This document shows positions 1 through 64,000 of a stretch of DNA of 64,000 nt, piece by piece. This DNA comes from Pseudaquabacterium terrae (GTDB taxonomy: Bacteria > Pseudomonadota > Gammaproteobacteria > Burkholderiales > Burkholderiaceae_C). The stretch is from assembly GCF_013266755.1 (NCBI RefSeq), contig NZ_JABRWJ010000009.1, forward strand, positions 186,001 through 250,000. Reading direction: 5' to 3'. The translations under genes and the position numbers were made by a program. The notes beneath the pieces are model-generated. The model made no database searches, had not been told where the DNA came from, and was given only the letters and a program-made list of their open reading frames with translations. The number at the start of each line of letters is the position of its first letter. The first letter of the stretch is position 1.

Positions 1-574
1 CCATGAAGGTCTCGGTCAGGTACGACAGATAAGGCGCAAAGGGCTGCTCCATGCGCCAGGTGATCTCGGTCGGCGAGACCACGGTGATGTCGCGCAACAG
101 CGAATGGCCGGTGGTGCGCCAGGCGCGGAACTTGGGGTTGACGATCAGTTCCAGGGTGAACTTCACGTCCTCCGCGGTGAAGGCGGTGCCGTCGTGCCAG
201 CGCACGTCGTTGCGCAGGCGCACACGCCACTTGAGCCCGTCCGCCGAGATCCCGCCGTTGGTCTGGCTCGGCACCTCGGCGGCCAGGTTCGGCACGATCA
301 CGCCCTTCGGGTCGATCCGGAACAAGGCGTCGAAGACCGAGAAGGCCACGCTGTCGTCCACCTCCAGGTGCGGCATCAGCGGGTTGAAGACGGTCGGTTC
401 CTGCGTCACGCCGACCACCACCCGACCCTTGGGCGCTGCAGGCCGGGTCTGGGCGTGGGCGGGCTGGCCCAGGAGGTTGGCCGCGAAGACGCCGGTGGCG
501 GCGCTGGCGGCCATCAGGCGCAGCGCGTCGCGGCGCGAGTGGTCCTCGATGAAGGTCTTCTGGTCCGTGGTCAT
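1..574 (-). CDS. ABC transporter substrate-binding protein, family 5 (partial)
   Basis: N-terminal 191 residues of a periplasmic dipeptide/oligopeptide-type binding protein; the rest lies beyond the left edge. A twin-arginine signal is visible near residues 13-25 (SRRDALRLMAASAA, then a hydrophobic stretch and an AHAQ cleavage-like site), so export is probably by Tat. The mature part has the usual family-5 opening: a strand reading VVVGVTQEPTVFNPL, then a later WHDGTAFTAEDVKFTL block typical of SBP_bac_5. The ATG at 574 is preceded by AGGAGA. It is the gene after the fused ABC ATPase in the same direction, so permease genes are expected just outside the window. The ligand is unknown; the neighbouring amino-acid enzymes suggest a peptide, amino-acid derivative or opine. 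Confidence 0.88.
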   Translation of the reverse strand, partial: MTTDQKTFIEDHSRRDALRLMAASAATGVFAANLLGQPAHAQTRPAAPKGRVVVGVTQEPTVFNPLMPHLEVDDSVAFSVFDALFRIDPKGVIVPNLAAEVPSQTNGGISADGLKWRVRLRNDVRWHDGTAFTAEDVKFTLELIVNPKFRAWRTTGHSLLRDITVVSPTEITWRMEQPFAPYLSYLTETFM

Positions 575-646
575 GGCTGTCTCCTGGCGTGTTGGGCTTG
601 GGGTGTCGGGTTTCGGATGTCGGGCTTCGGGCTTCGGGTGTGGCCG
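575..646. repeat. degenerate short repeats between ABC ATPase and binding-protein genes
   Basis: The spacer between the two transporter genes is built from imperfect repeats of a 7-9 base unit (variants of TCGGGCTTCGGG and TGTCGGGTTT), densest at about 600-640. It has no coding potential. It may be a polymorphic simple repeat or a structured mRNA spacer. Confidence 0.5.
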
Positions 647-2314
647 TCAGCTCTGGACCGCCACAGCCGGTCGAGCTTCGGCCTGCTCGCCCGGGATGGC
701 GGCGACCAGCTCGCGCGTGTAATCCGCACGGGGGTTGAAGAAGATCTGTGAAGGCGGGCCCTGTTCGACGATCCGGCCCTTGTGCATCACGGCGATCTCG
801 TCGCAGATCTGGCTGGCCACGCGCAGGTCGTGCGTGATGAAGACCATCGCCACGCCGGTCTCGCGCTGGATGCGGTCCAGCAGTTCCAGGATCTGCGCCT
901 GGATCGACACGTCCAGCGCCGAGACCGGCTCGTCGGCCACCAGCAGCTTCGGCTTGAACATCAGCGCCCGGGCGATGCCCACGCGCTGGCGCTGGCCGCC
1001 GGAAAACTCGTGCGGGTAGCGACCGTAGGCGCCGGCATCGAGGCCCACCATCGCGAGCAGCGCATGCGCCTCGTCGCGGGCCTGCGACGGCGCCATGCCG
1101 TGGGCGATGGGGCCGACGGTCATGATCGTGCCGATCGTCATGCGCGGGTTGAGCGAGGCGAAAGGGTCCTGGAAGATCATCTGGACCTTCGGCCGCAGGC
1201 TGCGGAAACTGCGTTCGCCGAGCGGCGCGATGTCCGTCCCCTCGAACAGGATGCGGCCGCCATCGGCGTCCATCAGCCTGATCAGCAGCCGCCCCAGCGA
1301 GGACTTGCCCGAGCCGCTCTCGCCTACCACACCAAGTGTGCGGCCAGGCGCGAGCTGGAACGAGATGCCCTGCACCGCCGGGACCACGCGCAGGGAGCGC
1401 AGCAGCGCGCTGCCGCTGCGGTAGGTCTTGACCAGGTTCTCGACCTTCAGCAGCGGCGCGGCACTGTCGCGCGCGGCGTTGGCACGGTCTTCGCTGCGGA
1501 GGCGGGGAACGGCCGCGATCAGGCGCCGGGTGTAGGGGTGCGTGGGCGTCTTCAGGACCTTCGCGGGGCTGCCCTGCTCGACGACGCGGCCCTTCTCCAT
1601 GACCACGACGCTGTCGGCGATCTCGGCGACGACACCGAAATCATGGGTGATGAACATGACGCTCATCCCCTTGCGGCGCTGGATGTCGCGGATGAGCTTC
1701 AGGATCTGCGCCTGGGTCGTCACGTCCAGCGCCGTGGTCGGCTCGTCGGCAATGAGGATCGAGGGCTCCAGCGCGAGGGCCATCGCGATCATCACCCGCT
1801 GCCGCTGGCCGCCGGAGAGCCGGAACGGGTACTGGTGGATCATCAGCCAGGGATCGGGCAGGCCGACCTCGGCCAGCAGTGCCAGCGCCCGTTCGCGGCG
1901 CGAGGCCCGGGTGCCGACACCATGGGCTGCCATCGCTTCTTCGATCTGCGCGCCCACGGTCATCAGCGGGTTCAGCGCCGAGAGCGGGTCCTGGAAGATC
2001 ATCGAGACGACCCGGCCGCGCAGGTCGCGCAGCTGCCCTGGCGGCAGGCCCAGGATGTTCGCTCCACCCAGACGGATCTCACCCGATGCGACGTGGATCG
2101 ACTTGGGCAGCAGCCCCATGATCGCGTTGGCCGTGACCGACTTGCCCGATCCCGATTCGCCCACGACGCAAAGGATTTCGCCGCGCGCCAGTTCGAAGGA
2201 GATGTCTTCGACGGCATGGGCCCGCTCCATGCCCTTGGGCAGGCTCACAGTCAATCCGCGCACGCTGAGCGCCGCCCGGTGGGCGACTGCCGCTTCGATG
2301 TTCACAACCGTCAC
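647..2314 (-). CDS. fused dipeptide-type ABC transporter ATP-binding protein
   Basis: A 555-residue protein with two complete ABC ATPase domains in tandem, as in GsiA/YejF-type proteins that merge DppD and DppF. Domain 1 has Walker A GESGSGKS at 52-59, signature LSGGQRQR at 166-173 and Walker B ILIADEP about 20 residues later. Domain 2 starts near 288 and repeats the set (GESGSGKSS near 331, FSGGQRQR, LLVADEP). Each half ends in the oligopeptide-type C-terminal segment (HPYTRRL in the first). It would power import through a family-5 permease. The start is a GTG at 2314 with AGGAAAAGG upstream. It lies 30 bases after the flavoenzyme gene and before the binding-protein gene, in one operon. Confidence 0.93.
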   Translation of the reverse strand: MTVVNIEAAVAHRAALSVRGLTVSLPKGMERAHAVEDISFELARGEILCVVGESGSGKSVTANAIMGLLPKSIHVASGEIRLGGANILGLPPGQLRDLRGRVVSMIFQDPLSALNPLMTVGAQIEEAMAAHGVGTRASRRERALALLAEVGLPDPWLMIHQYPFRLSGGQRQRVMIAMALALEPSILIADEPTTALDVTTQAQILKLIRDIQRRKGMSVMFITHDFGVVAEIADSVVVMEKGRVVEQGSPAKVLKTPTHPYTRRLIAAVPRLRSEDRANAARDSAAPLLKVENLVKTYRSGSALLRSLRVVPAVQGISFQLAPGRTLGVVGESGSGKSSLGRLLIRLMDADGGRILFEGTDIAPLGERSFRSLRPKVQMIFQDPFASLNPRMTIGTIMTVGPIAHGMAPSQARDEAHALLAMVGLDAGAYGRYPHEFSGGQRQRVGIARALMFKPKLLVADEPVSALDVSIQAQILELLDRIQRETGVAMVFITHDLRVASQICDEIAVMHKGRIVEQGPPSQIFFNPRADYTRELVAAIPGEQAEARPAVAVQS

Positions 2315-2344
2315 GATCCTTTTCCTTTCAGGTCGAACTGAAGC

Positions 2345-3670
2345 TTAGAACTCCGCCACCTTGCCCCAGGCCGACTCGTTGAAGCGGCCGGGGTTGAAGG
2401 GCTTGGGATCGACGATGGGATTCGCACCCGTCACCAGGTCGGCCACCAGGTGCCCCGCGCCGGGACCGATGCCGAAGCCGTGGCCGGAGAAACCGGCGGC
2501 CAGGATGAAGCCCGGCACCTCCGGCACTTCGCCGATCGCCGGCACGCCGTCGTAGGTGCAGTCGACATAGCCCGCCCAGGCGTTGAGGACGCGTGTGTCG
2601 CGCAGCACGGGCAGCAGCTGGATCGCCCGCTCGTGGGTCTTGCGGATCGTCGCTGCATCGGGCTGCGGATCGAGGATGCGCATGCGCTCCATCGGCGTCT
2701 GCTCGTCGAGGCGCCACTTCTTCAGCGATTCGTGCCCGCTGCGCAGTCCCTGCAGCCCGCCCGGTGACACGTTGCGCCAGCGCTTGGCGAACATCGGCAC
2801 GAACTTGGTGGCATAGCGCACCAGCTGCGGCGTCGGATCGACCCGCCCGCGTCCGCTGATGGCCAGGGTGTAGCTGCCGTCGCTGCGCCGGCTCACGGCG
2901 ACCCGGGACGTGGCCAAGGCCGCGGGCAGGTTGTCCGCCGCCGATGCCACGCGCATGATGGACTGCCGCAAGGTGGCCAGCGGGAAGCTGATGCCGAGCT
3001 GCCGGCAGAACGACGAGGCCCAGGCGCCACCCGCCAGCACGGCGGTGCGCGTCTTGATCGTGCCCGCTTCGGTCACGACACCGCTCACGCGGCCCCCTTC
3101 GAGTTCGAGGCCGCGTGCCGCGCAGTTCTGCAGCACCGTGCCACCCAGCTTCATCAGCGCACTGGCGACGGCCGGCACGGCCTTGGAGGGATCGGCCGTC
3201 CCGTCGGTGGGCGAGAACACGCCGCCCTTCCACGCGCGGCCCGTCGCCCTGCCTCGCTCGCCCGCTTCGCGGCTGCTCAGCACATGCGACGTGACGCCGA
3301 CGGTCTTCGCGAAGTCGCGCCACTTCTCCCATTGCGCGATCTGGGCTTCGTCGTCGGTGAGGTACAGCAGGCCGCAGCGGTTGAAGCCGGTGTCCTCGCC
3401 GGTGTCCGCGGCGAACTGCTCCCACAGTGCGAGCGCCTTGGTGGCCATCGTCAGTTCCCGGCCGTCGCGGTTCTGCTGGCGGCACCAGCCCCAGTTGCGG
3501 CTGGACTGCTCGGCGGCGATGCGGCCCTTCTCGACGACCGTCACCGACAGGCCGCGCCGAGCCAGGAAATAGGCCGTGAACACGCCGATGATGCCGCCGC
3601 CGATGACGACGACGTCGGATCGCGCCGGTGGGCTGGCCGCGGTCTCGATGGTGCGCAGGGGTTGGTTCAT
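2345..3670 (-). CDS. FAD-dependent oxidoreductase, DAO/DadA family
   Basis: A 441-residue flavoprotein of the D-amino-acid oxidase fold. The N-terminal dinucleotide motif is VVVIGGGIIG, followed by an acidic end of strand 2 (VTVVEKG); the C-terminus has the family's GYVDCTYDGVPAIGEV and GFSGHGFGIGPGAG blocks that close the FAD site. Such enzymes oxidise the C-N bond of amino acids or secondary amines (D-amino-acid dehydrogenase, glycine/sarcosine oxidase, opine oxidase); the substrate cannot be read from sequence. I chose the ATG at 3670, 20 bases after the aldehyde dehydrogenase stop; the frame is open to 3712, which would overlap that gene. It is in an operon with an aldehyde dehydrogenase and an ornithine-cyclodeaminase-like enzyme, which fits stepwise oxidation of an amino compound. 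Confidence 0.88.
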   Translation of the reverse strand: MNQPLRTIETAASPPARSDVVVIGGGIIGVFTAYFLARRGLSVTVVEKGRIAAEQSSRNWGWCRQQNRDGRELTMATKALALWEQFAADTGEDTGFNRCGLLYLTDDEAQIAQWEKWRDFAKTVGVTSHVLSSREAGERGRATGRAWKGGVFSPTDGTADPSKAVPAVASALMKLGGTVLQNCAARGLELEGGRVSGVVTEAGTIKTRTAVLAGGAWASSFCRQLGISFPLATLRQSIMRVASAADNLPAALATSRVAVSRRSDGSYTLAISGRGRVDPTPQLVRYATKFVPMFAKRWRNVSPGGLQGLRSGHESLKKWRLDEQTPMERMRILDPQPDAATIRKTHERAIQLLPVLRDTRVLNAWAGYVDCTYDGVPAIGEVPEVPGFILAAGFSGHGFGIGPGAGHLVADLVTGANPIVDPKPFNPGRFNESAWGKVAEF

Positions 3671-3690
3671 GAATCGTTCTCGCAAGGAAT

Positions 3691-5187
3691 TCAGGCCCGG
3701 GCGCTCTGCCAACCCAGGATGGCCTTGGTTTCCAGGTACTCCTGGAAGCCCTCCAGGCCGTACTCGCGTCCGTTACCGGAGCGCTTGTAACCTCCAAAAG
3801 GCGCGTGCGGACTCCAGGCCGGGTTGTTGACGTGCACTTGGCCCGAACGGATGCGCAGGGCCACGGCACGTGCTGCCGCCAGGTCCTGTCCCTGGACATG
3901 GGCCCCCAGGCCGTAGACGGTGCCGTTGGCGATCTCGACGGCCTGGTCCACGCTGTCGTAGGCGATGAGGACGAGCACCGGGCCGAAGATCTCCTCCTGC
4001 GCGATGCGCATCTGCGGATGCACTTCCGAAAAGATGGTGGGCCGCGCATAGAAACCGCGCGCCAGGCCGGGTGGCCGGCCCAGGCCACCGCACAGCAGCT
4101 TCGCGCCCTCGGCCATGCCGACGCCGATCATGTCCTGCACGCGGTTGAACTGCGCGCGGTTGGCCACCGGGCCGTGCGTGGTCTGCGGCGAACGCGGATC
4201 GCCGACGACCATCGCGGACACCGCCTCGCATGCCAGGCGCTCGACCTCCGCCAGGCGCTCGCGCGGCACCAGCATGCGGGTGGGCGCGCTGCAGGACTGG
4301 CCGACGTTGCGCATGCCCGCGGCCACCGCGGCCGGGATGGCACGTGCGAAGTCGGCATCGGCCAGGATCAGGTTGGGCGACTTGCCGCCGAGCTCCTGCG
4401 CCACGCGCTTGACCGTGGGCGCCGCGGCCTGGGCCACCAGCACACCGGCGCGGGTGGAGCCGGTGATCGAGATCATGTCCACGTCGGGGTGGCTGGACAG
4501 TGCGGCACCCACTTCCGCCCCCTCGCCATTGACGAGATTGAAGACGCCGGCGGGGATTCCGGCGTCATGCATCACCTGCGCGAAGAGCAATGCGCTCAGC
4601 GGCGACAGCTCGCTGGGCTTCAGCACCACCGTGCAGCCCGCGGCCAGCGCGGGGCCGACCTTGGCGGTGATCTGGTAGAGCGGCCAGTTCCAGGGCGTGA
4701 TCAGCCCGCACACGCCGATCGGCTCGCGCACGATGGCCATGCCGTCGCGCTCGGTGACGAAGGGATAGCTGGCCACGATGTCGCGCGCCACGCGGATGTG
4801 CTCGGCCGCGATGGGCACCTGCGCGGCACGCGCCGTCGCGATGGCGGCGCCCATCTCCAGCGAGATGGCCTGGGCGAAGAGTTCCGTGCGTTCGAGGATC
4901 AACGCATGCACACGCGTGAGCAGCTCTGCCCTGCTCCGCGGGGAACTCACCGACCACGTCACGAATGCGCGCCGGGCCGCTGCCACGGCCCTCTCGACGT
5001 CCCTTGCGCTGCCCAGCGCGATTTGCGCGACCGGCTCTTCGGTGGACGGATCGATGACACTGGCGCGGCCCTGGCCTTGGGGCAGCACCCATTCGCCATC
5101 GATGAAGAGGCGATCCAGGTGCCCGCTGTTGGAGACGTGCGCGACGATGGATGAAGTCATGGCAATCGGTTCTTCGTTCACGCTCAC
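3691..5187 (-). CDS. NAD(P)-dependent aldehyde dehydrogenase
   Basis: A 498-residue member of the aldehyde dehydrogenase superfamily. It has the oxyanion/NAD motif TPWNWPL (164-170), general base Glu265 in ELGGKSP, catalytic Cys299 in GQSCSA and the late EEIFGPV block. It oxidises an aldehyde to the acid, here probably one made by the neighbouring flavoenzyme. The start is probably the GTG at 5187, which forms a GTGA overlap with the stop of the upstream gene; an ATG at 5160 is the alternative and would remove nine residues. The substrate cannot be assigned. Confidence 0.92.
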   Translation of the reverse strand: MSVNEEPIAMTSSIVAHVSNSGHLDRLFIDGEWVLPQGQGRASVIDPSTEEPVAQIALGSARDVERAVAAARRAFVTWSVSSPRSRAELLTRVHALILERTELFAQAISLEMGAAIATARAAQVPIAAEHIRVARDIVASYPFVTERDGMAIVREPIGVCGLITPWNWPLYQITAKVGPALAAGCTVVLKPSELSPLSALLFAQVMHDAGIPAGVFNLVNGEGAEVGAALSSHPDVDMISITGSTRAGVLVAQAAAPTVKRVAQELGGKSPNLILADADFARAIPAAVAAGMRNVGQSCSAPTRMLVPRERLAEVERLACEAVSAMVVGDPRSPQTTHGPVANRAQFNRVQDMIGVGMAEGAKLLCGGLGRPPGLARGFYARPTIFSEVHPQMRIAQEEIFGPVLVLIAYDSVDQAVEIANGTVYGLGAHVQGQDLAAARAVALRIRSGQVHVNNPAWSPHAPFGGYKRSGNGREYGLEGFQEYLETKAILGWQSARA

Positions 5188-6155
5188 CAGGCCCAGCCGA
5201 TCCGCGTGCCCACAGCCTCGGCACAGGCCCGCTCGTGGATGAACCGGGCCACGGTCAGGTCCTGCAGGGCCAGCCCGGTCATGTCGAACACCGTGATCTC
5301 GCCGGCCGCGCGCTCGAACGGCCGCTCGCCCAGCAGCAGCGTTCCCAGCTCGACGCAGGGCGTCTCACGCGCCCATTGAAGTTCGCCCAGCTGCAGCGCC
5401 TGCTCGCGGTCGTCCACCACCAGCCGCGCCCGCTGCAGCACGCCGTCGGGCAACTCGCGTTTGCCGGCGGTGTCGGCGCCCACGCAGTTCAGGTGCGTCC
5501 CGGGCCGCAGCGCGCCGGCGTCGAACAGCGGACCGGCGCCCGGGGTGGCGGTGATGACGACGTCGCTGCGGGACACGGCCTCGTCCGCATCACGTGCGCA
5601 TCGGATGTCGCATTGGTCCGCGAACAGGGATTCGAAACCCTCGTCCGCACGGCGGTCCACCGACACGTATTCCACGCAGGCCAGCCTGGGCAGCGTGCGC
5701 AAGGCAAAGCGCAACTGCGAGCGCGCTTGCACGCCGGTGCCGAAAACCGTGAGGCGCGTGCTGTCCTGCCGGGCGAGCAACTGCAGCCCCAGGCCGCCGG
5801 CGGCGCCGGTGCGCACCGTGGTGATGGCATTGCCGTCGATCACGCACTGCGGCCGCCCGGTCGCCGGGTCGAACAGCAGGATGGTGGCCTGGTGCGGCTC
5901 ACCGCCGATCTCGCGGTTGGCCGGCCAGAAGCCCGCGGCCTTGAAGCCCAGCAGGCCTTGCGCGGGCACGTCGCCGGACTTGATGCCGAAGACGCCGCCG
6001 GTGGCCAGCTTCTCGCGCACGACCGGAAAGACGCGGCCTTCACGCCGCCCGTGGAGCACGAACGCTTCGCGCACGGCCTGCGTGACCTCGTCGGGCGTGA
6101 GCAGTTGCTCCACCGCGTCCTTGTCCAGCAGCAGCAGGGTCGCGTCAGCGCGCAT
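5184..6155 (-). CDS. ornithine cyclodeaminase / mu-crystallin family protein
   Basis: A 323-residue protein of the OCD/mu-crystallin family. The NAD-binding core is visible as VFGTGVQARSQL, followed by the ITATPGAGPLF segment. The family includes ornithine cyclodeaminase (ornithine to proline plus ammonia), alanine dehydrogenase and ketimine or Delta1-pyrroline-2-carboxylate reductases, so the exact reaction is open. Its setting beside a DAO-family oxidase, a dipeptide-type ABC system and a divergent OccR/NocR-like LysR gene resembles opine catabolic operons, but this is inference. It overlaps the next gene by a GTGA junction. Confidence 0.88.
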   Translation of the reverse strand: MRADATLLLLDKDAVEQLLTPDEVTQAVREAFVLHGRREGRVFPVVREKLATGGVFGIKSGDVPAQGLLGFKAAGFWPANREIGGEPHQATILLFDPATGRPQCVIDGNAITTVRTGAAGGLGLQLLARQDSTRLTVFGTGVQARSQLRFALRTLPRLACVEYVSVDRRADEGFESLFADQCDIRCARDADEAVSRSDVVITATPGAGPLFDAGALRPGTHLNCVGADTAGKRELPDGVLQRARLVVDDREQALQLGELQWARETPCVELGTLLLGERPFERAAGEITVFDMTGLALQDLTVARFIHERACAEAVGTRIGWAW

Positions 6156-6203
6156 TGGTGGTGGCCTTCAGGTTGAACACAGTGAGTGCCTCGTGGACGG
6201 CGA

Positions 6204-7082
6204 TCAGTTGAAGGACTGGTTGGCCAGCGCGAACATGCGCGCGGGCCCGGTGGCCGGCGTCTGCGGGCCCAGGACCATGGTGGTGGCCTCGCCCACCTGC
6301 GCCAGCCCGATGCTCTCCAGCCACGGTCCGAGGTGGGTGCTGGCAGCCGTGTCGATGCGAACGAAGGTGGACCCCAATGGCGCGAGTGCGGCCTCGATCA
6401 GGGCGCGCGCATCGTCCAGGTTCTCCGCCACCACCGGCCCGATGACGTGCCCGCGGCCGAACAGGCGGCAGAAGGCGTAGCCGCGGGGCGCGCCGCCGCG
6501 CTGCAGCACATGGCCCTTCGCGATCTGCGCCAGCTTGCGCAAGGTCTGTGGCCTCGTCCACCCCGTGGCCTCGCGGTCGAGCCCGGCCACCGCCTCGGCA
6601 TCCGACGGCGTCATGGTCCGGACCAGGCTGGACGGGGGCGCTTGATGCTGCTGCGTCGGCACGCCCTGGTGCTGCTGGATCGTGCCGACCGTGACGAAGC
6701 CGCGCCGTTCATAAAGCGCAAAGCCCTCGTCCGTCGAGTTCAAGGTGATGGTGCGCGACTGGGCCGCCGCGAGCAGCGCATCCATCAGCAAGGCACCGTG
6801 GCCACGGCCTTGCGCAGCCTTGGCGACGATGATCATCCCGGCCGAGGCATGGGTCTGGCCATAGGGCCACCACATCGCGGTGCCGATCACGTTGCCGCCG
6901 CTTTCCAGTGCAAAACCCTCACCGAGGTCGAGCGCGACCTCCCAGTCTTCCAGGCGATAGGGCCAGCCCATCTCCTGCGACAGCTCGAGTCCGCCCGGCA
7001 GGTGCGCCCGCGTGAAGGGCACGAGCTTGACCTCGCCGCGCTGCACACGGTTCTCCACCATCGCGTTGGCGGTGCCGCTCAC
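6204..7082 (-). CDS. GNAT family N-acetyltransferase (tandem domains)
   Basis: A 292-residue protein with two GNAT-like halves. The first half holds the acetyl-CoA loop AAQGRGHGALLMDALL (about residues 89-104); a second, weaker GNAT fold covers about 140-290. It should acetylate a small amine, possibly the operon substrate or an inhibitory intermediate. The start is a GTG at 7082, supported by a good GGAGG eight bases upstream; an ATG seven codons later lacks such a site. It is the promoter-proximal gene of the operon that runs to the left edge. Confidence 0.85.
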   Translation of the reverse strand: MSGTANAMVENRVQRGEVKLVPFTRAHLPGGLELSQEMGWPYRLEDWEVALDLGEGFALESGGNVIGTAMWWPYGQTHASAGMIIVAKAAQGRGHGALLMDALLAAAQSRTITLNSTDEGFALYERRGFVTVGTIQQHQGVPTQQHQAPPSSLVRTMTPSDAEAVAGLDREATGWTRPQTLRKLAQIAKGHVLQRGGAPRGYAFCRLFGRGHVIGPVVAENLDDARALIEAALAPLGSTFVRIDTAASTHLGPWLESIGLAQVGEATTMVLGPQTPATGPARMFALANQSFN

Positions 7083-7180
7083 TTCCAGCCTCCGCTCATC
7101 ACTTGCAGCGAAGTGGTGCCGGATGCAGCGCGCCGTTCAGAGGTCTTGGTGTCCATCGTTGCGGTCATGCCGACCTCCAG

Positions 7181-7201
7181 GGTTACCGAAGTATCAGAAC
7201 C
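7181..7201. promoter_or_regulatory. candidate LysR operator (GGTT-N13-AACC)
   Basis: Between the divergent GNAT and LysR genes lies an interrupted palindrome, GGTT (7181-7184) and AACC (7198-7201), which contains the T-N11-A core expected of LysR boxes. It is 51 bases upstream of the LysR ATG and about 100 bases upstream of the operon start. Confidence 0.45.
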
Positions 7202-7252
7202 GCCCTTCATGCGGTCAAATAGAAGTTTCGGGCCACTGCATGCGTCTTTGAT

Positions 7253-8170
7253 ATGAACTTCCGCCAGATCGAGTGCTTCCGCGCCGTGATGCACACGGGA
7301 TCCATGACGCTTGCCGCGGCGCAGCTGCACACCTCGCAGCCGAACGTGAGCCGCGCCATCGCGCTGCTGCAGCGCGAGACCCACATGAAGCTGTTCGAAC
7401 GCGTGGGCCTGCGTGTCGTCCCCACGCCGGAGGCACACGCGCTGCTGAAGGAAGTCGACCGCGTCTACGTCGGCCTCGAGTCCATCGGCGCCGCCGCGGA
7501 GCGCATCCGCACCATGGGCGTCGAGGGATTGCGTATCGCCGTCAACCCGTCGCACGGGATCAGTCCCGTCCCGCAGGTGTTGCAAGTGTTCCGCGGAATG
7601 CGCCCCAAAGTACCCGTCGTGGTGCACACCGCGGACTCCGCAACGATCTGCAAATGGGTGTCGTCGCGCTACTGCGACCTCGGCCTGGCTGCCTATGTCG
7701 CACTGCCGCAGGAAGTCAGCAGCGAACTGGTGATTTCCGAACGCGCCGTGTGCATCGTGCCGCGTGACCACCGGCTCGCGCGCAAGCGGAAGGTCGTGCC
7801 TGCGGATCTCGCGGGTGAGTCGTTCATTTCGGCATCTCCGCCGGACGTCGCGCGCGCGGCGATCGACCGCGTCTTCGTGCCTGAAGTGCGGCGACTGGAG
7901 ATCGAGACTTCGCTGGCCACCACCATGTGCGCCATGGTGGCGCGAGGCCTCGGGGTCAGCGTGGTGAGCGGGTCCGTGATCCGGGAACTGCAGCTCGCCA
8001 GCGTGCACGCGATCGCCTTCGAACCGGCGATCCAGTTCGACTGCTACGTGATTCGTCCGCGCCAGCAGCCGGAACAGGCGGTGGTCGGCGACTTCCTCCA
8101 GGCGGTGCGCATCGTGGCGCGCGAGAACGAGAACGCAGCGAAGAAGCGAATCAACCGATCGCCTGCGTGA
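7253..8170 (+). CDS. LysR family transcriptional regulator (OccR/NocR-like)
   Basis: A 305-residue regulator with the N-terminal winged helix-turn-helix at residues 1-60 (FRQIECFRAVMHTGSMTLAA, then TSQPNVSRAI) and a periplasmic-binding-type effector domain from about 90. The opening MNFRQIE..FRAVM..GSMT resembles OccR/NocR/LysR-type opine and amino-acid regulators. It is divergent from the transport/oxidase operon, with a candidate T-N11-A box between them, so it probably activates that operon when it binds the imported compound or a breakdown product. Confidence 0.92.
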   Translation: MNFRQIECFRAVMHTGSMTLAAAQLHTSQPNVSRAIALLQRETHMKLFERVGLRVVPTPEAHALLKEVDRVYVGLESIGAAAERIRTMGVEGLRIAVNPSHGISPVPQVLQVFRGMRPKVPVVVHTADSATICKWVSSRYCDLGLAAYVALPQEVSSELVISERAVCIVPRDHRLARKRKVVPADLAGESFISASPPDVARAAIDRVFVPEVRRLEIETSLATTMCAMVARGLGVSVVSGSVIRELQLASVHAIAFEPAIQFDCYVIRPRQQPEQAVVGDFLQAVRIVARENENAAKKRINRSPA

Positions 8171-8177
8171 ACCCACC

Positions 8178-8300
8178 CGGAAGCTGGACATCACGCCCCG
8201 CGCCGTCCCGCAGCGCTTGCGTGAGCTCGAGGCGCGCATCGGCATTCGGCTGATCGATCGCTCAGGCCGCGGGATCACCCTGACGGACGAGGGGGAGCCG
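8178..8300 (+). pseudogene. fragment of a LysR family gene
   Basis: About 41 codons encode a piece of a LysR helix-turn-helix (RKLDITPRAVPQRLRELEAR, then IGIRLIDRSGRGITLTDEG). Over 39 residues it matches 32 of those in the intact LysR protein at 9587-10504 (its residues 24-62). No start codon region, recognition-helix upstream part or effector domain is present. Homology stops at about 8300, exactly where the aldolase gene on the other strand ends. It is a remnant of a paralogous regulator that once flanked the aldolase gene on this side. Confidence 0.85.
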
Positions 8301-8301
8301 T

Positions 8302-9486
8302 TCATTGCCAGCCGCCGAATCGCGGCCACTCGGCCTCGACCTGGTCTGAAGTGCCGCGCACGACGTGGTAGCTGCGGTGTTGCGCGCCCGTCGCACAGGC
8401 GTGGTTCGGCAGGATGCGCACGCGGTCGCCGATGGCCAGGTCCGGCAGCACGCCGCCCGAGCCCGGCCGCACGGTGATGATCCCGTGCTCCTGGTTGGCG
8501 TCGGCGACGACGAGGTCAGCGCAGGGCTGGCCGGTGATGTCGCACACCACCCCGTAGCCCTGGTCGACGTCTTGCTTGCGCGTGCCCCGGTCCTGCGACA
8601 AGGCCATCCAGCCGGCGTCGACCAGGATCCAGCCCTTCTCGCGCTGGTGCCCGATCACCGTCGCCAGCACTGACAAGGCGATGTCGTCGACCTGGCAGAC
8701 GCCCACGCCGGCCATCACGAGATCGAAGAACACGAAGACCCCTGCCCGCACCTCGGTGACGCCGGTGAGGTCAGTCGCGCTGTGCGCCGTCGGCGTGGAG
8801 CCGACGCTGAGCACCGGGCAGGCCAGGCCCGCTTCGCGCAGGATGGCGGCGGCGTCGACCACGCTTCGCCGCTCGTCCTCGGCGCACTTGCGCAGCGCCT
8901 CGGCTCCCCGGGCGCTGTAGCTGCCGCCGGCGTGGGTCAGCACGCCGCGCAGTTCGGCGCCCGATGCCAGTGCGCGGCCGATGTCGAGCAGGCGCTGCTT
9001 GTCATCGGGCCGCACGCCGGAGCGGTGGCCGTCGCAGTCGATTTCGATGAGGGCCGGAATGCGCGAGCCGGCCTGGCGCGAGGCCAGCGCCACGGCCTCG
9101 GCCTGCTCCACCGTGTCCAGCACCACGGCGATGTCGGCGCCCTGGGCGCGCAGGGCCAGGACCTGCGGCAGCTTGGACGGCGCGATGCCGACGGCGTAGA
9201 TGATGTCCCGCACGCCGGCCGCCACGAACTGCTCTGCTTCCAGCAAGGTCGAGACGGTGGCCGGCCCCGCGGGCGTGTTCATCACGCGCCGCGCGGCGTC
9301 GACCGACTTGCTCGTCTTCAGGTGCGGGCGCAGCGTCACGCCCAGGCCGTCCAGCCGGGCCCGCAGGCGTGCAATGTTGCGCTCCATCCGGTCGGCGTCG
9401 AGGATGAGGCAAGGCGTCGCCAGATGGCCCAGGGTGGTCGCGCTCCTGGCGGACCGTGGCTGTTCAATGGAAGAAGGAAAGCCCAA
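8302..9486 (-). CDS. D-threonine aldolase / DSD1-type PLP enzyme
   Basis: A fold-III PLP enzyme (alanine-racemase-type barrel followed by a D-serine dehydratase-like C-terminal domain) of about 394 residues. The PLP lysine is in RPHLKTSK; the C-terminal metal site is represented by PNHACAT followed by a further His. Relatives cleave D-threonine or other D-3-hydroxy-amino acids to glycine and an aldehyde, or dehydrate D-serine. The start is uncertain: TTG at 9486 is preferred because the longer TTG at 9534 would place the palindrome TTGCGCGCAA inside the gene and leave only 52 bases for the divergent promoters. The flanking LysR gene probably controls it. Confidence 0.87.
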   Translation of the reverse strand: MGFPSSIEQPRSARSATTLGHLATPCLILDADRMERNIARLRARLDGLGVTLRPHLKTSKSVDAARRVMNTPAGPATVSTLLEAEQFVAAGVRDIIYAVGIAPSKLPQVLALRAQGADIAVVLDTVEQAEAVALASRQAGSRIPALIEIDCDGHRSGVRPDDKQRLLDIGRALASGAELRGVLTHAGGSYSARGAEALRKCAEDERRSVVDAAAILREAGLACPVLSVGSTPTAHSATDLTGVTEVRAGVFVFFDLVMAGVGVCQVDDIALSVLATVIGHQREKGWILVDAGWMALSQDRGTRKQDVDQGYGVVCDITGQPCADLVVADANQEHGIITVRPGSGGVLPDLAIGDRVRILPNHACATGAQHRSYHVVRGTSDQVEAEWPRFGGWQ

Positions 9487-9524
9487 TTTGTTCTCTCGCT
9501 GATGACGGTTCAGTGAAGCTGATG

Positions 9525-9534
9525 TTGCGCGCAA
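9525..9534. promoter_or_regulatory. perfect palindrome TTGCGCGCAA, candidate LysR operator
   Basis: A perfect 10-base palindrome lies between the divergent aldolase and LysR genes, 52 bases upstream of the LysR ATG. A second, imperfect palindrome (CTCAATTAAG) follows at about 9546. Confidence 0.35.
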
Positions 9535-9586
9535 CGCCTGCAGAACTCAATTAAGCAAGACTGCATCGAAGATTAAGATCGGCCTT

Positions 9587-10504
9587 ATGCTCAGCTCCGA
9601 CGACCTCCGCTTCTTCAACGTGCTGTCCAAGTGCGAAACGCTGGCTGAATGCGCGCGCAAGCTGGACGTCACGCCGCCCGCCGTCACGCAGCGCCTGAAA
9701 GCCCTGGAGGACCGCATCGGCATCCGGCTCATCGACCGCTCGGGCCGGACGATCACCTTGACGGACGAGGGGACCCTGGTGGCCTCGCACGGCACCATCG
9801 TGGCCGATGCGATGGAAGCGCTGACCGAGGCGCTGTCGAACCGAAAGAAGGCCGTGAGCGGACATCTGCGCGTGGCCGCCCCGCATGGCTTCGGCCGCAT
9901 CCACGTGGCGCCGGTGCTCGACGCCTTCGCGCGCAAGCATCCCGGCGTGACGGTCACCTTGGACCTGTCCGACTTTCCTGGCGCACGCCTGGTCGACACC
10001 TGCGACGTCGTCATCCACATCGGCGCGCCGGCTGCCCTGAGCGAGATCGTCACTACGCTGGCGCCCAACCGCCGCATGCTGTGCGCCAGCCCGGACTACC
10101 TCGCCAGCGCCCCGCCCATTCAATCGCCGGCGGACCTGGTTCGCCACCGCTGCCTGGTCGTTCGCGAGAACGACGAGGACGTGACGCTGTGGCGCTTTCT
10201 CCATCCCTCGCGCGAAGCGGAGACTGTGCGCATCCATCCCACCCTGTGCAGCAATGACGGCGCGGTGGTGCGCGAATGGGCCATCACCGGCCAGGGGGTC
10301 GCAATCCGGTCGGAATGGAACATTGCCGGCGACCTGGCGGCCCGCCGCTTGAAGCGCGTGCTGCCCGCCTGGGAGGTCCCCGCGGCAGACGTGGTGGCGA
10401 TGCTGGGCACCCGGTCCGGCCGAAGCGCGCGCACCACCGCCTTCCTCGCGATGCTGCGCGAATCCCTCTCGCCACCGCCCTGGCGGCGCAAGCCGCCTCA
10501 GTGA
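9587..10504 (+). CDS. LysR family transcriptional regulator
   Basis: A 305-residue LysR protein: helix-turn-helix at residues 1-62 (ECARKLDVTPPAVTQRLKAL), effector domain from about 90 (SGHLRVAAPHGFGRIHVAPV). The AP.GFGR opening of the effector domain is typical of the CrgA/DsdC-like group of short-effector LysR proteins. It is divergent from the D-threonine-aldolase-type gene and is its likely regulator. A decayed paralogue of its DNA-binding domain lies on the far side of that gene (8178-8300). Confidence 0.92.
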   Translation: MLSSDDLRFFNVLSKCETLAECARKLDVTPPAVTQRLKALEDRIGIRLIDRSGRTITLTDEGTLVASHGTIVADAMEALTEALSNRKKAVSGHLRVAAPHGFGRIHVAPVLDAFARKHPGVTVTLDLSDFPGARLVDTCDVVIHIGAPAALSEIVTTLAPNRRMLCASPDYLASAPPIQSPADLVRHRCLVVRENDEDVTLWRFLHPSREAETVRIHPTLCSNDGAVVREWAITGQGVAIRSEWNIAGDLAARRLKRVLPAWEVPAADVVAMLGTRSGRSARTTAFLAMLRESLSPPPWRRKPPQ

Positions 10505-10553
10505 ATGGCCCGCTGCGGCAGCCGCATGACCATGGCAGGCAGCCCGGCGTTCG

Positions 10554-11225
10554 TCACGCCACCACGCCTTGGAAACGCAGGATGTTGTCGATCTGCTGCG
10601 GCACCGGTTCGCCCAGGAAGCTGCCATCGAAGACGGCGCTGCCCACGGTGAAGGCCCAGACCCCGGCTTGCCGCATGGCCTGGACACGTTCGGCGGAATC
10701 GATGCTGCCCGCGGCAATCACCGGCACGGTGACGGCCTGCACGACCCGCCGCGTCAATTCCTCGACGTCGCCTGCGAAGCGGTAGGCCAGCAGGTCCAGC
10801 CCATGCACGCCAGGCAATGCCGCCAGGCGCATGGCATCGTCGACGATCTCGTCGATGCTGCCGGTCAATCGGGTTGGATGCCCCGCGGTGTGGCCGGCAA
10901 ACGGAAAGTAGCGGATATCGCTGGTTTTTAAAAGACGCGTGGCATCCTCGGCATGGCGGCCTCCCAGCAGGTAGTCGACGCCGATCTCGATGGCCGCTTC
11001 CACCGAGCGCATTTCAGCCTCGCGGCTGGTGCTCACCACTTCGAGCATCACCTGCTTGCCATCGGCCTTGATCAGGCGGGCCAAGGCCCTCAACTCGTCC
11101 AACGGCAACCCGATGTCCTTGAATCCGACGTAGCGCAAGGGACTGCGCGACAGACTCGAATACACCTGCGCCGCGTTGCTCACGGTGCGGTCGTCCTTGG
11201 TCAGCATGAAAATGAAATGCGACAT
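10554..11225 (-). CDS. HisA/HisF-like phosphate-binding TIM-barrel protein
   Basis: A 223-residue single-domain alpha/beta barrel. The C-terminal half has the phosphate-binding strands of the HisA/HisF/PriA type: PVIAAGSIDSAERVQAM, then WAFTVGSAVFDG. I do not recognise a characterised family. It is the third gene of a run kinase-PdxA2-barrel (16-base spacing) and so probably handles a phosphorylated three- or four-carbon intermediate such as a 2-amino- or 3-keto-sugar-acid phosphate, or an isomer of dihydroxyacetone phosphate. That role is inferred from context only. Confidence 0.78.
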   Translation of the reverse strand: MSHFIFMLTKDDRTVSNAAQVYSSLSRSPLRYVGFKDIGLPLDELRALARLIKADGKQVMLEVVSTSREAEMRSVEAAIEIGVDYLLGGRHAEDATRLLKTSDIRYFPFAGHTAGHPTRLTGSIDEIVDDAMRLAALPGVHGLDLLAYRFAGDVEELTRRVVQAVTVPVIAAGSIDSAERVQAMRQAGVWAFTVGSAVFDGSFLGEPVPQQIDNILRFQGVVA

Positions 11226-11240
11226 GGCTCTTTCTCTTGA

Positions 11241-12242
11241 TCAGTGAGTGGCCGACCTCTCGCCCTCACGCATCAGCTGATGCGCGGTGGCCAGGGCCGT
11301 TTTCAGGCTCGCAGGGTCGGCCACGCCAAGGCCCGCGATGTCGAATGCCGTGCCGTGGTCCGGGCTGGTGCGCACGAAGGGCAGGCCGACGGTCACGTTG
11401 ACACCATCCTCGACGCCCAGCAGCTTGACCGGGATCAGCCCCTGGTCGTGGTACTGGGCTACGACGATGTCATAACGCCCCTTGCGAGCGTGCATGAACA
11501 CCGTGTCACCAGGCAGCGGGCCCACGGCGTCGATGCCTTCGGCGCGCGCCTGTTCGACGGCCGGCGCAATGATGGCCAGGTCTTCGTTGCCGAAGAGTCC
11601 GCCCTCCCCCGCATGCGGATTGATCCCTGCCACGGCGATGCGAGGCCGCGGAATGCCCATGCCCTGCAGGCTGCGGTGCGCCAGCCGGATGATGCGCAGT
11701 TCCAGCGCAACGCTGAGCTTGCGCACCGCTTCGACAAGCGAGCAGTGGACCGTGACGAGCAAGGTGCGCAGCTGCGGGTTGGCCAGCATCATTCCGTAGT
11801 CGGCGCTGCCAGAGAGGTCGGCGAGCATCTCGGTGTGCCCTGGGTAGGGCACGCCGGCCGCCGCCAGCGCTTCCTTGTGGATCGGTGCCGTGCAGATGGC
11901 CGTGATGCGGCCCTGGTTGGCCCACCCGATGGCGTGCCGGATGGCTTCGAAGGCCGCATGGCCCGCGGCCGCACTGACCCGGCCCCAAGGCAGTTCCGCG
12001 GACAGGTCACTGATGTTGACCACCTGCAGGGTGCCGGGTGCCGGCCGGTGCTGTTCCGGGCCCGCGATGGCATGGATATCGAGGCCCGGCGCCCACAACG
12101 CCGCAGCGCGGCGGAGCACGCCGATATCGCCCACGACAAAGGCCGGGTGCGCTTTCATGAACGCGCTGTCGGCAAAGGTCTTGACGACGATCTCGGGACC
12201 TATCCCGGCGGCGTCGCCGAAGGTCACGGCCACGGGTTTCAT
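11241..12242 (-). CDS. pdxA2: PdxA2-type 4-phospho-D-threonate/erythronate dehydrogenase
   Basis: A 333-residue member of the PdxA family, with the metal-binding histidines in place: His136 (PGHTEM), His210 (INPHAGEGG) and His265 (QYHDQGLIP). True PdxA makes pyridoxine precursors. The PdxA2 branch oxidises 4-phospho-D-threonate or D-erythronate to a 3-keto acid that decarboxylates to dihydroxyacetone phosphate. The direct partnership with a DUF1537 kinase favours PdxA2. The ATG at 12242 overlaps the kinase stop (TGATG); an upstream extension of the frame to 12389 lies inside the kinase gene and is not used. Confidence 0.88.
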   Translation of the reverse strand: MKPVAVTFGDAAGIGPEIVVKTFADSAFMKAHPAFVVGDIGVLRRAAALWAPGLDIHAIAGPEQHRPAPGTLQVVNISDLSAELPWGRVSAAAGHAAFEAIRHAIGWANQGRITAICTAPIHKEALAAAGVPYPGHTEMLADLSGSADYGMMLANPQLRTLLVTVHCSLVEAVRKLSVALELRIIRLAHRSLQGMGIPRPRIAVAGINPHAGEGGLFGNEDLAIIAPAVEQARAEGIDAVGPLPGDTVFMHARKGRYDIVVAQYHDQGLIPVKLLGVEDGVNVTVGLPFVRTSPDHGTAFDIAGLGVADPASLKTALATAHQLMREGERSATH

Positions 12243-13324
12243 CACTGTTCTCCTGTCATCGCTTGTACGCACTGCATGAAGACGTCGTCGTCCCCGAAGC
12301 CACCGGCTTTCGTGACGAGCGGGATCACGCCACGCGGCGTGTGCATCAGGCACAAGGGAATGCCCGGCTGGACTTCGCGCAGCACGCAAATCTCCTGGGC
12401 CTGCAGGCGGCGGGCGATGTGCTTGGCGGTCTCGCCACCGGTCACCACGAGTCCGTCGCAGCGGCCCGCAAGGACCGCTTCGCAGACCCCGTGCACAAGC
12501 AGCGCCGTCAGTCGTTCAGGATCGCCGCGCTCTTCGGGCGTGGCCCAGAGGGTCGCGCCCTTGACCTTGGCCTGCGCATGACGGTGTTGTTCGCGGGAGC
12601 GCGGGTTCTGGCTGCCGACTACCACGCCGGGCCGCTGTGCCGCCTGCCATGACGGTCGAATCGCGGCCTGGGTCGGCAGCGTCATCGCGAACGCCCGGAG
12701 CAAGCCGGTCGAACCCGCCCACAGCACGTCGGGCCGGGCGCCCAGGCGCATCACCAAGTCTCCCAGGTCGGCTTCGGTTTGCGCATCCACCACCACCGCA
12801 TCGTGCAACGCCAATTGCGCCTCCGCCGCCACGGTATTGCGCGCGCAATGCAGCGTTTGACCTTGCGCGGCAAACAACGCCGGCAGGCTGCTCACGCACA
12901 CGGGGTTCAGCGGATCGCGTGCAAACGCGGTCTCGTTGACCGGCACACCGTCGACCAGAACGTTTCCTCCGACCGTCGTGCGCCCAGCGCCTGGGAATGC
13001 CGGCGCTACCACCAGCTTGCTGCGCCCACTCGCCCGCCAGGCGGCCATCACCTCGGGCACTACGGGGCCGCGAAGGGTTGAATCGAACTGCTTGAGCAGG
13101 ATGCTGGCGTCTCGCCACCGCCGAGCCCAGCCGGCCACCAACGCAGCGGCCACTTCATCGGGAAGCGTCCGGCTATCGGTGTCGGTGCTCCAGACTTCGG
13201 ATGTCTCCGGAACCGCGAGCGGTGTCGGGCGCAACACGACGCGTGTGGCCCACCCGCGCTGCGCAAAGGCGGGCAAGGCGTCAGTCGCGCTGGTGAAGTC
13301 GTCTGCGATGACTCGGATCTGCAT
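12242..13324 (-). CDS. four-carbon acid sugar kinase, DUF1537 (DtnK/DenK type)
   Basis: A 360-residue kinase of the four-carbon-acid-sugar kinase family. The N-terminal substrate motif is IRVIADDFTSATD (family ADDxTGA, here with Ser for Gly) and the C-terminal nucleotide domain shows VVTGGETA, then VTKAGGFGDDD. These enzymes phosphorylate D-threonate, L-threonate or D-erythronate at C4; the product is the substrate of the next gene, pdxA2. It is about 50 residues shorter than many relatives. ATG 13324 is chosen because the conserved IRVIADD strand begins two codons later; no strong ribosome site is visible. It is divergent from the MocR gene. Confidence 0.88.
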   Translation of the reverse strand: MQIRVIADDFTSATDALPAFAQRGWATRVVLRPTPLAVPETSEVWSTDTDSRTLPDEVAAALVAGWARRWRDASILLKQFDSTLRGPVVPEVMAAWRASGRSKLVVAPAFPGAGRTTVGGNVLVDGVPVNETAFARDPLNPVCVSSLPALFAAQGQTLHCARNTVAAEAQLALHDAVVVDAQTEADLGDLVMRLGARPDVLWAGSTGLLRAFAMTLPTQAAIRPSWQAAQRPGVVVGSQNPRSREQHRHAQAKVKGATLWATPEERGDPERLTALLVHGVCEAVLAGRCDGLVVTGGETAKHIARRLQAQEICVLREVQPGIPLCLMHTPRGVIPLVTKAGGFGDDDVFMQCVQAMTGEQ

Positions 13325-13325
13325 G

Positions 13326-13335
13326 CACTGCAGTG
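13326..13335. promoter_or_regulatory. palindrome CACTGCAGTG at the kinase start, candidate operator
   Basis: A perfect 10-base palindrome directly abuts the kinase start codon in the 74-base region between the divergent kinase and MocR genes. It could be a regulator binding site that blocks the kinase promoter or ribosome site. Confidence 0.3.
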
Positions 13336-13398
13336 TGTGCGTTCTCTGGTCCGCCGATAAGATCCAAGAATGAGGCAAATCGAGCAACCAAAAACACT

Positions 13399-14844
13399 GT
13401 GTTGAAACCACCGCAGCATCGCAGCGCGCTGCCGCCGCTCGCGCTCGATCCAAATTCCCGGCGGCCGCTGAATGCACAGCTGGCCGAATCACTGCGCGAG
13501 GCGATCCGGGCAGGGCGTATCGCCCCCGGCCGCCCGATGCCGCCCACGCGCGAGGCAGCGCTGCAACTGGGCATCGGCCGGAACACGGTGGTGGACGCTT
13601 ATTCCGACCTGGTGGCCGAAGGCCTGCTGGAAGCGCGCGGGCGGCTCGGCACCTTTGCCGCGCCGCAGGTCGCGCGCACCTCGACGACCGAAGCGCGCAG
13701 CCCGCGCGCGGTGCTTCGCCTGGCAGGTCAACGCGTTGCGACGAACGCGCCGGCACAAGACTGGCGCCTGGGCCAAAGCGGCTCGCAGCTGCTGCCGCTG
13801 CAGGTCTGGCGCGCGGCATGCCGCGAGGCCGGTCGGCATCTTCCGCCGCCGGACTACGGTGATCCCAAAGGCCTGCCGTCGCTGCGCGTGGCGATTGCCG
13901 CGTGGTTGCGCAGACACCGCGGCACGGACCACGACGCACAGCAAATCGTCGTGACGCAGGGCACCGGCGCCGCACTGGAACTGCTGGCGCGCGTGCTGGT
14001 TCGGGCGGGCGATCTCTGCGCCGTTGAAAGCCCCGGCTATCCGCGCGCGGCCGCTGCCTTTGAAGCGGCGGGCGGCACGGTGTTGCACGTGCCCGTGGAC
14101 AGCCAGGGCATGCAGGTGGGCAGCGCATTCGCCGGCCCGGCGCCCACCGTGCTGCACCTGACCGCCGCGCACCAGTACCCATCAGGCGTACGGCTGTCAG
14201 GCGCACGTCGTGCCGAATTGGCCGCGCTGGTCATCCGGCGTGGCAGCCTCGTCATCGAGAACGAGTACGACCACGAGTTCATCTACGAGGGGCAGAACCA
14301 CGCGGCGCTAGCGGGCAGCCTGCCTGCTCACACGGTGCTGGTGAGCACATTCGCCAAGGCTATCAGCCCAGCCTTGAGGATCGGCTTCATCGCCGCGCCG
14401 CATGCCGTGGCCGCCACCTTGGCACAGGCCATCGAGCGCGACAGGCTGCACGCGAGCTGGCCCGTCCAGACATCGCTGCAGTGGCTGCTGGCCGCCGGCG
14501 AATTGCAGCGTCACCTGCGTCGGGTTCGCCGCCACCACGCCAGCCAGCGTGGTCGCCTGGTGCAGGCACTGAAGCAGCGCTGCCCCGAGGTGCGCTTCCG
14601 TGGTCAGGAAGGCGGCCTGCACATCGCGCTGACGATGGGCGAGCCGACGCTCGACAGGAGGCTGGCACGGCGGCTGCGGGAGTTGGGAATCGCATTCCAG
14701 ACCATGAGGGAGTTCGGTGGCGATAGCGACGAGGTGCTGTTGGGCTACGGTCACATGAGTGCCCACGAGATCGAGCACGCGGCCGAGTTGTTGGCCAAGG
14801 CGCTATCGCTCTTGCAAGGTCGCAAGCGAGGCGTCGGACGCTGA
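13399..14844 (+). CDS. MocR-type regulator (GntR helix-turn-helix plus aminotransferase domain)
   Basis: A protein of about 481 residues with an N-terminal GntR-type winged helix (residues about 15-80: GRIAPGRPMPPTREAALQLG, then GRNTVVDAYSDL) joined to a fold-I aminotransferase domain. The PLP lysine is Lys320 in STFAKAISPALRIG. MocR proteins bind PLP and regulate vitamin B6, GABA, taurine and other amine genes. It is divergent from the kinase/pdxA2/barrel operon and probably controls it. Start GTG 13399 gives the usual short N-terminus; the frame stays open upstream to 13333. Confidence 0.88.
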   Translation: MLKPPQHRSALPPLALDPNSRRPLNAQLAESLREAIRAGRIAPGRPMPPTREAALQLGIGRNTVVDAYSDLVAEGLLEARGRLGTFAAPQVARTSTTEARSPRAVLRLAGQRVATNAPAQDWRLGQSGSQLLPLQVWRAACREAGRHLPPPDYGDPKGLPSLRVAIAAWLRRHRGTDHDAQQIVVTQGTGAALELLARVLVRAGDLCAVESPGYPRAAAAFEAAGGTVLHVPVDSQGMQVGSAFAGPAPTVLHLTAAHQYPSGVRLSGARRAELAALVIRRGSLVIENEYDHEFIYEGQNHAALAGSLPAHTVLVSTFAKAISPALRIGFIAAPHAVAATLAQAIERDRLHASWPVQTSLQWLLAAGELQRHLRRVRRHHASQRGRLVQALKQRCPEVRFRGQEGGLHIALTMGEPTLDRRLARRLRELGIAFQTMREFGGDSDEVLLGYGHMSAHEIEHAAELLAKALSLLQGRKRGVGR

Positions 14845-14982
14845 GCTGCGACGATCCTGACAGCTCCCCGGGCACCATCGCGACAGCAGCATGGATGCGC
14901 GATCAGAGCCATGAGGACTGCGTCCACTCGGTCTCGATCGGGTGGCCAGGCGTTGGCGCCTTCCGTCCTGAACGAAAGAGGC

Positions 14983-15963
14983 TTATCCGGCGCCAGGGTG
15001 GCCGATGCCGTCCAGCGCCCCGCGCACCAGGTCCACAAGGCTGTCGTCGGCGCGGAAGCCTGCAGCCAGTGCGGCCTGGGCGTGTAACGGCGCAAAGCCG
15101 CCGAAACGCTGCTCGATCGCTGCATCGGGCTCGTAGCGAACGCGCCGCACTGCATCGGCGCCATGCACCTGCGCAATGGCGTCCACCAGTTCGGCCATCG
15201 AGAAGCAGGACGTCGGCAGGGTGTAGGTGCGGCGCCTGGCCTGCCCCATCACGTCCAGTACCGCCGCATGCAGGAGGTTGTCGACGACGTTCGGCAACGA
15301 GGACGCCCAAGTCCTGGCCTGCGGCGACATCGGGCTGACGAAAGGCCGGCCGGCCGCGAGCTCGCGGATGATGTCGCTGAGGAAGGCCGAGAGTTGCCCC
15401 GTGCGCGCAGGCGGCCGCGCCAGCACGCCGGGCAGACGCAGCGAGCGGCCGTCGACCCAGCCGCGGCGGCTGAAGTCGTCGACCAGGATCTCGCCGGCGA
15501 GCTTCTGCGCGCCGTAGGTCATCTGCGGCCGCGGCAGCGTGTCGTCGGTGACCGGCGCCGACAGCGGGCCGAACACCGCGATCGAGCTCGCGAAGATGAA
15601 CACCGGCGCGGCGCCGCCGACCAGCACCTGCGCCCGGCCGCGCTCCAGCAGGCCGAGGGTCGCGTCCAGGTTCACGCGCCGCGCGAGCGCGTAGTCGGCT
15701 TCCGCGGTGCCGCCGGGGATGCTGGCCAGGTGGAACACCGCGTCCAGCGGTGCGCCGGCCAACGCGCGGTCCAGCATCGCGGCGTCGGCCAGGTCGCCGG
15801 CATGGCGGTGCACGAGGCCCTCGCGCGCCGGCGCGTCGCCGAAGCCCATGTCGAGCAGCGACAGCCGCGTCAGCGCGCGGTCGCCCAGGCGGCCCGCGGC
15901 CGCCAGCCGCGCGGCCAGCGCGCGGCCGACGAAGCCGTTCGCGCCGGTGACGAGCACGTGCAT
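14983..15963 (-). CDS. denD: DenD-like D-erythronate dehydrogenase (extended SDR)
   Basis: A 326-residue extended short-chain dehydrogenase/epimerase. The NAD-binding motif is VTGANGFVG at residues 5-13, with FASSIAVFG providing the catalytic Ser and YGAQKLAGE the Tyr-xxx-Lys pair. Full-length similarity in recognisable blocks (HLASIPGG, RLPGVLARP) is to the D-erythronate 3-dehydrogenase DenD group. It is the last gene of the long aromatic operon (4 bases after the FAH-family gene) but also lies beside the DUF1537/pdxA2 module, so it may serve either. DenD function is inferred from family resemblance. Confidence 0.78.
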   Translation of the reverse strand: MHVLVTGANGFVGRALAARLAAAGRLGDRALTRLSLLDMGFGDAPAREGLVHRHAGDLADAAMLDRALAGAPLDAVFHLASIPGGTAEADYALARRVNLDATLGLLERGRAQVLVGGAAPVFIFASSIAVFGPLSAPVTDDTLPRPQMTYGAQKLAGEILVDDFSRRGWVDGRSLRLPGVLARPPARTGQLSAFLSDIIRELAAGRPFVSPMSPQARTWASSLPNVVDNLLHAAVLDVMGQARRRTYTLPTSCFSMAELVDAIAQVHGADAVRRVRYEPDAAIEQRFGGFAPLHAQAALAAGFRADDSLVDLVRGALDGIGHPGAG

Positions 15964-15967
15964 CGCG

Positions 15968-16966
15968 TCAGCCCTCCGCGGCGGCCGCGGCCGGCACCAC
16001 GCGCTGGTCGATCGCGCCGAAGGGCCCGTCGCGGCCGTCCGCGAACCTGGCCTGCATGCGCACGCGGTCGCCATAGCGCATGAAAGGCGTGTGGATCGCG
16101 CCGAGGTCGATCTTCTCGATCACCCGCCGCTCGGCGATGCAGGCCGAGCCCGCGCCGCGCGCGCGGTTGGACACCGTGCCCGAGCCGACGATGCAGCCGG
16201 CGCTGAGCCGCCGCGTGCGCGCCGCGTGCGCGATCAGTTCGCCGAAGTGGAAGTTCATCTCGCGGCCGTCGGGCTCGCCGAAGCGTTCGCCGTTCCACTG
16301 CACGTGCAGCTTCATGCGCACGCGGCCGCCCTGCCAGGCGTCGCCCAGCTCGTCGGGCGTCACCGCCACCGGCGCGAAGGCGGTGGACGGCTTGGCCTGC
16401 AGGAAGCCGAAACCGGTCTTCATCTCGTGCGGGCCCAGCGCGCGCAGGCTCCAGTCGTTGAGCTGCACCAGCAGCCGGACGCAACTCAGCGCCGCATCGG
16501 CCGAGACACCCATCGGCACCGGCCCGCAGACCACGCCGAACTCGCCCTCGAAATCGATGCCGTGCGCTTCGGACGGCAGCGGCACGTCGTCGCGGGGCCC
16601 CAGGAAGTCGTCGCTCGCGCCCTGGTACATCACCGGCATGGTCTCGAAGTCGGGGATCGGCGGCGTGTTGAAGGCCTGCTCCATCAGCCGGCCGTGGTTC
16701 AGGAAGGCCGAGCCGTCCAGCCACTGCGGGCAACGCGGCAGCGGCGCGGCGCAGGCGGCGGGGTCGAAGGCGACGATTCCGGGCGCGGTGCCGGCCTCCA
16801 TCGCGTCGGCCAGCGCCTGCAGCGGCGCCTGCACGGCGTCCCAGCGTTGCAGGGCATCGATCAGCGAGGGTGCGATGGCCGTCGCGGCGACGGCCCGGCC
16901 CAGGTCGTGCGAGACCAGCACCAGCCGGCCGTCCAGCGTGCCGTCCTTCAAGGTGGCGAACTTCAT
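15968..16966 (-). CDS. fumarylacetoacetate hydrolase family protein
   Basis: A 332-residue FAH-superfamily protein. The C-terminal catalytic barrel carries the metal ligands in IDFEGEFGVV and in the later LNDWSLR segment. The family includes fumarylacetoacetase, fumarylpyruvate hydrolase and the hydratases/decarboxylases of meta-cleavage pathways; the N-terminal extension (about 110 residues) is like fumarylacetoacetase. It would process a ring-cleavage product made by the extradiol enzyme and C-C hydrolase of the same operon. Confidence 0.87.
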   Translation of the reverse strand: MKFATLKDGTLDGRLVLVSHDLGRAVAATAIAPSLIDALQRWDAVQAPLQALADAMEAGTAPGIVAFDPAACAAPLPRCPQWLDGSAFLNHGRLMEQAFNTPPIPDFETMPVMYQGASDDFLGPRDDVPLPSEAHGIDFEGEFGVVCGPVPMGVSADAALSCVRLLVQLNDWSLRALGPHEMKTGFGFLQAKPSTAFAPVAVTPDELGDAWQGGRVRMKLHVQWNGERFGEPDGREMNFHFGELIAHAARTRRLSAGCIVGSGTVSNRARGAGSACIAERRVIEKIDLGAIHTPFMRYGDRVRMQARFADGRDGPFGAIDQRVVPAAAAAEG

Positions 16967-16987
16967 GGCGTGCGTCCTGTCGTCGGA

Positions 16988-17566
16988 TCAGCGCCCGGCC
17001 AGCGCGGCAGCGATCGCCGGCTCGTAGGCGCCATCGACCAGCACGAAGAGCATGCGGCAGGGCCGGCCCGAGCGGTTGGCCCAGGCGTGGTTGGTGCCGC
17101 GCTGCACGACCACGCTGCCCGGCTTCAGCAGCACCTCGCCGTCGTCCAGCACCAGCGTCATCTCGCCGTCGATGACGATGCCGTAGTCGATCGACTCGGT
17201 GCGGTGCATCAGCGGATGCGGCGAGTCGCGCCGCACCGTCGAGGCCGCGGCATCGCCGGCCTGCGTGAAGGCGTCTTTCATGCGGGCCGCGCCTTTGGCG
17301 AGGAAGTCCTCGGTGTCGGGCGGGATGTCGACGAAGCGGATGCGCGTGCCCTGCTTCGGCGGCGGCAGCTTCAACGGGCCGGTCGTGGGGTCGGAGCCGT
17401 TGTCCACCGGTGCGGGGGTCGCGCGCGTTTCCCACACCTCATGGAAGACGGTACCGGGGATGGCCTGGATCTCGACGACGGTGGGCAGCGGCCCGTCGCT
17501 GGAGACGACCGCGCGGCCGTCGGCATCGTGGCCGGTGACGACGCGGTGGATGGGGGGAAAGGTCAT
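16988..17566 (-). CDS. cupin domain protein
   Basis: A 192-residue single-cupin protein. The barrel core is seen as PGSVVVQRGTNHAWANRSG, with the preceding EIDYG-like and DDGEVLLK strands. Size and sequence exclude two-domain gentisate dioxygenase. Single cupins in catabolic operons often act as isomerases, small-molecule dioxygenases or effector-binding proteins; I cannot choose. ATG 17566 is set by AGGAGA seven bases upstream. A 70-base gap separates it from the upstream binding-protein gene. Confidence 0.82.
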   Translation of the reverse strand: MTFPPIHRVVTGHDADGRAVVSSDGPLPTVVEIQAIPGTVFHEVWETRATPAPVDNGSDPTTGPLKLPPPKQGTRIRFVDIPPDTEDFLAKGAARMKDAFTQAGDAAASTVRRDSPHPLMHRTESIDYGIVIDGEMTLVLDDGEVLLKPGSVVVQRGTNHAWANRSGRPCRMLFVLVDGAYEPAIAAALAGR

Positions 17567-17636
17567 GGGGCGCTTCTCCTGTGAGGTGGTGAGGTCTGGC
17601 GTGGCGCGCGCGGGACCGCGGCAACAGGCGGGCGGC

Positions 17637-18827
17637 TCAGCGCCGCAGGCGCCCGGCGCCATCGAGCAAGGTGATCTCGACGAAGGGCCGCGGCTGGCGC
17701 TGCGCGGGGCCGAACTGCACCTTCAGGCCGGGCAGCTCGAAGGTTCGCGTGGGCAGCACCTGCAGCAGGCAGGCGCGCCCGGCCTCGCGGCCGCAGGCAC
17801 GCAGCGCCTCGTGGATCACTTGCGTGGCGGCATAGGCTTCCAGCGAGGCATGGCTGCCCGGCGTGGCCGCGGGCGCCCCGGACGCCCCGGGCGCGCCCGC
17901 GGTCCCGTGCACCAGCAGCGCGCGCTGGTACTCGGCCACCAGCGGATGCAGTGCGTTGCCCGGATGCGGCACCACCTGCGTCACCAGCAGGCCGGCCTGC
18001 GGATGCGGGCCAATGCTGCCCGGCGGCCGCCCGGCCAGCGCGGCCCCGGCCTCGCTGAACACGAGGTAGTGCGTGGCGCAGGGCTGCGCGTGTGCGGCGG
18101 CCAGCGCCGCCCTGGCCTGCACGGCATCGAGGGCCAGGATGACCGCCTCGGGTCGCAGTGCGCAGACCTGGTCGACCAGGCGGCCCACCTCGGCGGGCGT
18201 GGCGCGTTCGGCCAGGCGTTCGCTGGCCACCGGCCGCGTCGCGATGCGCGTCAGCTCGAACAGCACACGCTCGCGCCCGGACTCGCCGTGTGCGTCGGCC
18301 CGCGCAATCAGCGCGTAGCGGCTCACGCCCAGCGTGTCCAGGTGCAGCAGCGCCGCGCTGGCCTCCTCCGCCACGCCGGCGCGCAGGTGGAAGACGCCTG
18401 GGCGCGGCGGATCGCGCAGCGGCTCGGCGCCCGTGGCCGGCCCCACCAGGGCGGCGCGCGGTGGCTCGCCCCCGGTCGGTGCCAGCACTTCCGCCACGGC
18501 GGCGGTGGCGCTCGCACCGTGCACACCGGTGAGGGCCACCGCACCACGCGCCAGCAGCTGCCGCGCGTTGGCCGCTGCGCGCTGCGGGTCGCCGCCATCA
18601 TCCAGCGCCAGCAGTTCCAGCGGCCGGCCGGCCACGCCGCCGCTCGCATTGGCGCGCGCCACGGCCAGCTGCGCACCATGGCGCAGCCCCAGGCCGTAGG
18701 CGGCATCGGGGCCGGTCAGCGGCGCCGTCAGGCCGATGGCCAGCGGCTGGGCTCGCGCGCCCGGCGCCGCAGCGGCCAGCGTCAGCAGCAGGGCTGCCAA
18801 CGCATGAAAGACGCGGCCTCGGCCCAT
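17637..18827 (-). CDS. periplasmic binding protein, branched-chain amino acid (LivK) type
   Basis: A 396-residue exported type-I periplasmic binding protein. A Sec signal peptide covers about 1-26 (LAALLLTLAAAAPGARA), followed by IGLTAPLTGPDAAYG, the standard opening of Peripla_BP_6 proteins in high-affinity branched-chain or aromatic-acid uptake. No Liv-type permease or ATPase gene is present in the window. Its ATG overlaps the stop of the chemoreceptor gene (TGATG), so it may present a ligand to that receptor or serve a transporter encoded elsewhere. Confidence 0.88.
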   Translation of the reverse strand: MGRGRVFHALAALLLTLAAAAPGARAQPLAIGLTAPLTGPDAAYGLGLRHGAQLAVARANASGGVAGRPLELLALDDGGDPQRAAANARQLLARGAVALTGVHGASATAAVAEVLAPTGGEPPRAALVGPATGAEPLRDPPRPGVFHLRAGVAEEASAALLHLDTLGVSRYALIARADAHGESGRERVLFELTRIATRPVASERLAERATPAEVGRLVDQVCALRPEAVILALDAVQARAALAAAHAQPCATHYLVFSEAGAALAGRPPGSIGPHPQAGLLVTQVVPHPGNALHPLVAEYQRALLVHGTAGAPGASGAPAATPGSHASLEAYAATQVIHEALRACGREAGRACLLQVLPTRTFELPGLKVQFGPAQRQPRPFVEITLLDGAGRLRR

Positions 18828-20479
18828 CACGCTTCGCCGGTCCGGTGAGGCGGCCGGTCGTGCAGGCCGGCGGCGGCAGCGGCCGGCGCGGGCTCCGTCG
18901 CCACGCCGACCTCGAAGCCCGCGATCACGCCCTGCAGCTCGCCGGCCCGCTGCTGCAGCGAGGCCGCGGCCGCGGTCAGCTGCTCGGCCAGCGCGGCGTT
19001 CTGCTGCGTGCTGCCATCCAGCTGCAGCACGGCACCGTCGATGCGGGCCAGCACCTCGCTCTGCCGGGCCGAGCCGGCCGCGATGCCCTCCACCGTCTGC
19101 GCGACGCCGCGGGCCGTGTCGACCAGGCGGTTCACGCTGGCATCCACATCGGCCACGCTGGCCGAACCCTGGCCGATGCGTTCCGCGGTCTCGGTGCTGA
19201 GCCCGCGGATCTGGCCCGCGGCCTGCGCGGCGCGCTGCGCCAGCTGGCGCACCTCGGCCGCGACGACGGCGAAGCCGCGCCCGTGCGCGCCGGCGCGTGC
19301 CGCCTCCACCGAGGCATTCAGCGCCAGCACATTGGTCTGGAAGGCGATGCCGTCGATGGCTTCGACGATCTGCGTGATGCGCCGCGCGGCCGCTTCGATG
19401 GACTGCATCTGCGCCACCAGCCGCGCGACCGCGTCATGGCCCTGCTGCGCATCGCGCCGGGCGCCGCCGGCCAGCGCTGCGGCCTCGCGCGCGGCGTGCA
19501 CGCTGGCGGCCAGCGTCTCGCCGAGGCCGCGCACCGCCGAGGCCGTCTCGGCCAATCGCGCCGCCGCGTGCTCGGTGCGGTCGGACAGGTGCTGGCTGCC
19601 GGCGCCGATCTCGCGGCTGGCCCCGAGCACCGCATCGGCCGAGCGGCCCAGCGCGCGCACGGTGTCGCGCAGGCGGCCCTGCATCGTCGCCATCGCGGCC
19701 GCGAGCCGGCCGAACTCGTCGCCGCGGTCCGTGTCGATCGGCGCGTCGAGCTGGCCGTCGGCGATGGCTTCGGCCACCGCCACCGCGCCGGCGATGGGCC
19801 GGCTGATGCCGCGCACCAGGCCGGCCGCCATCGCCAGCGCCGCGCCGATCGCCACCACGGCCACGGCCGCCAGGCCCAGCGTGGCCAGCCGCTGCCGCTG
19901 TGTCGCCCGCGCGAACTCGTCGCGGGTGGCGCGGCTGGCGCTTTCCACCAGCGTGTCGATCTGGGCGCGCCAGCGCCCCTCGGCCGACTCCGCCGGAAGC
20001 AGCAAGGCCAGCGCGCCCTCGGTGCCAGCGCCGCCCTGCAGGCTCTTCATCGCCGCCTCGTACACCGGGGCGACAGACTCGCGCAGCTGGCGCACCTCGG
20101 CCAGGCCGGCGCGCATGGCGGGGTCCGCGCCGCCGCCCTCCAGCATTGCGCCGAGCGCGGCCTCGGCGTCCAGGTACGCGCGCTCGGCCGCCTTCAAGTC
20201 GGCCGCCTGGGCCTTGAGGTCGTCGGCATCGCTGACCACCAGCAGCGCCCGCAGCCGCTCCATCCACTTCAGCTGCGCGGCATGGAGCCGGTGCGCCAGC
20301 TCGCCGCGCTGGCCGTGGCCCTCGACGATGGTGTGCAGCTGCGCGCTCATCTCGCGCAGCTGCCACACCCCGCCGCAGGCCAGCACCAGCAGCAGCGCGA
20401 CCAGCGAACCCACGCCCAGCCACAGGCGCTGGCGCACGCCCAGCGGTCGGACGCGCATCACGGCGAACGGGCGGCGCAT
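18827..20479 (-). CDS. methyl-accepting chemotaxis protein
   Basis: A 550-residue chemoreceptor. It has TM1 at about 17-38, a periplasmic helical sensor of about 165 residues (four-helix-bundle type by length), TM2 near 205-228, a HAMP domain, and a cytoplasmic signalling coil with the conserved tip ([18 protein letters not shown]). There is no CheR-binding pentapeptide at the C-terminus. It lies inside the catabolic operon, 3 bases after the cyclase gene and overlapping the binding-protein gene, so it probably steers cells toward the operon substrate. Confidence 0.95.
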
Positions 20480-20481
20480 GG

Positions 20482-21276
20482 TCAGGCCTCGAAGATCGCC
20501 ACCGCGCGCGTCCAGCCGGCACTGGCGCCGCGGATCTTGTGCGGGAAGCAGCTGATGGTGAAGCCGTGGGCGGGCAGCGCCTCCAGGTTGTGCAGCTTCT
20601 CCAGATGGCAGTAGCCGATGTCGCGGCCGGCCTTGTGGCCTTCCCAGATCAGCGACTTGTCGCCGGTCTCGGCCACTTTCTTTGCGGTATAGGCGAACGG
20701 CGCGTCCCAGCTCCACGCGTCGGTGCCGGTCAGGCGCACGCCACGTTCGAGCAGGTACATCGTCGCCGCGTAGCCCATGCCGCAGCCTGCGCCGAGGTAG
20801 TCGGGGCGGCCGTAGCGCGAGCCGGCGCGGGTGTTGACGACGACGATGTCCAGCGGCTGCAACTCATGGCCGATGCGCTTCAGCTCCGCCTCGACATCGG
20901 TCGCGGTCGCGACGTAGCCATCGGGGAAGTGGCGGAAGTCGAGCTTGACGCCGGGCTGGAAGCACCACTCCAGCGGCACCTCGTCGATGGTGATCGATGG
21001 GCGGCTGCCGCCGATCTTCGCGTCCTGGGTGGAATGGAAGTGCCAGGGCGCGTCCAGGTGGGTGCCGTTGTGCGTCGTCAGCGTCACCCACTCGGCCGCG
21101 GCCGCTTCGCCCTCGGGATAGTCCTCGGGCTTCGTGCCCGGCAGCATCGCCATGAACTCGGGCAGCGTGTCGGCGTGCTTCTGGTAGGTGATCTTCGGCG
21201 CCAGCGGCGGCGGGTCGGACAGCACGTCGTTCTCGAGGTAGATCGAGAGGTCGACGAAACGGCGGATTGGTTTCAT
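20482..21276 (-). CDS. cyclase family hydrolase (kynurenine formamidase/isatin hydrolase fold)
   Basis: A 264-residue member of the cyclase family, with the metal motif [12 protein letters not shown] at residues 69-80. Family members hydrolyse cyclic or linear amides and lactones (N-formylkynurenine, isatin). Here it could open a lactone or lactam formed during ring degradation. The ATG overlaps the MFS stop (ATGA), showing translational coupling. The substrate is unknown. Confidence 0.88.
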
Positions 21277-22448
21277 GCGAGGGCACTCCGGGAGGCGGCC
21301 GCCGGCGCGGGCAGCCGCGAGAAGCAGGCAACGGCGATCGTGGCGATCACCGCGGCCGCGACGGCCAGGCTGCCGTAGCCGAAGGCCTTGACCAGCGTGC
21401 CGCCGAGGATGGGGCCGATCGCCGCGCCGGTCATCACCATGGCCGGCGTCGCGGCGAGCGCCCGGCCGCTGGGCTCCAGCCGCGCGAGCAGCCCGAAGCC
21501 GAAGGTGTGGGTAAAGATCATCACCGCGGCGAACACCGAGGCGGAGGCCGCATAGGGCGCGAACACGGTGGACTGCATGATCAGCGCGACCAGCAGCGCC
21601 TGCAGCACCGGCCCGCTCAGCAGCACCGTGCGCGCCGACCAGCGTTTCTCCAGCAGCGCGGCGAGCGCCGCCGGGAACAGGTTGACCACGCTCAGCGCCA
21701 CCAGCACGCCGGTGACCGCAGCGAGCCCGAAGCCGCGCTCGTTGCCGACGCGTTCCAGGAACGCGAAGGTCATCGCCTGCACCAGGCCCATGCAGCCGAT
21801 GCCGACGACGCCGAACCAGATCGCGGACGGCATGGGCGCGCCGCGGCCGGCCGGCTCGGCAACGCGCAATGGCGCGGCGTCGCGCGCCGCCGCGCCGTCG
21901 GCATGCGGGAAGGACCCGGCCGCCACCAGCGCGGCCAGCGCCATCACCGCGGCGAAGACACGGAACAGCGCCGGCCCGCCGACCGCCGCCAGCAGCGGCG
22001 GCACCACCGCGAAGAAGGCGATCGCGAACACGCCGAGCGCGATGCCGACGAGGGCGAACAGCCGGTGCGGGTTGGCGCCGCGCGCGATCGTGCCGTGCGT
22101 GACGCTCAAGGCCGAGCCCGCCGCGAAGCCCGCCAGCGCGTGCAGCACGGCCATCGTCTTGAAGTCCTGCGACAGCGCGACGCCGAAGAAGGCCAGCCCC
22201 GCGACGCCGAAGCCCGCAGCGGTGACGGCGCGCCGCGGCAGCCGGCCAAAGCGCGGCGCCAGCATCACGCTCGCGACCACCGCCGCGGCCAGGAACAGCG
22301 TTGCCAGCGCGCCGGCCTGCTGCGGATCGAAGCCGTGGTGGCTGATCAGCGTGCCGACCCACACCGGCAGCGCGACCAGGTCGACCATGCCGGCGCAGTG
22401 CGCCACCATCAGCGCGATCCGGCCGCGCCGTGAATCTGCGGTGACCAT
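21273..22448 (-). CDS. MFS transporter
   Basis: A 391-residue inner-membrane protein with about twelve hydrophobic segments, an early acidic residue in TM1 (CAGMVDLVALPVWVG) and the mid-protein basic loop typical of the major facilitator superfamily. Within a catabolic operon it probably imports the aromatic acid or a partly degraded product. It overlaps the downstream cyclase gene by 4 bases and follows the monooxygenase gene by 13. Confidence 0.9.
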   Translation of the reverse strand: MVTADSRRGRIALMVAHCAGMVDLVALPVWVGTLISHHGFDPQQAGALATLFLAAAVVASVMLAPRFGRLPRRAVTAAGFGVAGLAFFGVALSQDFKTMAVLHALAGFAAGSALSVTHGTIARGANPHRLFALVGIALGVFAIAFFAVVPPLLAAVGGPALFRVFAAVMALAALVAAGSFPHADGAAARDAAPLRVAEPAGRGAPMPSAIWFGVVGIGCMGLVQAMTFAFLERVGNERGFGLAAVTGVLVALSVVNLFPAALAALLEKRWSARTVLLSGPVLQALLVALIMQSTVFAPYAASASVFAAVMIFTHTFGFGLLARLEPSGRALAATPAMVMTGAAIGPILGGTLVKAFGYGSLAVAAAVIATIAVACFSRLPAPAAASRSALA

Positions 22449-22461
22449 CGCAGCCCCCGGG

Positions 22462-23589
22462 TCAGATCGGCTGCGCCAGCGCCATCAGCGACTCGCGCAT
22501 GATGCGGCCGTGCTCGTCCTTGTCGCCGTTGGCGATCTCGATCTCGCCCAGGCGCGCGGAGTTCTCGACCACCATGCGGCAGCGCTCCCAGCGCCGCGCC
22601 TCGAAGGCGGCGAGCGCGGCGACGATGCCGGCATGGCGCCCGATCTCCTCGGCCAGCACGATCGCGTCCTCGATGCCGATGCAGGCGCCCGACGCCAGGT
22701 GCGGCGTCGTCGCGTGCACCGTGTCGCCGATCAGCACGACGCGGCCCGTGGACCACGGCCGCGGCATCAGCAGGCCCTCGAGCGGGCGGAACACGATCTG
22801 CGAATCGGCGCCGATCTGCTCGCGGATGCGCTGCACCAGCGGCGCCGAGAACGGCGCGAGCAGCGCGCGCAGCTGCTCCACGAAGCTCGCGGGGTCGACG
22901 TGCTCGTTGTTCGGCCGGTGCTCGGTGACGAACAGGTACATCGAATCGCGCGAGACCGGATTCACGCCCGGCTTCACGCGGCCCATCCACATCATCGCGC
23001 CCTGCACCTCGGGCGGCCGCGGCAGCACCGCGCGCCAGACGGCCTGGCCGCTGTAGCGCGGCTCCGGTGCGTCGGGAAAGAGGGTGCCGCGTACTTTGGA
23101 GTACAGGCCGTCGGCGCCGATCACCAGGTCGTAGCGGCGTCGCCCGCCGTCGGTGAAGCTGACGTCGACGCCCTCGGCGTCGGGCTCGATCTGGGTGAAC
23201 GTGCAGCCCAGCCGCACGTTGGTGCCGGAGGCCCGCGTGGCCTCGGCGAGCAGGCGGGCGAGCACCGGCCGCAGGATCGCGCCGCTGCCGGGCACGTCCG
23301 GCCCGGCCACACGCGGCGTCGGCAGCGTCGCCAGCGGCGTGCCGTCGGCCAGGAAGGTCGTCACGCCGTCGGCCGCGTTGCCCTCACGCAGGAAGGCCTC
23401 GAGGATGCCGAGCTGGCGGAACGCGCGCAGCGTCGCGCCGCCGAGGCTGATGCCGGCGCCGTAGTTGCGCCAGCCGGGGTCGATCTCGACCAGGTCGACC
23501 TGGGCGCCTCGCTTGGTGCATTCGATGGCGGCCGACATGCCGGAAAAGCCGCCGCCGATGATCAGGATGCGTCGGGCTGCGAGTGTCAT
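22462..23589 (-). CDS. FAD-dependent aromatic monooxygenase (group A)
   Basis: A 375-residue flavoprotein hydroxylase. It has the Rossmann motif IIGGGFSGMSAAI near residue 8, DLVIGADGLYSKVR (DG motif) and VLIGDTVHATTPH (GD motif). These mark the salicylate/6-hydroxynicotinate hydroxylase group, which uses NAD(P)H and O2 to hydroxylate an activated ring. It is one of three such enzymes in this operon. ATG 23589 overlaps the Rieske gene stop (ATGA). Confidence 0.92.
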   Translation of the reverse strand: MTLAARRILIIGGGFSGMSAAIECTKRGAQVDLVEIDPGWRNYGAGISLGGATLRAFRQLGILEAFLREGNAADGVTTFLADGTPLATLPTPRVAGPDVPGSGAILRPVLARLLAEATRASGTNVRLGCTFTQIEPDAEGVDVSFTDGGRRRYDLVIGADGLYSKVRGTLFPDAPEPRYSGQAVWRAVLPRPPEVQGAMMWMGRVKPGVNPVSRDSMYLFVTEHRPNNEHVDPASFVEQLRALLAPFSAPLVQRIREQIGADSQIVFRPLEGLLMPRPWSTGRVVLIGDTVHATTPHLASGACIGIEDAIVLAEEIGRHAGIVAALAAFEARRWERCRMVVENSARLGEIEIANGDKDEHGRIMRESLMALAQPI

Positions 23590-23936
23590 TGGCTTGTCTC
23601 CTCGTGCGGGGAATCGGCGAGGTGGACCTCGCCATTGGCATGGATGTGCAGCGGCACCGGCGTCAGCGACTGGCCCAGGCAGGGCCCGAGCGTGCAGCGG
23701 CCGGTGGGGATCTCGAACTGGGCGCCGTGCGCGCCGCAGACGATGCGGTCGCGCGCGGCGTTCAGGAAGGCGTTCTTGCGCCACGCCATCGGGGTGCCGT
23801 GGTGCGGGCAGGCATTGACCCAGGCGTGCAGCGCGGGCCCGTGGCGCACGACGAGGACCGTGTCGCGGCCGCTGGCATGCGGGTCGAAGCCGCGCGAGTC
23901 GCCCTCGGGCAGGTCGTCGAGGTGGCACAGGCGCAT
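23586..23936 (-). CDS. Rieske [2Fe-2S] ferredoxin
   Basis: A 116-residue Rieske protein with both ligand pairs: Cys43 and His45 (CPHHGTPM), Cys67 and His70 (CGAHGAQF). It resembles the small ferredoxins of ring-hydroxylating systems. No terminal oxygenase alpha subunit is encoded nearby, so it may donate electrons to an oxygenase encoded elsewhere or reactivate the extradiol dioxygenase iron, as XylT-type ferredoxins do (with a different cluster). It lies 20 bases after the extradiol gene and is coupled to the monooxygenase gene. Confidence 0.92.
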   Translation of the reverse strand: MRLCHLDDLPEGDSRGFDPHASGRDTVLVVRHGPALHAWVNACPHHGTPMAWRKNAFLNAARDRIVCGAHGAQFEIPTGRCTLGPCLGQSLTPVPLHIHANGEVHLADSPHEETSQ

Positions 23937-23956
23937 GGTCGGGCTCGCGTGCGCGT

Positions 23957-24910
23957 TCAGGGCTTCGCCGCCGGCGGCGCAGCGCCCTCTCCGCCCGGCG
24001 ACGGCGGACCCGAGGGTGCCCACTTCTGCCGGTACTGGAACAGGAAGGCCTGCGACGCATCGGCACCCATGCCCGTCTCGCGCGCGGTCCAGGTGTCGTC
24101 GTGCAGGTCCATGTCGGCGTCGTACTCCACGTGGCAGCCCAGCGGCGAGTTGAAGTACCAGAACCAGTTGCTGCCGTACAAGTGCCGCCCCGGGCCCCAG
24201 AAGCTCTCGTAGCCCTTCTCGACGAAGCGCGTGCCCGCCAGCAGCACCTCGGTCGGCCCGCCCAGGTGGAAGGTGAAGTGCTCGCAGCCCTTCATGAACG
24301 GCGGTGTCTCGATCATGAACAGCGTGTGGTGGTCGAGCGTGCCCGCCGGTCGCAGGAAGGGGCCGACGCCGGTGAAGCGGTCGGTGCAGACGAAGCCGAG
24401 CCGCGTGTAGAAGGCCTCGGCCTTCGCGACGTCGGGCACGAAGTAGACGACGTGCGACAGCGTGCGCGGCAGCGCCGGCATGTCGGGCGCGACGCCGATC
24501 TCGTTCGGTGCACGCTGCGGCGAGGCGCCGGGCGCGTTGACCGTCTCGGGCGCCAGCGCGAGCGGCCGGCGCACGCTGACCTGGAAAGCGAGCGCAAAAC
24601 CCATGTCGTCCACGCAGCGCAGCACGCCGTCGCGCCGGCTCACCTCGCGGTCGCGGCGCAGCTCGGCCTCGATCGCATCGAGCGTCGCGGCGTCGGCGAC
24701 GCCGTAGACGGTCTCGCGCAGCAGGCTGGCGGTGCCCAGGGCGGGCGGCAACGCCGGGTCGTCCTTCGCCCGCAGCACGACGGCTGTGCCGTCCAGTGCC
24801 TCGTAGCGGCCTGCACCCACGTCCTTCAGGCCATAGTCGATCAGGTACTGGCCGCAGGCGGCGAGGTCGTCGACGCCGAAGACCAGCGCGTCGGGTCCGA
24901 TGATGTTCAT
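23957..24910 (-). CDS. extradiol ring-cleavage dioxygenase, VOC family
   Basis: A 317-residue two-module VOC (glyoxalase-fold) protein like BphC-type extradiol dioxygenases. The C-terminal module supplies the Fe(II) ligands: His153 (LSHVVYF), His211 or His215 (HFTFH) and Glu262 in SPLGCHVEYD. The predicted reaction is meta-cleavage of a catechol made by the adjacent flavin hydroxylases. The Pro/Ala-rich tail after about 300 is unusual. The next gene encodes a hydrolase suited to the ring-opened product. Confidence 0.88.
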   Translation of the reverse strand: MNIIGPDALVFGVDDLAACGQYLIDYGLKDVGAGRYEALDGTAVVLRAKDDPALPPALGTASLLRETVYGVADAATLDAIEAELRRDREVSRRDGVLRCVDDMGFALAFQVSVRRPLALAPETVNAPGASPQRAPNEIGVAPDMPALPRTLSHVVYFVPDVAKAEAFYTRLGFVCTDRFTGVGPFLRPAGTLDHHTLFMIETPPFMKGCEHFTFHLGGPTEVLLAGTRFVEKGYESFWGPGRHLYGSNWFWYFNSPLGCHVEYDADMDLHDDTWTARETGMGADASQAFLFQYRQKWAPSGPPSPGGEGAAPPAAKP

Positions 24911-24931
24911 CCTTGGGATCTCCGTGGAAAG

Positions 24932-26098
24932 TCAGGCGGCCGTGCGTGCACCGAGGGTCTCGGCGACCCAGTCGGCGATGTACTGGCCGGCGTTGATGCT
25001 GTTGTCGAAGCTGGCGTGCTGCACGCCGCCTTCGCGGTCGGTGAAGATCTTCAGCTCGCGCTTCGGGCTGTTGACCAGCTGCTCGTAGGTGCGGTGCGCC
25101 CACTTCAGCGGGATCTGCGAATCGCGCTCGCCATGCGTCACGAGGAAGGGCACGCGGATCTTCTCGACCACGCCGTCGAGGTGCACGTCCTCGGCGATGC
25201 GCATGAAGTCCTCGATGTCCTTCGCGCCCCAGACCCAGCAGACGTGGGCCCAGTAGTGCGGCACCGGAAAGTCGCCCTCCTTCTCGAGGCGGCGCTTCTG
25301 CACGTCGCGCCAGTCGTGGTTGGCGCCCCAGGCCACGCCGCAGGCAAAACGCGGCTCCATCGCGACGGCGCGCGGGCAGTAGTAGCCGCCGAGCGAGACG
25401 CCCTCGCAGCCGATGCGCTTCGGATCGACGCCCCCGCGCGTCTCGAGCCAGTCGACCACGCGGCTGGCCCAGTGCTCGGCGTCGAAGCGCGCGGTCAGGC
25501 CCTGCAGGCGCAGCGCCTCGCCGGTGCCCGGCTGGTCGACGATCAGCGACGACACCCCGCGCCGGGCCAGCCAGGCGGGCAGGCCCACGAGGTACTTCAT
25601 CTCCTTGGTCGAGTCCAGGCCGTTGAGCTGCACCAGGACCGGCGCGCGCTGGCCCGGTGCGAGACCGTCGGCGCGGCGGTAGAGGGCCGAGAGGTGCTTG
25701 CCTTCGTACGGGATCTCGACACGCTGCACCGGGTCGCCGAGCAGCCGCATGCCCTTCTGGAACAGCGCGAGTTCACGCTGATAGATGGCCATGCGACCTT
25801 CCGAGCCATGCGCCTGCAGACGCTCGGCGGTGGTGAGGTAGGCCGACGCGCGCCGGTACTTCTCGCCGGCCGAGAGCAGGCGGCCGCGCGCCTCGTCCTC
25901 GGCGGCCAGTTCGCACAGCGTGTCGGCCATCGTCAGCCAGGTCTCGCGGAAGGCCTGCGTGCCGGCGGCATCCGGCGCCTTGGCGGCCTCCTGCAGCGGC
26001 GCGCACATCATCTCGATCTCGCCGATGCGCGCGCCCATCTCGATCGCGAGGTTGACCGAGAGGTTCCAGACGTAGTTGGTGGGGAAGTACTTGAACAT
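24932..26098 (-). CDS. alpha/beta hydrolase, DHPON-hydrolase (C-C bond) type
   Basis: A 388-residue alpha/beta hydrolase with a long N-terminal helical part (1-120) before the core. The nucleophile elbow is GVSLGG with Ser235; the acid lies in THGERDSQIP and the histidine in GGVQHASFDN. This layout matches the 2,6-dihydroxypseudooxynicotine hydrolase/FrsA-like family, which includes C-C bond hydrolases. It would cleave the product of the extradiol enzyme 21 bases downstream. ATG 26098 was chosen because the family's N-terminus begins there. Confidence 0.85.
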   Translation of the reverse strand: MFKYFPTNYVWNLSVNLAIEMGARIGEIEMMCAPLQEAAKAPDAAGTQAFRETWLTMADTLCELAAEDEARGRLLSAGEKYRRASAYLTTAERLQAHGSEGRMAIYQRELALFQKGMRLLGDPVQRVEIPYEGKHLSALYRRADGLAPGQRAPVLVQLNGLDSTKEMKYLVGLPAWLARRGVSSLIVDQPGTGEALRLQGLTARFDAEHWASRVVDWLETRGGVDPKRIGCEGVSLGGYYCPRAVAMEPRFACGVAWGANHDWRDVQKRRLEKEGDFPVPHYWAHVCWVWGAKDIEDFMRIAEDVHLDGVVEKIRVPFLVTHGERDSQIPLKWAHRTYEQLVNSPKRELKIFTDREGGVQHASFDNSINAGQYIADWVAETLGARTAA

Positions 26099-26127
26099 GG
26101 GTGGCTTTCGTGGGCTCCAGCGTGGCG

Positions 26128-27345
26128 TCAGCGCGCCGCGATCGGCAGCATCTCCATCTGCGTCTCGGCGTCCTTCAGGTAGTTCTCGACCAGCATCGCC
26201 TCGAGGAAGCGGGTGTGGTCGAACACGGCATCGCGCAGCGCCGACAGCGGCCAGGGCGTGCGGTGGAAGAGGTAACCCATGTACCGGGCCATCTTCGCGT
26301 TCTTGTTCGTGTAGGCGACGCGCTGGCGGTCGTAGTGCGCCAGGCCGCGCGCCAGCGCGTCGCGCTGCGCGAGGTCCACGCCTTCGAGGCACTTCGCGAG
26401 CCACCAGCCGTCTTCGATCGCCATGCCCATGCCGTAGGCGGCATAGGGCGATACCGGGTGCACCGCATCGCCGACGAAGGACACGCGGCCCTTCGACCAG
26501 CTCGACAACGCGGGCCGGTTGTAGATCTCCCAGCGGAAGCAGTTGCGCTCGAAGTCGGTGGCCGCGGCCAGGCGCGGCAGCGGGTCGGCCCATCTGCGCA
26601 GGTGGTTCGTCAGGTGCGCGCGGACGTCGCCATCGAAATCCTGGCCTTCGTTCCACGGCTCGACCACCCACCACTCCACGGCCGGCTTGCCGTCGTGCAG
26701 GATGGGGAAGAAGCTCGCCTGCACGTTGCGCGAGTGCGAGATCCAGCCGACGTCGCGCGGCACGTCGTCGCAGTGGCACCAGGCCAGCCAGACCTGGATG
26801 CCGCAGTGGAACAGGCCCAGCTCGCCGAAGGTCTGCTGCGCCACGGTGGAACGGATGCCGTCGGCGCCGACCAGCAGGTCGGCTTCCCACCGGCTGCCGT
26901 CCTCGAAATGGGCGGTGACCGCGTCGGCCGTCTCGTCGTAGCGCGTGAAACGCTTGCCGGCCTGGATCAGGTCGGGCGGCATCACCGCGAGCAAACGTTC
27001 GATGGCCGCCGAGCGCAGCATGCCGTAGTGCCAGCCAGGGATGCCGGCACGCGCCTCGGCGCGTGGGTTGAACGGCAGCCGCGCGCGCAGCCGGCCGCGG
27101 TGGTTGCGGAACTCGGTGACGCCGTAGGCGCCGAGCTCGCGGATGTCCACGCCCATGTCGCGCAGCACCGACAGCACCGGCAGCGACAGCAGCACCGCGC
27201 CGCCCAGGGGCTTGACGGCATCCTGCCGCTCGAACAGGCGCACCTCGTGGCCGGCACGGTGGAACGCGAGCGCGGCCGCGAGTCCGCCGGGTCCGGCGCC
27301 GATGATCGCGACGCGGCGGCGCGGCACGGGTGGGGAGGCGGTCAT
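26128..27345 (-). CDS. FAD-dependent aromatic monooxygenase (group A)
   Basis: A 405-residue flavin hydroxylase. It has AIIGAGPGGLAAALAF near residue 14, LLVGADGIRSTVAQ and VSFVGDAVHPVSPYAAYGMGMAIED. It is of the salicylate/3-hydroxybenzoate hydroxylase type, acting on a hydroxylated aromatic. It is distinct from the other two flavin hydroxylases of the operon. The reading frame extends far upstream into other genes; ATG 27345 directly precedes the FAD motif. Confidence 0.92.
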   Translation of the reverse strand: MTASPPVPRRRVAIIGAGPGGLAAALAFHRAGHEVRLFERQDAVKPLGGAVLLSLPVLSVLRDMGVDIRELGAYGVTEFRNHRGRLRARLPFNPRAEARAGIPGWHYGMLRSAAIERLLAVMPPDLIQAGKRFTRYDETADAVTAHFEDGSRWEADLLVGADGIRSTVAQQTFGELGLFHCGIQVWLAWCHCDDVPRDVGWISHSRNVQASFFPILHDGKPAVEWWVVEPWNEGQDFDGDVRAHLTNHLRRWADPLPRLAAATDFERNCFRWEIYNRPALSSWSKGRVSFVGDAVHPVSPYAAYGMGMAIEDGWWLAKCLEGVDLAQRDALARGLAHYDRQRVAYTNKNAKMARYMGYLFHRTPWPLSALRDAVFDHTRFLEAMLVENYLKDAETQMEMLPIAAR

Positions 27346-27380
27346 GGTCTCGTGCGGGTTGGGCGAAGAGGCTTCGGAGG

Positions 27381-29795
27381 TCACGAACGCGCCTTCAGCG
27401 CGCCGTAGAACGCGGCCGAGTTCGTGGCGACCTGGGGCGCGCGCTTCAGCAGGAAGTGCGCGAGCGCGGGCAGCAGCACCAGCGCGCCGAGCATGTTCCA
27501 CAGGAACATGAAGGCCAGCAGCAGGCCCATGTCGGCCTGGAACTTGATGGGGCTGGCGACCCAGGTGATGACGCCGATGGCGAGCGTCACGCCGGTCAGC
27601 ATGACCACCTTGCCGGTGAAGAGCAGCGCGCGGTAGTAGCTTTCCGACAGGCTGCGGCCTTCGCGCAGCTGCGCCAGCGTGACGCTCAGGATGTACAGCG
27701 CATAGTCCACGCCGATGCCCACGCCCAGCGCGATGACCGGCAGCGTCGCCACCTTCACGCCCATGCCGAGGGCCACCATCAGCGCCTCGGCGAGCACCGA
27801 GGTCAGCATCAGCGGCAGGATCGCGACGACCACCGCGCGCCACGAGCGGAAGGTCACGAAGGCGAGCAGCGCGACCGCGGCGTAGACCAGCGCCAGCATC
27901 GTGCGCCAGGCGTCCTTCACGACGATGTTGGTCGCCGCCTCGATGCCCGCCGAGCCGGCGGCGAGCAGGAACCTGACGTCGTCCGTGTCGTTCGCCGCGG
28001 CGAAGGCCTCGACGTGCCCGACCACGTGCGCCAGCGTCTCGGCCTTGTGGTCGCGCAGGTAGACCGAGAGCGTCAGCAGCGAGCACGCGTCGTTGTACAG
28101 GCCGCGCGGCGCGCCGGCGGTGACGGTGTTCAGCATGTCCTGGTTGGGCAGGAACTCGTACCACTTCGGGCTGCCTTCGTTCAGCCCGGCGAGCACGCGG
28201 CGGTTCAGCAGCGCCAGCGAGTTGGTGCTCTCGACGCCGCCCAGCTGGCGCAGCTGCCATTCGAGCGCGTCGATCTTGTTCAGCGTCTCGACCTGCGAGC
28301 ACTGGCCCTCGGGCGCCTTGACCATGACAGCGAGCACGTCGCTGGAGGCGCCGTAGGCCGCGTTGACGAAGGCGACGTCGCGGTTGTAGCGCGAGTCCGC
28401 GCGCAGCTCGGGCGCGCCGGGGTCGAGGTCGCCGATCTTCAGCTGCGTGCTCGCCGCGAACCCGAGCGCGCCGAGCAGCACCGCGACCATGATCGCGATC
28501 AGCGCGTGGCGCCGCTGCGTGTAGCGGTCGAGAAAGGCCCACAGCGGCTGCTTGCCGGCGCCCGCCGCATCGGCGGCCTCGGCACGCAGGCTGCGCTGGG
28601 CGGCGGTCGCGCTGACGCCGGTGTAGCTCAGCAGGATCGGCAGCAGGATCAGGTTGGTGAAGATCAGCACCGCGACGCCGATGGATGCGGCGATCGCCAG
28701 TTCGCGGATGGCCTGGATGTCGATCACCAGCAGCACCGCGAAGCCGACCGCATCGGCGAGCAGCGCGGTCAGCCCGGCAAGGAACAGGCGCCGGAAGGTG
28801 AAGCGGGCGGCGACCAGCTTCGGCAACCCGCGGCCGATGTCCTGCATGATGCCGTTCATCTTCTGCGCGCCGTGGCTCATGCCGATGGCGAAGACGAGGA
28901 AGGGCACCAGGATCGAATACGGATCGAGCGTGTAGCCCAGCGCCGGCAGCAGCCCGAGCTGCCAGACCACGGCCACCAGCGAAGCCGCCACGACCAGCAG
29001 CGTCGAGCGCACGCAGCGCGTGTACCAGAACACCGCCGCGGTGGCGATCGCGACCGCGAGCGTGAAGAAGCCCAGCACCGCGCGCACCCCATCGATCAGG
29101 TCGCCGACGATCTTCGCGAAGCCGGTGACATGGATGCGCACGCCCTGCTGTTCGTACTTCACCCGCAGGGCCTCGATGCGCTGCGCGAACGCGGCGTAGT
29201 CGAGCGCGCGGCCTTCGGCGTCGCGCGCGAGCAAGGGCACGTAGATGACGCTGGAGCGGGCGTCGAGCGCGACCAGCTGGCCGATCTCGCCCGAGCGCGC
29301 GATGTTGGCGCGCAGCTGCTCCAGGCTCTTCGGCGAGCCGTCGTAGCCGTCCGGGATCACCGGGCCGCCCTCCAGGCCCTCCTCGGTGACGCCGACCCAG
29401 CGCGTCGTCGGCGTCCACAGCGACTTCATCTGGTTGCGCGCGACGCCGGGCAGGAGGAAGACCTCGTCGGAAAGCTGTCGCAGCGTCTCCAGGTACTTCG
29501 CGTCATAGACGCTGCCCTGCGGATTCGCGACCGCGATGCGCACGGCGTTGCCCAGCCCCGTCAGCTCGCCCTGGTGCGCGAGGAAGTTGCGGATGTAGCG
29601 GTGTTCCGCCGGAATCGTCTTCTCGAAGCTCGCGTTCAGCTGCAGGCGTGTCGCCTGCCAGCCGAGCAGGATGGTGACCAGCGCGCACAGCAGCACGACG
29701 ATGGCGCGGTGGTTGAACAGCGCACGCTCGACCAGCGAGCCCGAGCGCGGGTCGAAGTCAGCGGCGACTGCGGCGGCGGACAGAGAAACCTTCAC
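27381..29795 (-). CDS. MMPL/RND family inner-membrane transporter
   Basis: An 804-residue protein with the RND/MMPL plan: one TM helix near 30-47, a large periplasmic loop, five or six TM helices (about 245-420), a second loop and a final TM block (about 640-780). It resembles hopanoid-associated HpnN-like exporters and other MMPL lipid transporters more than drug-efflux pumps; no membrane-fusion protein gene is nearby. The start is a GTG forming a GTGA overlap with the Ycf48-like gene. With the next three genes it forms an envelope module for a hydrophobic molecule. Confidence 0.92.
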   Translation of the reverse strand: MKVSLSAAAVAADFDPRSGSLVERALFNHRAIVVLLCALVTILLGWQATRLQLNASFEKTIPAEHRYIRNFLAHQGELTGLGNAVRIAVANPQGSVYDAKYLETLRQLSDEVFLLPGVARNQMKSLWTPTTRWVGVTEEGLEGGPVIPDGYDGSPKSLEQLRANIARSGEIGQLVALDARSSVIYVPLLARDAEGRALDYAAFAQRIEALRVKYEQQGVRIHVTGFAKIVGDLIDGVRAVLGFFTLAVAIATAAVFWYTRCVRSTLLVVAASLVAVVWQLGLLPALGYTLDPYSILVPFLVFAIGMSHGAQKMNGIMQDIGRGLPKLVAARFTFRRLFLAGLTALLADAVGFAVLLVIDIQAIRELAIAASIGVAVLIFTNLILLPILLSYTGVSATAAQRSLRAEAADAAGAGKQPLWAFLDRYTQRRHALIAIMVAVLLGALGFAASTQLKIGDLDPGAPELRADSRYNRDVAFVNAAYGASSDVLAVMVKAPEGQCSQVETLNKIDALEWQLRQLGGVESTNSLALLNRRVLAGLNEGSPKWYEFLPNQDMLNTVTAGAPRGLYNDACSLLTLSVYLRDHKAETLAHVVGHVEAFAAANDTDDVRFLLAAGSAGIEAATNIVVKDAWRTMLALVYAAVALLAFVTFRSWRAVVVAILPLMLTSVLAEALMVALGMGVKVATLPVIALGVGIGVDYALYILSVTLAQLREGRSLSESYYRALLFTGKVVMLTGVTLAIGVITWVASPIKFQADMGLLLAFMFLWNMLGALVLLPALAHFLLKRAPQVATNSAAFYGALKARS

Positions 29796-30862
29796 TTGGC
29801 GGGTCCCGGTTCAGTCTCGGCGCGTTGTGCGCCTTGCACGGTCAAGGCGAGCAGCGGCGCGCCCGCGCGCGGCAGCAGCCCGTTCAGCGGCGGCAGCGGC
29901 CTCGTGTTCAACGGCACCAGCCGGTCGCCCTGCAGCGCCATCACGACACCGGCCTGGCTGGCTGCCAGCAGGCGGCCGTCGGGTGCGATTGCGGTCGCGG
30001 TGATCGAGGCCGGGATCGGCACGGCGACCGACGTCCAGCTCGCGCCGCCGTCGGTCGAGCGCAGCGTGGTGCCGCGCAGGCCGGCGAGCACGATGTCCTG
30101 CTCGCCAAGCAGCTCGGCGCTGAAGAAGCTGCCCTTGTAGGGCGTCTCCACGCGGCGGAAGCTGCGCCCGCCATCGGTCGACAGCAGCACCAGGCCCTGC
30201 TCGCCGGCGAGCAGCAGCGTCTGCCCGCGCTGGCGCGCGGCGTACAGGTGCAGCCCCTTCGGATTCGGCAGGCGTGGCATCCACGACTGCCAGGTCGATC
30301 CGCCGTCCTCGCTGGCCAGCGCCAGGCCGTAGGCCCCAACGACCAGAAGACGCGGCCCGCCGAGCAGCAGCAGGTCGAGCAGCGGCTTGTCCGGCCCGTC
30401 GGCGACGAGCCGCTCGGCGTCCTGCAGCGCACGCGCATCGCCGCCGGCGCGTGCGGCGTCGAGCACGATCTGCGCGGCCTGCCGCCCGTCGAGCCGGCGC
30501 GTCCAGCGCTCACCACCATCGTCGCTCGCGAGCACCGTGCCGCCATGGCCGACCGCCCAGCCCTGCTTCGCATCGGTGAAGCGCACCGCCGTCAACGTGA
30601 CGCTGGTGGGCACCGCCGCCTGACGCCAGTGCTGCGCGCCGTCGTCCGACAGCGCCACGATGCCGCGCTCGCCGACCGCGACGATGCGTTCGCCGGCGAG
30701 CGCCGCGCCGACCAGCACGGTGCGCTCCGGCGCACGCACCACCACGGCCGGGCGCTCCAGCGCCGGCCCCGTCGGCGCCGCGCCGCTCAGCGCGGGCAGC
30801 GCCGCCAGCGTGCACGGCAGCAGCCGGCGCAGGGCGAAGGTCGACAACAGGCGCATCGTCAT
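29792..30862 (-). CDS. Ycf48-like periplasmic beta-propeller protein
   Basis: A 356-residue exported protein: a signal peptide over about 1-30, then BNR/Ycf48-type propeller blades recognisable from recurring S-DDG-W units (LSDDGAQHW, ASDDGGERW, ASEDGGSTW, STDGGRSF, STDGGASW). It is presumably a periplasmic scaffold or assembly factor for the MMPL transporter encoded by the overlapping next gene. Ycf48 itself helps photosystem II assembly; that function is not implied here. Confidence 0.88.
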   Translation of the reverse strand: MTMRLLSTFALRRLLPCTLAALPALSGAAPTGPALERPAVVVRAPERTVLVGAALAGERIVAVGERGIVALSDDGAQHWRQAAVPTSVTLTAVRFTDAKQGWAVGHGGTVLASDDGGERWTRRLDGRQAAQIVLDAARAGGDARALQDAERLVADGPDKPLLDLLLLGGPRLLVVGAYGLALASEDGGSTWQSWMPRLPNPKGLHLYAARQRGQTLLLAGEQGLVLLSTDGGRSFRRVETPYKGSFFSAELLGEQDIVLAGLRGTTLRSTDGGASWTSVAVPIPASITATAIAPDGRLLAASQAGVVMALQGDRLVPLNTRPLPPLNGLLPRAGAPLLALTVQGAQRAETEPGPAK

Positions 30863-30873
30863 CACTTTCGTCT

Positions 30874-32226
30874 TCAGCGCACGCCTTCGCCCGCCAGCGC
30901 GTCCGGCGAGAAGACGCTGTCCGGGAAGCGCGGCTTCAGCGGGTACTGCGCGGCCTTGGCGTTGTAGAGGTTGCCGATGAAGCCCTGGCCCGAGATCAGG
31001 TCGTTGAAGCCAAACGAGCCGATCGGGTTGCCCGGCAGGTCGGGTGCGACGAAGGTCTGCGCCCACAGCGTCTTCCACAGCTGGCCCTGCGCGTCCCAGC
31101 GGTCGCCGAGCACGCAGATCCAGGTGTCCTCGTCGCAGTAGTAGCGGCTCTTCGGCGCCTGGTGGCGCTGGCCTTGGCGCAGCGTCGCCTCGACCACCCA
31201 CACGCGGTGCAGCTCCCAGCGCATGTGCTCGGGGTTGAAGTGGTTCTTCGCGATGACCTCGGCGTCGGTCTTCGGCTGCAGGAAGCGGTTGGCGTTGTAG
31301 GGGATGAACATCTCCTGCTTGCCGACGAGCTTCCAGTCGAAGCGGTCGAGCCGGCCGGTCCAGACCTCGATCTCGTCGAAGCTCATCACGCCGGCCGCGG
31401 CCGGCGTCGGCGTGTCGCAGCAGGGGTTGGGCAGCTTGCGCACGCGGCGCTGGCCGGTCAGGTAGACCCAGCCCTGGCTCTTGCTGCCGTCGATGTTCTC
31501 GCGGCCGAGAATCGCCTCGCCGGCACGGATCGGCGGGCCGGCGTTGACGAGGCGGATCAGCCAGAAGTCGTTGCTCTTCGCGAAGCTCTCGGGGCTGCCG
31601 TCCTGGAAGTAGTACGGCATCTGCTGCTCGGCGCGGCCGTCGGTCGTCAGCACGGCCTTGCCGTCGGCGGTGAGCTGGTACTGGCTGATGTTGAATTCCC
31701 ACGAGGCGCCGCGCCAGCGCAGCATGTGGTTCCAGATCACTTCGGCGCCGGTCTTCGGGATCGGGAACGGGATGCCGCCGTAGGCGCCGTCGACCACGTC
31801 GCCGGCAAGCTTCGCGCGGGTCGCGTTCTTCAGCGTGTTGTCGTAGACCCATTGCGGCGCGGCCGCGGTGCGATGGGTCTTGTAGACGTCGATGCGATAG
31901 CTGTCGGGGTACTTCTTCAGCATCGCCTTCTGCCCTTCGGTGAGCTTGGCGGCGTACTGCTCGACGTTCTTGGCCGTGATCGAGAACAGCGGCTTCTCGT
32001 CCTTGAACGGATCGCCGCGGCGGCCGCCGGGCTTGTCGCCGGCGATGGGCGTGGTGTGGCCACCGCTCCATGCGGGGATGCTGCCGTCCTTGTTGCCGGC
32101 CTTCTCTGCGCCGAAGGGCGTCAGTTCGGTCTTCAGCTTCGCGGCCTCGTCGGCCGGCACGGCCGCGAGCGCGGGGCCGAAGGCCATGGCAATGCACGCG
32201 GCAAGGGTGATGCGGGTGAGGGTCAT
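30874..32226 (-). CDS. DUF1329 periplasmic protein
   Basis: A 450-residue exported protein with a signal peptide cleaved near residue 21 (FGPALAA). It has the DUF1329 hallmarks: an N-terminal LKTELTPFGAEKAGN segment, IPAWSGG, and many aromatic-rich strands, giving a LolA/LppX-like lipid-binding fold by family knowledge. It may carry a hydrophobic ligand across the periplasm between the DUF1302 outer-membrane protein and the MMPL transporter. It lies 16 bases after the DUF1302 gene and 11 before the Ycf48-like gene. Confidence 0.92.
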   Translation of the reverse strand: MTLTRITLAACIAMAFGPALAAVPADEAAKLKTELTPFGAEKAGNKDGSIPAWSGGHTTPIAGDKPGGRRGDPFKDEKPLFSITAKNVEQYAAKLTEGQKAMLKKYPDSYRIDVYKTHRTAAAPQWVYDNTLKNATRAKLAGDVVDGAYGGIPFPIPKTGAEVIWNHMLRWRGASWEFNISQYQLTADGKAVLTTDGRAEQQMPYYFQDGSPESFAKSNDFWLIRLVNAGPPIRAGEAILGRENIDGSKSQGWVYLTGQRRVRKLPNPCCDTPTPAAAGVMSFDEIEVWTGRLDRFDWKLVGKQEMFIPYNANRFLQPKTDAEVIAKNHFNPEHMRWELHRVWVVEATLRQGQRHQAPKSRYYCDEDTWICVLGDRWDAQGQLWKTLWAQTFVAPDLPGNPIGSFGFNDLISGQGFIGNLYNAKAAQYPLKPRFPDSVFSPDALAGEGVR

Positions 32227-32242
32227 GGCAGAACTCCGGCGA

Positions 32243-33967
32243 TCAGAACGTGCGGCGCAGCGACAGCGCCAGGTGGTTGCGGTCGGCCAGCGGGTTGCCG
32301 CGGCCGAAGACCGGCGTGCCGCCGGCCAGGATCGGCGAGAAGTCGACGAAGGGCTCGGCCTTGCCGATGTAGTGCGTGTAGCCCAGCGCGAACTGCCAGA
32401 CGCCGAGGTAGCTGCCTTCGATGCCGACGTTGGCGCTCCCCGTGCCCTTGGCGCCCCAGCCGGCGCCGGTGACGGACGAGCGGCCGTCCAGCACGTAGCG
32501 CAGGCCGATCGGCACGCTCAGGTCCAGCCCGGGCAGCGCCTGGCGGTAGCTGGGCGTGAAGATGAACTGCAGCGCGGTCGCGTCGCGCGTGGCGGCCTTG
32601 TCCAGTTCCTTGTGCGGGTCGTCCTTGCGCAGCACGCGGTTCCAGGCGATCTCGGCCACCAGCGTCGATTCGCGGGCGATGAAGCTCGGGCCGAAGGTCG
32701 CCAGCGTCGACAGGTTCAGGTGCGCGGTGCGGCCCAGCGCCGCATGCGGCTGCGGCGCACCGACACCGCCCGGGTAGATCATGTTGGTGCTGCGCAGCGG
32801 CATGTCGTCGCGCACCGAGGCCTCACCGGCGACGTTGAAGTCGCCGAACGAATGCGAGGCGCTCACGCCCAGCGTCTTGACGTTGGCGGGGAACTGGTAG
32901 AACCAGGTGCCGGGCTTGGTGCCCATGGGGTTGGGCGGCGCGGCCGGGTTCAGGTTGCCGTAAAGCTGGCCCGACTTGTCGTGATAGCGCGCGAAGTACG
33001 CGCCGAGGTCAGTCTCGCCGACGCGCCACTTCAGCTGCAGGCCGAACTGGCCCGAGTCCTTCGGCTTCTGGTCCGCGCCCGGCGTCAGCACGTAGTTGCC
33101 GGAGATCGGCGTGCCGGGCGGGATGCTGACGAACTCGGGTTGCTGCGATCCCCAAGGGATGTTCGCGGTCGAGAAGTAGCTGCCCGCCGGTGCGAGGCGG
33201 TCTTCCTCCCAGCGCCACTGCACATAGCCGCCGACCGAGACCTCGGGCGTGACCTGCAACTGCGCCGACAGCTGCGGCACCGGGCGGATGATCTCCTTGA
33301 ACTGCGCGTTCGGCGACGCGAGCAGCTTGTCGATGTCCACCGGCCCCTGCGCCCGCGCGATGCCGTTGTCGCCGAAGAACAGGCTCTCGCCGTACTGCAG
33401 CGCGTGGCGGCCCAGGCGCGCGGTGAGCTTCATGCCGTTGTCCATGCGCCAGCCGCCGAACACGAAGGCGTCGAGCAGCTCGGCCTTCTCGCCGGCGATC
33501 TTCTGCGTGCGGGCGGGAAACTCGTTGTAGGGCCGCTGGCCGATCGTCGGGTCGTTGTCGGCCTTCGTCCTGCCGTGCAGCTTGTCGTCGTACCAGGCCG
33601 CGCCGCTCACGCGCAGGCCGAAGTCGCGGCGCCAGATCGCATCGAACTCGGTCAGCAGGTCGGCGCGCGCGGACACCAGGCCCTTCTTCTGGAAGTTCTG
33701 GTCGCCGGCGTTGAAGTTCAGCGCCTGCGGGAACGAGAAGCTCGCCGGCGCTGGCGCCGGCGCGCCGGTGGGCACCTGGCGGAACGAGTCCTTCAGGGCC
33801 GGGTCGGCCGCTTCGGTGCGGACCTTGGCGCTCAAGCGCAGGCTGTTGTCCCAGCGCAGCGACCAGTCCGGGTGGCCGGTGTCGATCTCGAAGGCCTGCG
33901 CGCTGCAGGCCAGTGCCGCGGCGGCGGCGGCGAGCGCTGCAGGCCGCAGCGCGTGTCGGGTTCTCAT
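32243..33967 (-). CDS. DUF1302 outer-membrane protein
   Basis: A 574-residue exported protein with a signal peptide to about residue 25 (ALACSAQA), then alternating hydrophobic/polar strands and a C-terminal aromatic end (LALSLRRTF) expected of an outer-membrane barrel. It matches the DUF1302 family in its opening WSLRWDNSLRLSAKVR and the GRHALQYGESLFFGDNG block. Together with DUF1329, the propeller protein and the MMPL protein it would form the outer-membrane part of a transport system for a hydrophobic compound. Confidence 0.92.
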   Translation of the reverse strand: MRTRHALRPAALAAAAAALACSAQAFEIDTGHPDWSLRWDNSLRLSAKVRTEAADPALKDSFRQVPTGAPAPAPASFSFPQALNFNAGDQNFQKKGLVSARADLLTEFDAIWRRDFGLRVSGAAWYDDKLHGRTKADNDPTIGQRPYNEFPARTQKIAGEKAELLDAFVFGGWRMDNGMKLTARLGRHALQYGESLFFGDNGIARAQGPVDIDKLLASPNAQFKEIIRPVPQLSAQLQVTPEVSVGGYVQWRWEEDRLAPAGSYFSTANIPWGSQQPEFVSIPPGTPISGNYVLTPGADQKPKDSGQFGLQLKWRVGETDLGAYFARYHDKSGQLYGNLNPAAPPNPMGTKPGTWFYQFPANVKTLGVSASHSFGDFNVAGEASVRDDMPLRSTNMIYPGGVGAPQPHAALGRTAHLNLSTLATFGPSFIARESTLVAEIAWNRVLRKDDPHKELDKAATRDATALQFIFTPSYRQALPGLDLSVPIGLRYVLDGRSSVTGAGWGAKGTGSANVGIEGSYLGVWQFALGYTHYIGKAEPFVDFSPILAGGTPVFGRGNPLADRNHLALSLRRTF

Positions 33968-34000
33968 CGGTCGTCTCCTGGTCTCATGGGGTGCTCGTCG

Positions 34001-35122
34001 TCATGCCGGCTGCGCAACGGTCTGCGCCAGCCGTTCCATCAGCAGGTTCAGGTCGGCGCCGCTGTCGGGCTGCAGGTCCCAGCGCGCCGCGGTGGTGGTG
34101 ATGTCGTGCACGCGCCGCACGCGCTCGGCACGGCGGCGCTCGAAGGCCTCGAACAGCTCGGCGCGGCTGGTGGCGGACACCAATAACTCGCCAAGCACGC
34201 GTGCATCCTCCACGGCCTGCGCGGCCGCCTGGCCGAAGTGCGGCGGCAAGGCATGCGCGCAGTCGCCGACCGCGAGCACGGCGCCGCGGTGCCAGGGCAC
34301 GTCGAGCAGCGCCGAGCGGGCCGGGCGCAGCGTGATCGGCGTGGTCTCGTCCAGGCGCGGCGCCAGCGCACGCAGCCGCGGCGCGAAGGTGGCCAGCGCC
34401 CGACGCAGATGCGCCGCCGGCGCGACGTCCGCGGCCGGCATGCCCGGCTCGGTCAGCGCGAGGCCAGCCTGGTCGTGTCGCACGGGCACCAGCACCGCGC
34501 GCCGGCCGGCGTCGCCGAAGGCGATCAAGGGGCGGTCGAGATCGACGGGGCGCGGCAGCAGCGTGTACCACCAGGCCTGGCCCAGCTCGGCCGCCGGCAT
34601 CGCCTGCGGGAACAGCGCGCGCGACAGCGCGCTGCCGGCGCCCGCCGCGAGAACGACAAGCTCGGCCTCGACCGACTCACCCCCCTCCAGCGCGACCCGT
34701 GCGAAACCCGTGTGCTCGTGCACCGCCTGCACCCGCGCGGCGCGCCGCAGCGCCACGCCGCGGGCCACCGCCTCGCGCTCCAGCAGCCGATGCAGCTCGT
34801 CGTGGCGGATGCCCAGCGCGGCCGGGAAGCGCGGGCCGGCCAGGCGCTCGGTCGGCAGCTCATGCAGGTGCCGGCCGTGGCGATCGATGACGTCGATGCC
34901 GCGGTAGGGAAAGCCGGCGCGCACGCAGTGATCGCCGACGCCGAAGGCCGCAAGGTCGCGCAGCATGTTCGGCACCACCTCGATGTGCGCGGCCAGCGCA
35001 CGCGGCTCGGCCGCCTCGTCGAGCAGTTGCACCGACAGCCCGCGGTCCACCGCGGCCAGTGCGCAGCACAGGCCGGCGAGGCCGGCGCCGATCACGCAGG
35101 CGCGCATCGGGCGCTGCGTCAT
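34001..35122 (-). CDS. FAD-dependent monooxygenase (group A)
   Basis: A 373-residue flavin hydroxylase and the first gene of the 16-gene operon. Motifs are CVIGAGLAGLCCALA (residues about 8-22), a basic residue run after LAAHIEVVPNMLRDL, and VLAVGDCAHALPPHFGQAAAQAVED. ATG 35122 has a GAGGTG ribosome site; the frame is open to 35257 but the FAD motif should start within ten residues. It lies opposite a NahR/NodD-type LysR gene, an arrangement common for salicylate-hydroxylase-like genes. Confidence 0.9.
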   Translation of the reverse strand: MTQRPMRACVIGAGLAGLCCALAAVDRGLSVQLLDEAAEPRALAAHIEVVPNMLRDLAAFGVGDHCVRAGFPYRGIDVIDRHGRHLHELPTERLAGPRFPAALGIRHDELHRLLEREAVARGVALRRAARVQAVHEHTGFARVALEGGESVEAELVVLAAGAGSALSRALFPQAMPAAELGQAWWYTLLPRPVDLDRPLIAFGDAGRRAVLVPVRHDQAGLALTEPGMPAADVAPAAHLRRALATFAPRLRALAPRLDETTPITLRPARSALLDVPWHRGAVLAVGDCAHALPPHFGQAAAQAVEDARVLGELLVSATSRAELFEAFERRRAERVRRVHDITTTAARWDLQPDSGADLNLLMERLAQTVAQPA

Positions 35123-35257
35123 CGCGGCACCTCGTGCATCGCAGGCGTGAGTTCGCCCTCCGCATGGCCGCAAGCCATTCGTTGTCTCCGTGTCGTTGTG
35201 GGGGATGGGTTGACGAGAGGTTACGCAACTCGACCCATTCAGCAAAATGGTTTGCAT

Positions 35258-35272
35258 CCATGCGGTGCATGG
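35258..35272. promoter_or_regulatory. inverted repeat CCATGC-GGT-GCATGG, candidate LysR operator
   Basis: Perfect 6-base arms (35258-35263 and 35267-35272) lie in the 188-base region between the divergent monooxygenase and LysR genes. The region is locally AT-richer (35235-35255) and probably holds both promoters. Confidence 0.4.
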
Positions 35273-35310
35273 ACCCTGTGAATACTTTCCGGGTAATCCC
35301 GAAGGCCGGC

Positions 35311-36249
35311 ATGCGCTTCAACAAACTCGACCTGAACCTGCTCGTGGCGCTCGATGCACTGCTGACCGAAGCCAGCATCACGCGCGCGGCCGAGCGAGTG
35401 CACCTGTCGCAATCGGCGATGAGCAATGCGCTCGGCCGGCTGCGCGACTACTTCGAGGACGAGCTGCTGGTGCAGGTGGGCCGCCGCCTCGAACTGACGC
35501 CGCGGGCCGAGGTGCTGCGCGAAGCGGTGCGCGACGTGCTGGTGCGCATCGACACCTCGATCGCAGCGCAGCCGCAGTTCGATTGCACCAGCTCGGACCG
35601 CGAGTTCCGCCTGTCGATCTCGGACTACTCGATGGAGGTGCTGCTGCCGCGGGTTCTCGCGCTCGCCGCGGAGCAGCGCAGCACGGTGCGCTTCCGGCTG
35701 CAGCCGCAAGTGGCGCATCCGGCCCGCGCGCTGGAGCGTGGCGACGCCGACCTGCTCGTGATCCCGAAGGCCTACGTCTCGCCGGACCATGCGACCGAGC
35801 TGCTGTTCAACGACGAATTCGTCTGCGCCGTCTGGCGCGACAGCAGCCACGCGCGCCAGGGCCTGAGCTTCGAGCGCTACGCGAGCGCGGGGCATGTGGT
35901 GATGCAGCCGGTCGACACCGACAAGCCCGCGTTCGAGAGCTGGTTCGTGCAGCGTTACGGCCTGTCGCGCCGGGTCGAGGTGACGACCTACAGCTTCGCC
36001 GCGATGCCCTTCCTCGTCGTCGGCACGGAGCGCATTGCGACGGTGCATGCGATGCTGGCGCGGGCCATCGAGGCGGCGCTGCAGGTCACGCTGCTGCCGC
36101 TGCCGCTGCCGATGCCGCCCTTCGAGCAGGCGATGCAGTGGCACAAGCACCGCTCGCTCGATCCCGGCCTGATGTGGCTGCGCGGCCTGATGCACCGGGC
36201 GGCGCAGGGCCTGCAGGACCCCGCCGCCGCGGCACCCGCCGGCCGCTGA
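35311..36249 (+). CDS. LysR family regulator, NahR/NodD type
   Basis: A 312-residue LysR protein. Its opening MRFNKLDLNLLVALDALL and the helix-turn-helix (SITRAAERVHLSQSAMSNAL) are of the NahR/NodD/SyrM group, which typically senses aromatic acids. The effector domain begins near residue 90 and the tail keeps the LPLPLPMPPFEQAMQWHK end of that group. ATG 35311 is preferred from family start sites; ATG 35269 is possible. It is divergent from the 16-gene operon and is its probable activator. Confidence 0.92.
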   Translation: MRFNKLDLNLLVALDALLTEASITRAAERVHLSQSAMSNALGRLRDYFEDELLVQVGRRLELTPRAEVLREAVRDVLVRIDTSIAAQPQFDCTSSDREFRLSISDYSMEVLLPRVLALAAEQRSTVRFRLQPQVAHPARALERGDADLLVIPKAYVSPDHATELLFNDEFVCAVWRDSSHARQGLSFERYASAGHVVMQPVDTDKPAFESWFVQRYGLSRRVEVTTYSFAAMPFLVVGTERIATVHAMLARAIEAALQVTLLPLPLPMPPFEQAMQWHKHRSLDPGLMWLRGLMHRAAQGLQDPAAAAPAGR

Positions 36250-36353
36250 GCGGCCGAGCCTCGGCATCCGGTCCGCGGCTCGGCGCCCCGGACGCTGGCC
36301 TCAGCCCAAGCATCGCTCGACGCCGTCGCGGTCCTTCGTGAATGACCGCATCG

Positions 36354-36867
36354 TCACGGCTTGCCGGTCAGTTGCAAGCCGACGATTCCGGCGACGATCA
36401 ATGCAAAGCAGAGCAGCGCACCCGCGAAGCGGACTCGCCGAACGCCACGTCCGATTCGCGCTTGAAATTCGATGCGTGTGTTCGGGCCGACGGTCGGCGT
36501 CTGGCTCAGCGTGACGGCCCCGGTGCCGTCGGGGCCCTCGCCCAGGATCTCCAGCTCGTGCGGCCGCACATAACTCACTTCCGCAGCGGGCTTCGAGCCG
36601 CCCGGCGCATTGCCGAGGCGGCCGTGGAACACGGTTGACGTCGCCCAGGAACTGCAGCACGAAGGGTAGTGCCGGATGGCCGTAGACCTCGTCCGGCGTG
36701 CCCTGCCGCTCCAAGCGGCCCTGGTTCATCACGACGACCCGGTCCGCGACCTCCATCGCTTCGTCCTGGTCGTGCGTGACGAAGACGCTCGTGACATGCA
36801 CCTCGTCATGAAGCCGGAGCAGCCAGCGGCGCAATTCCTTTCGCACCTTCGCGTCGAGCGCGCCAAA
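36354..36867 (-). pseudogene. cysA: cysA remnant (sulfate ABC transporter ATP-binding protein, 3' part)
   Basis: The last half of a CysA-type gene survives. From about 36867 it reads [16 protein letters not shown], then the H-loop region [20 protein letters not shown] and the linker FLGDVNR. An extra G in the run at 36633-36634 shifts the frame; the other frame continues VFHGRLGN and the regulatory domain [14 protein letters not shown] to about 36470. The end of that frame ([21 protein letters not shown]) is not CysA-like. Walker A, signature and Walker B are all missing, so this is a 5'-truncated, frameshifted relic. No other cys genes lie nearby. Confidence 0.88.
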
Positions 36868-37214
36868 CCCTGCCCCTGGACCTGCCGCGCATCGAGGTGC
36901 CGGACTGGCCCGTTCCGATAGATTCTATTTGGAGCGTCCAGCGAAAGACCACGGGCGCCGCGTTATCAGCAGGAAGTCGTGCGAACCGCTGAGCACACAT
37001 CGACGCCGTGCCAGCGGTGATGGACGCTAGGAACGACACTCCCCCGCGCTCGATGGTCTGCAGCGTGCCGCGGACTTGACAGAGTTCCTCGACCGCTCCT
37101 GTCGCGCGCTTCGCGCCTGGCCGCATCGCTTCGGACCGCGAGCGGCGCCGATCGGCGCTCGGCGGCGAGCGAGGAGAACCACGCTTGCTCGCCGGTCGTC
37201 GAGGTCGCCAAAGA
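36868..37214. other. non-coding stretch with no intact gene
   Basis: No intact gene is seen here. On the plus strand, 36863-37020 can be read as [16 protein letters not shown] followed, after a probable frameshift near 36960, by a short helix-like tail and a stop. This resembles the C-terminal end of a LysR-type protein but is too short to be sure. The rest looks like decayed DNA. It sits between the cysA relic and the tRNA terminator. Confidence 0.35.
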
Positions 37215-37241
37215 CAAACGGCGCCCCGAGGGCGCCGTTTG
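37215..37241 (-). terminator. rho-independent terminator of the tRNA operon
   Basis: A perfect 12-bp stem, CAAACGGCGCCC (37215-37226) with GGGCGCCGTTTG (37230-37241), and a 3-base loop. On the minus strand it is followed by TCTTT. It lies about 110 bases after the tRNA-Glu 3' end in the direction of transcription. Confidence 0.85.
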
Positions 37242-37256
37242 CATTGTTACTTCAGC

Positions 37257-37298
37257 GAAAGTGTCGACGACTCAAGCGCAACAACTCTCGACACTTTC
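37257..37298 (-). repeat. 11-bp perfect inverted repeat in the tRNA-Glu trailer
   Basis: Arms GAAAGTGTCGA (37257-37267) and TCGACACTTTC (37288-37298) enclose a 20-base loop. With the smaller hairpin at 37313-37329 (GATTCTT/AAGAATC, loop GTT) and the terminator, it makes a chain of three stem-loops in the predicted tRNA precursor. Confidence 0.75.
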
Positions 37299-37349
37299 CA
37301 GGTCATCGTCGCGATTCTTGTTAAGAATCAACGACTTAGCATGTAACGC

Positions 37350-37425
37350 TGGCGTCCCCTAGGGGATTCGAACCCCTGTTACAACCGTGAAAGGGTCGTG
37401 TCCTAGGCCTCTAGACGAAGGGGAC
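37350..37425 (-). tRNA. gltT: tRNA-Glu (anticodon TTC)
   Basis: A 76-base tRNA on the minus strand. The acceptor stem GTCCCCT pairs with AGGGGAC, the T-loop is GGTTCGAATCC, the anticodon loop is CTTTCAC with TTC at 34-36, and the 3' GCCA end is encoded. It follows tRNA-Ala in the same transcript and lies just downstream of gltX, whose product charges it. Confidence 0.97.
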
Positions 37426-37462
37426 TGGATCCTTCACACCCGAACAGCGCCACCGTGAATCT

Positions 37463-37538
<76 letters not shown>

Positions 37539-37576
37539 GAAGGTATCGCGTAAAGCGCTGTTCAAGCGAGTCCGCG

Positions 37577-37604
37577 ACTATAGCACAGGGCTATGCAGCC
37601 GCAA
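37577..37604 (-). promoter_or_regulatory. sigma-70 promoter of the tRNA-Ala/tRNA-Glu operon
   Basis: On the minus strand a -35 TTGCGG (37599-37604) and -10 TATAGT (37577-37582) are 16 bases apart, followed by a GC-rich discriminator (CGCGGAC) typical of stable-RNA promoters under stringent control. It lies about 39 bases upstream of the tRNA-Ala 5' end, between gltX and the tRNAs. Confidence 0.75.
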
Positions 37605-37624
37605 CCGGATGCGTGCAAAGCCGA

Positions 37625-39049
37625 TCACGCGGCGAGCCGCGTGAGCACCATGTCGCGGTCGAAAAGTGCCAGTACGGCGTCGATCGACGGCGTCTGCATG
37701 CGACCGCATACCAGCACCCGCACGGGAATGGCCAACTGCGGCATCTTGAGCTTGTGCTCGCCGAGGGTGTCCTTGATCGCCTGGCTGATCGCCGCCTTGT
37801 CCCACGCGATGCCGGCCAGCCGTTCGCGCAGGGTCGCCAGCGCCGGGCGCACCGCCTCGCCCGCATGGGTTGCCACGTCGTCCGCGGAAGGCGTCACCGG
37901 CGCTTCGTACATCGCGAGCCAATCCGCCAGCTCGACCGTCGTGCTGCAACGGTCCTTGAACAGCGCGCAGCGCGCGGCCAGGCGCTCGTCGGCAGCGACC
38001 GTGATGCCGCGGCGGGCGAACTGCGCCGCCACCAGCATCGCGAGCCGCGCATCGTCGGCCTGCTTCAGGTACTGCGCATTGACCCAGGCCAGCTTGGCCG
38101 GGTCCCATTGCGCCGGGCTCTTCGCCAGGTGCGTGCCGTCGAACCAGGCCACCATCTGCTCGCGCGTGAAGAGCTCGTCGTCGCCGTGGCTCCAGCCCAG
38201 CCGCGCGAGGTAGTTCAGCATCGCCTCGGGCAGGTAGCCGCTGTCCTCGTAGGCCGTGACGCTGACGGCGCCCCGGCGCTTCGAGAGCTTCAACCCATCG
38301 TCACCGAGGATGATCGGGCAGTGGCCGAAGCGCGGCAGCGGAGCGCCCAGCGCCGCGAAGATATTGATCTGCCACGGCGTGTTGTTGATGTGCTCGTCGC
38401 CGCGGAAGACATGCGTGATCGCCATGTCCCAGTCATCGACCACGACGGCGAAGTTGTAGGTCGGAATGCCCAGCGCACCCTCGGGCGAGCCGTCGGCGGG
38501 CGGCCGCAGGATGATCAGGTCGTCGATCTCCTCGTTGGCGATGCTGATCGGGCCCTTGACCAGGTCGTCCCAGGTCACCGTGCCGCCGATCGGATTGGCC
38601 AGGCGCACCACCGGCTTCACATCGGCCGGCACCGGCGGCAGCCGCTTGCCCGGCGCCGGGCGCCAGGTGCCGTCGTAGCGCCGCTTCTCGCCGCGCGCCT
38701 CCTGGCCGGCCTTCATCGCGTCGAGCTCTTGCGGCGTGCAGTAGCAGCGATACGCAGTGCCGGCGGCGATCATCTGCTCGATCACCGCGTGGTAGCGCTC
38801 CAGGCGCTGCATCTGGTAGATCGGGCCTTCGTCGTAATCGAGCCCGAGCCAGCGCATCGATTGCAGGATCTGCTCGACCGAATCCTGCGTCGAGCGCGCG
38901 ACATCGGTGTCTTCGATGCGCAGCACGAACTCGCCGCCGAAGTGGCGCGCGAAGGCCCACGAATACAGCGCCGTGCGCGCCGTGCCCAGGTGCAAAAAAC
39001 CCGTCGGCGACGGGGCGATGCGGGTGCGGATCTTGTTCGGAGTGGTCAT
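37625..39049 (-). CDS. gltX: glutamyl-tRNA synthetase
   Basis: A 474-residue class I synthetase that charges tRNA-Glu with glutamate in the cytoplasm. The HIGH-like motif is in [11 protein letters not shown] (residues 12-22) and the KMSKS-like motif is LKLSKRRG. The zinc-region pattern CYCTPQEL is present with its partner residues partly lost, as in many bacterial GluRS. ATG 39049 directly precedes the conserved start; the open frame to 39085 would overlap metZ. It is the last gene of a long minus-strand core run, next to its cognate tRNA. Confidence 0.97.
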
Positions 39050-39056
39050 GTCGGAT

Positions 39057-40298
39057 TCAGATCGTGGCCAGACCACGAAGCCCACGGTGAAGGTCGGCCT
39101 TCAGGTCTTCGAGATCATCGAGGCCGACGGCGACGCGGATCATGCCCTGCGTGATGCCGGCGGCCAGGCGCTGTTCTTCGCTCAGGCGGCCGTGCGAGGT
39201 GCTGGCCGGGTGCGTGATCGTCGTCTTGGTGTCGCCCAGGTTCGCGGTGATCGAGCAGATCTGCGTGTGGTCGATCACCGCGAAGGCATTGACGCGGCCT
39301 GCTGCAGCGCCTTCGCCGCGCACGATGAACGAGACCACCGCGCCGCCCGAGCCGCCTTGCTGCCGCATCGCCAGCGCGTGCTGCGGATGCGACGGCAGGC
39401 CCGGGTAGTAGACGCGCTCGACTTGCGGCTGGGCCTCGAGCCACTGCGCCAGCTGCAGCGCCCGCGCGCTCTGCTCGCGCATGCGGATCGACAAGGTTTC
39501 CAGGCCCTTCAGCACGACCCAGGCATTGAACGGCGACAGGCTCATGCCGGCCGAGCGCATCACCGGCACGAACTTCTGCTCGATCTGGTCCGCCGGCCCG
39601 CAGATCGCGCCGGCGATCACGCGGCCCTGGCCGTCGAGGTACTTGGTGCCCGAGTGGATGATGTAGTCGGCGCCGTACTCGGCCGGCCGCTGCAGCGCCG
39701 GCGAGCAGAAGCAGTTGTCGACCGCCAGCACCGCACCCGCGCCATGCGCGATCTCGGCCAGCGCCGCGATGTCGCAGACCTCGGTCAGCGGATTGCTCGG
39801 CGTCTCGGCGAACAGCAGCTTCGTGTTCGGCTGCAACGCCGCCTGCCATTCGCCGACCTCGGTCTGCGACACGAACGTCGTCTGCACGCCGAACTTGCCG
39901 AACTCACCCTGCAGCAGCTTGATCGTCGAGCCGAACACGCTGCGCGAACAGATCACGTGGTCGCCGGCCTTCAGCAGACCCATCACCAGCAGCATGATCG
40001 CGGCCATGCCGCTGGCCGTCGCGATGCACCCGGTCGTGCCTTCGAGCGCCGCGAGCCGGCGCTCCATCATCGTCACGGTCGGGTTCGAGAAGCGGCTGTA
40101 GACGAAGGCCTCCTCCTCGTTCGCGAAGCGCGCCGCCGCGGTCGCGGCATCCGGATGCACGAAGCTGCTCGTCAGGAACAGTGCCTCGGAGTTCTCGCCC
40201 CAGGCCGACGGCGGCAGGCCTTCGCGCACGGCCAGCGTGTCGAGCCGGGCATCGGCCGGCAGCGCGACACGCGCAATGCCCTTGGTTCGGTCGCTCAT
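39057..40298 (-). CDS. metZ: O-succinylhomoserine sulfhydrylase
   Basis: A 413-residue Cys/Met-metabolism PLP enzyme that makes homocysteine from O-succinylhomoserine and sulfide. The PLP lysine is in [20 protein letters not shown] near residue 95 and [13 protein letters not shown] are family blocks. MetZ rather than MetB/MetC is supported by the purF-metZ linkage that is standard in beta- and gamma-proteobacteria. ATG overlaps the purF stop (ATGA). Confidence 0.95.
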
Positions 40299-41818
40299 TG
40301 CTCGACCCGGCTCTGCAAGGTCAGCCGCGTGCGCTCGTCGCCGTCTTCGTCGTCCTTGCGCGCCGCGGTGCGCTGGTTCTCGATCGCCTCGAAGTCGGCG
40401 ATGCTGACGTCGCCGGTGATGTAGGTGCCGTCGAAGCACGAGGCCTCGAAGCCGGCGATCGCCGGGTTCAATTGCCTGACGACGCGCTTCATCGCATCGA
40501 CGTCCTGGTAGATCAGCGCGTCGGCGCCGATGTAGGCGCGGATCTCCTCGACGCTGCGTCCATGCGCGATCAGTTCCTCGCGCGTCGGCATGTCGATGCC
40601 GTAGACATTGGGATAACGCACCGGCGGAGCGGCCGAGGCCATGAAGACCTTGCGCGCGCCGGCCTCGCGGGCCATCTGCACGATCTCCTTGCTGGTCGTG
40701 CCGCGCACGATCGAGTCGTCGACCAGCAGCACGTTGCGGCCCCTGAACTCCTGGACGATGGCGTTGAGCTTCTGTCGCACGCTCTTCTTGCGCACGCCCT
40801 GCCCCGGCATGATGAAGGTGCGGCCGACGTAGCGGTTCTTGACGAAGCCCTCGCGGTAGGGCTTGCCGATCTTCTGCGCCAGCTGCATCGCCGAGGGCCG
40901 GCTCGATTCGGGGATCGGGATCACGACGTCGATCTCGGTCGGCGGCATCGTCGAGATCACGCGCTGCGCCAGCGTCTCGCCGAGGTTCAGCCGCGCCTGG
41001 TAGACCGAGATGCCGTCGATCACCGAGTCGGGCCGCGCCAGGTAGACGAACTCGAACATGCACGGGTTCAGCGCCGGCTTGTCGGCGCACTGCTCGGCAT
41101 GGATGCGGCCGTCCAGGTCGATGAACACCGCCTCGCCGGGCGCGACGTCGCGCAGCACCTGGTGGCCGGTGCCTTCGAGCGCCACCGTCTCGCTGGCGAC
41201 CATCACCTCGCGGCCCTCGGGCGTGTCGGCCTCGCCGATCACCAGCGGCCGGATGCCGTAGGGGTCGCGGAAGGCCAGCAGCCCATAACCCGCGATCAGA
41301 GCGACCACGGCGTACGAGCCGCGGATGCGCTTGTGCACCTCACGCACGGCGCGGAACACCAGCTGCGGCGTCAGCGGCACGTCGCGGCCGGCGCGCTCGA
41401 TCTCGTGCGCCAGCACGTTGATCAGCACCTCGGTGTCGCTGCCGGTGTTGATGTGGCGGCGATCGATGTCGAACAGCTCCTGCTTCAGCGCATGCGCGTT
41501 GGTCAGGTTGCCGTTGTGCACCAGCACGATGCCGTAGGGCGCGTTGACGTAGAAGGGCTGCGCTTCTTCCTCGTTGAACGCGTTGCCGGCGGTCGGGTAG
41601 CGCACCTGGCCGAGGCCGACGCTGCCCGGCAGCGAGCGCATGTTGCGGGTGCGGAAGACATCCTTGACCATGCCGCGCGCCTTGTGCATGAAGCACTGCG
41701 TGCCGAGCATCGTGACGATGCCGGCGGCGTCCTGGCCGCGGTGCTGCAACAGCAGCAGCGCGTCGTAGATCAGCTGGTTGACGGGCGCCTTCGAGATGAC
41801 GCCGACGATGCCGCACAT
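40295..41818 (-). CDS. purF: amidophosphoribosyltransferase
   Basis: A 507-residue enzyme catalysing the first step of purine synthesis (PRPP plus glutamine to phosphoribosylamine). The nucleophile Cys follows the initiator Met (MCGIVGV), placing an Ntn-type glutaminase domain at 1-235. The PRPP loop is [14 protein letters not shown] in the C-terminal phosphoribosyltransferase domain. It follows cvpA by 31 bases, as in many proteobacteria. Confidence 0.98.
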
Positions 41819-41849
41819 GGTGGATGAGTCCTTGGAAAAACAAAACTTC

Positions 41850-42353
41850 TCAGGCCGGCAGGTGACGCACGATCTCGGCCGGCAGCACGGGCTTCAGGCC
41901 CTTCAGCAGGCTGCCGAGCCAGGCCGCGCCCTTGGAATCGGTCCACGCCGCGGAGCGCGCCGCCGGCGTGAACGTCACCAGCGTCGCGACGACCAGCAGC
42001 AGCACGACGCCGCGCAGCAGCCCGAAGGCGCCGCCGAGCGCGCGGTCCGGCAGCGTCAGCGGCGTGGCGTGGATCACCAGGCGCACCAGCCGCGCCAGCA
42101 GCGACCAGACGACCAGCGCCAGCACGAAAGTGATCGCGAACGCGACGCCTTGGTGCAGCGCGCTGCCGGGCGTGCCGATCGGGATGTAGGTGCCCAGCGC
42201 CGGCGAGAAGGCCTGCGCGACGATGTAGGCGACGACCCAGCCGAGCAGCGACATCAGCTCGAACACCAGCCCGCGCCACAGCCCGATCAGCACCGACAGC
42301 GTCAGCACCGCCAGCAGGCTCCAGTCGATCCAACCGAGCGTCGGCAGCGTCAT
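41850..42353 (-). CDS. cvpA: CvpA family membrane protein
   Basis: A 167-residue inner-membrane protein with four hydrophobic segments (about 10-30, 32-52, 68-95, 108-128) and the conserved [21 protein letters not shown] start of the CvpA/colicin V production family. Its biochemical role is unknown; it is linked to purF here as in Escherichia coli. Its 5' leader contains stacked hairpins and a copy of the dispersed repeat. Confidence 0.93.
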
Positions 42354-42377
42354 GGTCAGCGCCCGCCCGGCCGCCAT

Positions 42378-42408
42378 GGACCCCGCAGGGGTCCGCTCGC
42401 GCGGACCC
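42378..42408. other. overlapping hairpins upstream of cvpA
   Basis: Two mutually exclusive stem-loops share bases: GGACCCC/GGGGTCC with loop GCA (42378-42394) and GGGTCCGC/GCGGACCC with loop TCGC (42389-42408). They lie in the cvpA leader, next to the dispersed repeat. Confidence 0.6.
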
Positions 42409-42412
42409 GGGG

Positions 42413-42461
42413 CGCTGAAGCCCCCTCGGGGGGCAGCGAACGCAGTGAGCGTGGGGGCCGC
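42413..42461 (-). repeat. dispersed intergenic repeat, copy 1
   Basis: On the minus strand it reads CCCCCACGCTCACTGCGTTC then GCTGCCCCCCGAGGGGGC. It has a G/C hairpin (GCCCCC/GGGGGC) and a CGCTCACTGCGTT-type half palindrome. The same unit occurs at 56706-56752 and 59803-59848. It lies between the SPOR gene and cvpA. Confidence 0.85.
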
Positions 42462-42475
42462 ATCGCTTGCCTTAG

Positions 42476-43282
42476 TCAGAGCGTCAGGACAGCGACCGGC
42501 AGGCCGGCCGCCTTGATGCGCGCGGCAGCCTTGTCGGCCTCCTCGCGCGTCGCGAAGGGGCCGACGCGCACGCGGGTGCGCTTGCCGCCCTCGCCGTCGA
42601 CGACCTGCGTGTAGGTCTTCATGCCGAGCTTCTCGACCTTCTGCCGCGCTTCGCGCAGCTTGTCGGCATCGGTGTAGGCGCCGACCTGCACGACCAGGCG
42701 GCCCGCGCCGGCATCGGAGGCCTTCGCGGCGTTTGGCTTGCCTTCGAGCAGCGCCTGGGCACGCTGGCCGTCGTCGTTGGGCTTCGGTGCACTGGCGGCA
42801 GGGCGGGCGGGCGGCGCAGAGGCCGCGCGCGCCACCGCGGCGGAAGCGGGCTTCGATGCGGCAACGGCGACGGGCGACGAAGCAGCACGCGCGGTGACGT
42901 CGCGTCCCTGCTCGGCCGCGCGCTCGGTGATCTCGGCGGCAGTGGCCGAGGCCGCGCGCGCCGCGGCCGGTGTGGGCGCCGGGGCTTCGACCACCGCCGG
43001 CGGCATCGCCGGCACCGGCGTTGCGCGGGCCACGGCCTGCGGGCGCTGCAGCGGCGGCAGGCTCTCCTTGCGCGGGATCTCGATCGGAATGTCGACCGGT
43101 ATCGGCCGCGGTTGGGTCTCGAACACCAGCGGAAAACCGATCACGCCGATGCCGAGCAGCACCGTCGCGCCGATCAGCCGCTGGCGGGCGCGGGTGCGCG
43201 CCTGTGCCACCGCATCGGGGGACGCCGCGGCCTCGCCGGCAGGTGCTTGCGCTTTGCGCTGGAAGAAGGACAACAGACCCAT
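42476..43282 (-). CDS. dedD: SPOR domain cell-division protein (DedD-like)
   Basis: A 268-residue protein: a cytoplasmic N-terminus, one TM helix at about 37-54 (LIGATVLLGIGVIGFPLVF), a long Ala/Pro-rich periplasmic linker (60-190) and a C-terminal SPOR domain (about 195-268, VVQVGAYTDADKLREA, later RVRVGPFATREEAD). SPOR domains bind denuded septal peptidoglycan, so it should act at the division site. It lies between folC and cvpA, the same order as dedD in Escherichia coli. Confidence 0.92.
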   Translation of the reverse strand: MGLLSFFQRKAQAPAGEAAASPDAVAQARTRARQRLIGATVLLGIGVIGFPLVFETQPRPIPVDIPIEIPRKESLPPLQRPQAVARATPVPAMPPAVVEAPAPTPAAARAASATAAEITERAAEQGRDVTARAASSPVAVAASKPASAAVARAASAPPARPAASAPKPNDDGQRAQALLEGKPNAAKASDAGAGRLVVQVGAYTDADKLREARQKVEKLGMKTYTQVVDGEGGKRTRVRVGPFATREEADKAAARIKAAGLPVAVLTL

Positions 43283-43358
43283 GCGAGGCGGGAGGCCGAC
43301 GCAGTGCGCGATGAAGGGGGGGCTTCAAGCCGGTGGCAACCGGCATCAGCCAGGCCCG

Positions 43359-44663
43359 TCAGCCCAGGTGCCGGGCCGCCAGCCGGGGCAGGCCATCCTT
43401 CAGCACACCACCGACGGTGTAGAACGATCCGAAGACCACGATTCTATCCGCCGGGTCCGCCGCGGCCGCCGCGTTGCGCAGCGCATCGGCGGGGTTGGTG
43501 TGCTCGGTGACCGGCACATCACGGCCCGCTGGCAGGACGGCGCGCACCGCCGCGGCGAGCTCGGCGGCGCTCGCCGCGCGCGGCAGCGGCAGGTCGCTGA
43601 GATGCCAGTGGTCGATGAGAGGCGCGACGTGCTTCAGCAGCCCGGCGATGTCCTTGTCGCGCATCGCGCCGAACACCGCATGCGTGCGCGGGTAGAAGCC
43701 CATCTGGTCGAGGTTCAGTGCCAACGCGGCGACCGACTGCGGGTTGTGCGCGACGTCGAGCACCAGCGTCGGCTGGCCCGGGACGATCTGGAAGCGGCCG
43801 GGCAGCTCGACCAGCGCCAGCCCGCTGCGCACCGCCTGCGCAGTGATCGGCAAGCGCTCGCGGATCGCTTCGAACGCGGCCAGCGCGCCCGATGCGTTCA
43901 GCAGCTGGTTCGCCCCGCGCAGCGCCGGGTAGGCCAGCGCATTCCAACGCCGGCCGCGGCCACTCCAGCTCCACTGCTGCTGGTCGCCCTGGAAATTGAA
44001 GTCGCGCCCGATCTGCCACAGGTCGGCGCCGAGCGCTTGCGCCTGCGCCGCGATGCTCGCCGGCGGCTGGGGGTCGCTGATCACCACCGGGCGGCCAGGG
44101 CGCACGATGCCGGCCTTCTCGCGGCCGATCGATTCGCGGTCCGGCCCGAGAAACTCGGTGTGGTCGAGCGCAATGCTGGTGATCACCGCGCAATCGGCAT
44201 CGATCGCGTTGACCGCATCGAGCCGCCCGCCCATGCCGACCTCGAGGATCACGAAGTCGAGCGCCGCCAGCGACAGCGCGCGCAGGATCACCAGCGTCGT
44301 GAATTCGAAATAGGTCAGCGTCAGCCCGAGCTCGATGCGCGCGGCTTCGACGGCCTCGAAGTGCGGCAGCAGCGATTCGGCCGAGCACATCGCGCCGTTG
44401 ATGCGGCAGCGCTCCTCGAAATGCACCAGGTGCGGCTTGATGTACAGCCCGACGCGATAACCGGCCTGCAGCGCAATGCTCTCGAGCATCGCGCAGGTCG
44501 AGCCCTTGCCGTTGGTGCCGGCCACGCTGACCACCGGCACGGTGAACTGCAGGCCCAGGCGATCGCGCAGCGCGACCACCCGGTCGAGCGTCATGTCGAT
44601 GGTCTTCGGATGCAGGCGCTCGCAGTGGGCGAGCCAGTCCTCGAGCGATCGGGGCAGGCTCAA
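43359..44663 (-). CDS. folC: dihydrofolate synthase / folylpolyglutamate synthase
   Basis: A 434-residue Mur-ligase-like enzyme adding glutamate to dihydropteroate and folates. The P-loop is VAGTNGKGST (about residues 46-55), followed by the SPHL-like segment KPHLVHFEERCRING; the C-terminal ligase domain has LDVAHNPQS. The only suitable start is a TTG at 44663, five bases after accD; an internal ATG would remove 23 conserved residues. Cytoplasmic. Confidence 0.95.
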   Translation of the reverse strand: MSLPRSLEDWLAHCERLHPKTIDMTLDRVVALRDRLGLQFTVPVVSVAGTNGKGSTCAMLESIALQAGYRVGLYIKPHLVHFEERCRINGAMCSAESLLPHFEAVEAARIELGLTLTYFEFTTLVILRALSLAALDFVILEVGMGGRLDAVNAIDADCAVITSIALDHTEFLGPDRESIGREKAGIVRPGRPVVISDPQPPASIAAQAQALGADLWQIGRDFNFQGDQQQWSWSGRGRRWNALAYPALRGANQLLNASGALAAFEAIRERLPITAQAVRSGLALVELPGRFQIVPGQPTLVLDVAHNPQSVAALALNLDQMGFYPRTHAVFGAMRDKDIAGLLKHVAPLIDHWHLSDLPLPRAASAAELAAAVRAVLPAGRDVPVTEHTNPADALRNAAAAADPADRIVVFGSFYTVGGVLKDGLPRLAARHLG

Positions 44664-44667
44664 CGGA

Positions 44668-45540
44668 TCAGGCCACCGCGTCGGCGCTTTGCCTTTGCAT
44701 CATCGCCAGCATCTGCGCGATGCGCGGGCGCAGCTGGCGGCGATCGACGATCTGGTCGATGGCGCCCTTCTTCAGCAGGAACTCGGCGCGCTGGAAGCCT
44801 TCGGGCAGCTTCTCGCGCACGGTGTTCTCGATGACTCGCGGGCCGGCAAAGCCGACCAGCGCCTTCGGCTCGGCCAGCACGACGTCGCCGACGAAGGCGA
44901 AGCTCGCCGACACGCCGCCCATCGTCGGGTCGGTCAGCACGCTGACGTAGGGCAGCTTCGCCTTGGCCAGGCGCGTCAGCGCGGCATTGGTCTTGGCCAT
45001 TTGCAGCAGGCTGAAGAGGCCCTCCTGCATGCGCGCGCCACCGGTGGCGGTGAAGCAGACGAACGGCACCTTCTGCTCGATCGCCGTCTCGACGCCGCGC
45101 ACGAAGCGCTCGCCGACCACTGAGCCCATCGAGCCGCCCATGAAATCGAACTCGAAGCAGGCGGCGACCAGCGGCACGCTCATCACCGCGCCACCCAGCA
45201 CCACCAACGCATCGGTTTCGCCGGTGGTTTCCAGCGCATCCTTCAGCCGCTCGGGGTACTTGCGGCTGTCCTTGAACTTCAGCGGATCGACCGGCATCAC
45301 TTCCTGGCCGACCTCGTAGCGGCCTTCGGGATCGAGAAACGCGTCCAGCCGCGCCCGCGCACCGATGCGATGGTGGTGATCGCACTTCGGGCAGACATTG
45401 ACGTTCTGCGCGAGGTCGGTGTTGTAGAGCACCGTCTCGCAGGCCGGGCACTTGACCCACAGGCCTTCCGGCACCGAGCGCCGCTCGGTCGGGTCGGTCT
45501 GCTGGATCTTCGGCGGCAGCAGTTTCTCGAGCCAGCTCAT
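44668..45540 (-). CDS. accD: acetyl-CoA carboxylase carboxyltransferase subunit beta
   Basis: A 290-residue subunit of the carboxyltransferase that makes malonyl-CoA. The zinc ribbon is complete (Cys31, Cys34, Cys50, Cys53 in CPAC...CPKC). The crotonase-like core has [18 protein letters not shown] and [12 protein letters not shown]. It lies between trpA (9 bases) and folC (4 bases); the trp-accD-folC order is widespread in beta- and gamma-proteobacteria. Confidence 0.98.
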
Positions 45541-45549
45541 GCGTTTCCT

Positions 45550-46362
45550 TTACAGCGTGTCGAGGGCGGCGCGGATCTCGGCCATGAAGGCCTTGCCCGC
45601 TGCGGCAACCGTTTCGCGCGGCTGGTCGTTGAGGATCTGCACCAGCCGCGAGCCGATCACCACCGCATCGGCGACCCGGGCCACGGCCTGGGCGCTCTGC
45701 GCATCGCGAATCCCGAAGCCTACACCCACGGGAATCTTGACATGCCGGCGAATGCGTGGCACGGCTTCGGCCACCGCCGCGGTGTCCAGGTGGCCGGCGC
45801 CGGTCACGCCCTTGAGGGACACGTAGTAGACGTAACCCGACGCGATGCGCGCGACTTCGGCGATGCGCGCGTCGGTGGACGTCGGCGCGAGCAGGAAGAT
45901 CAGGTCCAGCCCGGCCGCCTTGAGCGCGCTGGCGAAGCCCTCGCACTCTTCCGGCGGGTAGTCGACCACCAGCACGCCGTCGACACCGGCGTCGCGCGCC
46001 GCGGCGATGAAGGCGCCGGCTCCTAAGCGCTGGTCGTAGCGCTCGATCGGGTTCGCGTAGCCCATCAGCACCACCGGCGTGGTGTCATTGCGCTCGCGAA
46101 ATCCCTTCACGGCCGCCAGCACCTGCGGCATGCCGATGCCCTTGGCCAGCGCCCGCTCCGAGGCCTGCTGGATCACCGGGCCGTCGGCCATCGGGTCGGA
46201 GAACGGCACGCCGAGCTCGATGATGTCCGCGCCGCCATCGGCCAGCGCGAGCATCACGTCGACGGTGGCATCCGGATACGGGTCGCCGGCAGTGACGTAA
46301 GGGATCAGCGCCTTGCGGCCGGCCTGCTGCAGCGACTGCAGCGTCGTCGTGATGCGGCTCAT
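45550..46362 (-). CDS. trpA: tryptophan synthase alpha subunit
   Basis: A 270-residue TIM barrel that cleaves indole-3-glycerol phosphate to indole and glyceraldehyde-3-phosphate. Catalytic Glu49 ([12 protein letters not shown]) and Asp60 are present, as are the phosphate-site strands GVGFGIRD and [11 protein letters not shown] 46362 overlaps the trpB stop (ATGA), so the two subunits are translationally coupled. Confidence 0.98.
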
Positions 46363-47606
46363 GGCCGGCCCCCCTTCACCGTCTGCCCGCGGCACGAGGG
46401 CCGGCAGTAGAACTGCGCACCGGACAGGTCGGCGACGGTGCCGATGTCCTTGTCGCCGCGGCCGGACAGGTTCACCAGCAGGTGCTGGTCGGGCTGCATC
46501 GTCGCCGCCAGCTGCATCGCGTAGGCGACCGCATGGCTCGATTCGAGCGCCGGGATGATGCCCTCGGTGCGGCAGAGGCGGTGGAAGGCTTCGAGCGCCT
46601 CGGCGTCGGTGATGCCGACGTACTCGGCGCGGCCGATGTCCTTCAGGAACGCGTGCTCGGGGCCGACGCCGGGATAGTCCAGGCCGGCCGAGACCGAATG
46701 CGTCTCGGTGATCTGGCCGTTGTCGTCCTGCAGCAGATAGGTGCGGTTGCCGTGCAGCACGCCCGGCGATCCGGCCGACAGGCTCGCCGCATGCTTGCCG
46801 CTCTGCAGCCCTTCGCCCGCTGCCTCGACGCCGATCAGGCGCACGTTGTCGTAGGCGATGTACGGATAGAAGATGCCCATCGCGTTGCTGCCGCCGCCAA
46901 CGCAGGCGATCACCGCATCGGGCTGGCGACCGATCTGCGCCGGCATCTGGGTCAGGCATTCGTCGCCGATCACGCGCTGGAAGTCGCGCACCATCGTCGG
47001 GTACGGGTGCGGGCCGGCGACGGTGCCGATGATGTAGAAGGTGTTCTCGACGTTGGTGACCCAGTCGCGCAGCGCCTCGTTGAGCGCGTCCTTCAGCGTG
47101 CGGCTGCCGGATTCGACCGGCACGACCCGCGCGCCCAGCAGGTGCATGCGGTAGACGTTCGGCGACTGGCGCTTGACGTCCTCGCTGCCCATGTAGACGA
47201 CGCACTCGATGCCGTAGCGCGCGCAGATCGTCGCCGTGGCCACGCCGTGCTGGCCGGCGCCTGTCTCGGCGATCACGCGCGGCTTGCCCATGCGCTTGGC
47301 CAGCAGCGCCTGGCCGATCGTGTTGTTGACCTTGTGCGCGCCGGTGTGGTTCAAATCCTCGCGCTTCAGGTGGATCTGCGCACCGCCGACTTCGCGTGAC
47401 AGGCGCGCGGCGTGGTAGATCGGGCTCGGCCGGCCGACGAAGTGCTGCAGCTCGTGGCGAAATTCGGCCTGGAACGCCGGATCGACGCGGTACTTGTCGT
47501 ACGCCGCCTTCAGCTCGTCGAGCGCATGGACCAGGGTTTCGGCGACGAAGCTGCCGCCGTACGGCCCGAAGTGCCCGGAGGCATCGGGTTGGTGGTACTC
47601 GAACAT
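46359..47606 (-). CDS. trpB: tryptophan synthase beta subunit
   Basis: A 415-residue PLP enzyme condensing indole with serine. The PLP lysine is Lys92 in [10 protein letters not shown], and the phosphate-binding loop is GGGSNAMG. After the normal end of the family ([10 protein letters not shown]) it carries a tail of about 20 residues with two cysteines ([10 protein letters not shown]) that overlaps trpA. Forms the alpha2beta2 complex with the coupled trpA product. Confidence 0.98.
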
Positions 47607-47660
47607 GGTGGACCTTTCGAGGTCGGCGCCGCGGCCTCGTTCGGCCAGCAGCGCGGGGGT

Positions 47661-48317
47661 TCAGTTGTCGGCGTCGGCGATGCGGGCATCCGCCTCGCGC
47701 ACGGCCTCGCAGAAGCGCCGCATCAGCGCGGCATCCTTGAGACCCTTGGCGCTCTCGACGCCGGAGCTCACGTCAACGGCCCAGGGCCGGACGCTCATGA
47801 CCCCATCGATCACGTTTGCAGGACTCAACCCACCAGACAAAACGACCGGAAGGGGCACGTGGGCGGGAACCAGAGACCAATCGAACGCCTTTCCACCTCC
47901 ACCGTAGCCTTCGACGTGGGCGTCGAGCAACAGGCCGGCGGCGCTCGCATGAGCGGAAGCGAAGTCTAGCAAAGCGAGCCCCGGCGCCATGCGCGCAGCG
48001 CGCAGGTAGGGGCGCTTGAACCGTTCGCAATCTGCGGGGGTCTCGTCGCCGTGGAACTGCAGCAAGGCGTTCGGCACGGCATCGAGCGCCGCTTCGACGT
48101 CCTCGGCGATCGCATTGACGAACAGGCACACCGGCGTGACGAAGGGCGGCAGGCGCCGCGCCAGTTCGGCGGCGCGGGCCAGGCTGATCGCGCGCGGGCT
48201 CTTCGGATACAGCACGAGGCCGATCGCATCGGCGCCGCACTCGACGGCGGTATCGACATCGGCCTCGCGTGTCAGGCCGCAGATCTTGATGCGCGTGCGC
48301 GTGGTGAGCGACTTCAT
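47661..48317 (-). CDS. trpF: phosphoribosylanthranilate isomerase
   Basis: A 218-residue TIM barrel of the tryptophan pathway. The catalytic Cys is in [10 protein letters not shown] (near residue 13), with QFHGDE and [11 protein letters not shown] as substrate and phosphate strands. The ATG overlaps the truA stop (ATGA). Followed by trpB after 54 bases, giving a trpFBA block. Confidence 0.97.
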
Positions 48318-49102
48318 CCGAACCAGTCCATCGCAGGGGTGTGCTCGGGGATCCCGAGCGCCGGATCGTACTGCGGTCCGACGAAATACAGCCCCTCGGC
48401 GGCAAAGGTCGGTGCCGCGGCGTCGCGGTCGCGCGCGGCGAGCACGGCGTCGATCCAGCCCGGCGGCTGGCGCCCGCTGCCCACGGCGACCAGGCAGCCC
48501 ATGATGTTGCGGATCATGTGGTGCAGGAAGGCGCTGCCGTGGAAGTCGAGGCGCCAGTAGGCACCACGCCGCGTGATCTGAATCGCGTACAGCGTCTTCA
48601 CCGGGCTCGCCGCCTGGCACTCGGAGGAGCGGAACGAGCTGAAGTCGTGCTCGCCGATCAGCCGCGCGGCGGCGGCACGCATCGCATCGCCGTCGAGCGG
48701 TCGGAACACCCAACCGGCCTGGCCGTCCTCGAGCGCCGGGCGCACCGGCGACTCCAGCAGCAGGTAGCGGTAGCGCCGGCTGCGTGCGCTGTTGCGGGCA
48801 TGAAAGCCAGGCGCCACCTCGCGGCACCACTGCACCGCGATGTCCTGCGGCAGGTAGCGGTTGCAGCCGCGCACCCAGCTGAAGGGTTCGCGCTCGACCG
48901 GGCTGTCGAGGTGCACGACCTGGTTCAGGCCATGCACGCCGGCATCGGTGCGGCCAGCGCACAGCGTGGTGACGGGTTGGTCGACGAAAGCCGACAGCGC
49001 AGCCTCGAGCTTGTCCTGCACCGTGCACCCGCCGGGCTGGCTCTGCCAGCCCTGGTAGGCGGTGCCGCGGTAGGCGATGCCGAGGGCGACCCGGCGGATC
49101 AC
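48314..49102 (-). CDS. truA: tRNA pseudouridine synthase A
   Basis: A 262-residue enzyme making pseudouridine at tRNA positions 38-40. The catalytic Asp is in CAGRTDAGVHG (near residue 54), and the RNA-binding FHGSAFLHHMIRN block is present. The start is a GTG whose GTGA overlaps the fimV stop; there is no ATG in the required region. The fimV-truA-trpF order is typical of Burkholderiales and Pseudomonas. Confidence 0.97.
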   Translation of the reverse strand: MIRRVALGIAYRGTAYQGWQSQPGGCTVQDKLEAALSAFVDQPVTTLCAGRTDAGVHGLNQVVHLDSPVEREPFSWVRGCNRYLPQDIAVQWCREVAPGFHARNSARSRRYRYLLLESPVRPALEDGQAGWVFRPLDGDAMRAAAARLIGEHDFSSFRSSECQAASPVKTLYAIQITRRGAYWRLDFHGSAFLHHMIRNIMGCLVAVGSGRQPPGWIDAVLAARDRDAAAPTFAAEGLYFVGPQYDPALGIPEHTPAMDWFG

Positions 49103-51639
49103 CCCAGCTCGTCGAGCATGCTCTGCGCCTTGGACTTCAGCGTGCCGCTGCTCTTGGCGATCACCTCTTCGAGCAGGTCGCGCGCGCCTTCCATGTCGCC
49201 GATCTGGCGGAACTCTTCGGCCAGCTCGAGCTTGCGGGCGATCGGGTCGGCTTCGTCCGCTGGCAGCTCGGACGCCGGCGGCGCCACCGGCAGGGTTTCG
49301 TCGGAATTCGCGCCCGCCAGCGAGAACTCGCCGAAGTCGAGCGACGGCTCCGTGCTCGGCGCGGGGGCCGGCGCCTGGCGCGGTAGCGGCGCGGTCAGGT
49401 CCAGCGACAGGTCGTCGAGGTTGAAATCCATCGTCGACGGCGGCGGCACCGGCGTGCCGGTGCGCTTGGAGATCGTCACCGGCTCGTTCGAGAAATCGAA
49501 GTCGAGGTCGATGTTGCCCGAGCCGGCGGCGGTGGCTTCGGTGGTCAGCGGCCGGGTCATCTCCACCGCCGACGGCGGCGGGATCGTCGGCGTCTCGTCG
49601 AGGTCGAGATCGAGGTCGAGCGCGCTGTTCGGCGGCTCGACCGGCAGCGTCGCCTCGCCGGGGTAGGTCTGCTGCGACGGCAGCACCGACTGCGGCAGGG
49701 TCGTCGCGCCGAGCGGCTCGGCGACCACCTGGCCGTCGCGCATCACCTCCTCGGGACGGCCGCCGGGCTGGTACAGCGCGTTGTTCGGATCGATGCCGCG
49801 GCCCATCTCCTGGGCCTTCTCCCAATCGGCGCCGGTGCCCTGCGTGATCGAGAACAGCTGCGTCGCGAGCAGCTCGAAGCCCTTGGTGTCGCGCCGCTTC
49901 GCATAGACCTCGAGCAGCTTGGTGCGGATCGCCAGGCGGTCGGGCGTCGTGCGCATCGCCTCCTTGAGGATTTCCTCGGCCTGCAGGTCGCGGCCGTAGG
50001 CCAGATAGACGTCGGCCTCGGCCACCGGATCGACATCGCCGATCGCATCGAGCTGGCTCAGCGAGAAGCCCATCGACGAGGTGCCGGCCGACTGGTCGGT
50101 GGTGTCGACACGCTGGCCACCGCTGGCGCCGAAGAAGGAATCGGGCTGGACGCGGCTTTCAAGGAACGAGGTCTCGGTACGGTCCTTGCGCGGACCGCGG
50201 CCGCGGAAGCGGTAGTAGGCCAGGCCGGCGAGCACCAGCGCGAGGATGCCGGCGCCGGGCAAGGCGAGCGGACTGTCGACGATGGTGTCGAGGAAGCTCG
50301 GCTCCGGCGCGGTGGCCGGGGTCGGACGCGCACCGCCGAGCGACGGGGCCGACGGTGCCGGCGGCTTCGGTGCCGCGGCGACGGGGGCCGGCGCGGGCGC
50401 GGGGGCCGGCGGTGCGGCCACCGGGGGCGCCGTGGCCGTGGCCGGTGCCGGGGTCGGGGCCGGAGGAGCCGGGGGCGTGACCGCGGGTGCGGGTGCCGGA
50501 GCGGCAGGCGTTTGCGCGGCGGACGTGCCCTGCTGCAGCTTCTTCAGCTCTTCGACATTGCGCGTCAGCTCGGCCACGCGGGTCGCGCTGTCCTTGCGCT
50601 CGGTGGATTTCGACACCTGCGACTCGGGCGTCGAGGCGGCCTGGGACAACTTCAGCTTGTCCGGCGTCGGCGCGGCCGACTTGCGGTCTTCGACCGCCGC
50701 CTGCACCTTGCCCTTGGCCTGGCGGGTCGCCTCGACGGTACCGGCGGCCGGCGCACCTTCGGCCAGGCGCTGGCGATAGCTGCCGAAGTCGGCGCTTTGC
50801 GCGACGATGGTTTCACGCGCATCGGCCGGCGTGATCGCCTTGACCGTCTCGGCCGCAGGCACCGACAGCACGACACCGGACTTCAGCCGGTTCATGTTGT
50901 TGCCGATGAAGGCGTCCGGATTGCCGCGGAACAGGCCGACCAGCATCTGGTCGAGCGCGACGCCCGGGCGCTGGGTGCGCGAGGCGACACGCGACAGGGT
51001 GTCGCCCGGCCGGACCGTGTACTGGTCGCCTCCGACCGCCGCTGAAGGAGCGGGCGTCGGCGCCGGACGCGGTGCTGCAGCCACCGGCGGCGGCGCGGGA
51101 GCACGTGTTGCAGGTGCCGGTGCCGCGGCGATCGGCGCCGGGCTCGGCGCGGCCGGCAGCGGTGCCGGCGCAATCGACGGCGCGACCGGCGCCTGCGCCT
51201 GCACCGGCGGCGCGGTACGCATGTTCGGCGGATCGACGAGCAGCGTGAACTCACGGACCAGGCGACCGGTCGACCAGGTCAGCTCGAGGATCACGTCGAT
51301 GAACGGTTCCTGAATGGCGCGGTCGCTCTGCACGCGCAGGTAGGGCCGGCCATCGGGGCGGCGCGCCAGCACGGCCTGGGTGCCGGCGAGCACGGCGTGG
51401 TATTCGACGCCGGCGGCGCGGTAAGCCTCCGGCGACGCGATGCGCACCGAGAGCGTCGACGCTTCCTCGGAGCTCAGCGTCGTGATGTCGATCTCGGCGC
51501 GCAGCGTCTCGCCAAGCGCAGACTGCACGTTCAATCGACCCAGCCCCAGGGCCCAGGCATCGACGGTGGTGGACCCCAGCGCGGCGGCGGCGGCCAGCGC
51601 GAGGGCGGTACGGGCAGTGAGGAACGTGCGTTTGTTCAA
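49099..51639 (-). CDS. fimV: FimV/HubP family polar landmark protein
   Basis: An 846-residue inner-membrane protein with a large periplasmic part. It has a signal peptide (1-30), a conserved FimV N-terminal domain (LGRLNVQSALGETLRAEI, about 32-140), a LysM peptidoglycan-binding domain (YTVRPGDTLSRVA, about 207-262), Pro/Ala-rich linkers, a TM helix near 455-475, an acidic cytoplasmic region with TPR-like helices and the FimV C-terminal cap (KLELAEEFRQIGDMEGARDL). It organises cell poles and type IV pilus function in relatives. Confidence 0.95.
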   Translation of the reverse strand: MNKRTFLTARTALALAAAAALGSTTVDAWALGLGRLNVQSALGETLRAEIDITTLSSEEASTLSVRIASPEAYRAAGVEYHAVLAGTQAVLARRPDGRPYLRVQSDRAIQEPFIDVILELTWSTGRLVREFTLLVDPPNMRTAPPVQAQAPVAPSIAPAPLPAAPSPAPIAAAPAPATRAPAPPPVAAAPRPAPTPAPSAAVGGDQYTVRPGDTLSRVASRTQRPGVALDQMLVGLFRGNPDAFIGNNMNRLKSGVVLSVPAAETVKAITPADARETIVAQSADFGSYRQRLAEGAPAAGTVEATRQAKGKVQAAVEDRKSAAPTPDKLKLSQAASTPESQVSKSTERKDSATRVAELTRNVEELKKLQQGTSAAQTPAAPAPAPAVTPPAPPAPTPAPATATAPPVAAPPAPAPAPAPVAAAPKPPAPSAPSLGGARPTPATAPEPSFLDTIVDSPLALPGAGILALVLAGLAYYRFRGRGPRKDRTETSFLESRVQPDSFFGASGGQRVDTTDQSAGTSSMGFSLSQLDAIGDVDPVAEADVYLAYGRDLQAEEILKEAMRTTPDRLAIRTKLLEVYAKRRDTKGFELLATQLFSITQGTGADWEKAQEMGRGIDPNNALYQPGGRPEEVMRDGQVVAEPLGATTLPQSVLPSQQTYPGEATLPVEPPNSALDLDLDLDETPTIPPPSAVEMTRPLTTEATAAGSGNIDLDFDFSNEPVTISKRTGTPVPPPSTMDFNLDDLSLDLTAPLPRQAPAPAPSTEPSLDFGEFSLAGANSDETLPVAPPASELPADEADPIARKLELAEEFRQIGDMEGARDLLEEVIAKSSGTLKSKAQSMLDELG

Positions 51640-51816
51640 GGCGTCTCCACAAAAGCGTCGGCGGACCCGTTCAGGCCCGCCGCCAGAGCAATCATCTCAG
51701 TCCATCGCCGGGCCACCCCCCGCCTGCCCCTACCGATGGGCGACACCGTTGCCGGTGTGCTCGGGGGCGCTAGAGACCCGGCAAACGCCTGGCGCACAGC
51801 CTAAATGCCCGAAACC

Positions 51817-51845
51817 ACAATAGCATCAAGCATATAGACTGACAA
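51817..51845 (-). promoter_or_regulatory. sigma-70 promoter upstream of fimV
   Basis: On the minus strand, -35 TTGTCA (51840-51845) and -10 TATTGT (51817-51822) are exactly 17 bases apart, giving a leader of about 170 bases before fimV. The 287-base gap between asd and fimV holds no gene, and this is its only clear signal; it would start transcription of fimV-truA-trpFBA and onward. Confidence 0.65.
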
Positions 51846-51926
51846 GCTCATGCAAAACCTGACGTTCTGACCGATCCTGCACGAGCTGTTGCGACTGGTT
51901 GCTAAATGTTGCCGCCCGACAACGGG

Positions 51927-53054
51927 TCACTGATCGAGCAGGATGCGCAGCATGCGGCGCAGCGGCTCGGCGGCGCCCCACAGCAGCTGGTCGCCGATCG
52001 TGAACGCGCCGAGGTAGTCCGGGCCCATCGCCAACTTGCGCAGCCGGCCGACCGGGATCGTCATCGTCCCGGTCACAGCCACCGGCGTCAGGTCGCGGAT
52101 GGTCGCCTCGCGCGTATTCGGAACCACCTTCACCCAATCGTTGTCGGCGGCGATCATCGCTTCGATGTCGGCCAGCGGCACATCCTGCTTCAGCTTGAAG
52201 GTCAGCGCCTGGCTGTGGCAGCGCATCGCACCGACGCGCACGCAGAAGCCATCGACCGGCACCGCCGCGCTGCCGAAGCCTTCGCCCTGGCCGAGGATCT
52301 TGTTGGTCTCGGCCATGCCCTTCCACTCTTCCTTGGATTGGCCGTCGCCCAAGTCCTTGTCGATCCACGGGATCAACGAGCCGCCGAGCGGCACGCCGAA
52401 GTTCGCCGTCTCTTCGGCGCTCAACGCACGCTGCTTGGCGATGACCTGGCGGTCGATCTCGAGGATGGCGCTCTTCGGATCGTCGAGCAGCGCCTTGACC
52501 GAGGCGTTGAGCGTGCCGTACTGGGTCAGCAGCTCGCGCATGTGCTGCGCGCCGCCGCCCGAGGCCGCCTGGTAGGTCTGCGTGCTCATCCACTCGACGA
52601 GGCCGGCCTTGAACAGCGCGCCGACGCCCATCAGCATGCAGCTGACGGTGCAGTTGCCGCCGATCCAGTTCTTGCCGCCCTTGGCCAGCGCGTTCCTGAT
52701 CACCGGCAGGTTGACGGGGTCGAGGATGATGACCGCGTCGTCCTTCATGCGCAGCGTCGACGCCGCGTCGATCCAGTGGCCGTTCCAGCCGGCGGCGCGC
52801 AGCTTCGGGAAGACCTCGGTCGTGTAGTCGCCGCCTTGCGCGGTGATCACGATGTCGCAGCGCTTCAACTGCGCGATGTCGAACGCGTCCTGCAGCGTGG
52901 TTTCGTTCTTCGCCTGCGCCGGGGCGCGGCCGCCGGCATTGCTGGTCGAGAAGAACAGCGGTTCGATCAGGTCGAAGTCACCTTCGGCCTGCATGCGATC
53001 CATCAGCACGGAACCAACCATTCCGCGCCAGCCGACCAATCCAACGAGAGCCAT
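51927..53054 (-). CDS. asd: aspartate-semialdehyde dehydrogenase
   Basis: A 375-residue enzyme of the lysine/threonine/methionine and diaminopimelate route. The NADP site is [13 protein letters not shown] at residues 4-16, and the catalytic cysteine is Cys135 in GGNCTVSCM; this is the long Escherichia coli/Vibrio type. It lies between leuB and fimV, as expected for the order. Confidence 0.98.
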
Positions 53055-53146
53055 GTCAGTACACCTTTCCAGTCAATCCGGACCCCAGGTTCCCTGGCTC
53101 GAGTCGCCGGGGTCCAGGTGTGGGGCGAAACGAATCCGGAGCTGGG

Positions 53147-54256
53147 TCAGCTCTTGGTAATGGTGGTAATGGTTTTGACAGAGGCGCCACGGACGGCCGC
53201 AACCACGGCATCACCCATGTCGCGCGTGCTCACCTTCTGCGTTCCCTCGGACCAGATGTCGGCCGTGCGCAGGCCGGCAGACAGCACCGAACGCACCGCG
53301 GATTCGATCCGGTCGGCGGCTTCGGCTTGGTCGAGGGAGAAGCGGAGCATCATGGCAGCGGACAGGATTGTAGCCAGAGGATTGGCGATTCCCTTGCCCG
53401 CGATGTCAGGCGCGCTGCCGTGGCTCGGTTCGTACAGGCCCTTGTTGTTGCGATCGAGCGAGGCCGAGGGCAGCATGCCGATCGAGCCGGTCAGCATCGC
53501 CGCCTCGTCCGACAGGATGTCGCCGAACATGTTGCCGGTGACGACGACGTCGAACTTCTTCGGCGCCTTGACCAGTTGCATCGCCGCGTTGTCGACGTAC
53601 ATGTGCTCGAGCTCCACGTCCGAGTACTGCGCATGGACCTCGGTGACCACGTCCTTCCAGAACTGGAAGGTCTCGAGCACGTTGGCCTTGTCGACGCTGG
53701 TGACCTTCTTGCCGCGCTTGCGGGCGGCCTGGAACGCGATGTGCGCGATGCGCTCGATCTCCGGCTTCGAGTAGCGCATCGTGTCGAAGGCTTCCTCGGC
53801 GCCGGGGAAGTGGCCGTCGACGGCCACGCGGCGGCCGCGCGGCTGGCCGAAGTAGATGTCGCCGGTGAGCTCGCGGATGATCAGGATGTCCAGCCCCGCG
53901 ACGAGCTCCGGCTTCAGCGACGAGGCATGCGTCAGCTGCTCGTAGCAGATCGCCGGACGGAAGTTGGCAAAGAGGCCGAGGTGCTTGCGCAGGCCGAGGA
54001 TCGCCTGCTCGGGCCGCAACGCGCGCTCGAGCTTGTCGTACTTCCAGTCGCCGACCGCGCCGAACAGCACCGCGTCGGCGGCCTTCGCCAGGTTCAGCGT
54101 CGATTCGGGCAGCGGGTGGCCATGCGCCTCGTAGGCGGCGCCGCCGACCAGTGCCTGCTCGCTCTCGAACTGCAGGTCCAGCGCCTTCAGCACCTTCACG
54201 GCTTCGGCGACGATTTCGGTACCGATGCCGTCGCCCGGCAGGATCGCGATCTTCAT
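53147..54256 (-). CDS. leuB: 3-isopropylmalate dehydrogenase
   Basis: A 369-residue beta-decarboxylating dehydrogenase of leucine synthesis. It starts [15 protein letters not shown] and holds [18 protein letters not shown] (substrate Arg residues) and the NAD-binding [17 protein letters not shown] 54256 is fixed by the conserved N-terminus; the open frame to 54343 runs into the small membrane-protein gene. Confidence 0.98.
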
Positions 54257-54275
54257 GGGGATGTCTTTCGAAGGA

Positions 54276-54575
54276 TCAGTGGGAATCTCGGGGGTCGGCC
54301 AGCCAGTGCACCAGGCGGTACTCGCAGGCCTTGAAGACGACATAGGCGGCCATCGCGACGAAGCCGCTGACCAGCAGCTCGGCCAGCTGCATCGCGCCGC
54401 CGTCCATCAGGCCGTCCCAGCCGTGGTCGAGCAGCAGCGCCCCGTTGGCGCGCAGCAGGAAGAACAGGTTCAGCGTGCCCAGGCCGAAGCCGAAGAAGGC
54501 GAGCGTCATCACGACGTAGCTGAGCCACAGGCGGCTCAGCACGATGCGATGGAACCAGCGCTTGATCGCCGCCAT
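54276..54575 (-). CDS. small membrane protein of unknown function
   Basis: A 99-residue protein with two hydrophobic helices (about 17-41, [20 protein letters not shown]; and about 62-82, [20 protein letters not shown]) and basic ends (AIKRWFHR). I do not recognise a characterised family. It sits between leuD (12 bases) and leuB (19 bases) in the leu operon, so it is co-expressed with leucine genes, but nothing links it to the pathway itself. Confidence 0.75.
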
Positions 54576-54587
54576 GGCTTGCGCGCG

Positions 54588-55235
54588 TCAGAGCTCGCGG
54601 TGCGCGAGCCAGGGCATGCGCGCCAGCCGCTCGGCCTCGAAGGCCTTGATCTTGTCGGCGTGGCGCAAGGTCAGGCCGATGTCGTCGAAGCCGTTGACGA
54701 GGCAGTACTTGCGGAAGGGCTGCACGTCGAAGCCGATCTCGCTGCCGTCGCCCTTGACGATGACCTGCCGCGGCAGGTCGATCGTCAGGCGATAGCCCGC
54801 AAAGGCATGGACTTCGTCGAACAGCTGGCTCACGGTCGACGCCGGCAGCACGATCGGCAGCACGCCGTTCTTGAAGCAGTTGTTGAAGAAGATGTCGGCG
54901 AAGCTGGGCGCGATCAGCGCACGGAAGCCGTACTGCTCGAGTGCCCAGGGCGCGTGCTCGCGGCTCGAGCCGCAGCCGAAGTTGTCGCGCGCGAGCAGGA
55001 TCGACGCGCCGGCGTAGCGAGACTGGTTCAGCACGAAGTCCGGGTTCGGCTTGCGCGTGGCCGGATCCTGGCCGGGCTCGCCGTGGTCGAGGTAGCGCCA
55101 CTCGTCGAACAGGTTCGGCCCGAAGCCGGCGCGCTGGATCGACTTCAGGAACTGCTTCGGGATGATCGCGTCGGTGTCGACGTTGGCGCGGTCCATCGGG
55201 GCGACGAGGCCCGCGTGCACGGTGAAGGCTTGCAT
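54588..55235 (-). CDS. leuD: 3-isopropylmalate dehydratase small subunit
   Basis: A 215-residue swivel domain of isopropylmalate isomerase. It has the family blocks [13 protein letters not shown] and [15 protein letters not shown]. It pairs with the LeuC product to isomerise 2- to 3-isopropylmalate. It follows leuC by 14 bases. Confidence 0.98.
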
Positions 55236-55249
55236 GGAAGGAGTCCTCG

Positions 55250-56674
55250 TCAGATGCGACGGATGTCGACGAAATGGCCGTTCAGCGCGGCCGCGGCGGC
55301 CATCGCCGGGCTGACCAGGTGGGTGCGCCCGCCCGCACCCTGCCGGCCTTCGAAGTTGCGGTTGCTGGTCGACGCGCAGCGCTCGCCGGGCTCGAGCCGG
55401 TCGGCGTTCATCGCCAGGCACATCGAGCAGCCGGGCTCGCGCCATTCGAAGCCGGCGGCCTTGAAGATCTCGTGCAGCCCTTCGGCCTCGGCCTGCGCCT
55501 TCACCAGGCCCGAGCCCGGCACGACCAGCGCCAGCCGCACGTTGCTCGCCACCTTGCCGCCGATGCGGCGCACGACGGCGGCCGCTTCGCGCATGTCCTC
55601 GATGCGGCTGTTGGTGCACGAGCCGATGAAGACCTTGTCGATGCGCACATCCGCAATGGCCTTGTTCGGCTCCAGCCCCATGTAGGCCAGCGCGCGCTCG
55701 ATCGCGCCGCGCTTGACCTCGTTCTTCTCCTTGTCCGGATCGGGAATGCGGTCGTCGATCGACAGCACCATCTCGGGCGAGGTGCCCCAGGTGACCTGCG
55801 GCTTGAGCTGGCTGGCGTCGAGCTCGACCACCTTGTCGAAGTGCGCGCCGGGGTCCGAGCGCAGCGTGCGCCAGTGCGTGGCCGCCTGCTCGAACTCGAC
55901 GCCGCTCGGGCTGAACGGCCGACCCTTGACGTACTGGATGGTCGTTTCGTCGACGGCCACGAGGCCCGCGCGCGCGCCGGCCTCGATCGCCATGTTGCAC
56001 ACCGTCATGCGGCCTTCCATGCTCAAGGCGCGTATCGCCGAGCCGCCGAATTCGATCGTGTAGCCGTTGCCGCCGGCGGTGCCGATCTTGCCGATGATCG
56101 CCAGCACGATGTCCTTCGCGGTCAGGCCGCGCGGCAGCTGGCCGTCGACCTTGACGAGCAGGTTCTTGGCCTTCTTCGCCAACAGCGTCTGCGTCGCCAG
56201 CACGTGCTCGACCTCGCTGGTGCCGATGCCATGCGCCAGCGCGCCGAAGGCGCCGTGCGTCGACGTGTGGCTGTCACCGCAGACAACCGTCATGCCCGGC
56301 AGCGTGGCGCCCTGCTCCGGGCCGATCACGTGCACGATGCCCTGGCGCTTGTCGAGGAACGGAAAGTACGCCGCGGCGCCGAAGGCGGCGATGTTCTTGT
56401 CCAGCGTCGTGATCTGCTGCTTGCTGATCGGGTCGGCGATGCCGTCGTAGCCGCGCTCCCAGCCGGTGGTCGGCGTGTTGTGGTCGGCGGTCGCGACCAC
56501 CGAGCTGACGCGCCAGACCTTGCGGTTCGCCAGGCGCAGGCCCTCGAAGGCCTGCGGGCTGGTGACCTCGTGCACCAGGTGGCGGTCGATGTACAGCACG
56601 GCCGTGCCGTCGTCTTCGGTGTGGACGACGTGCTCGTCCCAGAGCTTGTCGTAGAGGGTGCGGGCGGCGCTCAT
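55250..56674 (-). CDS. leuC: 3-isopropylmalate dehydratase large subunit
   Basis: A 474-residue aconitase-family protein. The [4Fe-4S] ligands are in [13 protein letters not shown] and CSMCLAM, and the early [13 protein letters not shown] and [12 protein letters not shown] blocks are present. Start ATG 56674. First gene of the leuC-leuD-leuB block; its leader is occupied by a dispersed-repeat copy and no leucine-rich leader peptide is seen. Confidence 0.98.
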
Positions 56675-56705
56675 CAGTACCGCCCGGCCGTTCCGAAGGT
56701 ACTGA

Positions 56706-56752
56706 GCGCCCCCTTGGGGGGCAGCGAACGGAGTGAGCGTGGGGGTGTCATG
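56706..56752 (-). repeat. dispersed intergenic repeat, copy 2
   Basis: The same unit as at 42413-42461, with small changes (CTTGGGGG in place of CTCGGGGG, GGAGTGAGCG in place of GCAGTGAGCG). It fills the gap between the LysR gene and leuC. Confidence 0.85.
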
Positions 56753-57721
56753 TCAAGGCTTCCTCGGTCGGGGGCGGGATTGTCGCGCTGCGGGCTTCGG
56801 CTCGGAAGCCGTTGCTGCAGGCGCAGGGGAATCGGATGCGGTCGGGCACAGCGCGTCGACGAAACGCTGCACGACGGTCGGCAGCACCGGCTGCGGCTTG
56901 ACGGCCAGCAGGTAGTGGCGGCGCGCCCAGTCCTCGTTCAGCGCCAGCGGCTGCACGGCGAAGATGCGGCTCGCGCGCTCTGCCACCACGGCGGGCAGGA
57001 TCGCAACGCCGAGACCGGCCTCGACCAGCTGCGCGATGGCGTCGAAACCGCGCACCTGCACGCGCTCGGCCAGCGGCCGACCGAGCGCCTGTGCGCGTTC
57101 GCGCATCAGCTCGTGTGCGGCGGCGCCGAGGTGCAGGCCGACGATGTCGAAATCGAGCAGCGCGTCGAAGGCCACGGCGCGGCGCCTGGCCAGCACATGG
57201 CCGCGCGGCACCAGCACCGCGAGCGTGCCTTCGTGGTACGGCCGGCATGCGAGCTCGGCCTCGTGCTGCGGCGGCACGAAGATGCCGACATCGGCGCGGC
57301 CGCTGGCGACCGCCGCTTGCACCTCGGCGCTGGTCAGGTCTTCCAGACTGATGCGGATGCCGGGATGGGCCTTCGAGAACGTTGCCAGGTCGGCCGGCAG
57401 CCATTCGGCGATCGCGCTGGCGTTGGCGGCGATGCGCAGGTGGCCCTTGACGCCGCGCGAGAACTCGACGACCTCGCTCTCCAGCGCATGCAGCGATGTG
57501 TTCAGCGAGCGGATGTGGCGCACCAGCGCCCGGCCCGCCTCCGTCGGCTCGACGCCACGCGCGCGGCGCTCGAACAGCGCGACGCCGAGCCGCGCCTCGA
57601 GGTCCGACAGCCGCTTGCTCGCCGCGGCCAACGCCAGGTGCTCGCGCTCGGCGCCGCGCGTGATGCTGCGCGTCTCGGCGATGGCGAGCACGAGGTTCAG
57701 GCTGGTGAGGTCGAAGCGCAT
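56753..57721 (-). CDS. LysR family transcriptional regulator
   Basis: A 322-residue LysR protein with the helix-turn-helix at 1-60 (ETRSITRGAEREHLALAAAS) and the effector domain from about 90 (GHLRIAANASAIAEWLPADL). The Pro/Ala-rich tail after about 300 is extra. It lies directly upstream of leuC in the same direction; whether it controls leu genes is unknown. ATG 57721 is chosen over an in-frame TTG at 57736. Confidence 0.92.
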   Translation of the reverse strand: MRFDLTSLNLVLAIAETRSITRGAEREHLALAAASKRLSDLEARLGVALFERRARGVEPTEAGRALVRHIRSLNTSLHALESEVVEFSRGVKGHLRIAANASAIAEWLPADLATFSKAHPGIRISLEDLTSAEVQAAVASGRADVGIFVPPQHEAELACRPYHEGTLAVLVPRGHVLARRRAVAFDALLDFDIVGLHLGAAAHELMRERAQALGRPLAERVQVRGFDAIAQLVEAGLGVAILPAVVAERASRIFAVQPLALNEDWARRHYLLAVKPQPVLPTVVQRFVDALCPTASDSPAPAATASEPKPAARQSRPRPRKP

Positions 57722-57852
57722 GGCAGTCGTTGGCAAGACCGCGATGATGCGCGAAGGCTTGCAGTCCTGCGCACGGGAAACCGAAATCCAGGATTCGCGG
57801 ATGGCGAAGGCTGCAGCGTCGTGCAGCCGCCGGCGCGGCCCCCTTCACCGCG

Positions 57853-58611
57853 TCACGACCGTTGCTGCGCCGCCAGCACCTCACGCACCGCCGCCAGCTG
57901 CCGCCGCGACACCGCGAGCCAGTCGCCGTTGCTCATCTGCAGCGACCAGCCCTCCTCGCCCTCGTCGTCGGCGCGGCGTTCGAGCGCGCGCACGGCCGAG
58001 ACCGCGACGACCGCGTTGCGGTGCACGCGCAGGAAGCCGGGGCCCAGGCGCTGCTCGAGGTCGGCGAGCGCGTCGTCGAGCACCCAGCGGCCGCGCTGGC
58101 TGCACAGCGTCACGTACTTCTGCTCGGCCTTCAGGTAGAGCACTTCGGTCGCCGGCACGCGCAGCACGCGGCCGCGGTCGCTGACCACCAGCGTCGGCCC
58201 GGACGGCGCGCTCTCGGCGTGCTGCGCGCGCCGTTCGGCGACGCGCAGCAGCGCCGCCTGCAGGCGCTCGCGCCGCACCGGCTTGGTCAGGTAGTCGGTG
58301 GCATCGACCTCGAACGCGCGCAGCGCATGGTCGGCATGCGCGGTGACGAAGACCACCAGCGGCGGCTCGGGCTGGCGGCGCAGGTCGTCGGCGAAGTACA
58401 GGCCGTCGCGGCCGGGCATCGCGATGTCGAGCAGCACGACGTCGCAGGCCGTCTGCTGCAGCAGCGCCAGCGCGGCGGCGGCATCGCCGGCTTCACCGAC
58501 CACGCGCGCCGGCGGCTCGGCATTGCCTTCGACCAGGCCGCGCAGGCGCAGGCGAGCCAGCGGCTCGTCGTCGACGATCAGCACGGTCAGCGGCGGGCGT
58601 TCGGTGGTCAT
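57853..58611 (-). CDS. algR: LytTR response regulator (AlgR-like)
   Basis: A 252-residue response regulator. The receiver domain (1-125) has the acidic pair Asp14-Asp15, phosphoacceptor Asp62 (LLDIAMPG) and the KP motif (YLTKPV); the DNA-binding LytTR domain covers about 150-250. It is preceded by a LytS/AlgZ-type kinase gene 1 base upstream, next to argH, the same order as argH-algZ-algR in Pseudomonas. In Pseudomonas this pair controls type IV pili and alginate. Confidence 0.9.
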   Translation of the reverse strand: MTTERPPLTVLIVDDEPLARLRLRGLVEGNAEPPARVVGEAGDAAAALALLQQTACDVVLLDIAMPGRDGLYFADDLRRQPEPPLVVFVTAHADHALRAFEVDATDYLTKPVRRERLQAALLRVAERRAQHAESAPSGPTLVVSDRGRVLRVPATEVLYLKAEQKYVTLCSQRGRWVLDDALADLEQRLGPGFLRVHRNAVVAVSAVRALERRADDEGEEGWSLQMSNGDWLAVSRRQLAAVREVLAAQQRS

Positions 58612-58612
58612 G

Positions 58613-59764
58613 TCAAAGAGGCAGGTCGATGCGGGCACGGAACAGGCCATCGACGATGCCGGTCTCGAGCCCGGCGGCGACATCGTGCAGCAGGCGCAGC
58701 CGTTCGCGCACGTTGGCCAGGGCGATGCCGCTGCCGGGCGGGCCGGGCTCGTCGGGCAGCGTATTGGTGACGATCAGCTCGACCATGCCCAGCCGCGCCC
58801 GCGTGCACACCTGGATGCGGCCGCCGTCGAGCGCCGGCTCGATGCCGTGGCGCACCGCATTCTCGACCAGCGGCTGCAACACCAGCGGCGGCACGCGTGC
58901 CGCGGCGGCGGCCGGGTCGAGGTCCCAGGCGATCTGCAGCCGGTCGCCGAAGCGCAGCTTCTCGATCGCCAGGTAACGCTGCGCGAGCTCGATCTCCTCG
59001 TCCAGCGTCACCGCGGCGCCGGTCTCGGCGAGTGCCGCGCGGAAGAGCTGCGCCAGGTCCTCGAGCACGGTCTCGGCACGGTCGGGGTCGATGCGCACCA
59101 GCGCCAGCGCGGTGTTCAGCGCGTTGAACAGGAAATGTGGCCGGATGCGCGACTGCAGCTCGGCAAGGCGGGCGCCGATCTCGATCGGCTGCGCGGCGCG
59201 CGAGCGCAGGCCGAGCCAGCTCCAGACCATCGTCGCGATCGCTGCGCCACTGGCCGCTGCCGCGCCGGCGGCGTACGCCGTCGGCGGCGCAAGCGCCAGC
59301 ACCGCGATCGAGCCCCAGCCGACCACCGCGGCCAGCGCACCGAGCAGCGCCACCAGCACCAGCCGCACGCGGCGTCGCCGCCGGCCGAGCCAGGGCCGCA
59401 GCCCGCAAACGGTCGGCAGCCAGATCAGGCTGGCGCCGAGTGAGGCGAAGGCCAGCGTCGCCGAGTTCGCCAGCCATTCGCCGAGGCTTGCCGCCGCCGG
59501 CAACGCGGCCACAGCCACGGCCACCTGCACGAACACCATCACGCGCAGGCACAGCGCGGGCCGGCAGAGGTCGAACTGCGAACTCAGGCGTTCGCGTTCG
59601 CGCAGCTCGTGGTCGTGCAACGGGTCGAAGCGGCTCCGCTCGAAAAAGGCACTGCGGCCGTGCGGCTGCCGCGTCGTGTCGGGCCACAGGCTCGCGGGGC
59701 GGCTGTTCGATTCACCCGAGCGATGCGTCGGTGTCTCGGGTTCGGAACGGGTCGGCGTGGCCAT
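58613..59764 (-). CDS. algZ: LytS/AlgZ-type sensor histidine kinase
   Basis: A 383-residue sensor kinase with about four TM helices (71-92, 102-120, 134-160, 164-184), a His_kinase domain with the unusual phosphoacceptor motif RIRPHFLFNALN (His210), and a C-terminal ATPase domain (LVENAVRHGI N-box, GSGIALANVRERL G-box). It belongs to the group that pairs with LytTR regulators; the partner is the next gene. The 60-residue hydrophilic N-terminus is long for the family, so a later start is possible. Confidence 0.88.
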   Translation of the reverse strand: MATPTRSEPETPTHRSGESNSRPASLWPDTTRQPHGRSAFFERSRFDPLHDHELRERERLSSQFDLCRPALCLRVMVFVQVAVAVAALPAAASLGEWLANSATLAFASLGASLIWLPTVCGLRPWLGRRRRRVRLVLVALLGALAAVVGWGSIAVLALAPPTAYAAGAAAASGAAIATMVWSWLGLRSRAAQPIEIGARLAELQSRIRPHFLFNALNTALALVRIDPDRAETVLEDLAQLFRAALAETGAAVTLDEEIELAQRYLAIEKLRFGDRLQIAWDLDPAAAAARVPPLVLQPLVENAVRHGIEPALDGGRIQVCTRARLGMVELIVTNTLPDEPGPPGSGIALANVRERLRLLHDVAAGLETGIVDGLFRARIDLPL

Positions 59765-59802
59765 CTGGACTCAGTCGGCGTCGGGCCGCTCCCAAGCCGA
59801 CT

Positions 59803-59848
59803 GAACGCACCCTCGGGGGGCAGCGAGCAACGCGAGCGTGGGGGCTGG
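59803..59848 (-). repeat. dispersed intergenic repeat, copy 3
   Basis: A slightly diverged copy of the 42413-42461 unit (GCGAGCAACGCGAGCG in place of GCGAACGCAGTGAGCG). The change keeps the self-complementary GCGA/GCG pairing. It lies between the divergent kinase gene and argH. Confidence 0.8.
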
Positions 59849-59883
59849 CATCTCCGTCGAGTCCCGTCATGAGAGGTGGCCGG

Positions 59884-59889
59884 GATAAT
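59884..59889 (+). promoter_or_regulatory. possible -10 element for argH (GATAAT)
   Basis: A GATAAT hexamer lies 53 bases upstream of the argH ATG; no good -35 is visible at 16-18 bases. Confidence 0.35.
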
Positions 59890-59941
59890 ACGGGCTTCGG
59901 CCGCGCACCCGTGCAGCCCGTTCCTCGCCTTCCACCGCAGC

Positions 59942-61339
59942 ATGTCCGGCAATCAACTCGACAAGAAGTCCCAGGCCTGGTCGGCCCTGTTTTCCGAACC
60001 GATGAGCGAGCTCGTCAAGCGCTACACCGCGAGCGTCGGCTTCGACCAGCGCCTGTGGCGTGCCGACATCGACGGCAGCCTGGCGCATGCGCGCATGCTG
60101 GCCGCGCAAGCCATCATCGGCGCGCAGGACCTGGCCGACATCGAGCGCGGCATGGCGCAGATCGTGTCGGAGATCGAAGCCGGCACGTTCGAATGGAAGC
60201 TCGAGCTCGAGGATGTGCACCTGAACATCGAGGCGCGGCTGACGCAGCTGGTCGGCGACGCGGGAAAAAGGCTGCACACCGGCCGCTCGCGCAACGACCA
60301 GGTCGCCACCGACGTGCGGCTGTGGCTGCGCGGCGAGATCGACCGCATCGCGCCGCTGCTCGGCGACATGCAGCGCGCGATGGTCGAGCTGGCGGCTCAG
60401 CATGCCGACACCGTGATGCCCGGCTTCACGCACCTGCAGGTGGCGCAGCCGGTGAGCTTCGCGCACCACCTGCTGGCCTACGTCGAGATGTTCGCGCGCG
60501 ACGCCGAGCGCCTGGCCGACGTGCGCAAGCGCCTGAACCGCCTGCCGCTGGGCGCCGCGGCGCTGGCCGGCACCAGTTATCCGCTCGACCGCCATGCCGT
60601 CGCGCGCACGCTCGGCTTCGACGGTATCTGCGAGAACTCGCTCGACGCCGTCAGCGACCGCGACTTCGCGCTCGAGTTCGCCTCGTTCGCCTCGATCACG
60701 ATGGTCCACGTGTCGCGGCTGGCCGAGGAGATCGTGCTGTGGATGAGCCAGAACTTCGGCTTCATCGACCTGGCCGACCGCTACTGCACCGGCTCGTCGA
60801 TCATGCCGCAGAAGCGCAACCCCGATGTCGCCGAGCTGGCGCGCGGCAAGAGCGGCCGCGTGGTCGGCCACCTGATGGCGCTGATCACGCTGATGAAGGG
60901 CCAGCCGCTGACCTACAACAAGGACAACCAGGAAGACAAGGAGCCGCTGTTCGACACCGTCGACACCGTCTCCGACACGCTGCGCATCATGGCCGAGATG
61001 GTCGCCGGCATCGTCGTCAAGCCCGAGGCGATGGAGCGCGCCGCTTTGCGCGGTTACGCGACCGCCACCGACCTCGCCGACTACCTGGCGAAGAAGGGCC
61101 TGCCCTTCCGCGATGCGCACGAGATCGTCGCGCATGCCGTCAAGCGCGCGATGCAGCAGGGGGTCGACCTGGCGGCGCTGCCGCTGGCCGAGCTGCAGGC
61201 TTTCCATCCGAAGATCGAGGCCGACGTGCTGCCCTGCTTAAGCCTGCGCGGCTCGCTGGAAGCGCGCCGCGTCGCCGGCGGCACGGCGCCCGAGCAGGTG
61301 CGTGCGCAGGTCGCGCGGCACCGCGTGCGACTCGGCTGA
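59942..61339 (+). CDS. argH: argininosuccinate lyase
   Basis: A 465-residue fumarase/aspartase-superfamily enzyme releasing arginine and fumarate from argininosuccinate. The signature [12 protein letters not shown] (near residue 285) holds the catalytic Ser; [13 protein letters not shown] and AGTSYPLDR are further family blocks. ATG 59942 matches the usual N-terminus. It is divergent from the AlgZ-like kinase gene. Confidence 0.98.
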
Positions 61340-61354
61340 CGCGTCGTTCGAGCG

Positions 61355-62809
61355 CTAGAACGGCAGCGTCAGCTCCAGCAGCAGCAGGTGCTGGCGCCGC
61401 CCTTCGAGTGCACCGAAGGCCGGCCCGGCGTGGAAGCGCGAGGCGATCAGCTTCAGCACCGGGCCTTGCCACTCGTCGAGCGCCAGCACCAGGTCGATCG
61501 CCGTGCCCAGGCGCGCGAAGCGGCCGGCCGGCTCGGTCGACACGTGCGCGCCGCGCAGCTGCGGCGAGGGCACCTGCTGGCGATAACGGTGCAGCACCAG
61601 GTCGATCGAGCTGCCGTCGAGGATCGACAGGCCGGCGCCGAGGCTCCTGATGCGCAGGTTCGACAGCTCGGGCTCGAGCAGCACGCCGTAGTGCGGGTAG
61701 CGTTTGACGCCGCCGTTGCCGGCCTCGTTGGCCTGCAGGCCGGTCTGGCGAAAGTTGCGGTCGGTGGCGGCATCGGGCGCGCCGCCCGAGCCCTGCGCGA
61801 ATCCGGCGAACAGGCGCGGGTCGTGCTCGCCCGACAGCGTCCAGCGCAGCCCGGCGTCGAAGGCCCAGCCGCGCAGCCGGTGCCGCTGCATGCTGTCGAC
61901 CACCCCCGGCGCCTCGTCGCCATAGCGGATGCGGCGTTCGCGGCCGCGCAGCAGCGCGCCGTCGAAGCGGTGATCGAGCCGACCCGCGGCGCCGAGCTCG
62001 ATGCGGCCGTGCGCACCGATGCCGAACCAGGTGCCGTCGACGTCCGACTCGTCCTGCGCCGCGGCCGCAACGACCTGGCCCGGCGTCTCGGCAGCCGAAC
62101 GGTCGCGCTGGTGCAGCAGCATCAGGTGGCGCTCGAAAGCCTTGTCGTGCGACCAGGTGGCCTGCGCCAGCCAGCGCCGCACGCGCTGGCGCTCGGGATC
62201 GATGCCGCGGCGGTCGCTGCGCACGCGGGCCTGCTCGCGCGCCAGCGCGGCGATGACTTCGAGATCGTCGACGTCGTAGCTGGCGCGCAGCGCGTCGAGC
62301 TCCTCGTCCCACCACCAGCGCCGCTCGTCCTCGAACTTCAGCCGCCCGATGTCGACATCGACGCCGCTGCCGCGCAGGTTGCGGCGGTGCAGCCAGAACT
62401 CGCCCCGCTCGACGAAGCGTGCCGTCGGCCCGCCGGCGCTGCCGGCGACACGTTCGCGCTCGGCCGCCAGGCGCAGCTGGGCGAAGGCCGACCAGTGCTC
62501 GTCGAACGGATAGAAGGCCTCCAGCTCGAGCACGCCGACGCGCTGCGAACGCTTGCGCGCCGCGCCGCCCAGGCCGGGCGCGCGCTGCGTGCCGAGCTCG
62601 AGCACGAGCTCGCCGCTCAAGGTGAGCGGCCGCCCGGCCAGGTCGATGGTGTGCGGATGGTCGGGCCGGCGCTTGTCCTCGCGCTCCGTCAGTCGCTCGC
62701 GCAGGCTCTCGGTGCGATGGGTCTCCAGCTGGGTCGGCGGCGGCTCGGCGGCCGCTGCCGCGGTGATGAGCACACTGCACAAGCCGCAGCACAGGCTGGT
62801 CGGCATCAT
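61355..62809 (-). CDS. alginate-export family outer-membrane protein
   Basis: A 484-residue exported protein with a short signal (1-21, VLITAAAAAE), a charged periplasmic lead, and then strands like the AlgE/alginate-export family, including the diagnostic DERRWWWDEELDALRASYD block; it ends LLLLELTLPF as a barrel should. It may be a general anionic-solute porin: no alginate synthesis genes are in the window, but an AlgR/AlgZ pair is. It follows the MipA-like gene by 61 bases and converges on argH. Confidence 0.85.
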   Translation of the reverse strand: MMPTSLCCGLCSVLITAAAAAEPPPTQLETHRTESLRERLTEREDKRRPDHPHTIDLAGRPLTLSGELVLELGTQRAPGLGGAARKRSQRVGVLELEAFYPFDEHWSAFAQLRLAAERERVAGSAGGPTARFVERGEFWLHRRNLRGSGVDVDIGRLKFEDERRWWWDEELDALRASYDVDDLEVIAALAREQARVRSDRRGIDPERQRVRRWLAQATWSHDKAFERHLMLLHQRDRSAAETPGQVVAAAAQDESDVDGTWFGIGAHGRIELGAAGRLDHRFDGALLRGRERRIRYGDEAPGVVDSMQRHRLRGWAFDAGLRWTLSGEHDPRLFAGFAQGSGGAPDAATDRNFRQTGLQANEAGNGGVKRYPHYGVLLEPELSNLRIRSLGAGLSILDGSSIDLVLHRYRQQVPSPQLRGAHVSTEPAGRFARLGTAIDLVLALDEWQGPVLKLIASRFHAGPAFGALEGRRQHLLLLELTLPF

Positions 62810-62870
62810 GCGTGCAGGTCCCGTCCGGTTTGGCGACCGGCGATGTTAGCGGCGACCAGCGGCGCGGGTC

Positions 62871-63686
62871 TCACCGGCAGCAGCGGTAGCCGATCCCGAT
62901 CGAGGCGCTGACGGCCTGGTCGCGTGGCGTCAGCGGACTGGCCGCCGCGCCGCCTTGCAGCGAGCTCAGGCCGACCTGCGCATACAGCACCCAGTGCGGC
63001 GCCAGCGTGGTCGCGACGCCGGTGCCGATCGTCCAGTCGCGCAGCCCGGCGCCGGGCCGGTAGACCGCCGGCGCGCCACGCGCGTGCGCCGCCGGGTCGA
63101 TGCCGTACCAGGTCTGCATGTGACGGGCGTCGGCCCAGGTCAGACCGGCCGCGGCACTCCATTCGCTGCGCTCGCCGAGCGGGTGGCGCCAGCCGATGCC
63201 GGCACCCAGCAGCGCCCCGCCGCCGCGTCCGAGCACATCCTGCGTCAGCGACGCCGACAAGGTCCATTGCCGGTCGAGCGCCTGGCTGGCGTAGACGCGG
63301 GCGCGCAAGGTGCGCGGGATGTCGGGCAGGCCGCTGAGCGTGGGCGAGCGCGCGGCGCGCCGGCCACTGTCGATGCGCGCGCCGATGCCGAGCTTGAAGC
63401 CGTCGGTCCTCAGCAGCTCCGCGCTGGCGCCCGAGCCACGCGCGCCGTTGCCGAAGTCCATCAGCTGCGCCGAGCGCGAGGTGCCGATGCGCCAGCGGCC
63501 GTGCTGCAGCACCCACAGCGGGCGCAGGCGCAGCTCGTGCTGCCCCGCACCGGCGTAGATCGGCGACCAGGCCAGCGCGCCGCCGAGCGCCCAACGTGCC
63601 TGGGGCTCGCCGTCCTGCGCCGGCGCCGCGGCGGCAGCGCAGCTCAGGGCCAGGGCGGTGCAGGCACGAGCGGCAGCGGTGGTCAT
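62871..63686 (-). CDS. MipA/OmpV family outer-membrane protein
   Basis: A 271-residue exported barrel protein with a signal peptide to about 23 (ALSCAAAAAPAQ), then RWALGGALAWSPIYAGAGQH, the recognisable start of MipA/OmpV proteins, and a C-terminal QAVSASIGIGYRCC strand. MipA links murein synthase and lytic enzymes in Escherichia coli, but many relatives are PmrA/QseB-regulated porins. ATG 63686 is preferred; upstream, a PmrA-box-like repeat lies 23 bases away. It is divergent from a response-regulator gene. Confidence 0.88.
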   Translation of the reverse strand: MTTAAARACTALALSCAAAAAPAQDGEPQARWALGGALAWSPIYAGAGQHELRLRPLWVLQHGRWRIGTSRSAQLMDFGNGARGSGASAELLRTDGFKLGIGARIDSGRRAARSPTLSGLPDIPRTLRARVYASQALDRQWTLSASLTQDVLGRGGGALLGAGIGWRHPLGERSEWSAAAGLTWADARHMQTWYGIDPAAHARGAPAVYRPGAGLRDWTIGTGVATTLAPHWVLYAQVGLSSLQGGAAASPLTPRDQAVSASIGIGYRCCR

Positions 63687-63708
63687 GCCCGCAGCATCGG
63701 CGGTGCGG

Positions 63709-63725
63709 CTTAGCACTCGCTTAAG
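63709..63725 (+). promoter_or_regulatory. PmrA-box-like direct repeat 1
   Basis: CTTAGC-ACTCG-CTTAAG: two six-base half-sites with an 11-base period, as in PmrA/BasR and QseB boxes. It lies 23 bases upstream of the MipA-family start. Confidence 0.6.
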
Positions 63726-63738
63726 CCGGGCGCGGCGC

Positions 63739-63755
63739 ACTAAGTCCGGCGTAAG
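63739..63755 (-). promoter_or_regulatory. PmrA-box-like direct repeat 2
   Basis: On the minus strand CTTACG-CCGGA-CTTAGT, again with an 11-base period. It lies 60 bases upstream of the response-regulator ATG and faces box 1. Confidence 0.55.
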
Positions 63756-63814
63756 TCGTGCCGGCGCACACTGGCGCGGCTACGATCTGCCGCTGCTGCC
63801 CGCACACCTGCCGA

Positions 63815-64000
63815 ATGCGCCTGCTCCTCGTCGAAGACGACACGATGATCGGCCGCGGCCTGCGCCAGGCGATGGCTGCGGCCGGCTTCGCCGTCGATTG
63901 GGTGCGCGACGGCCGCACCGCCGAGCTGGCGCTGGCCAACGGCGTCTACGACCTGGCGCTGCTCGACCTGGGCCTGCCGCGCCAGGACGGCCTGACGCTG
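63815..64000 (+). CDS. OmpR-family response regulator, PmrA/QseB type (partial)
   Basis: The first 62 residues of a response regulator; the gene runs off the right edge. The receiver begins MRLLLVEDDTMIGRGL, with the acidic pair Asp8-Asp9 and phosphoacceptor Asp51 in LLDLGLP. This opening (VEDD.MIG..L..A....G.AVDWV.DG) is that of QseB/PmrA/BasR. A sensor kinase gene is expected next, outside the window. It is divergent from the MipA-family gene across two PmrA-box-like repeats, suggesting autoregulation. Confidence 0.9.
   Translation, partial: MRLLLVEDDTMIGRGLRQAMAAAGFAVDWVRDGRTAELALANGVYDLALLDLGLPRQDGLTL

Follow-up and report, generated by a model that had tools for sequence, protein, structure and literature searches.

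In a 64,000-nucleotide stretch of Pseudaquabacterium terrae DNA (the window), a four-gene envelope cassette, A-B-C-D, lies within a 20-kb operon that matches the fde cluster for naringenin A-ring cleavage, a context missed by the earlier note on this DNA. We propose, as a reading that stands evenly between likely and unlikely, that the cassette is an AmeABCD-type trans-envelope system serving this fde-type flavonoid-degradation operon, with A and B at outer-membrane entry and C and D powering flavonoid handling via B. Uptake is favored here over the published efflux reading, yet it is unproven. How bacteria bring aromatic, terpenoid and lipid compounds of low solubility across the envelope is an unsettled matter, and the outward direction published for AmeABCD is based on tolerance assays and dye accumulation. 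In some operons a single outer-membrane protein stands in place of the cassette, and such exchanges amount to a natural complementation experiment on uptake versus efflux. DUF1302 and DUF1329 proteins also gain a concrete candidate substrate class, flavonoids, with relevance to root-associated bacteria.

The cassette runs from 33967 to 27381, on the minus strand throughout. A (32243..33967) encodes an AmeA-type DUF1302 outer-membrane beta-barrel (PF06980, E = 3.3e-117), B (30874..32226) an AmeB-type DUF1329 periplasmic protein of the LolA superfamily (PF07044, E = 2.1e-127), C (29792..30862) an AmeC-type, Ycf48-like propeller that is D's partner (PF14870, E = 2.7e-19), and D (27381..29795) an AmeD-type MMPL/HAE3 RND transporter (PF03176, E = 4.7e-19). 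Gaps of 16 and 11 bases separate A from B and B from C, and C, with its ATG start at 30862, overlaps D by 4 bases, the GTGA being common to both. Pfam matches and coordinates thus bear out the arrangement described in the earlier note. Its remark that no membrane-fusion protein or TolC homologue is present also stands among the 18 cluster proteins scanned, whose matches (E <= 1e-3) include neither family, so that the cluster proteins lack both additional parts of a tripartite HAE1-type RND pump (a membrane-fusion protein and a TolC-type channel). By eye, signal-like N-terminal segments are seen in A, B and C, with a hydropathy peak in A and B, and the C-terminal Phe of A is invariant in 37/37 aligned sequences. 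The four genes follow the AmeABCD order, with DUF1302, DUF1329, COG4447/Ycf48 and HAE3-RND consecutive. The note's phrase "functionally undescribed" is therefore wrong, as AmeABCD has been published with an identical order of these four families (PMC6394551), and families in this order have been predicted in AphS/AphR/AphT regulons, where they are suggested to help the cell withstand toxic aromatics (PMC6449761).

Against TIGR00921, the HAE3 model of NCBIfam, protein D falls short of the curated cut-off (157.6 versus 351.9 bits; E = 3.6e-46), and its nearest solved structures and models are HpnN, MmpL and HAE3 proteins. Two motifs, GxSHxxQ (305-311) and GxGxDYxxY (693-701), are invariant in 32/32 sequences. 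Hydropathy peaks judged by eye fall into 6+6 groups, with loops at ~50-229 and ~450-631 and a weak extra peak at 474-492. C adjoins D in all 50 fetched D loci.

Profile comparison backs the statement in the earlier note that DUF1329 is a LolA-like carrier. Although B reaches only 21.7 bits against PF17131 (LolA_like), below the cut-off of 30, hhalign of B against the alignment of that family (13 sequences) gives 93.4%, compared with 0.3-1.1% for the controls A, C and D and 31.7% for LolA_like against LolA proper. LolA proper as a direct relative of B was not supported (0.9%). DUF1329 is, on these profiles, remotely homologous to LolA_like proteins, which have an MMPL neighbor in 22 of 23 loci examined. 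Sequence searches of solved structures were uninformative for A and B, with the LolA-like entry 4z48 reached only at E 0.2.

The operon, also on the minus strand, begins with an FAD monooxygenase gene, FMO1 (34001..35122; PF01494; PRK06847 at E = 1.1e-71, below cut-off), upstream of A. Beyond D lie a second FAD monooxygenase gene, FMO2 (26128..27345, with an alternative GTG start at 27384; PF01494), and genes for an FdeB-type alpha/beta (prolyl-oligopeptidase-like) hydrolase (24932..26098; PF00326), an FdeC-type extradiol (VOC) dioxygenase (23957..24910; PF00903), an FdeD-type Rieske ferredoxin (23586..23936, its open frame reaching 23960; PF00355) and an FdeE-type flavin monooxygenase of the flavonoid 8-hydroxylase type (22462..23589; PRK06847 at 528 bits, over cut-off). 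Identity to six Herbaspirillum loci (L014, L018, L022, L023, L025 and L028) is 81-83% for the hydrolase, 82-84% for the dioxygenase (75% to L061) and 72-75% for the FdeE-type enzyme. An FdeF-type MFS transporter (21273..22448; PF07690) and an FdeG-type cyclase-family protein (20482..21276; PF04199) follow. A methyl-accepting chemotaxis protein (18827..20479; PF00015, PF00672) and a periplasmic binding protein whose gene overlaps that of the chemoreceptor (17637..18830; PF13458) then sit between the FdeG-type gene and those for an FdeH-type cupin (16988..17566; PF07883), an FdeI-type fumarylacetoacetate hydrolase family protein (15968..16966; PF01557) and an FdeJ-type NAD-dependent epimerase (14983..15963; PF01370). 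We take the lettering of B and of F to J to be that of the fde genes.

Divergent from the operon is an FdeR-type LysR regulator gene (35311..36249, plus strand; PF00126, PF03466), whose product is 55-58% identical to the LysR adjoining fde-type genes in six Herbaspirillum loci. The divergent promoter region (35123..35310) holds an operator-like ATGGATNNNATCCAT (11/12 positions). This motif is present in both ABCD-type and FdeA-type loci, is weaker in the former, and its consensus was derived from the same locus set. The B-to-J families follow one another as they do in the Herbaspirillum loci, beside a divergent LysR. The first gene is not fdeA, its place being occupied by FMO1 and A-D, and a Herbaspirillum FdeA query gave no match at E <= 1e-3 in the whole genome. 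A Diaphorobacter locus (HDW4B) has LysR, A, B, C, D and then the same enzymes. The fde type of the linked enzymes points to flavonoids as the substrate, and on these grounds terpenoids and lipids were set aside for the window's copy.

Exchange of the cassette with FdeA is apparent across loci. A first set of 80 kept loci comprised 41 with ABCD, 23 with FdeA, 4 with another outer-membrane channel, 6 with none seen and 6 that were too short; 14 further loci added 5 with ABCD, 5 with FdeA, none with both and 4 with neither. Altogether, 88 loci with an FdeC-type dioxygenase could be judged: 46 have A-D, 28 FdeA, none both and 14 neither, a TonB receptor or porin being found instead in 5 of the 14. 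Four proteins in the FdeA slot match Phenol_MetA_deg, and another is annotated "transporter". The fewest changes between the two states on the best tree number 7. An independent-pairs test (p ~0.125) is underpowered, and remains so because an order-wide search recovered further fde loci in only 5/399 genomes. Exclusivity, which could also reflect replacement of one gene set by another with no function in common, holds at the locus level only. In Massilia putida (L175), a porin and A-D share one cluster. The A-B and C-D pairs are modular: in Azospirillum B510 and L173, A-B alone fills the slot of FdeA and C-D follows at a more distal point in the operon. Weighing against our reading, among loci of >= 17 kb, the MFS gene is kept in 21/21 with FdeA versus 27/38 with ABCD, and eight of the 11 ABCD loci without it are Pseudomonas-type.

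The four families also keep company across the order. In a sample of 120 genomes from it, the 13 with the RND protein (E <= 1e-80) are also the 13 with DUF1329 (E < 1e-100), and all four families lie within the fetched 13-19 kb at 18 of the 20 RND loci in this sample; these genome and locus counts reject chance co-occurrence. Such a survey had been proposed in the earlier note, and its strong outcome supports the idea given there that the four proteins make up one coherent line across the envelope for a hydrophobic compound, here tied to catabolic enzymes.

We infer that A-D act within the operon under the FdeR-like regulator, with the barrel A and the putative carrier B assuming the outer-membrane step presumed for FdeA in Herbaspirillum-type operons. 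C would dock onto D, and D, at the inner membrane, would spend the proton gradient in passing hydrophobic substrate to or from B. The net effect would be movement of a poorly soluble flavonoid from the outer membrane towards the cytoplasm, where it would undergo 8-hydroxylation (FdeE/D) and then A-ring cleavage (FdeC/B). In its boldest form, which we advance tentatively and hold to be somewhat less than probable, A-D would be an RND-driven importer: hydrophobic plant compounds would be drawn from an outer-membrane barrel into the cell by a proton-powered MMPL protein with a propeller and a LolA-superfamily shuttle, and the set would belong, as one branch, to a broad class of transport modules that combine LolA-like and MMPL proteins. 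If true, RND-driven import would give flavonoids the kind of entry that TonB or FadL-type systems provide elsewhere. Against an inward direction counts the fact that characterized RND/HAE3 proteins are known as exporters. LolA-type carriers usually move lipids outward, which counts for efflux.

The efflux reading, as published for AmeABCD, would have D and C pull a toxic flavonoid, or products of its hydroxylation, out of the inner membrane, with B carrying and A releasing them. Deletion of ameABCD in Castellaniella defragrans, studied for monoterpene growth and tolerance, led to higher Nile Red accumulation and poorer limonene tolerance, which its authors read as efflux; yet in the presence of acetate and of limonene at up to 5 mM, growth of the mutant matched that of the wild type (PMC6394551). 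The regulon prediction and the nearest structures of D also favor a pump, as does Paracidovorax wautersii (L013), which has FdeA in its fde locus and, as expected of an added pump, a full cassette elsewhere (D 73% identical). However, related operons fill the same slot with FdeA, a TonB receptor or porins, which are known or presumed entry channels, and a tolerance pump would often be expected alongside such a channel, whereas 0/88 loci pair ABCD with FdeA. We consider efflux a real but rather doubtful explanation.

Uptake must also be set against a role in envelope maintenance or vesicles ("nanopods"), with the outer membrane repaired or reshaped when hydrophobic substrates are present. DUF1302 and DUF1329 proteins occur in Delftia nanopods and are encoded in the Delftia phenanthrene cluster (PMC3110197), and a benzene degrader expresses a "Nanopod" cluster with DUF1329, YCF48 and MMPL, its DUF1329 being only 21% identical to that of Delftia (PMC13101534). 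This role is improbable here, as fde-linked D proteins form almost one clade (n = 43; 4 label changes on the D tree versus a shuffled mean of 28.3), a pattern that a general role in the envelope would not require. Least of all do we expect a cassette present by chance and serving another substrate: three of the genome's four cassettes do lie elsewhere, and a P. sprentiae plasmid D is 81% identical to that of the window, whose fde-type proteins have no match (E <= 1e-8) in the 30 kb fetched, but all four genes lie upstream of the dioxygenase on its strand in 33/80 kept loci, and 32 of these have FdeB upstream of FdeC; in 18 of the 32 a divergent LysR lies upstream of A, the other 14 having none within the fetched DNA.

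Several known systems resemble the window's cassette or operon. A literature search by product names gave no match, and an olive polyphenol paper (PMC10004623) was discarded, as DUF1329 is merely listed there among identified proteins. AmeABCD of C. defragrans resembles the window's cassette by family and order as described, and likewise adjoins catabolic genes for a hydrophobic plant compound; it sits in a monoterpene island, however, rather than an fde-type flavonoid operon. In Pseudomonas putida, DUF1302, DUF1329, a periplasmic protein and an RND transporter are all needed on Tween 20, and co-folding is strong for C-D and weak for B with A and B with D (PMC10866462). These families, compared by description, form two separate pairs by locus number (PP_0765/PP_0766 and PP_2018/PP_2019), with Tween 20 or a product released from it as substrate. 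HpnN and MmpL3/4/5, MMPL/HAE RND transporters, share RND sequence similarity with D, including an aligned Asp-Tyr in TM10, but TM4 of D has an invariant Ser-His, and its partners, a propeller and a LolA-type carrier, differ from theirs. The Variovorax ifc isoflavone cluster has FdeE-like and FdeC-like enzymes and an fde-like alpha/beta hydrolase as in the window, its isoflavone-specific IfcA being just 36% identical to FdeE (PMC11069340). The Herbaspirillum fde operon, for naringenin degradation according to PMC10799723 and PMC8552027 (with further fde background in PMC11303751 and PMC11069340), shares the divergent LysR and, judged from fetched Herbaspirillum loci, both the set of enzyme families and their order. 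It has FdeA, of the Phenol_MetA_deg family, where the window has A-B-C-D, and the window adds two flavin monooxygenases and the chemoreceptor/binding-protein pair.

The earlier note had claimed a set of four genes here, and we confirm it on the minus strand of the window (33967-27381), where genes for a DUF1302 barrel (A), a DUF1329 protein (B), a Ycf48-like propeller (C) and an MMPL-HAE3 RND protein (D) are separated by 16 bases (A-B) and 11 bases (B-C) or overlap in GTGA (C-D). That this cassette is of the AmeABCD type, published from Castellaniella defragrans, is well supported, as is the assignment of its host operon to the fde type, known for naringenin A-ring cleavage. The genes 3' of D encode, in order, the flavin monooxygenase FMO2, an alpha/beta hydrolase (as FdeB), a VOC dioxygenase (as FdeC), a Rieske ferredoxin, a flavin monooxygenase (as FdeE), an MFS protein and a cyclase family protein, followed by a chemoreceptor, a binding protein, a cupin, FAH and an epimerase; 5' of the cassette lie FMO1 and then a divergent LysR gene. 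The FdeE-type protein is 72 to 75% identical to its counterparts in six Herbaspirillum loci, and FdeE is reported to hydroxylate flavanones, flavones, isoflavones and flavonols (PMC11303751). Two extra flavin monooxygenases lie on either side of the cassette (26128-27345 and 34001-35122); FMO1 is found by best match in 11 and FMO2 in 2 of the 38 fde-type loci of at least 17 kb that carry A-D (ABCD loci). The chemoreceptor (MCP) and periplasmic binding protein genes overlap at their ends within the operon (17637-20479, minus strand); the pair recurs in Hydrogenophaga flava, an MCP gene follows the operon in Azospirillum B510, and taxis towards flavonoids is a possible role.

Comparison of fde loci points to an exchange of A-D with the outer-membrane protein FdeA. 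In six Herbaspirillum loci (L014, which is cut short, L018, L022, L023, L025 and L028) the initial enzyme order after LysR is that of the window, with FdeA replacing A-D; four of the proteins in the FdeA slot match PF13557 (Phenol_MetA_deg). The best 80 of 436 relatives of the window's dioxygenase comprise 41 ABCD loci, 23 FdeA loci, 4 with a TonB receptor or porin, 6 with no module seen and 6 too short for judgement. Diverged forms may have escaped the searches behind these counts (tblastn with five FdeA examples, E <= 1e-6; the window's A-D proteins, > 80 bits). The 41 are made up of 33 with the four genes upstream on the same strand and 8 Pseudomonas-type loci, in which cassette parts lie within the fetched DNA and D adjoins it. 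FdeB-C-D-E are clustered in 67 of the 80 (ABCD 32, FdeA 23, other 4, none 2, too short 6) and not in 13 (ABCD 9, none 4). A second set of 14 loci, which may overlap the first in species, combines four of the five hits that an order-wide search gave outside the window with 10 of 22 plasmid records hand-picked for variety; it holds 5 ABCD, 5 FdeA and 4 loci with neither. The fifth match (L167), left out of the counts, also has A-D in the FdeA slot. Together, the 88 judged loci are 46 ABCD, 28 FdeA, 14 neither and none with both.

This exclusivity gives a raw Fisher p of 7e-13 with relatedness ignored. The best quick tree of FdeC plus FdeB requires a minimum of 7 switches between ABCD and FdeA (L063 is absent from one tree used for this count), and at least 5 changes of the FdeA label are still needed when only well-supported branches are considered. 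Seven independent pairs on such branches show FdeA opposite in about 4 and in the same direction in none, which is not significant by itself (p ~ 0.125). Other arrangements exist: in Azospirillum B510 and L173 the LysR-FdeB interval holds A-B only, with C-D further down the operon, and in Pseudomonas CIP-10 a carbohydrate porin precedes the same enzymes. In Roseomonas mucosa plasmid p1, an IS5 transposase is annotated between two flavin monooxygenase fragments of an fde-like cluster.

Three results speak against a simple exchange. The fde locus of Paracidovorax wautersii contains FdeA and a full cassette lies elsewhere in its genome (D 73% identical), one long cluster of Massilia putida contains A-D plus a porin, and the MFS gene is kept in 21/21 FdeA loci versus 27/38 ABCD loci (13 loci shorter than 17 kb excluded), the 11 without it being the 8 Pseudomonas-type loci and L012, L015 and L069. 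On a FastTree of D proteins with 84 rows, the 43 fde-linked rows need 4 label changes versus 28.3 in shuffles, and rows labeled "other" inside this group include L096 and L141, whose contexts (for L141, locus L167) are fde-like. A ATGGATNNNATCCAT-like site matches at >= 9/12 in 41/48 LysR-side regions versus 11% of randomized sequences and at >= 10/12 in 27/48 versus 1.5%; the respective counts are 17/20 and 7/20 in ABCD loci and 23/23 and 19/23 in FdeA loci, all descriptive because the consensus derives from the regions scored.

The four families travel together. The window's genome has four cassettes, all A-B-C-D, the other three D being 62, 66 and 55% identical to the window's. A search of 120 genomes of the order with the L092 paralogue as query (E <= 1e-80) finds D in 13, in 20 copies, and DUF1329 at E < 1e-100 is confined to the same 13 (25 copies), with weak partial matches alone in 17 further genomes. 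Of the 25 copies, 19 are no more than 5 kb away from D and 1 is at 10 kb; the other 5, which have no D near, all belong to one genome of the window's family, with six full-length DUF1329 copies to one D. All four genes fall within the fetched 13 to 19 kb at 18 of the 20 D loci, the window among them; L156 has C-D only and the contig of L159 ends after B. C adjoins D in 50/50 loci, namely these 20 and 30 of 47 matches from genomes chosen for their fde loci, and gene orders include A-B-C-D, B-A-D-C and split pairs. A complete cassette (D 81% identical) also occurs on plasmid pl2WSM5005, typed as conjugative, of the root-nodule symbiont Paraburkholderia sprentiae; the window's fde-type genes were not found in the 30 kb fetched around it.

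The Pfam MMPL match is limited to residues 575-785, in the C-terminal half of D, and the HAE3 match is under the curated cut-off. GxSHxxQ in TM4 (residues 305-311; gene 27381-29795) and GxGxDYxxY in TM10 are invariant among 32 aligned D proteins, and in alignments the TM10 Asp-Tyr coincides with the Asp-Tyr of MmpL4 and MmpL5. In canonical MmpL proteins both halves contain Asp-Tyr; might Ser-His in TM4 versus Asp-Tyr in TM10 constitute an asymmetric proton relay? For B, a DUF1329 profile (36 sequences) matches 13 PF17131 LolA_like sequences at 93.4% (E 2.5e-7, 184 columns), versus 0.9% for LolA proper and 0.3 to 1.1% for controls with C, D and A; LolA_like against LolA proper gives 31.7%. Within ~1.5 kb on each side, LolA_like genes have an MMPL/RND neighbor at 22/23 best-scoring loci (L207, its frame wrongly picked, was dropped from 24) and LolA proper at 0/24. 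A LolA_like gene adjoins an MMPL gene in the window's genome as well, and LolA-type carriers are thus paired with MMPL proteins beyond the A-D cassette.

We place uptake somewhat ahead of efflux as the role of the cassette. That it stands in for FdeA, for porins or for a TonB receptor speaks for entry. Published dye and tolerance data favor export, which is what the authors of the AmeABCD study propose. With CCCP added, Nile Red uptake was somewhat higher in an ameABCD deletion mutant, which grew poorly on apolar monoterpenes and normally on perillyl alcohol and on acetate (PMC6394551). We found no joint mention in the open-access papers searched of flavonoid, naringenin or isoflavone degradation with MMPL, YCF48 or DUF1302 (12 contain two of these terms, in other combinations), nor a flavonoid link in titles or abstract openings of the 19 open-access papers naming DUF1302, DUF1329, PP_0765/0766 or AmeABCD.

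The window's cassette may be set beside several described systems. DUF1329 or DUF1302 proteins are reported alongside benzene and phenanthrene degradation (PMC13101534, PMC3110197), and the AphS, AphR and AphT regulons are predicted to include operons of the four families (PMC6449761). Growth on Tween 20 is reported to require PP_0765, PP_0766, PP_2018 and PP_2019, with co-folding strong for PP_2019-PP_2018 and weak for PP_0766 with PP_0765 or PP_2019 (PMC10866462). AmeABCD, located in a monoterpene island, consists of DUF1302, DUF1329/LolA superfamily, COG4447 and HAE3 proteins in the same order as the window's cassette (PMC6394551).
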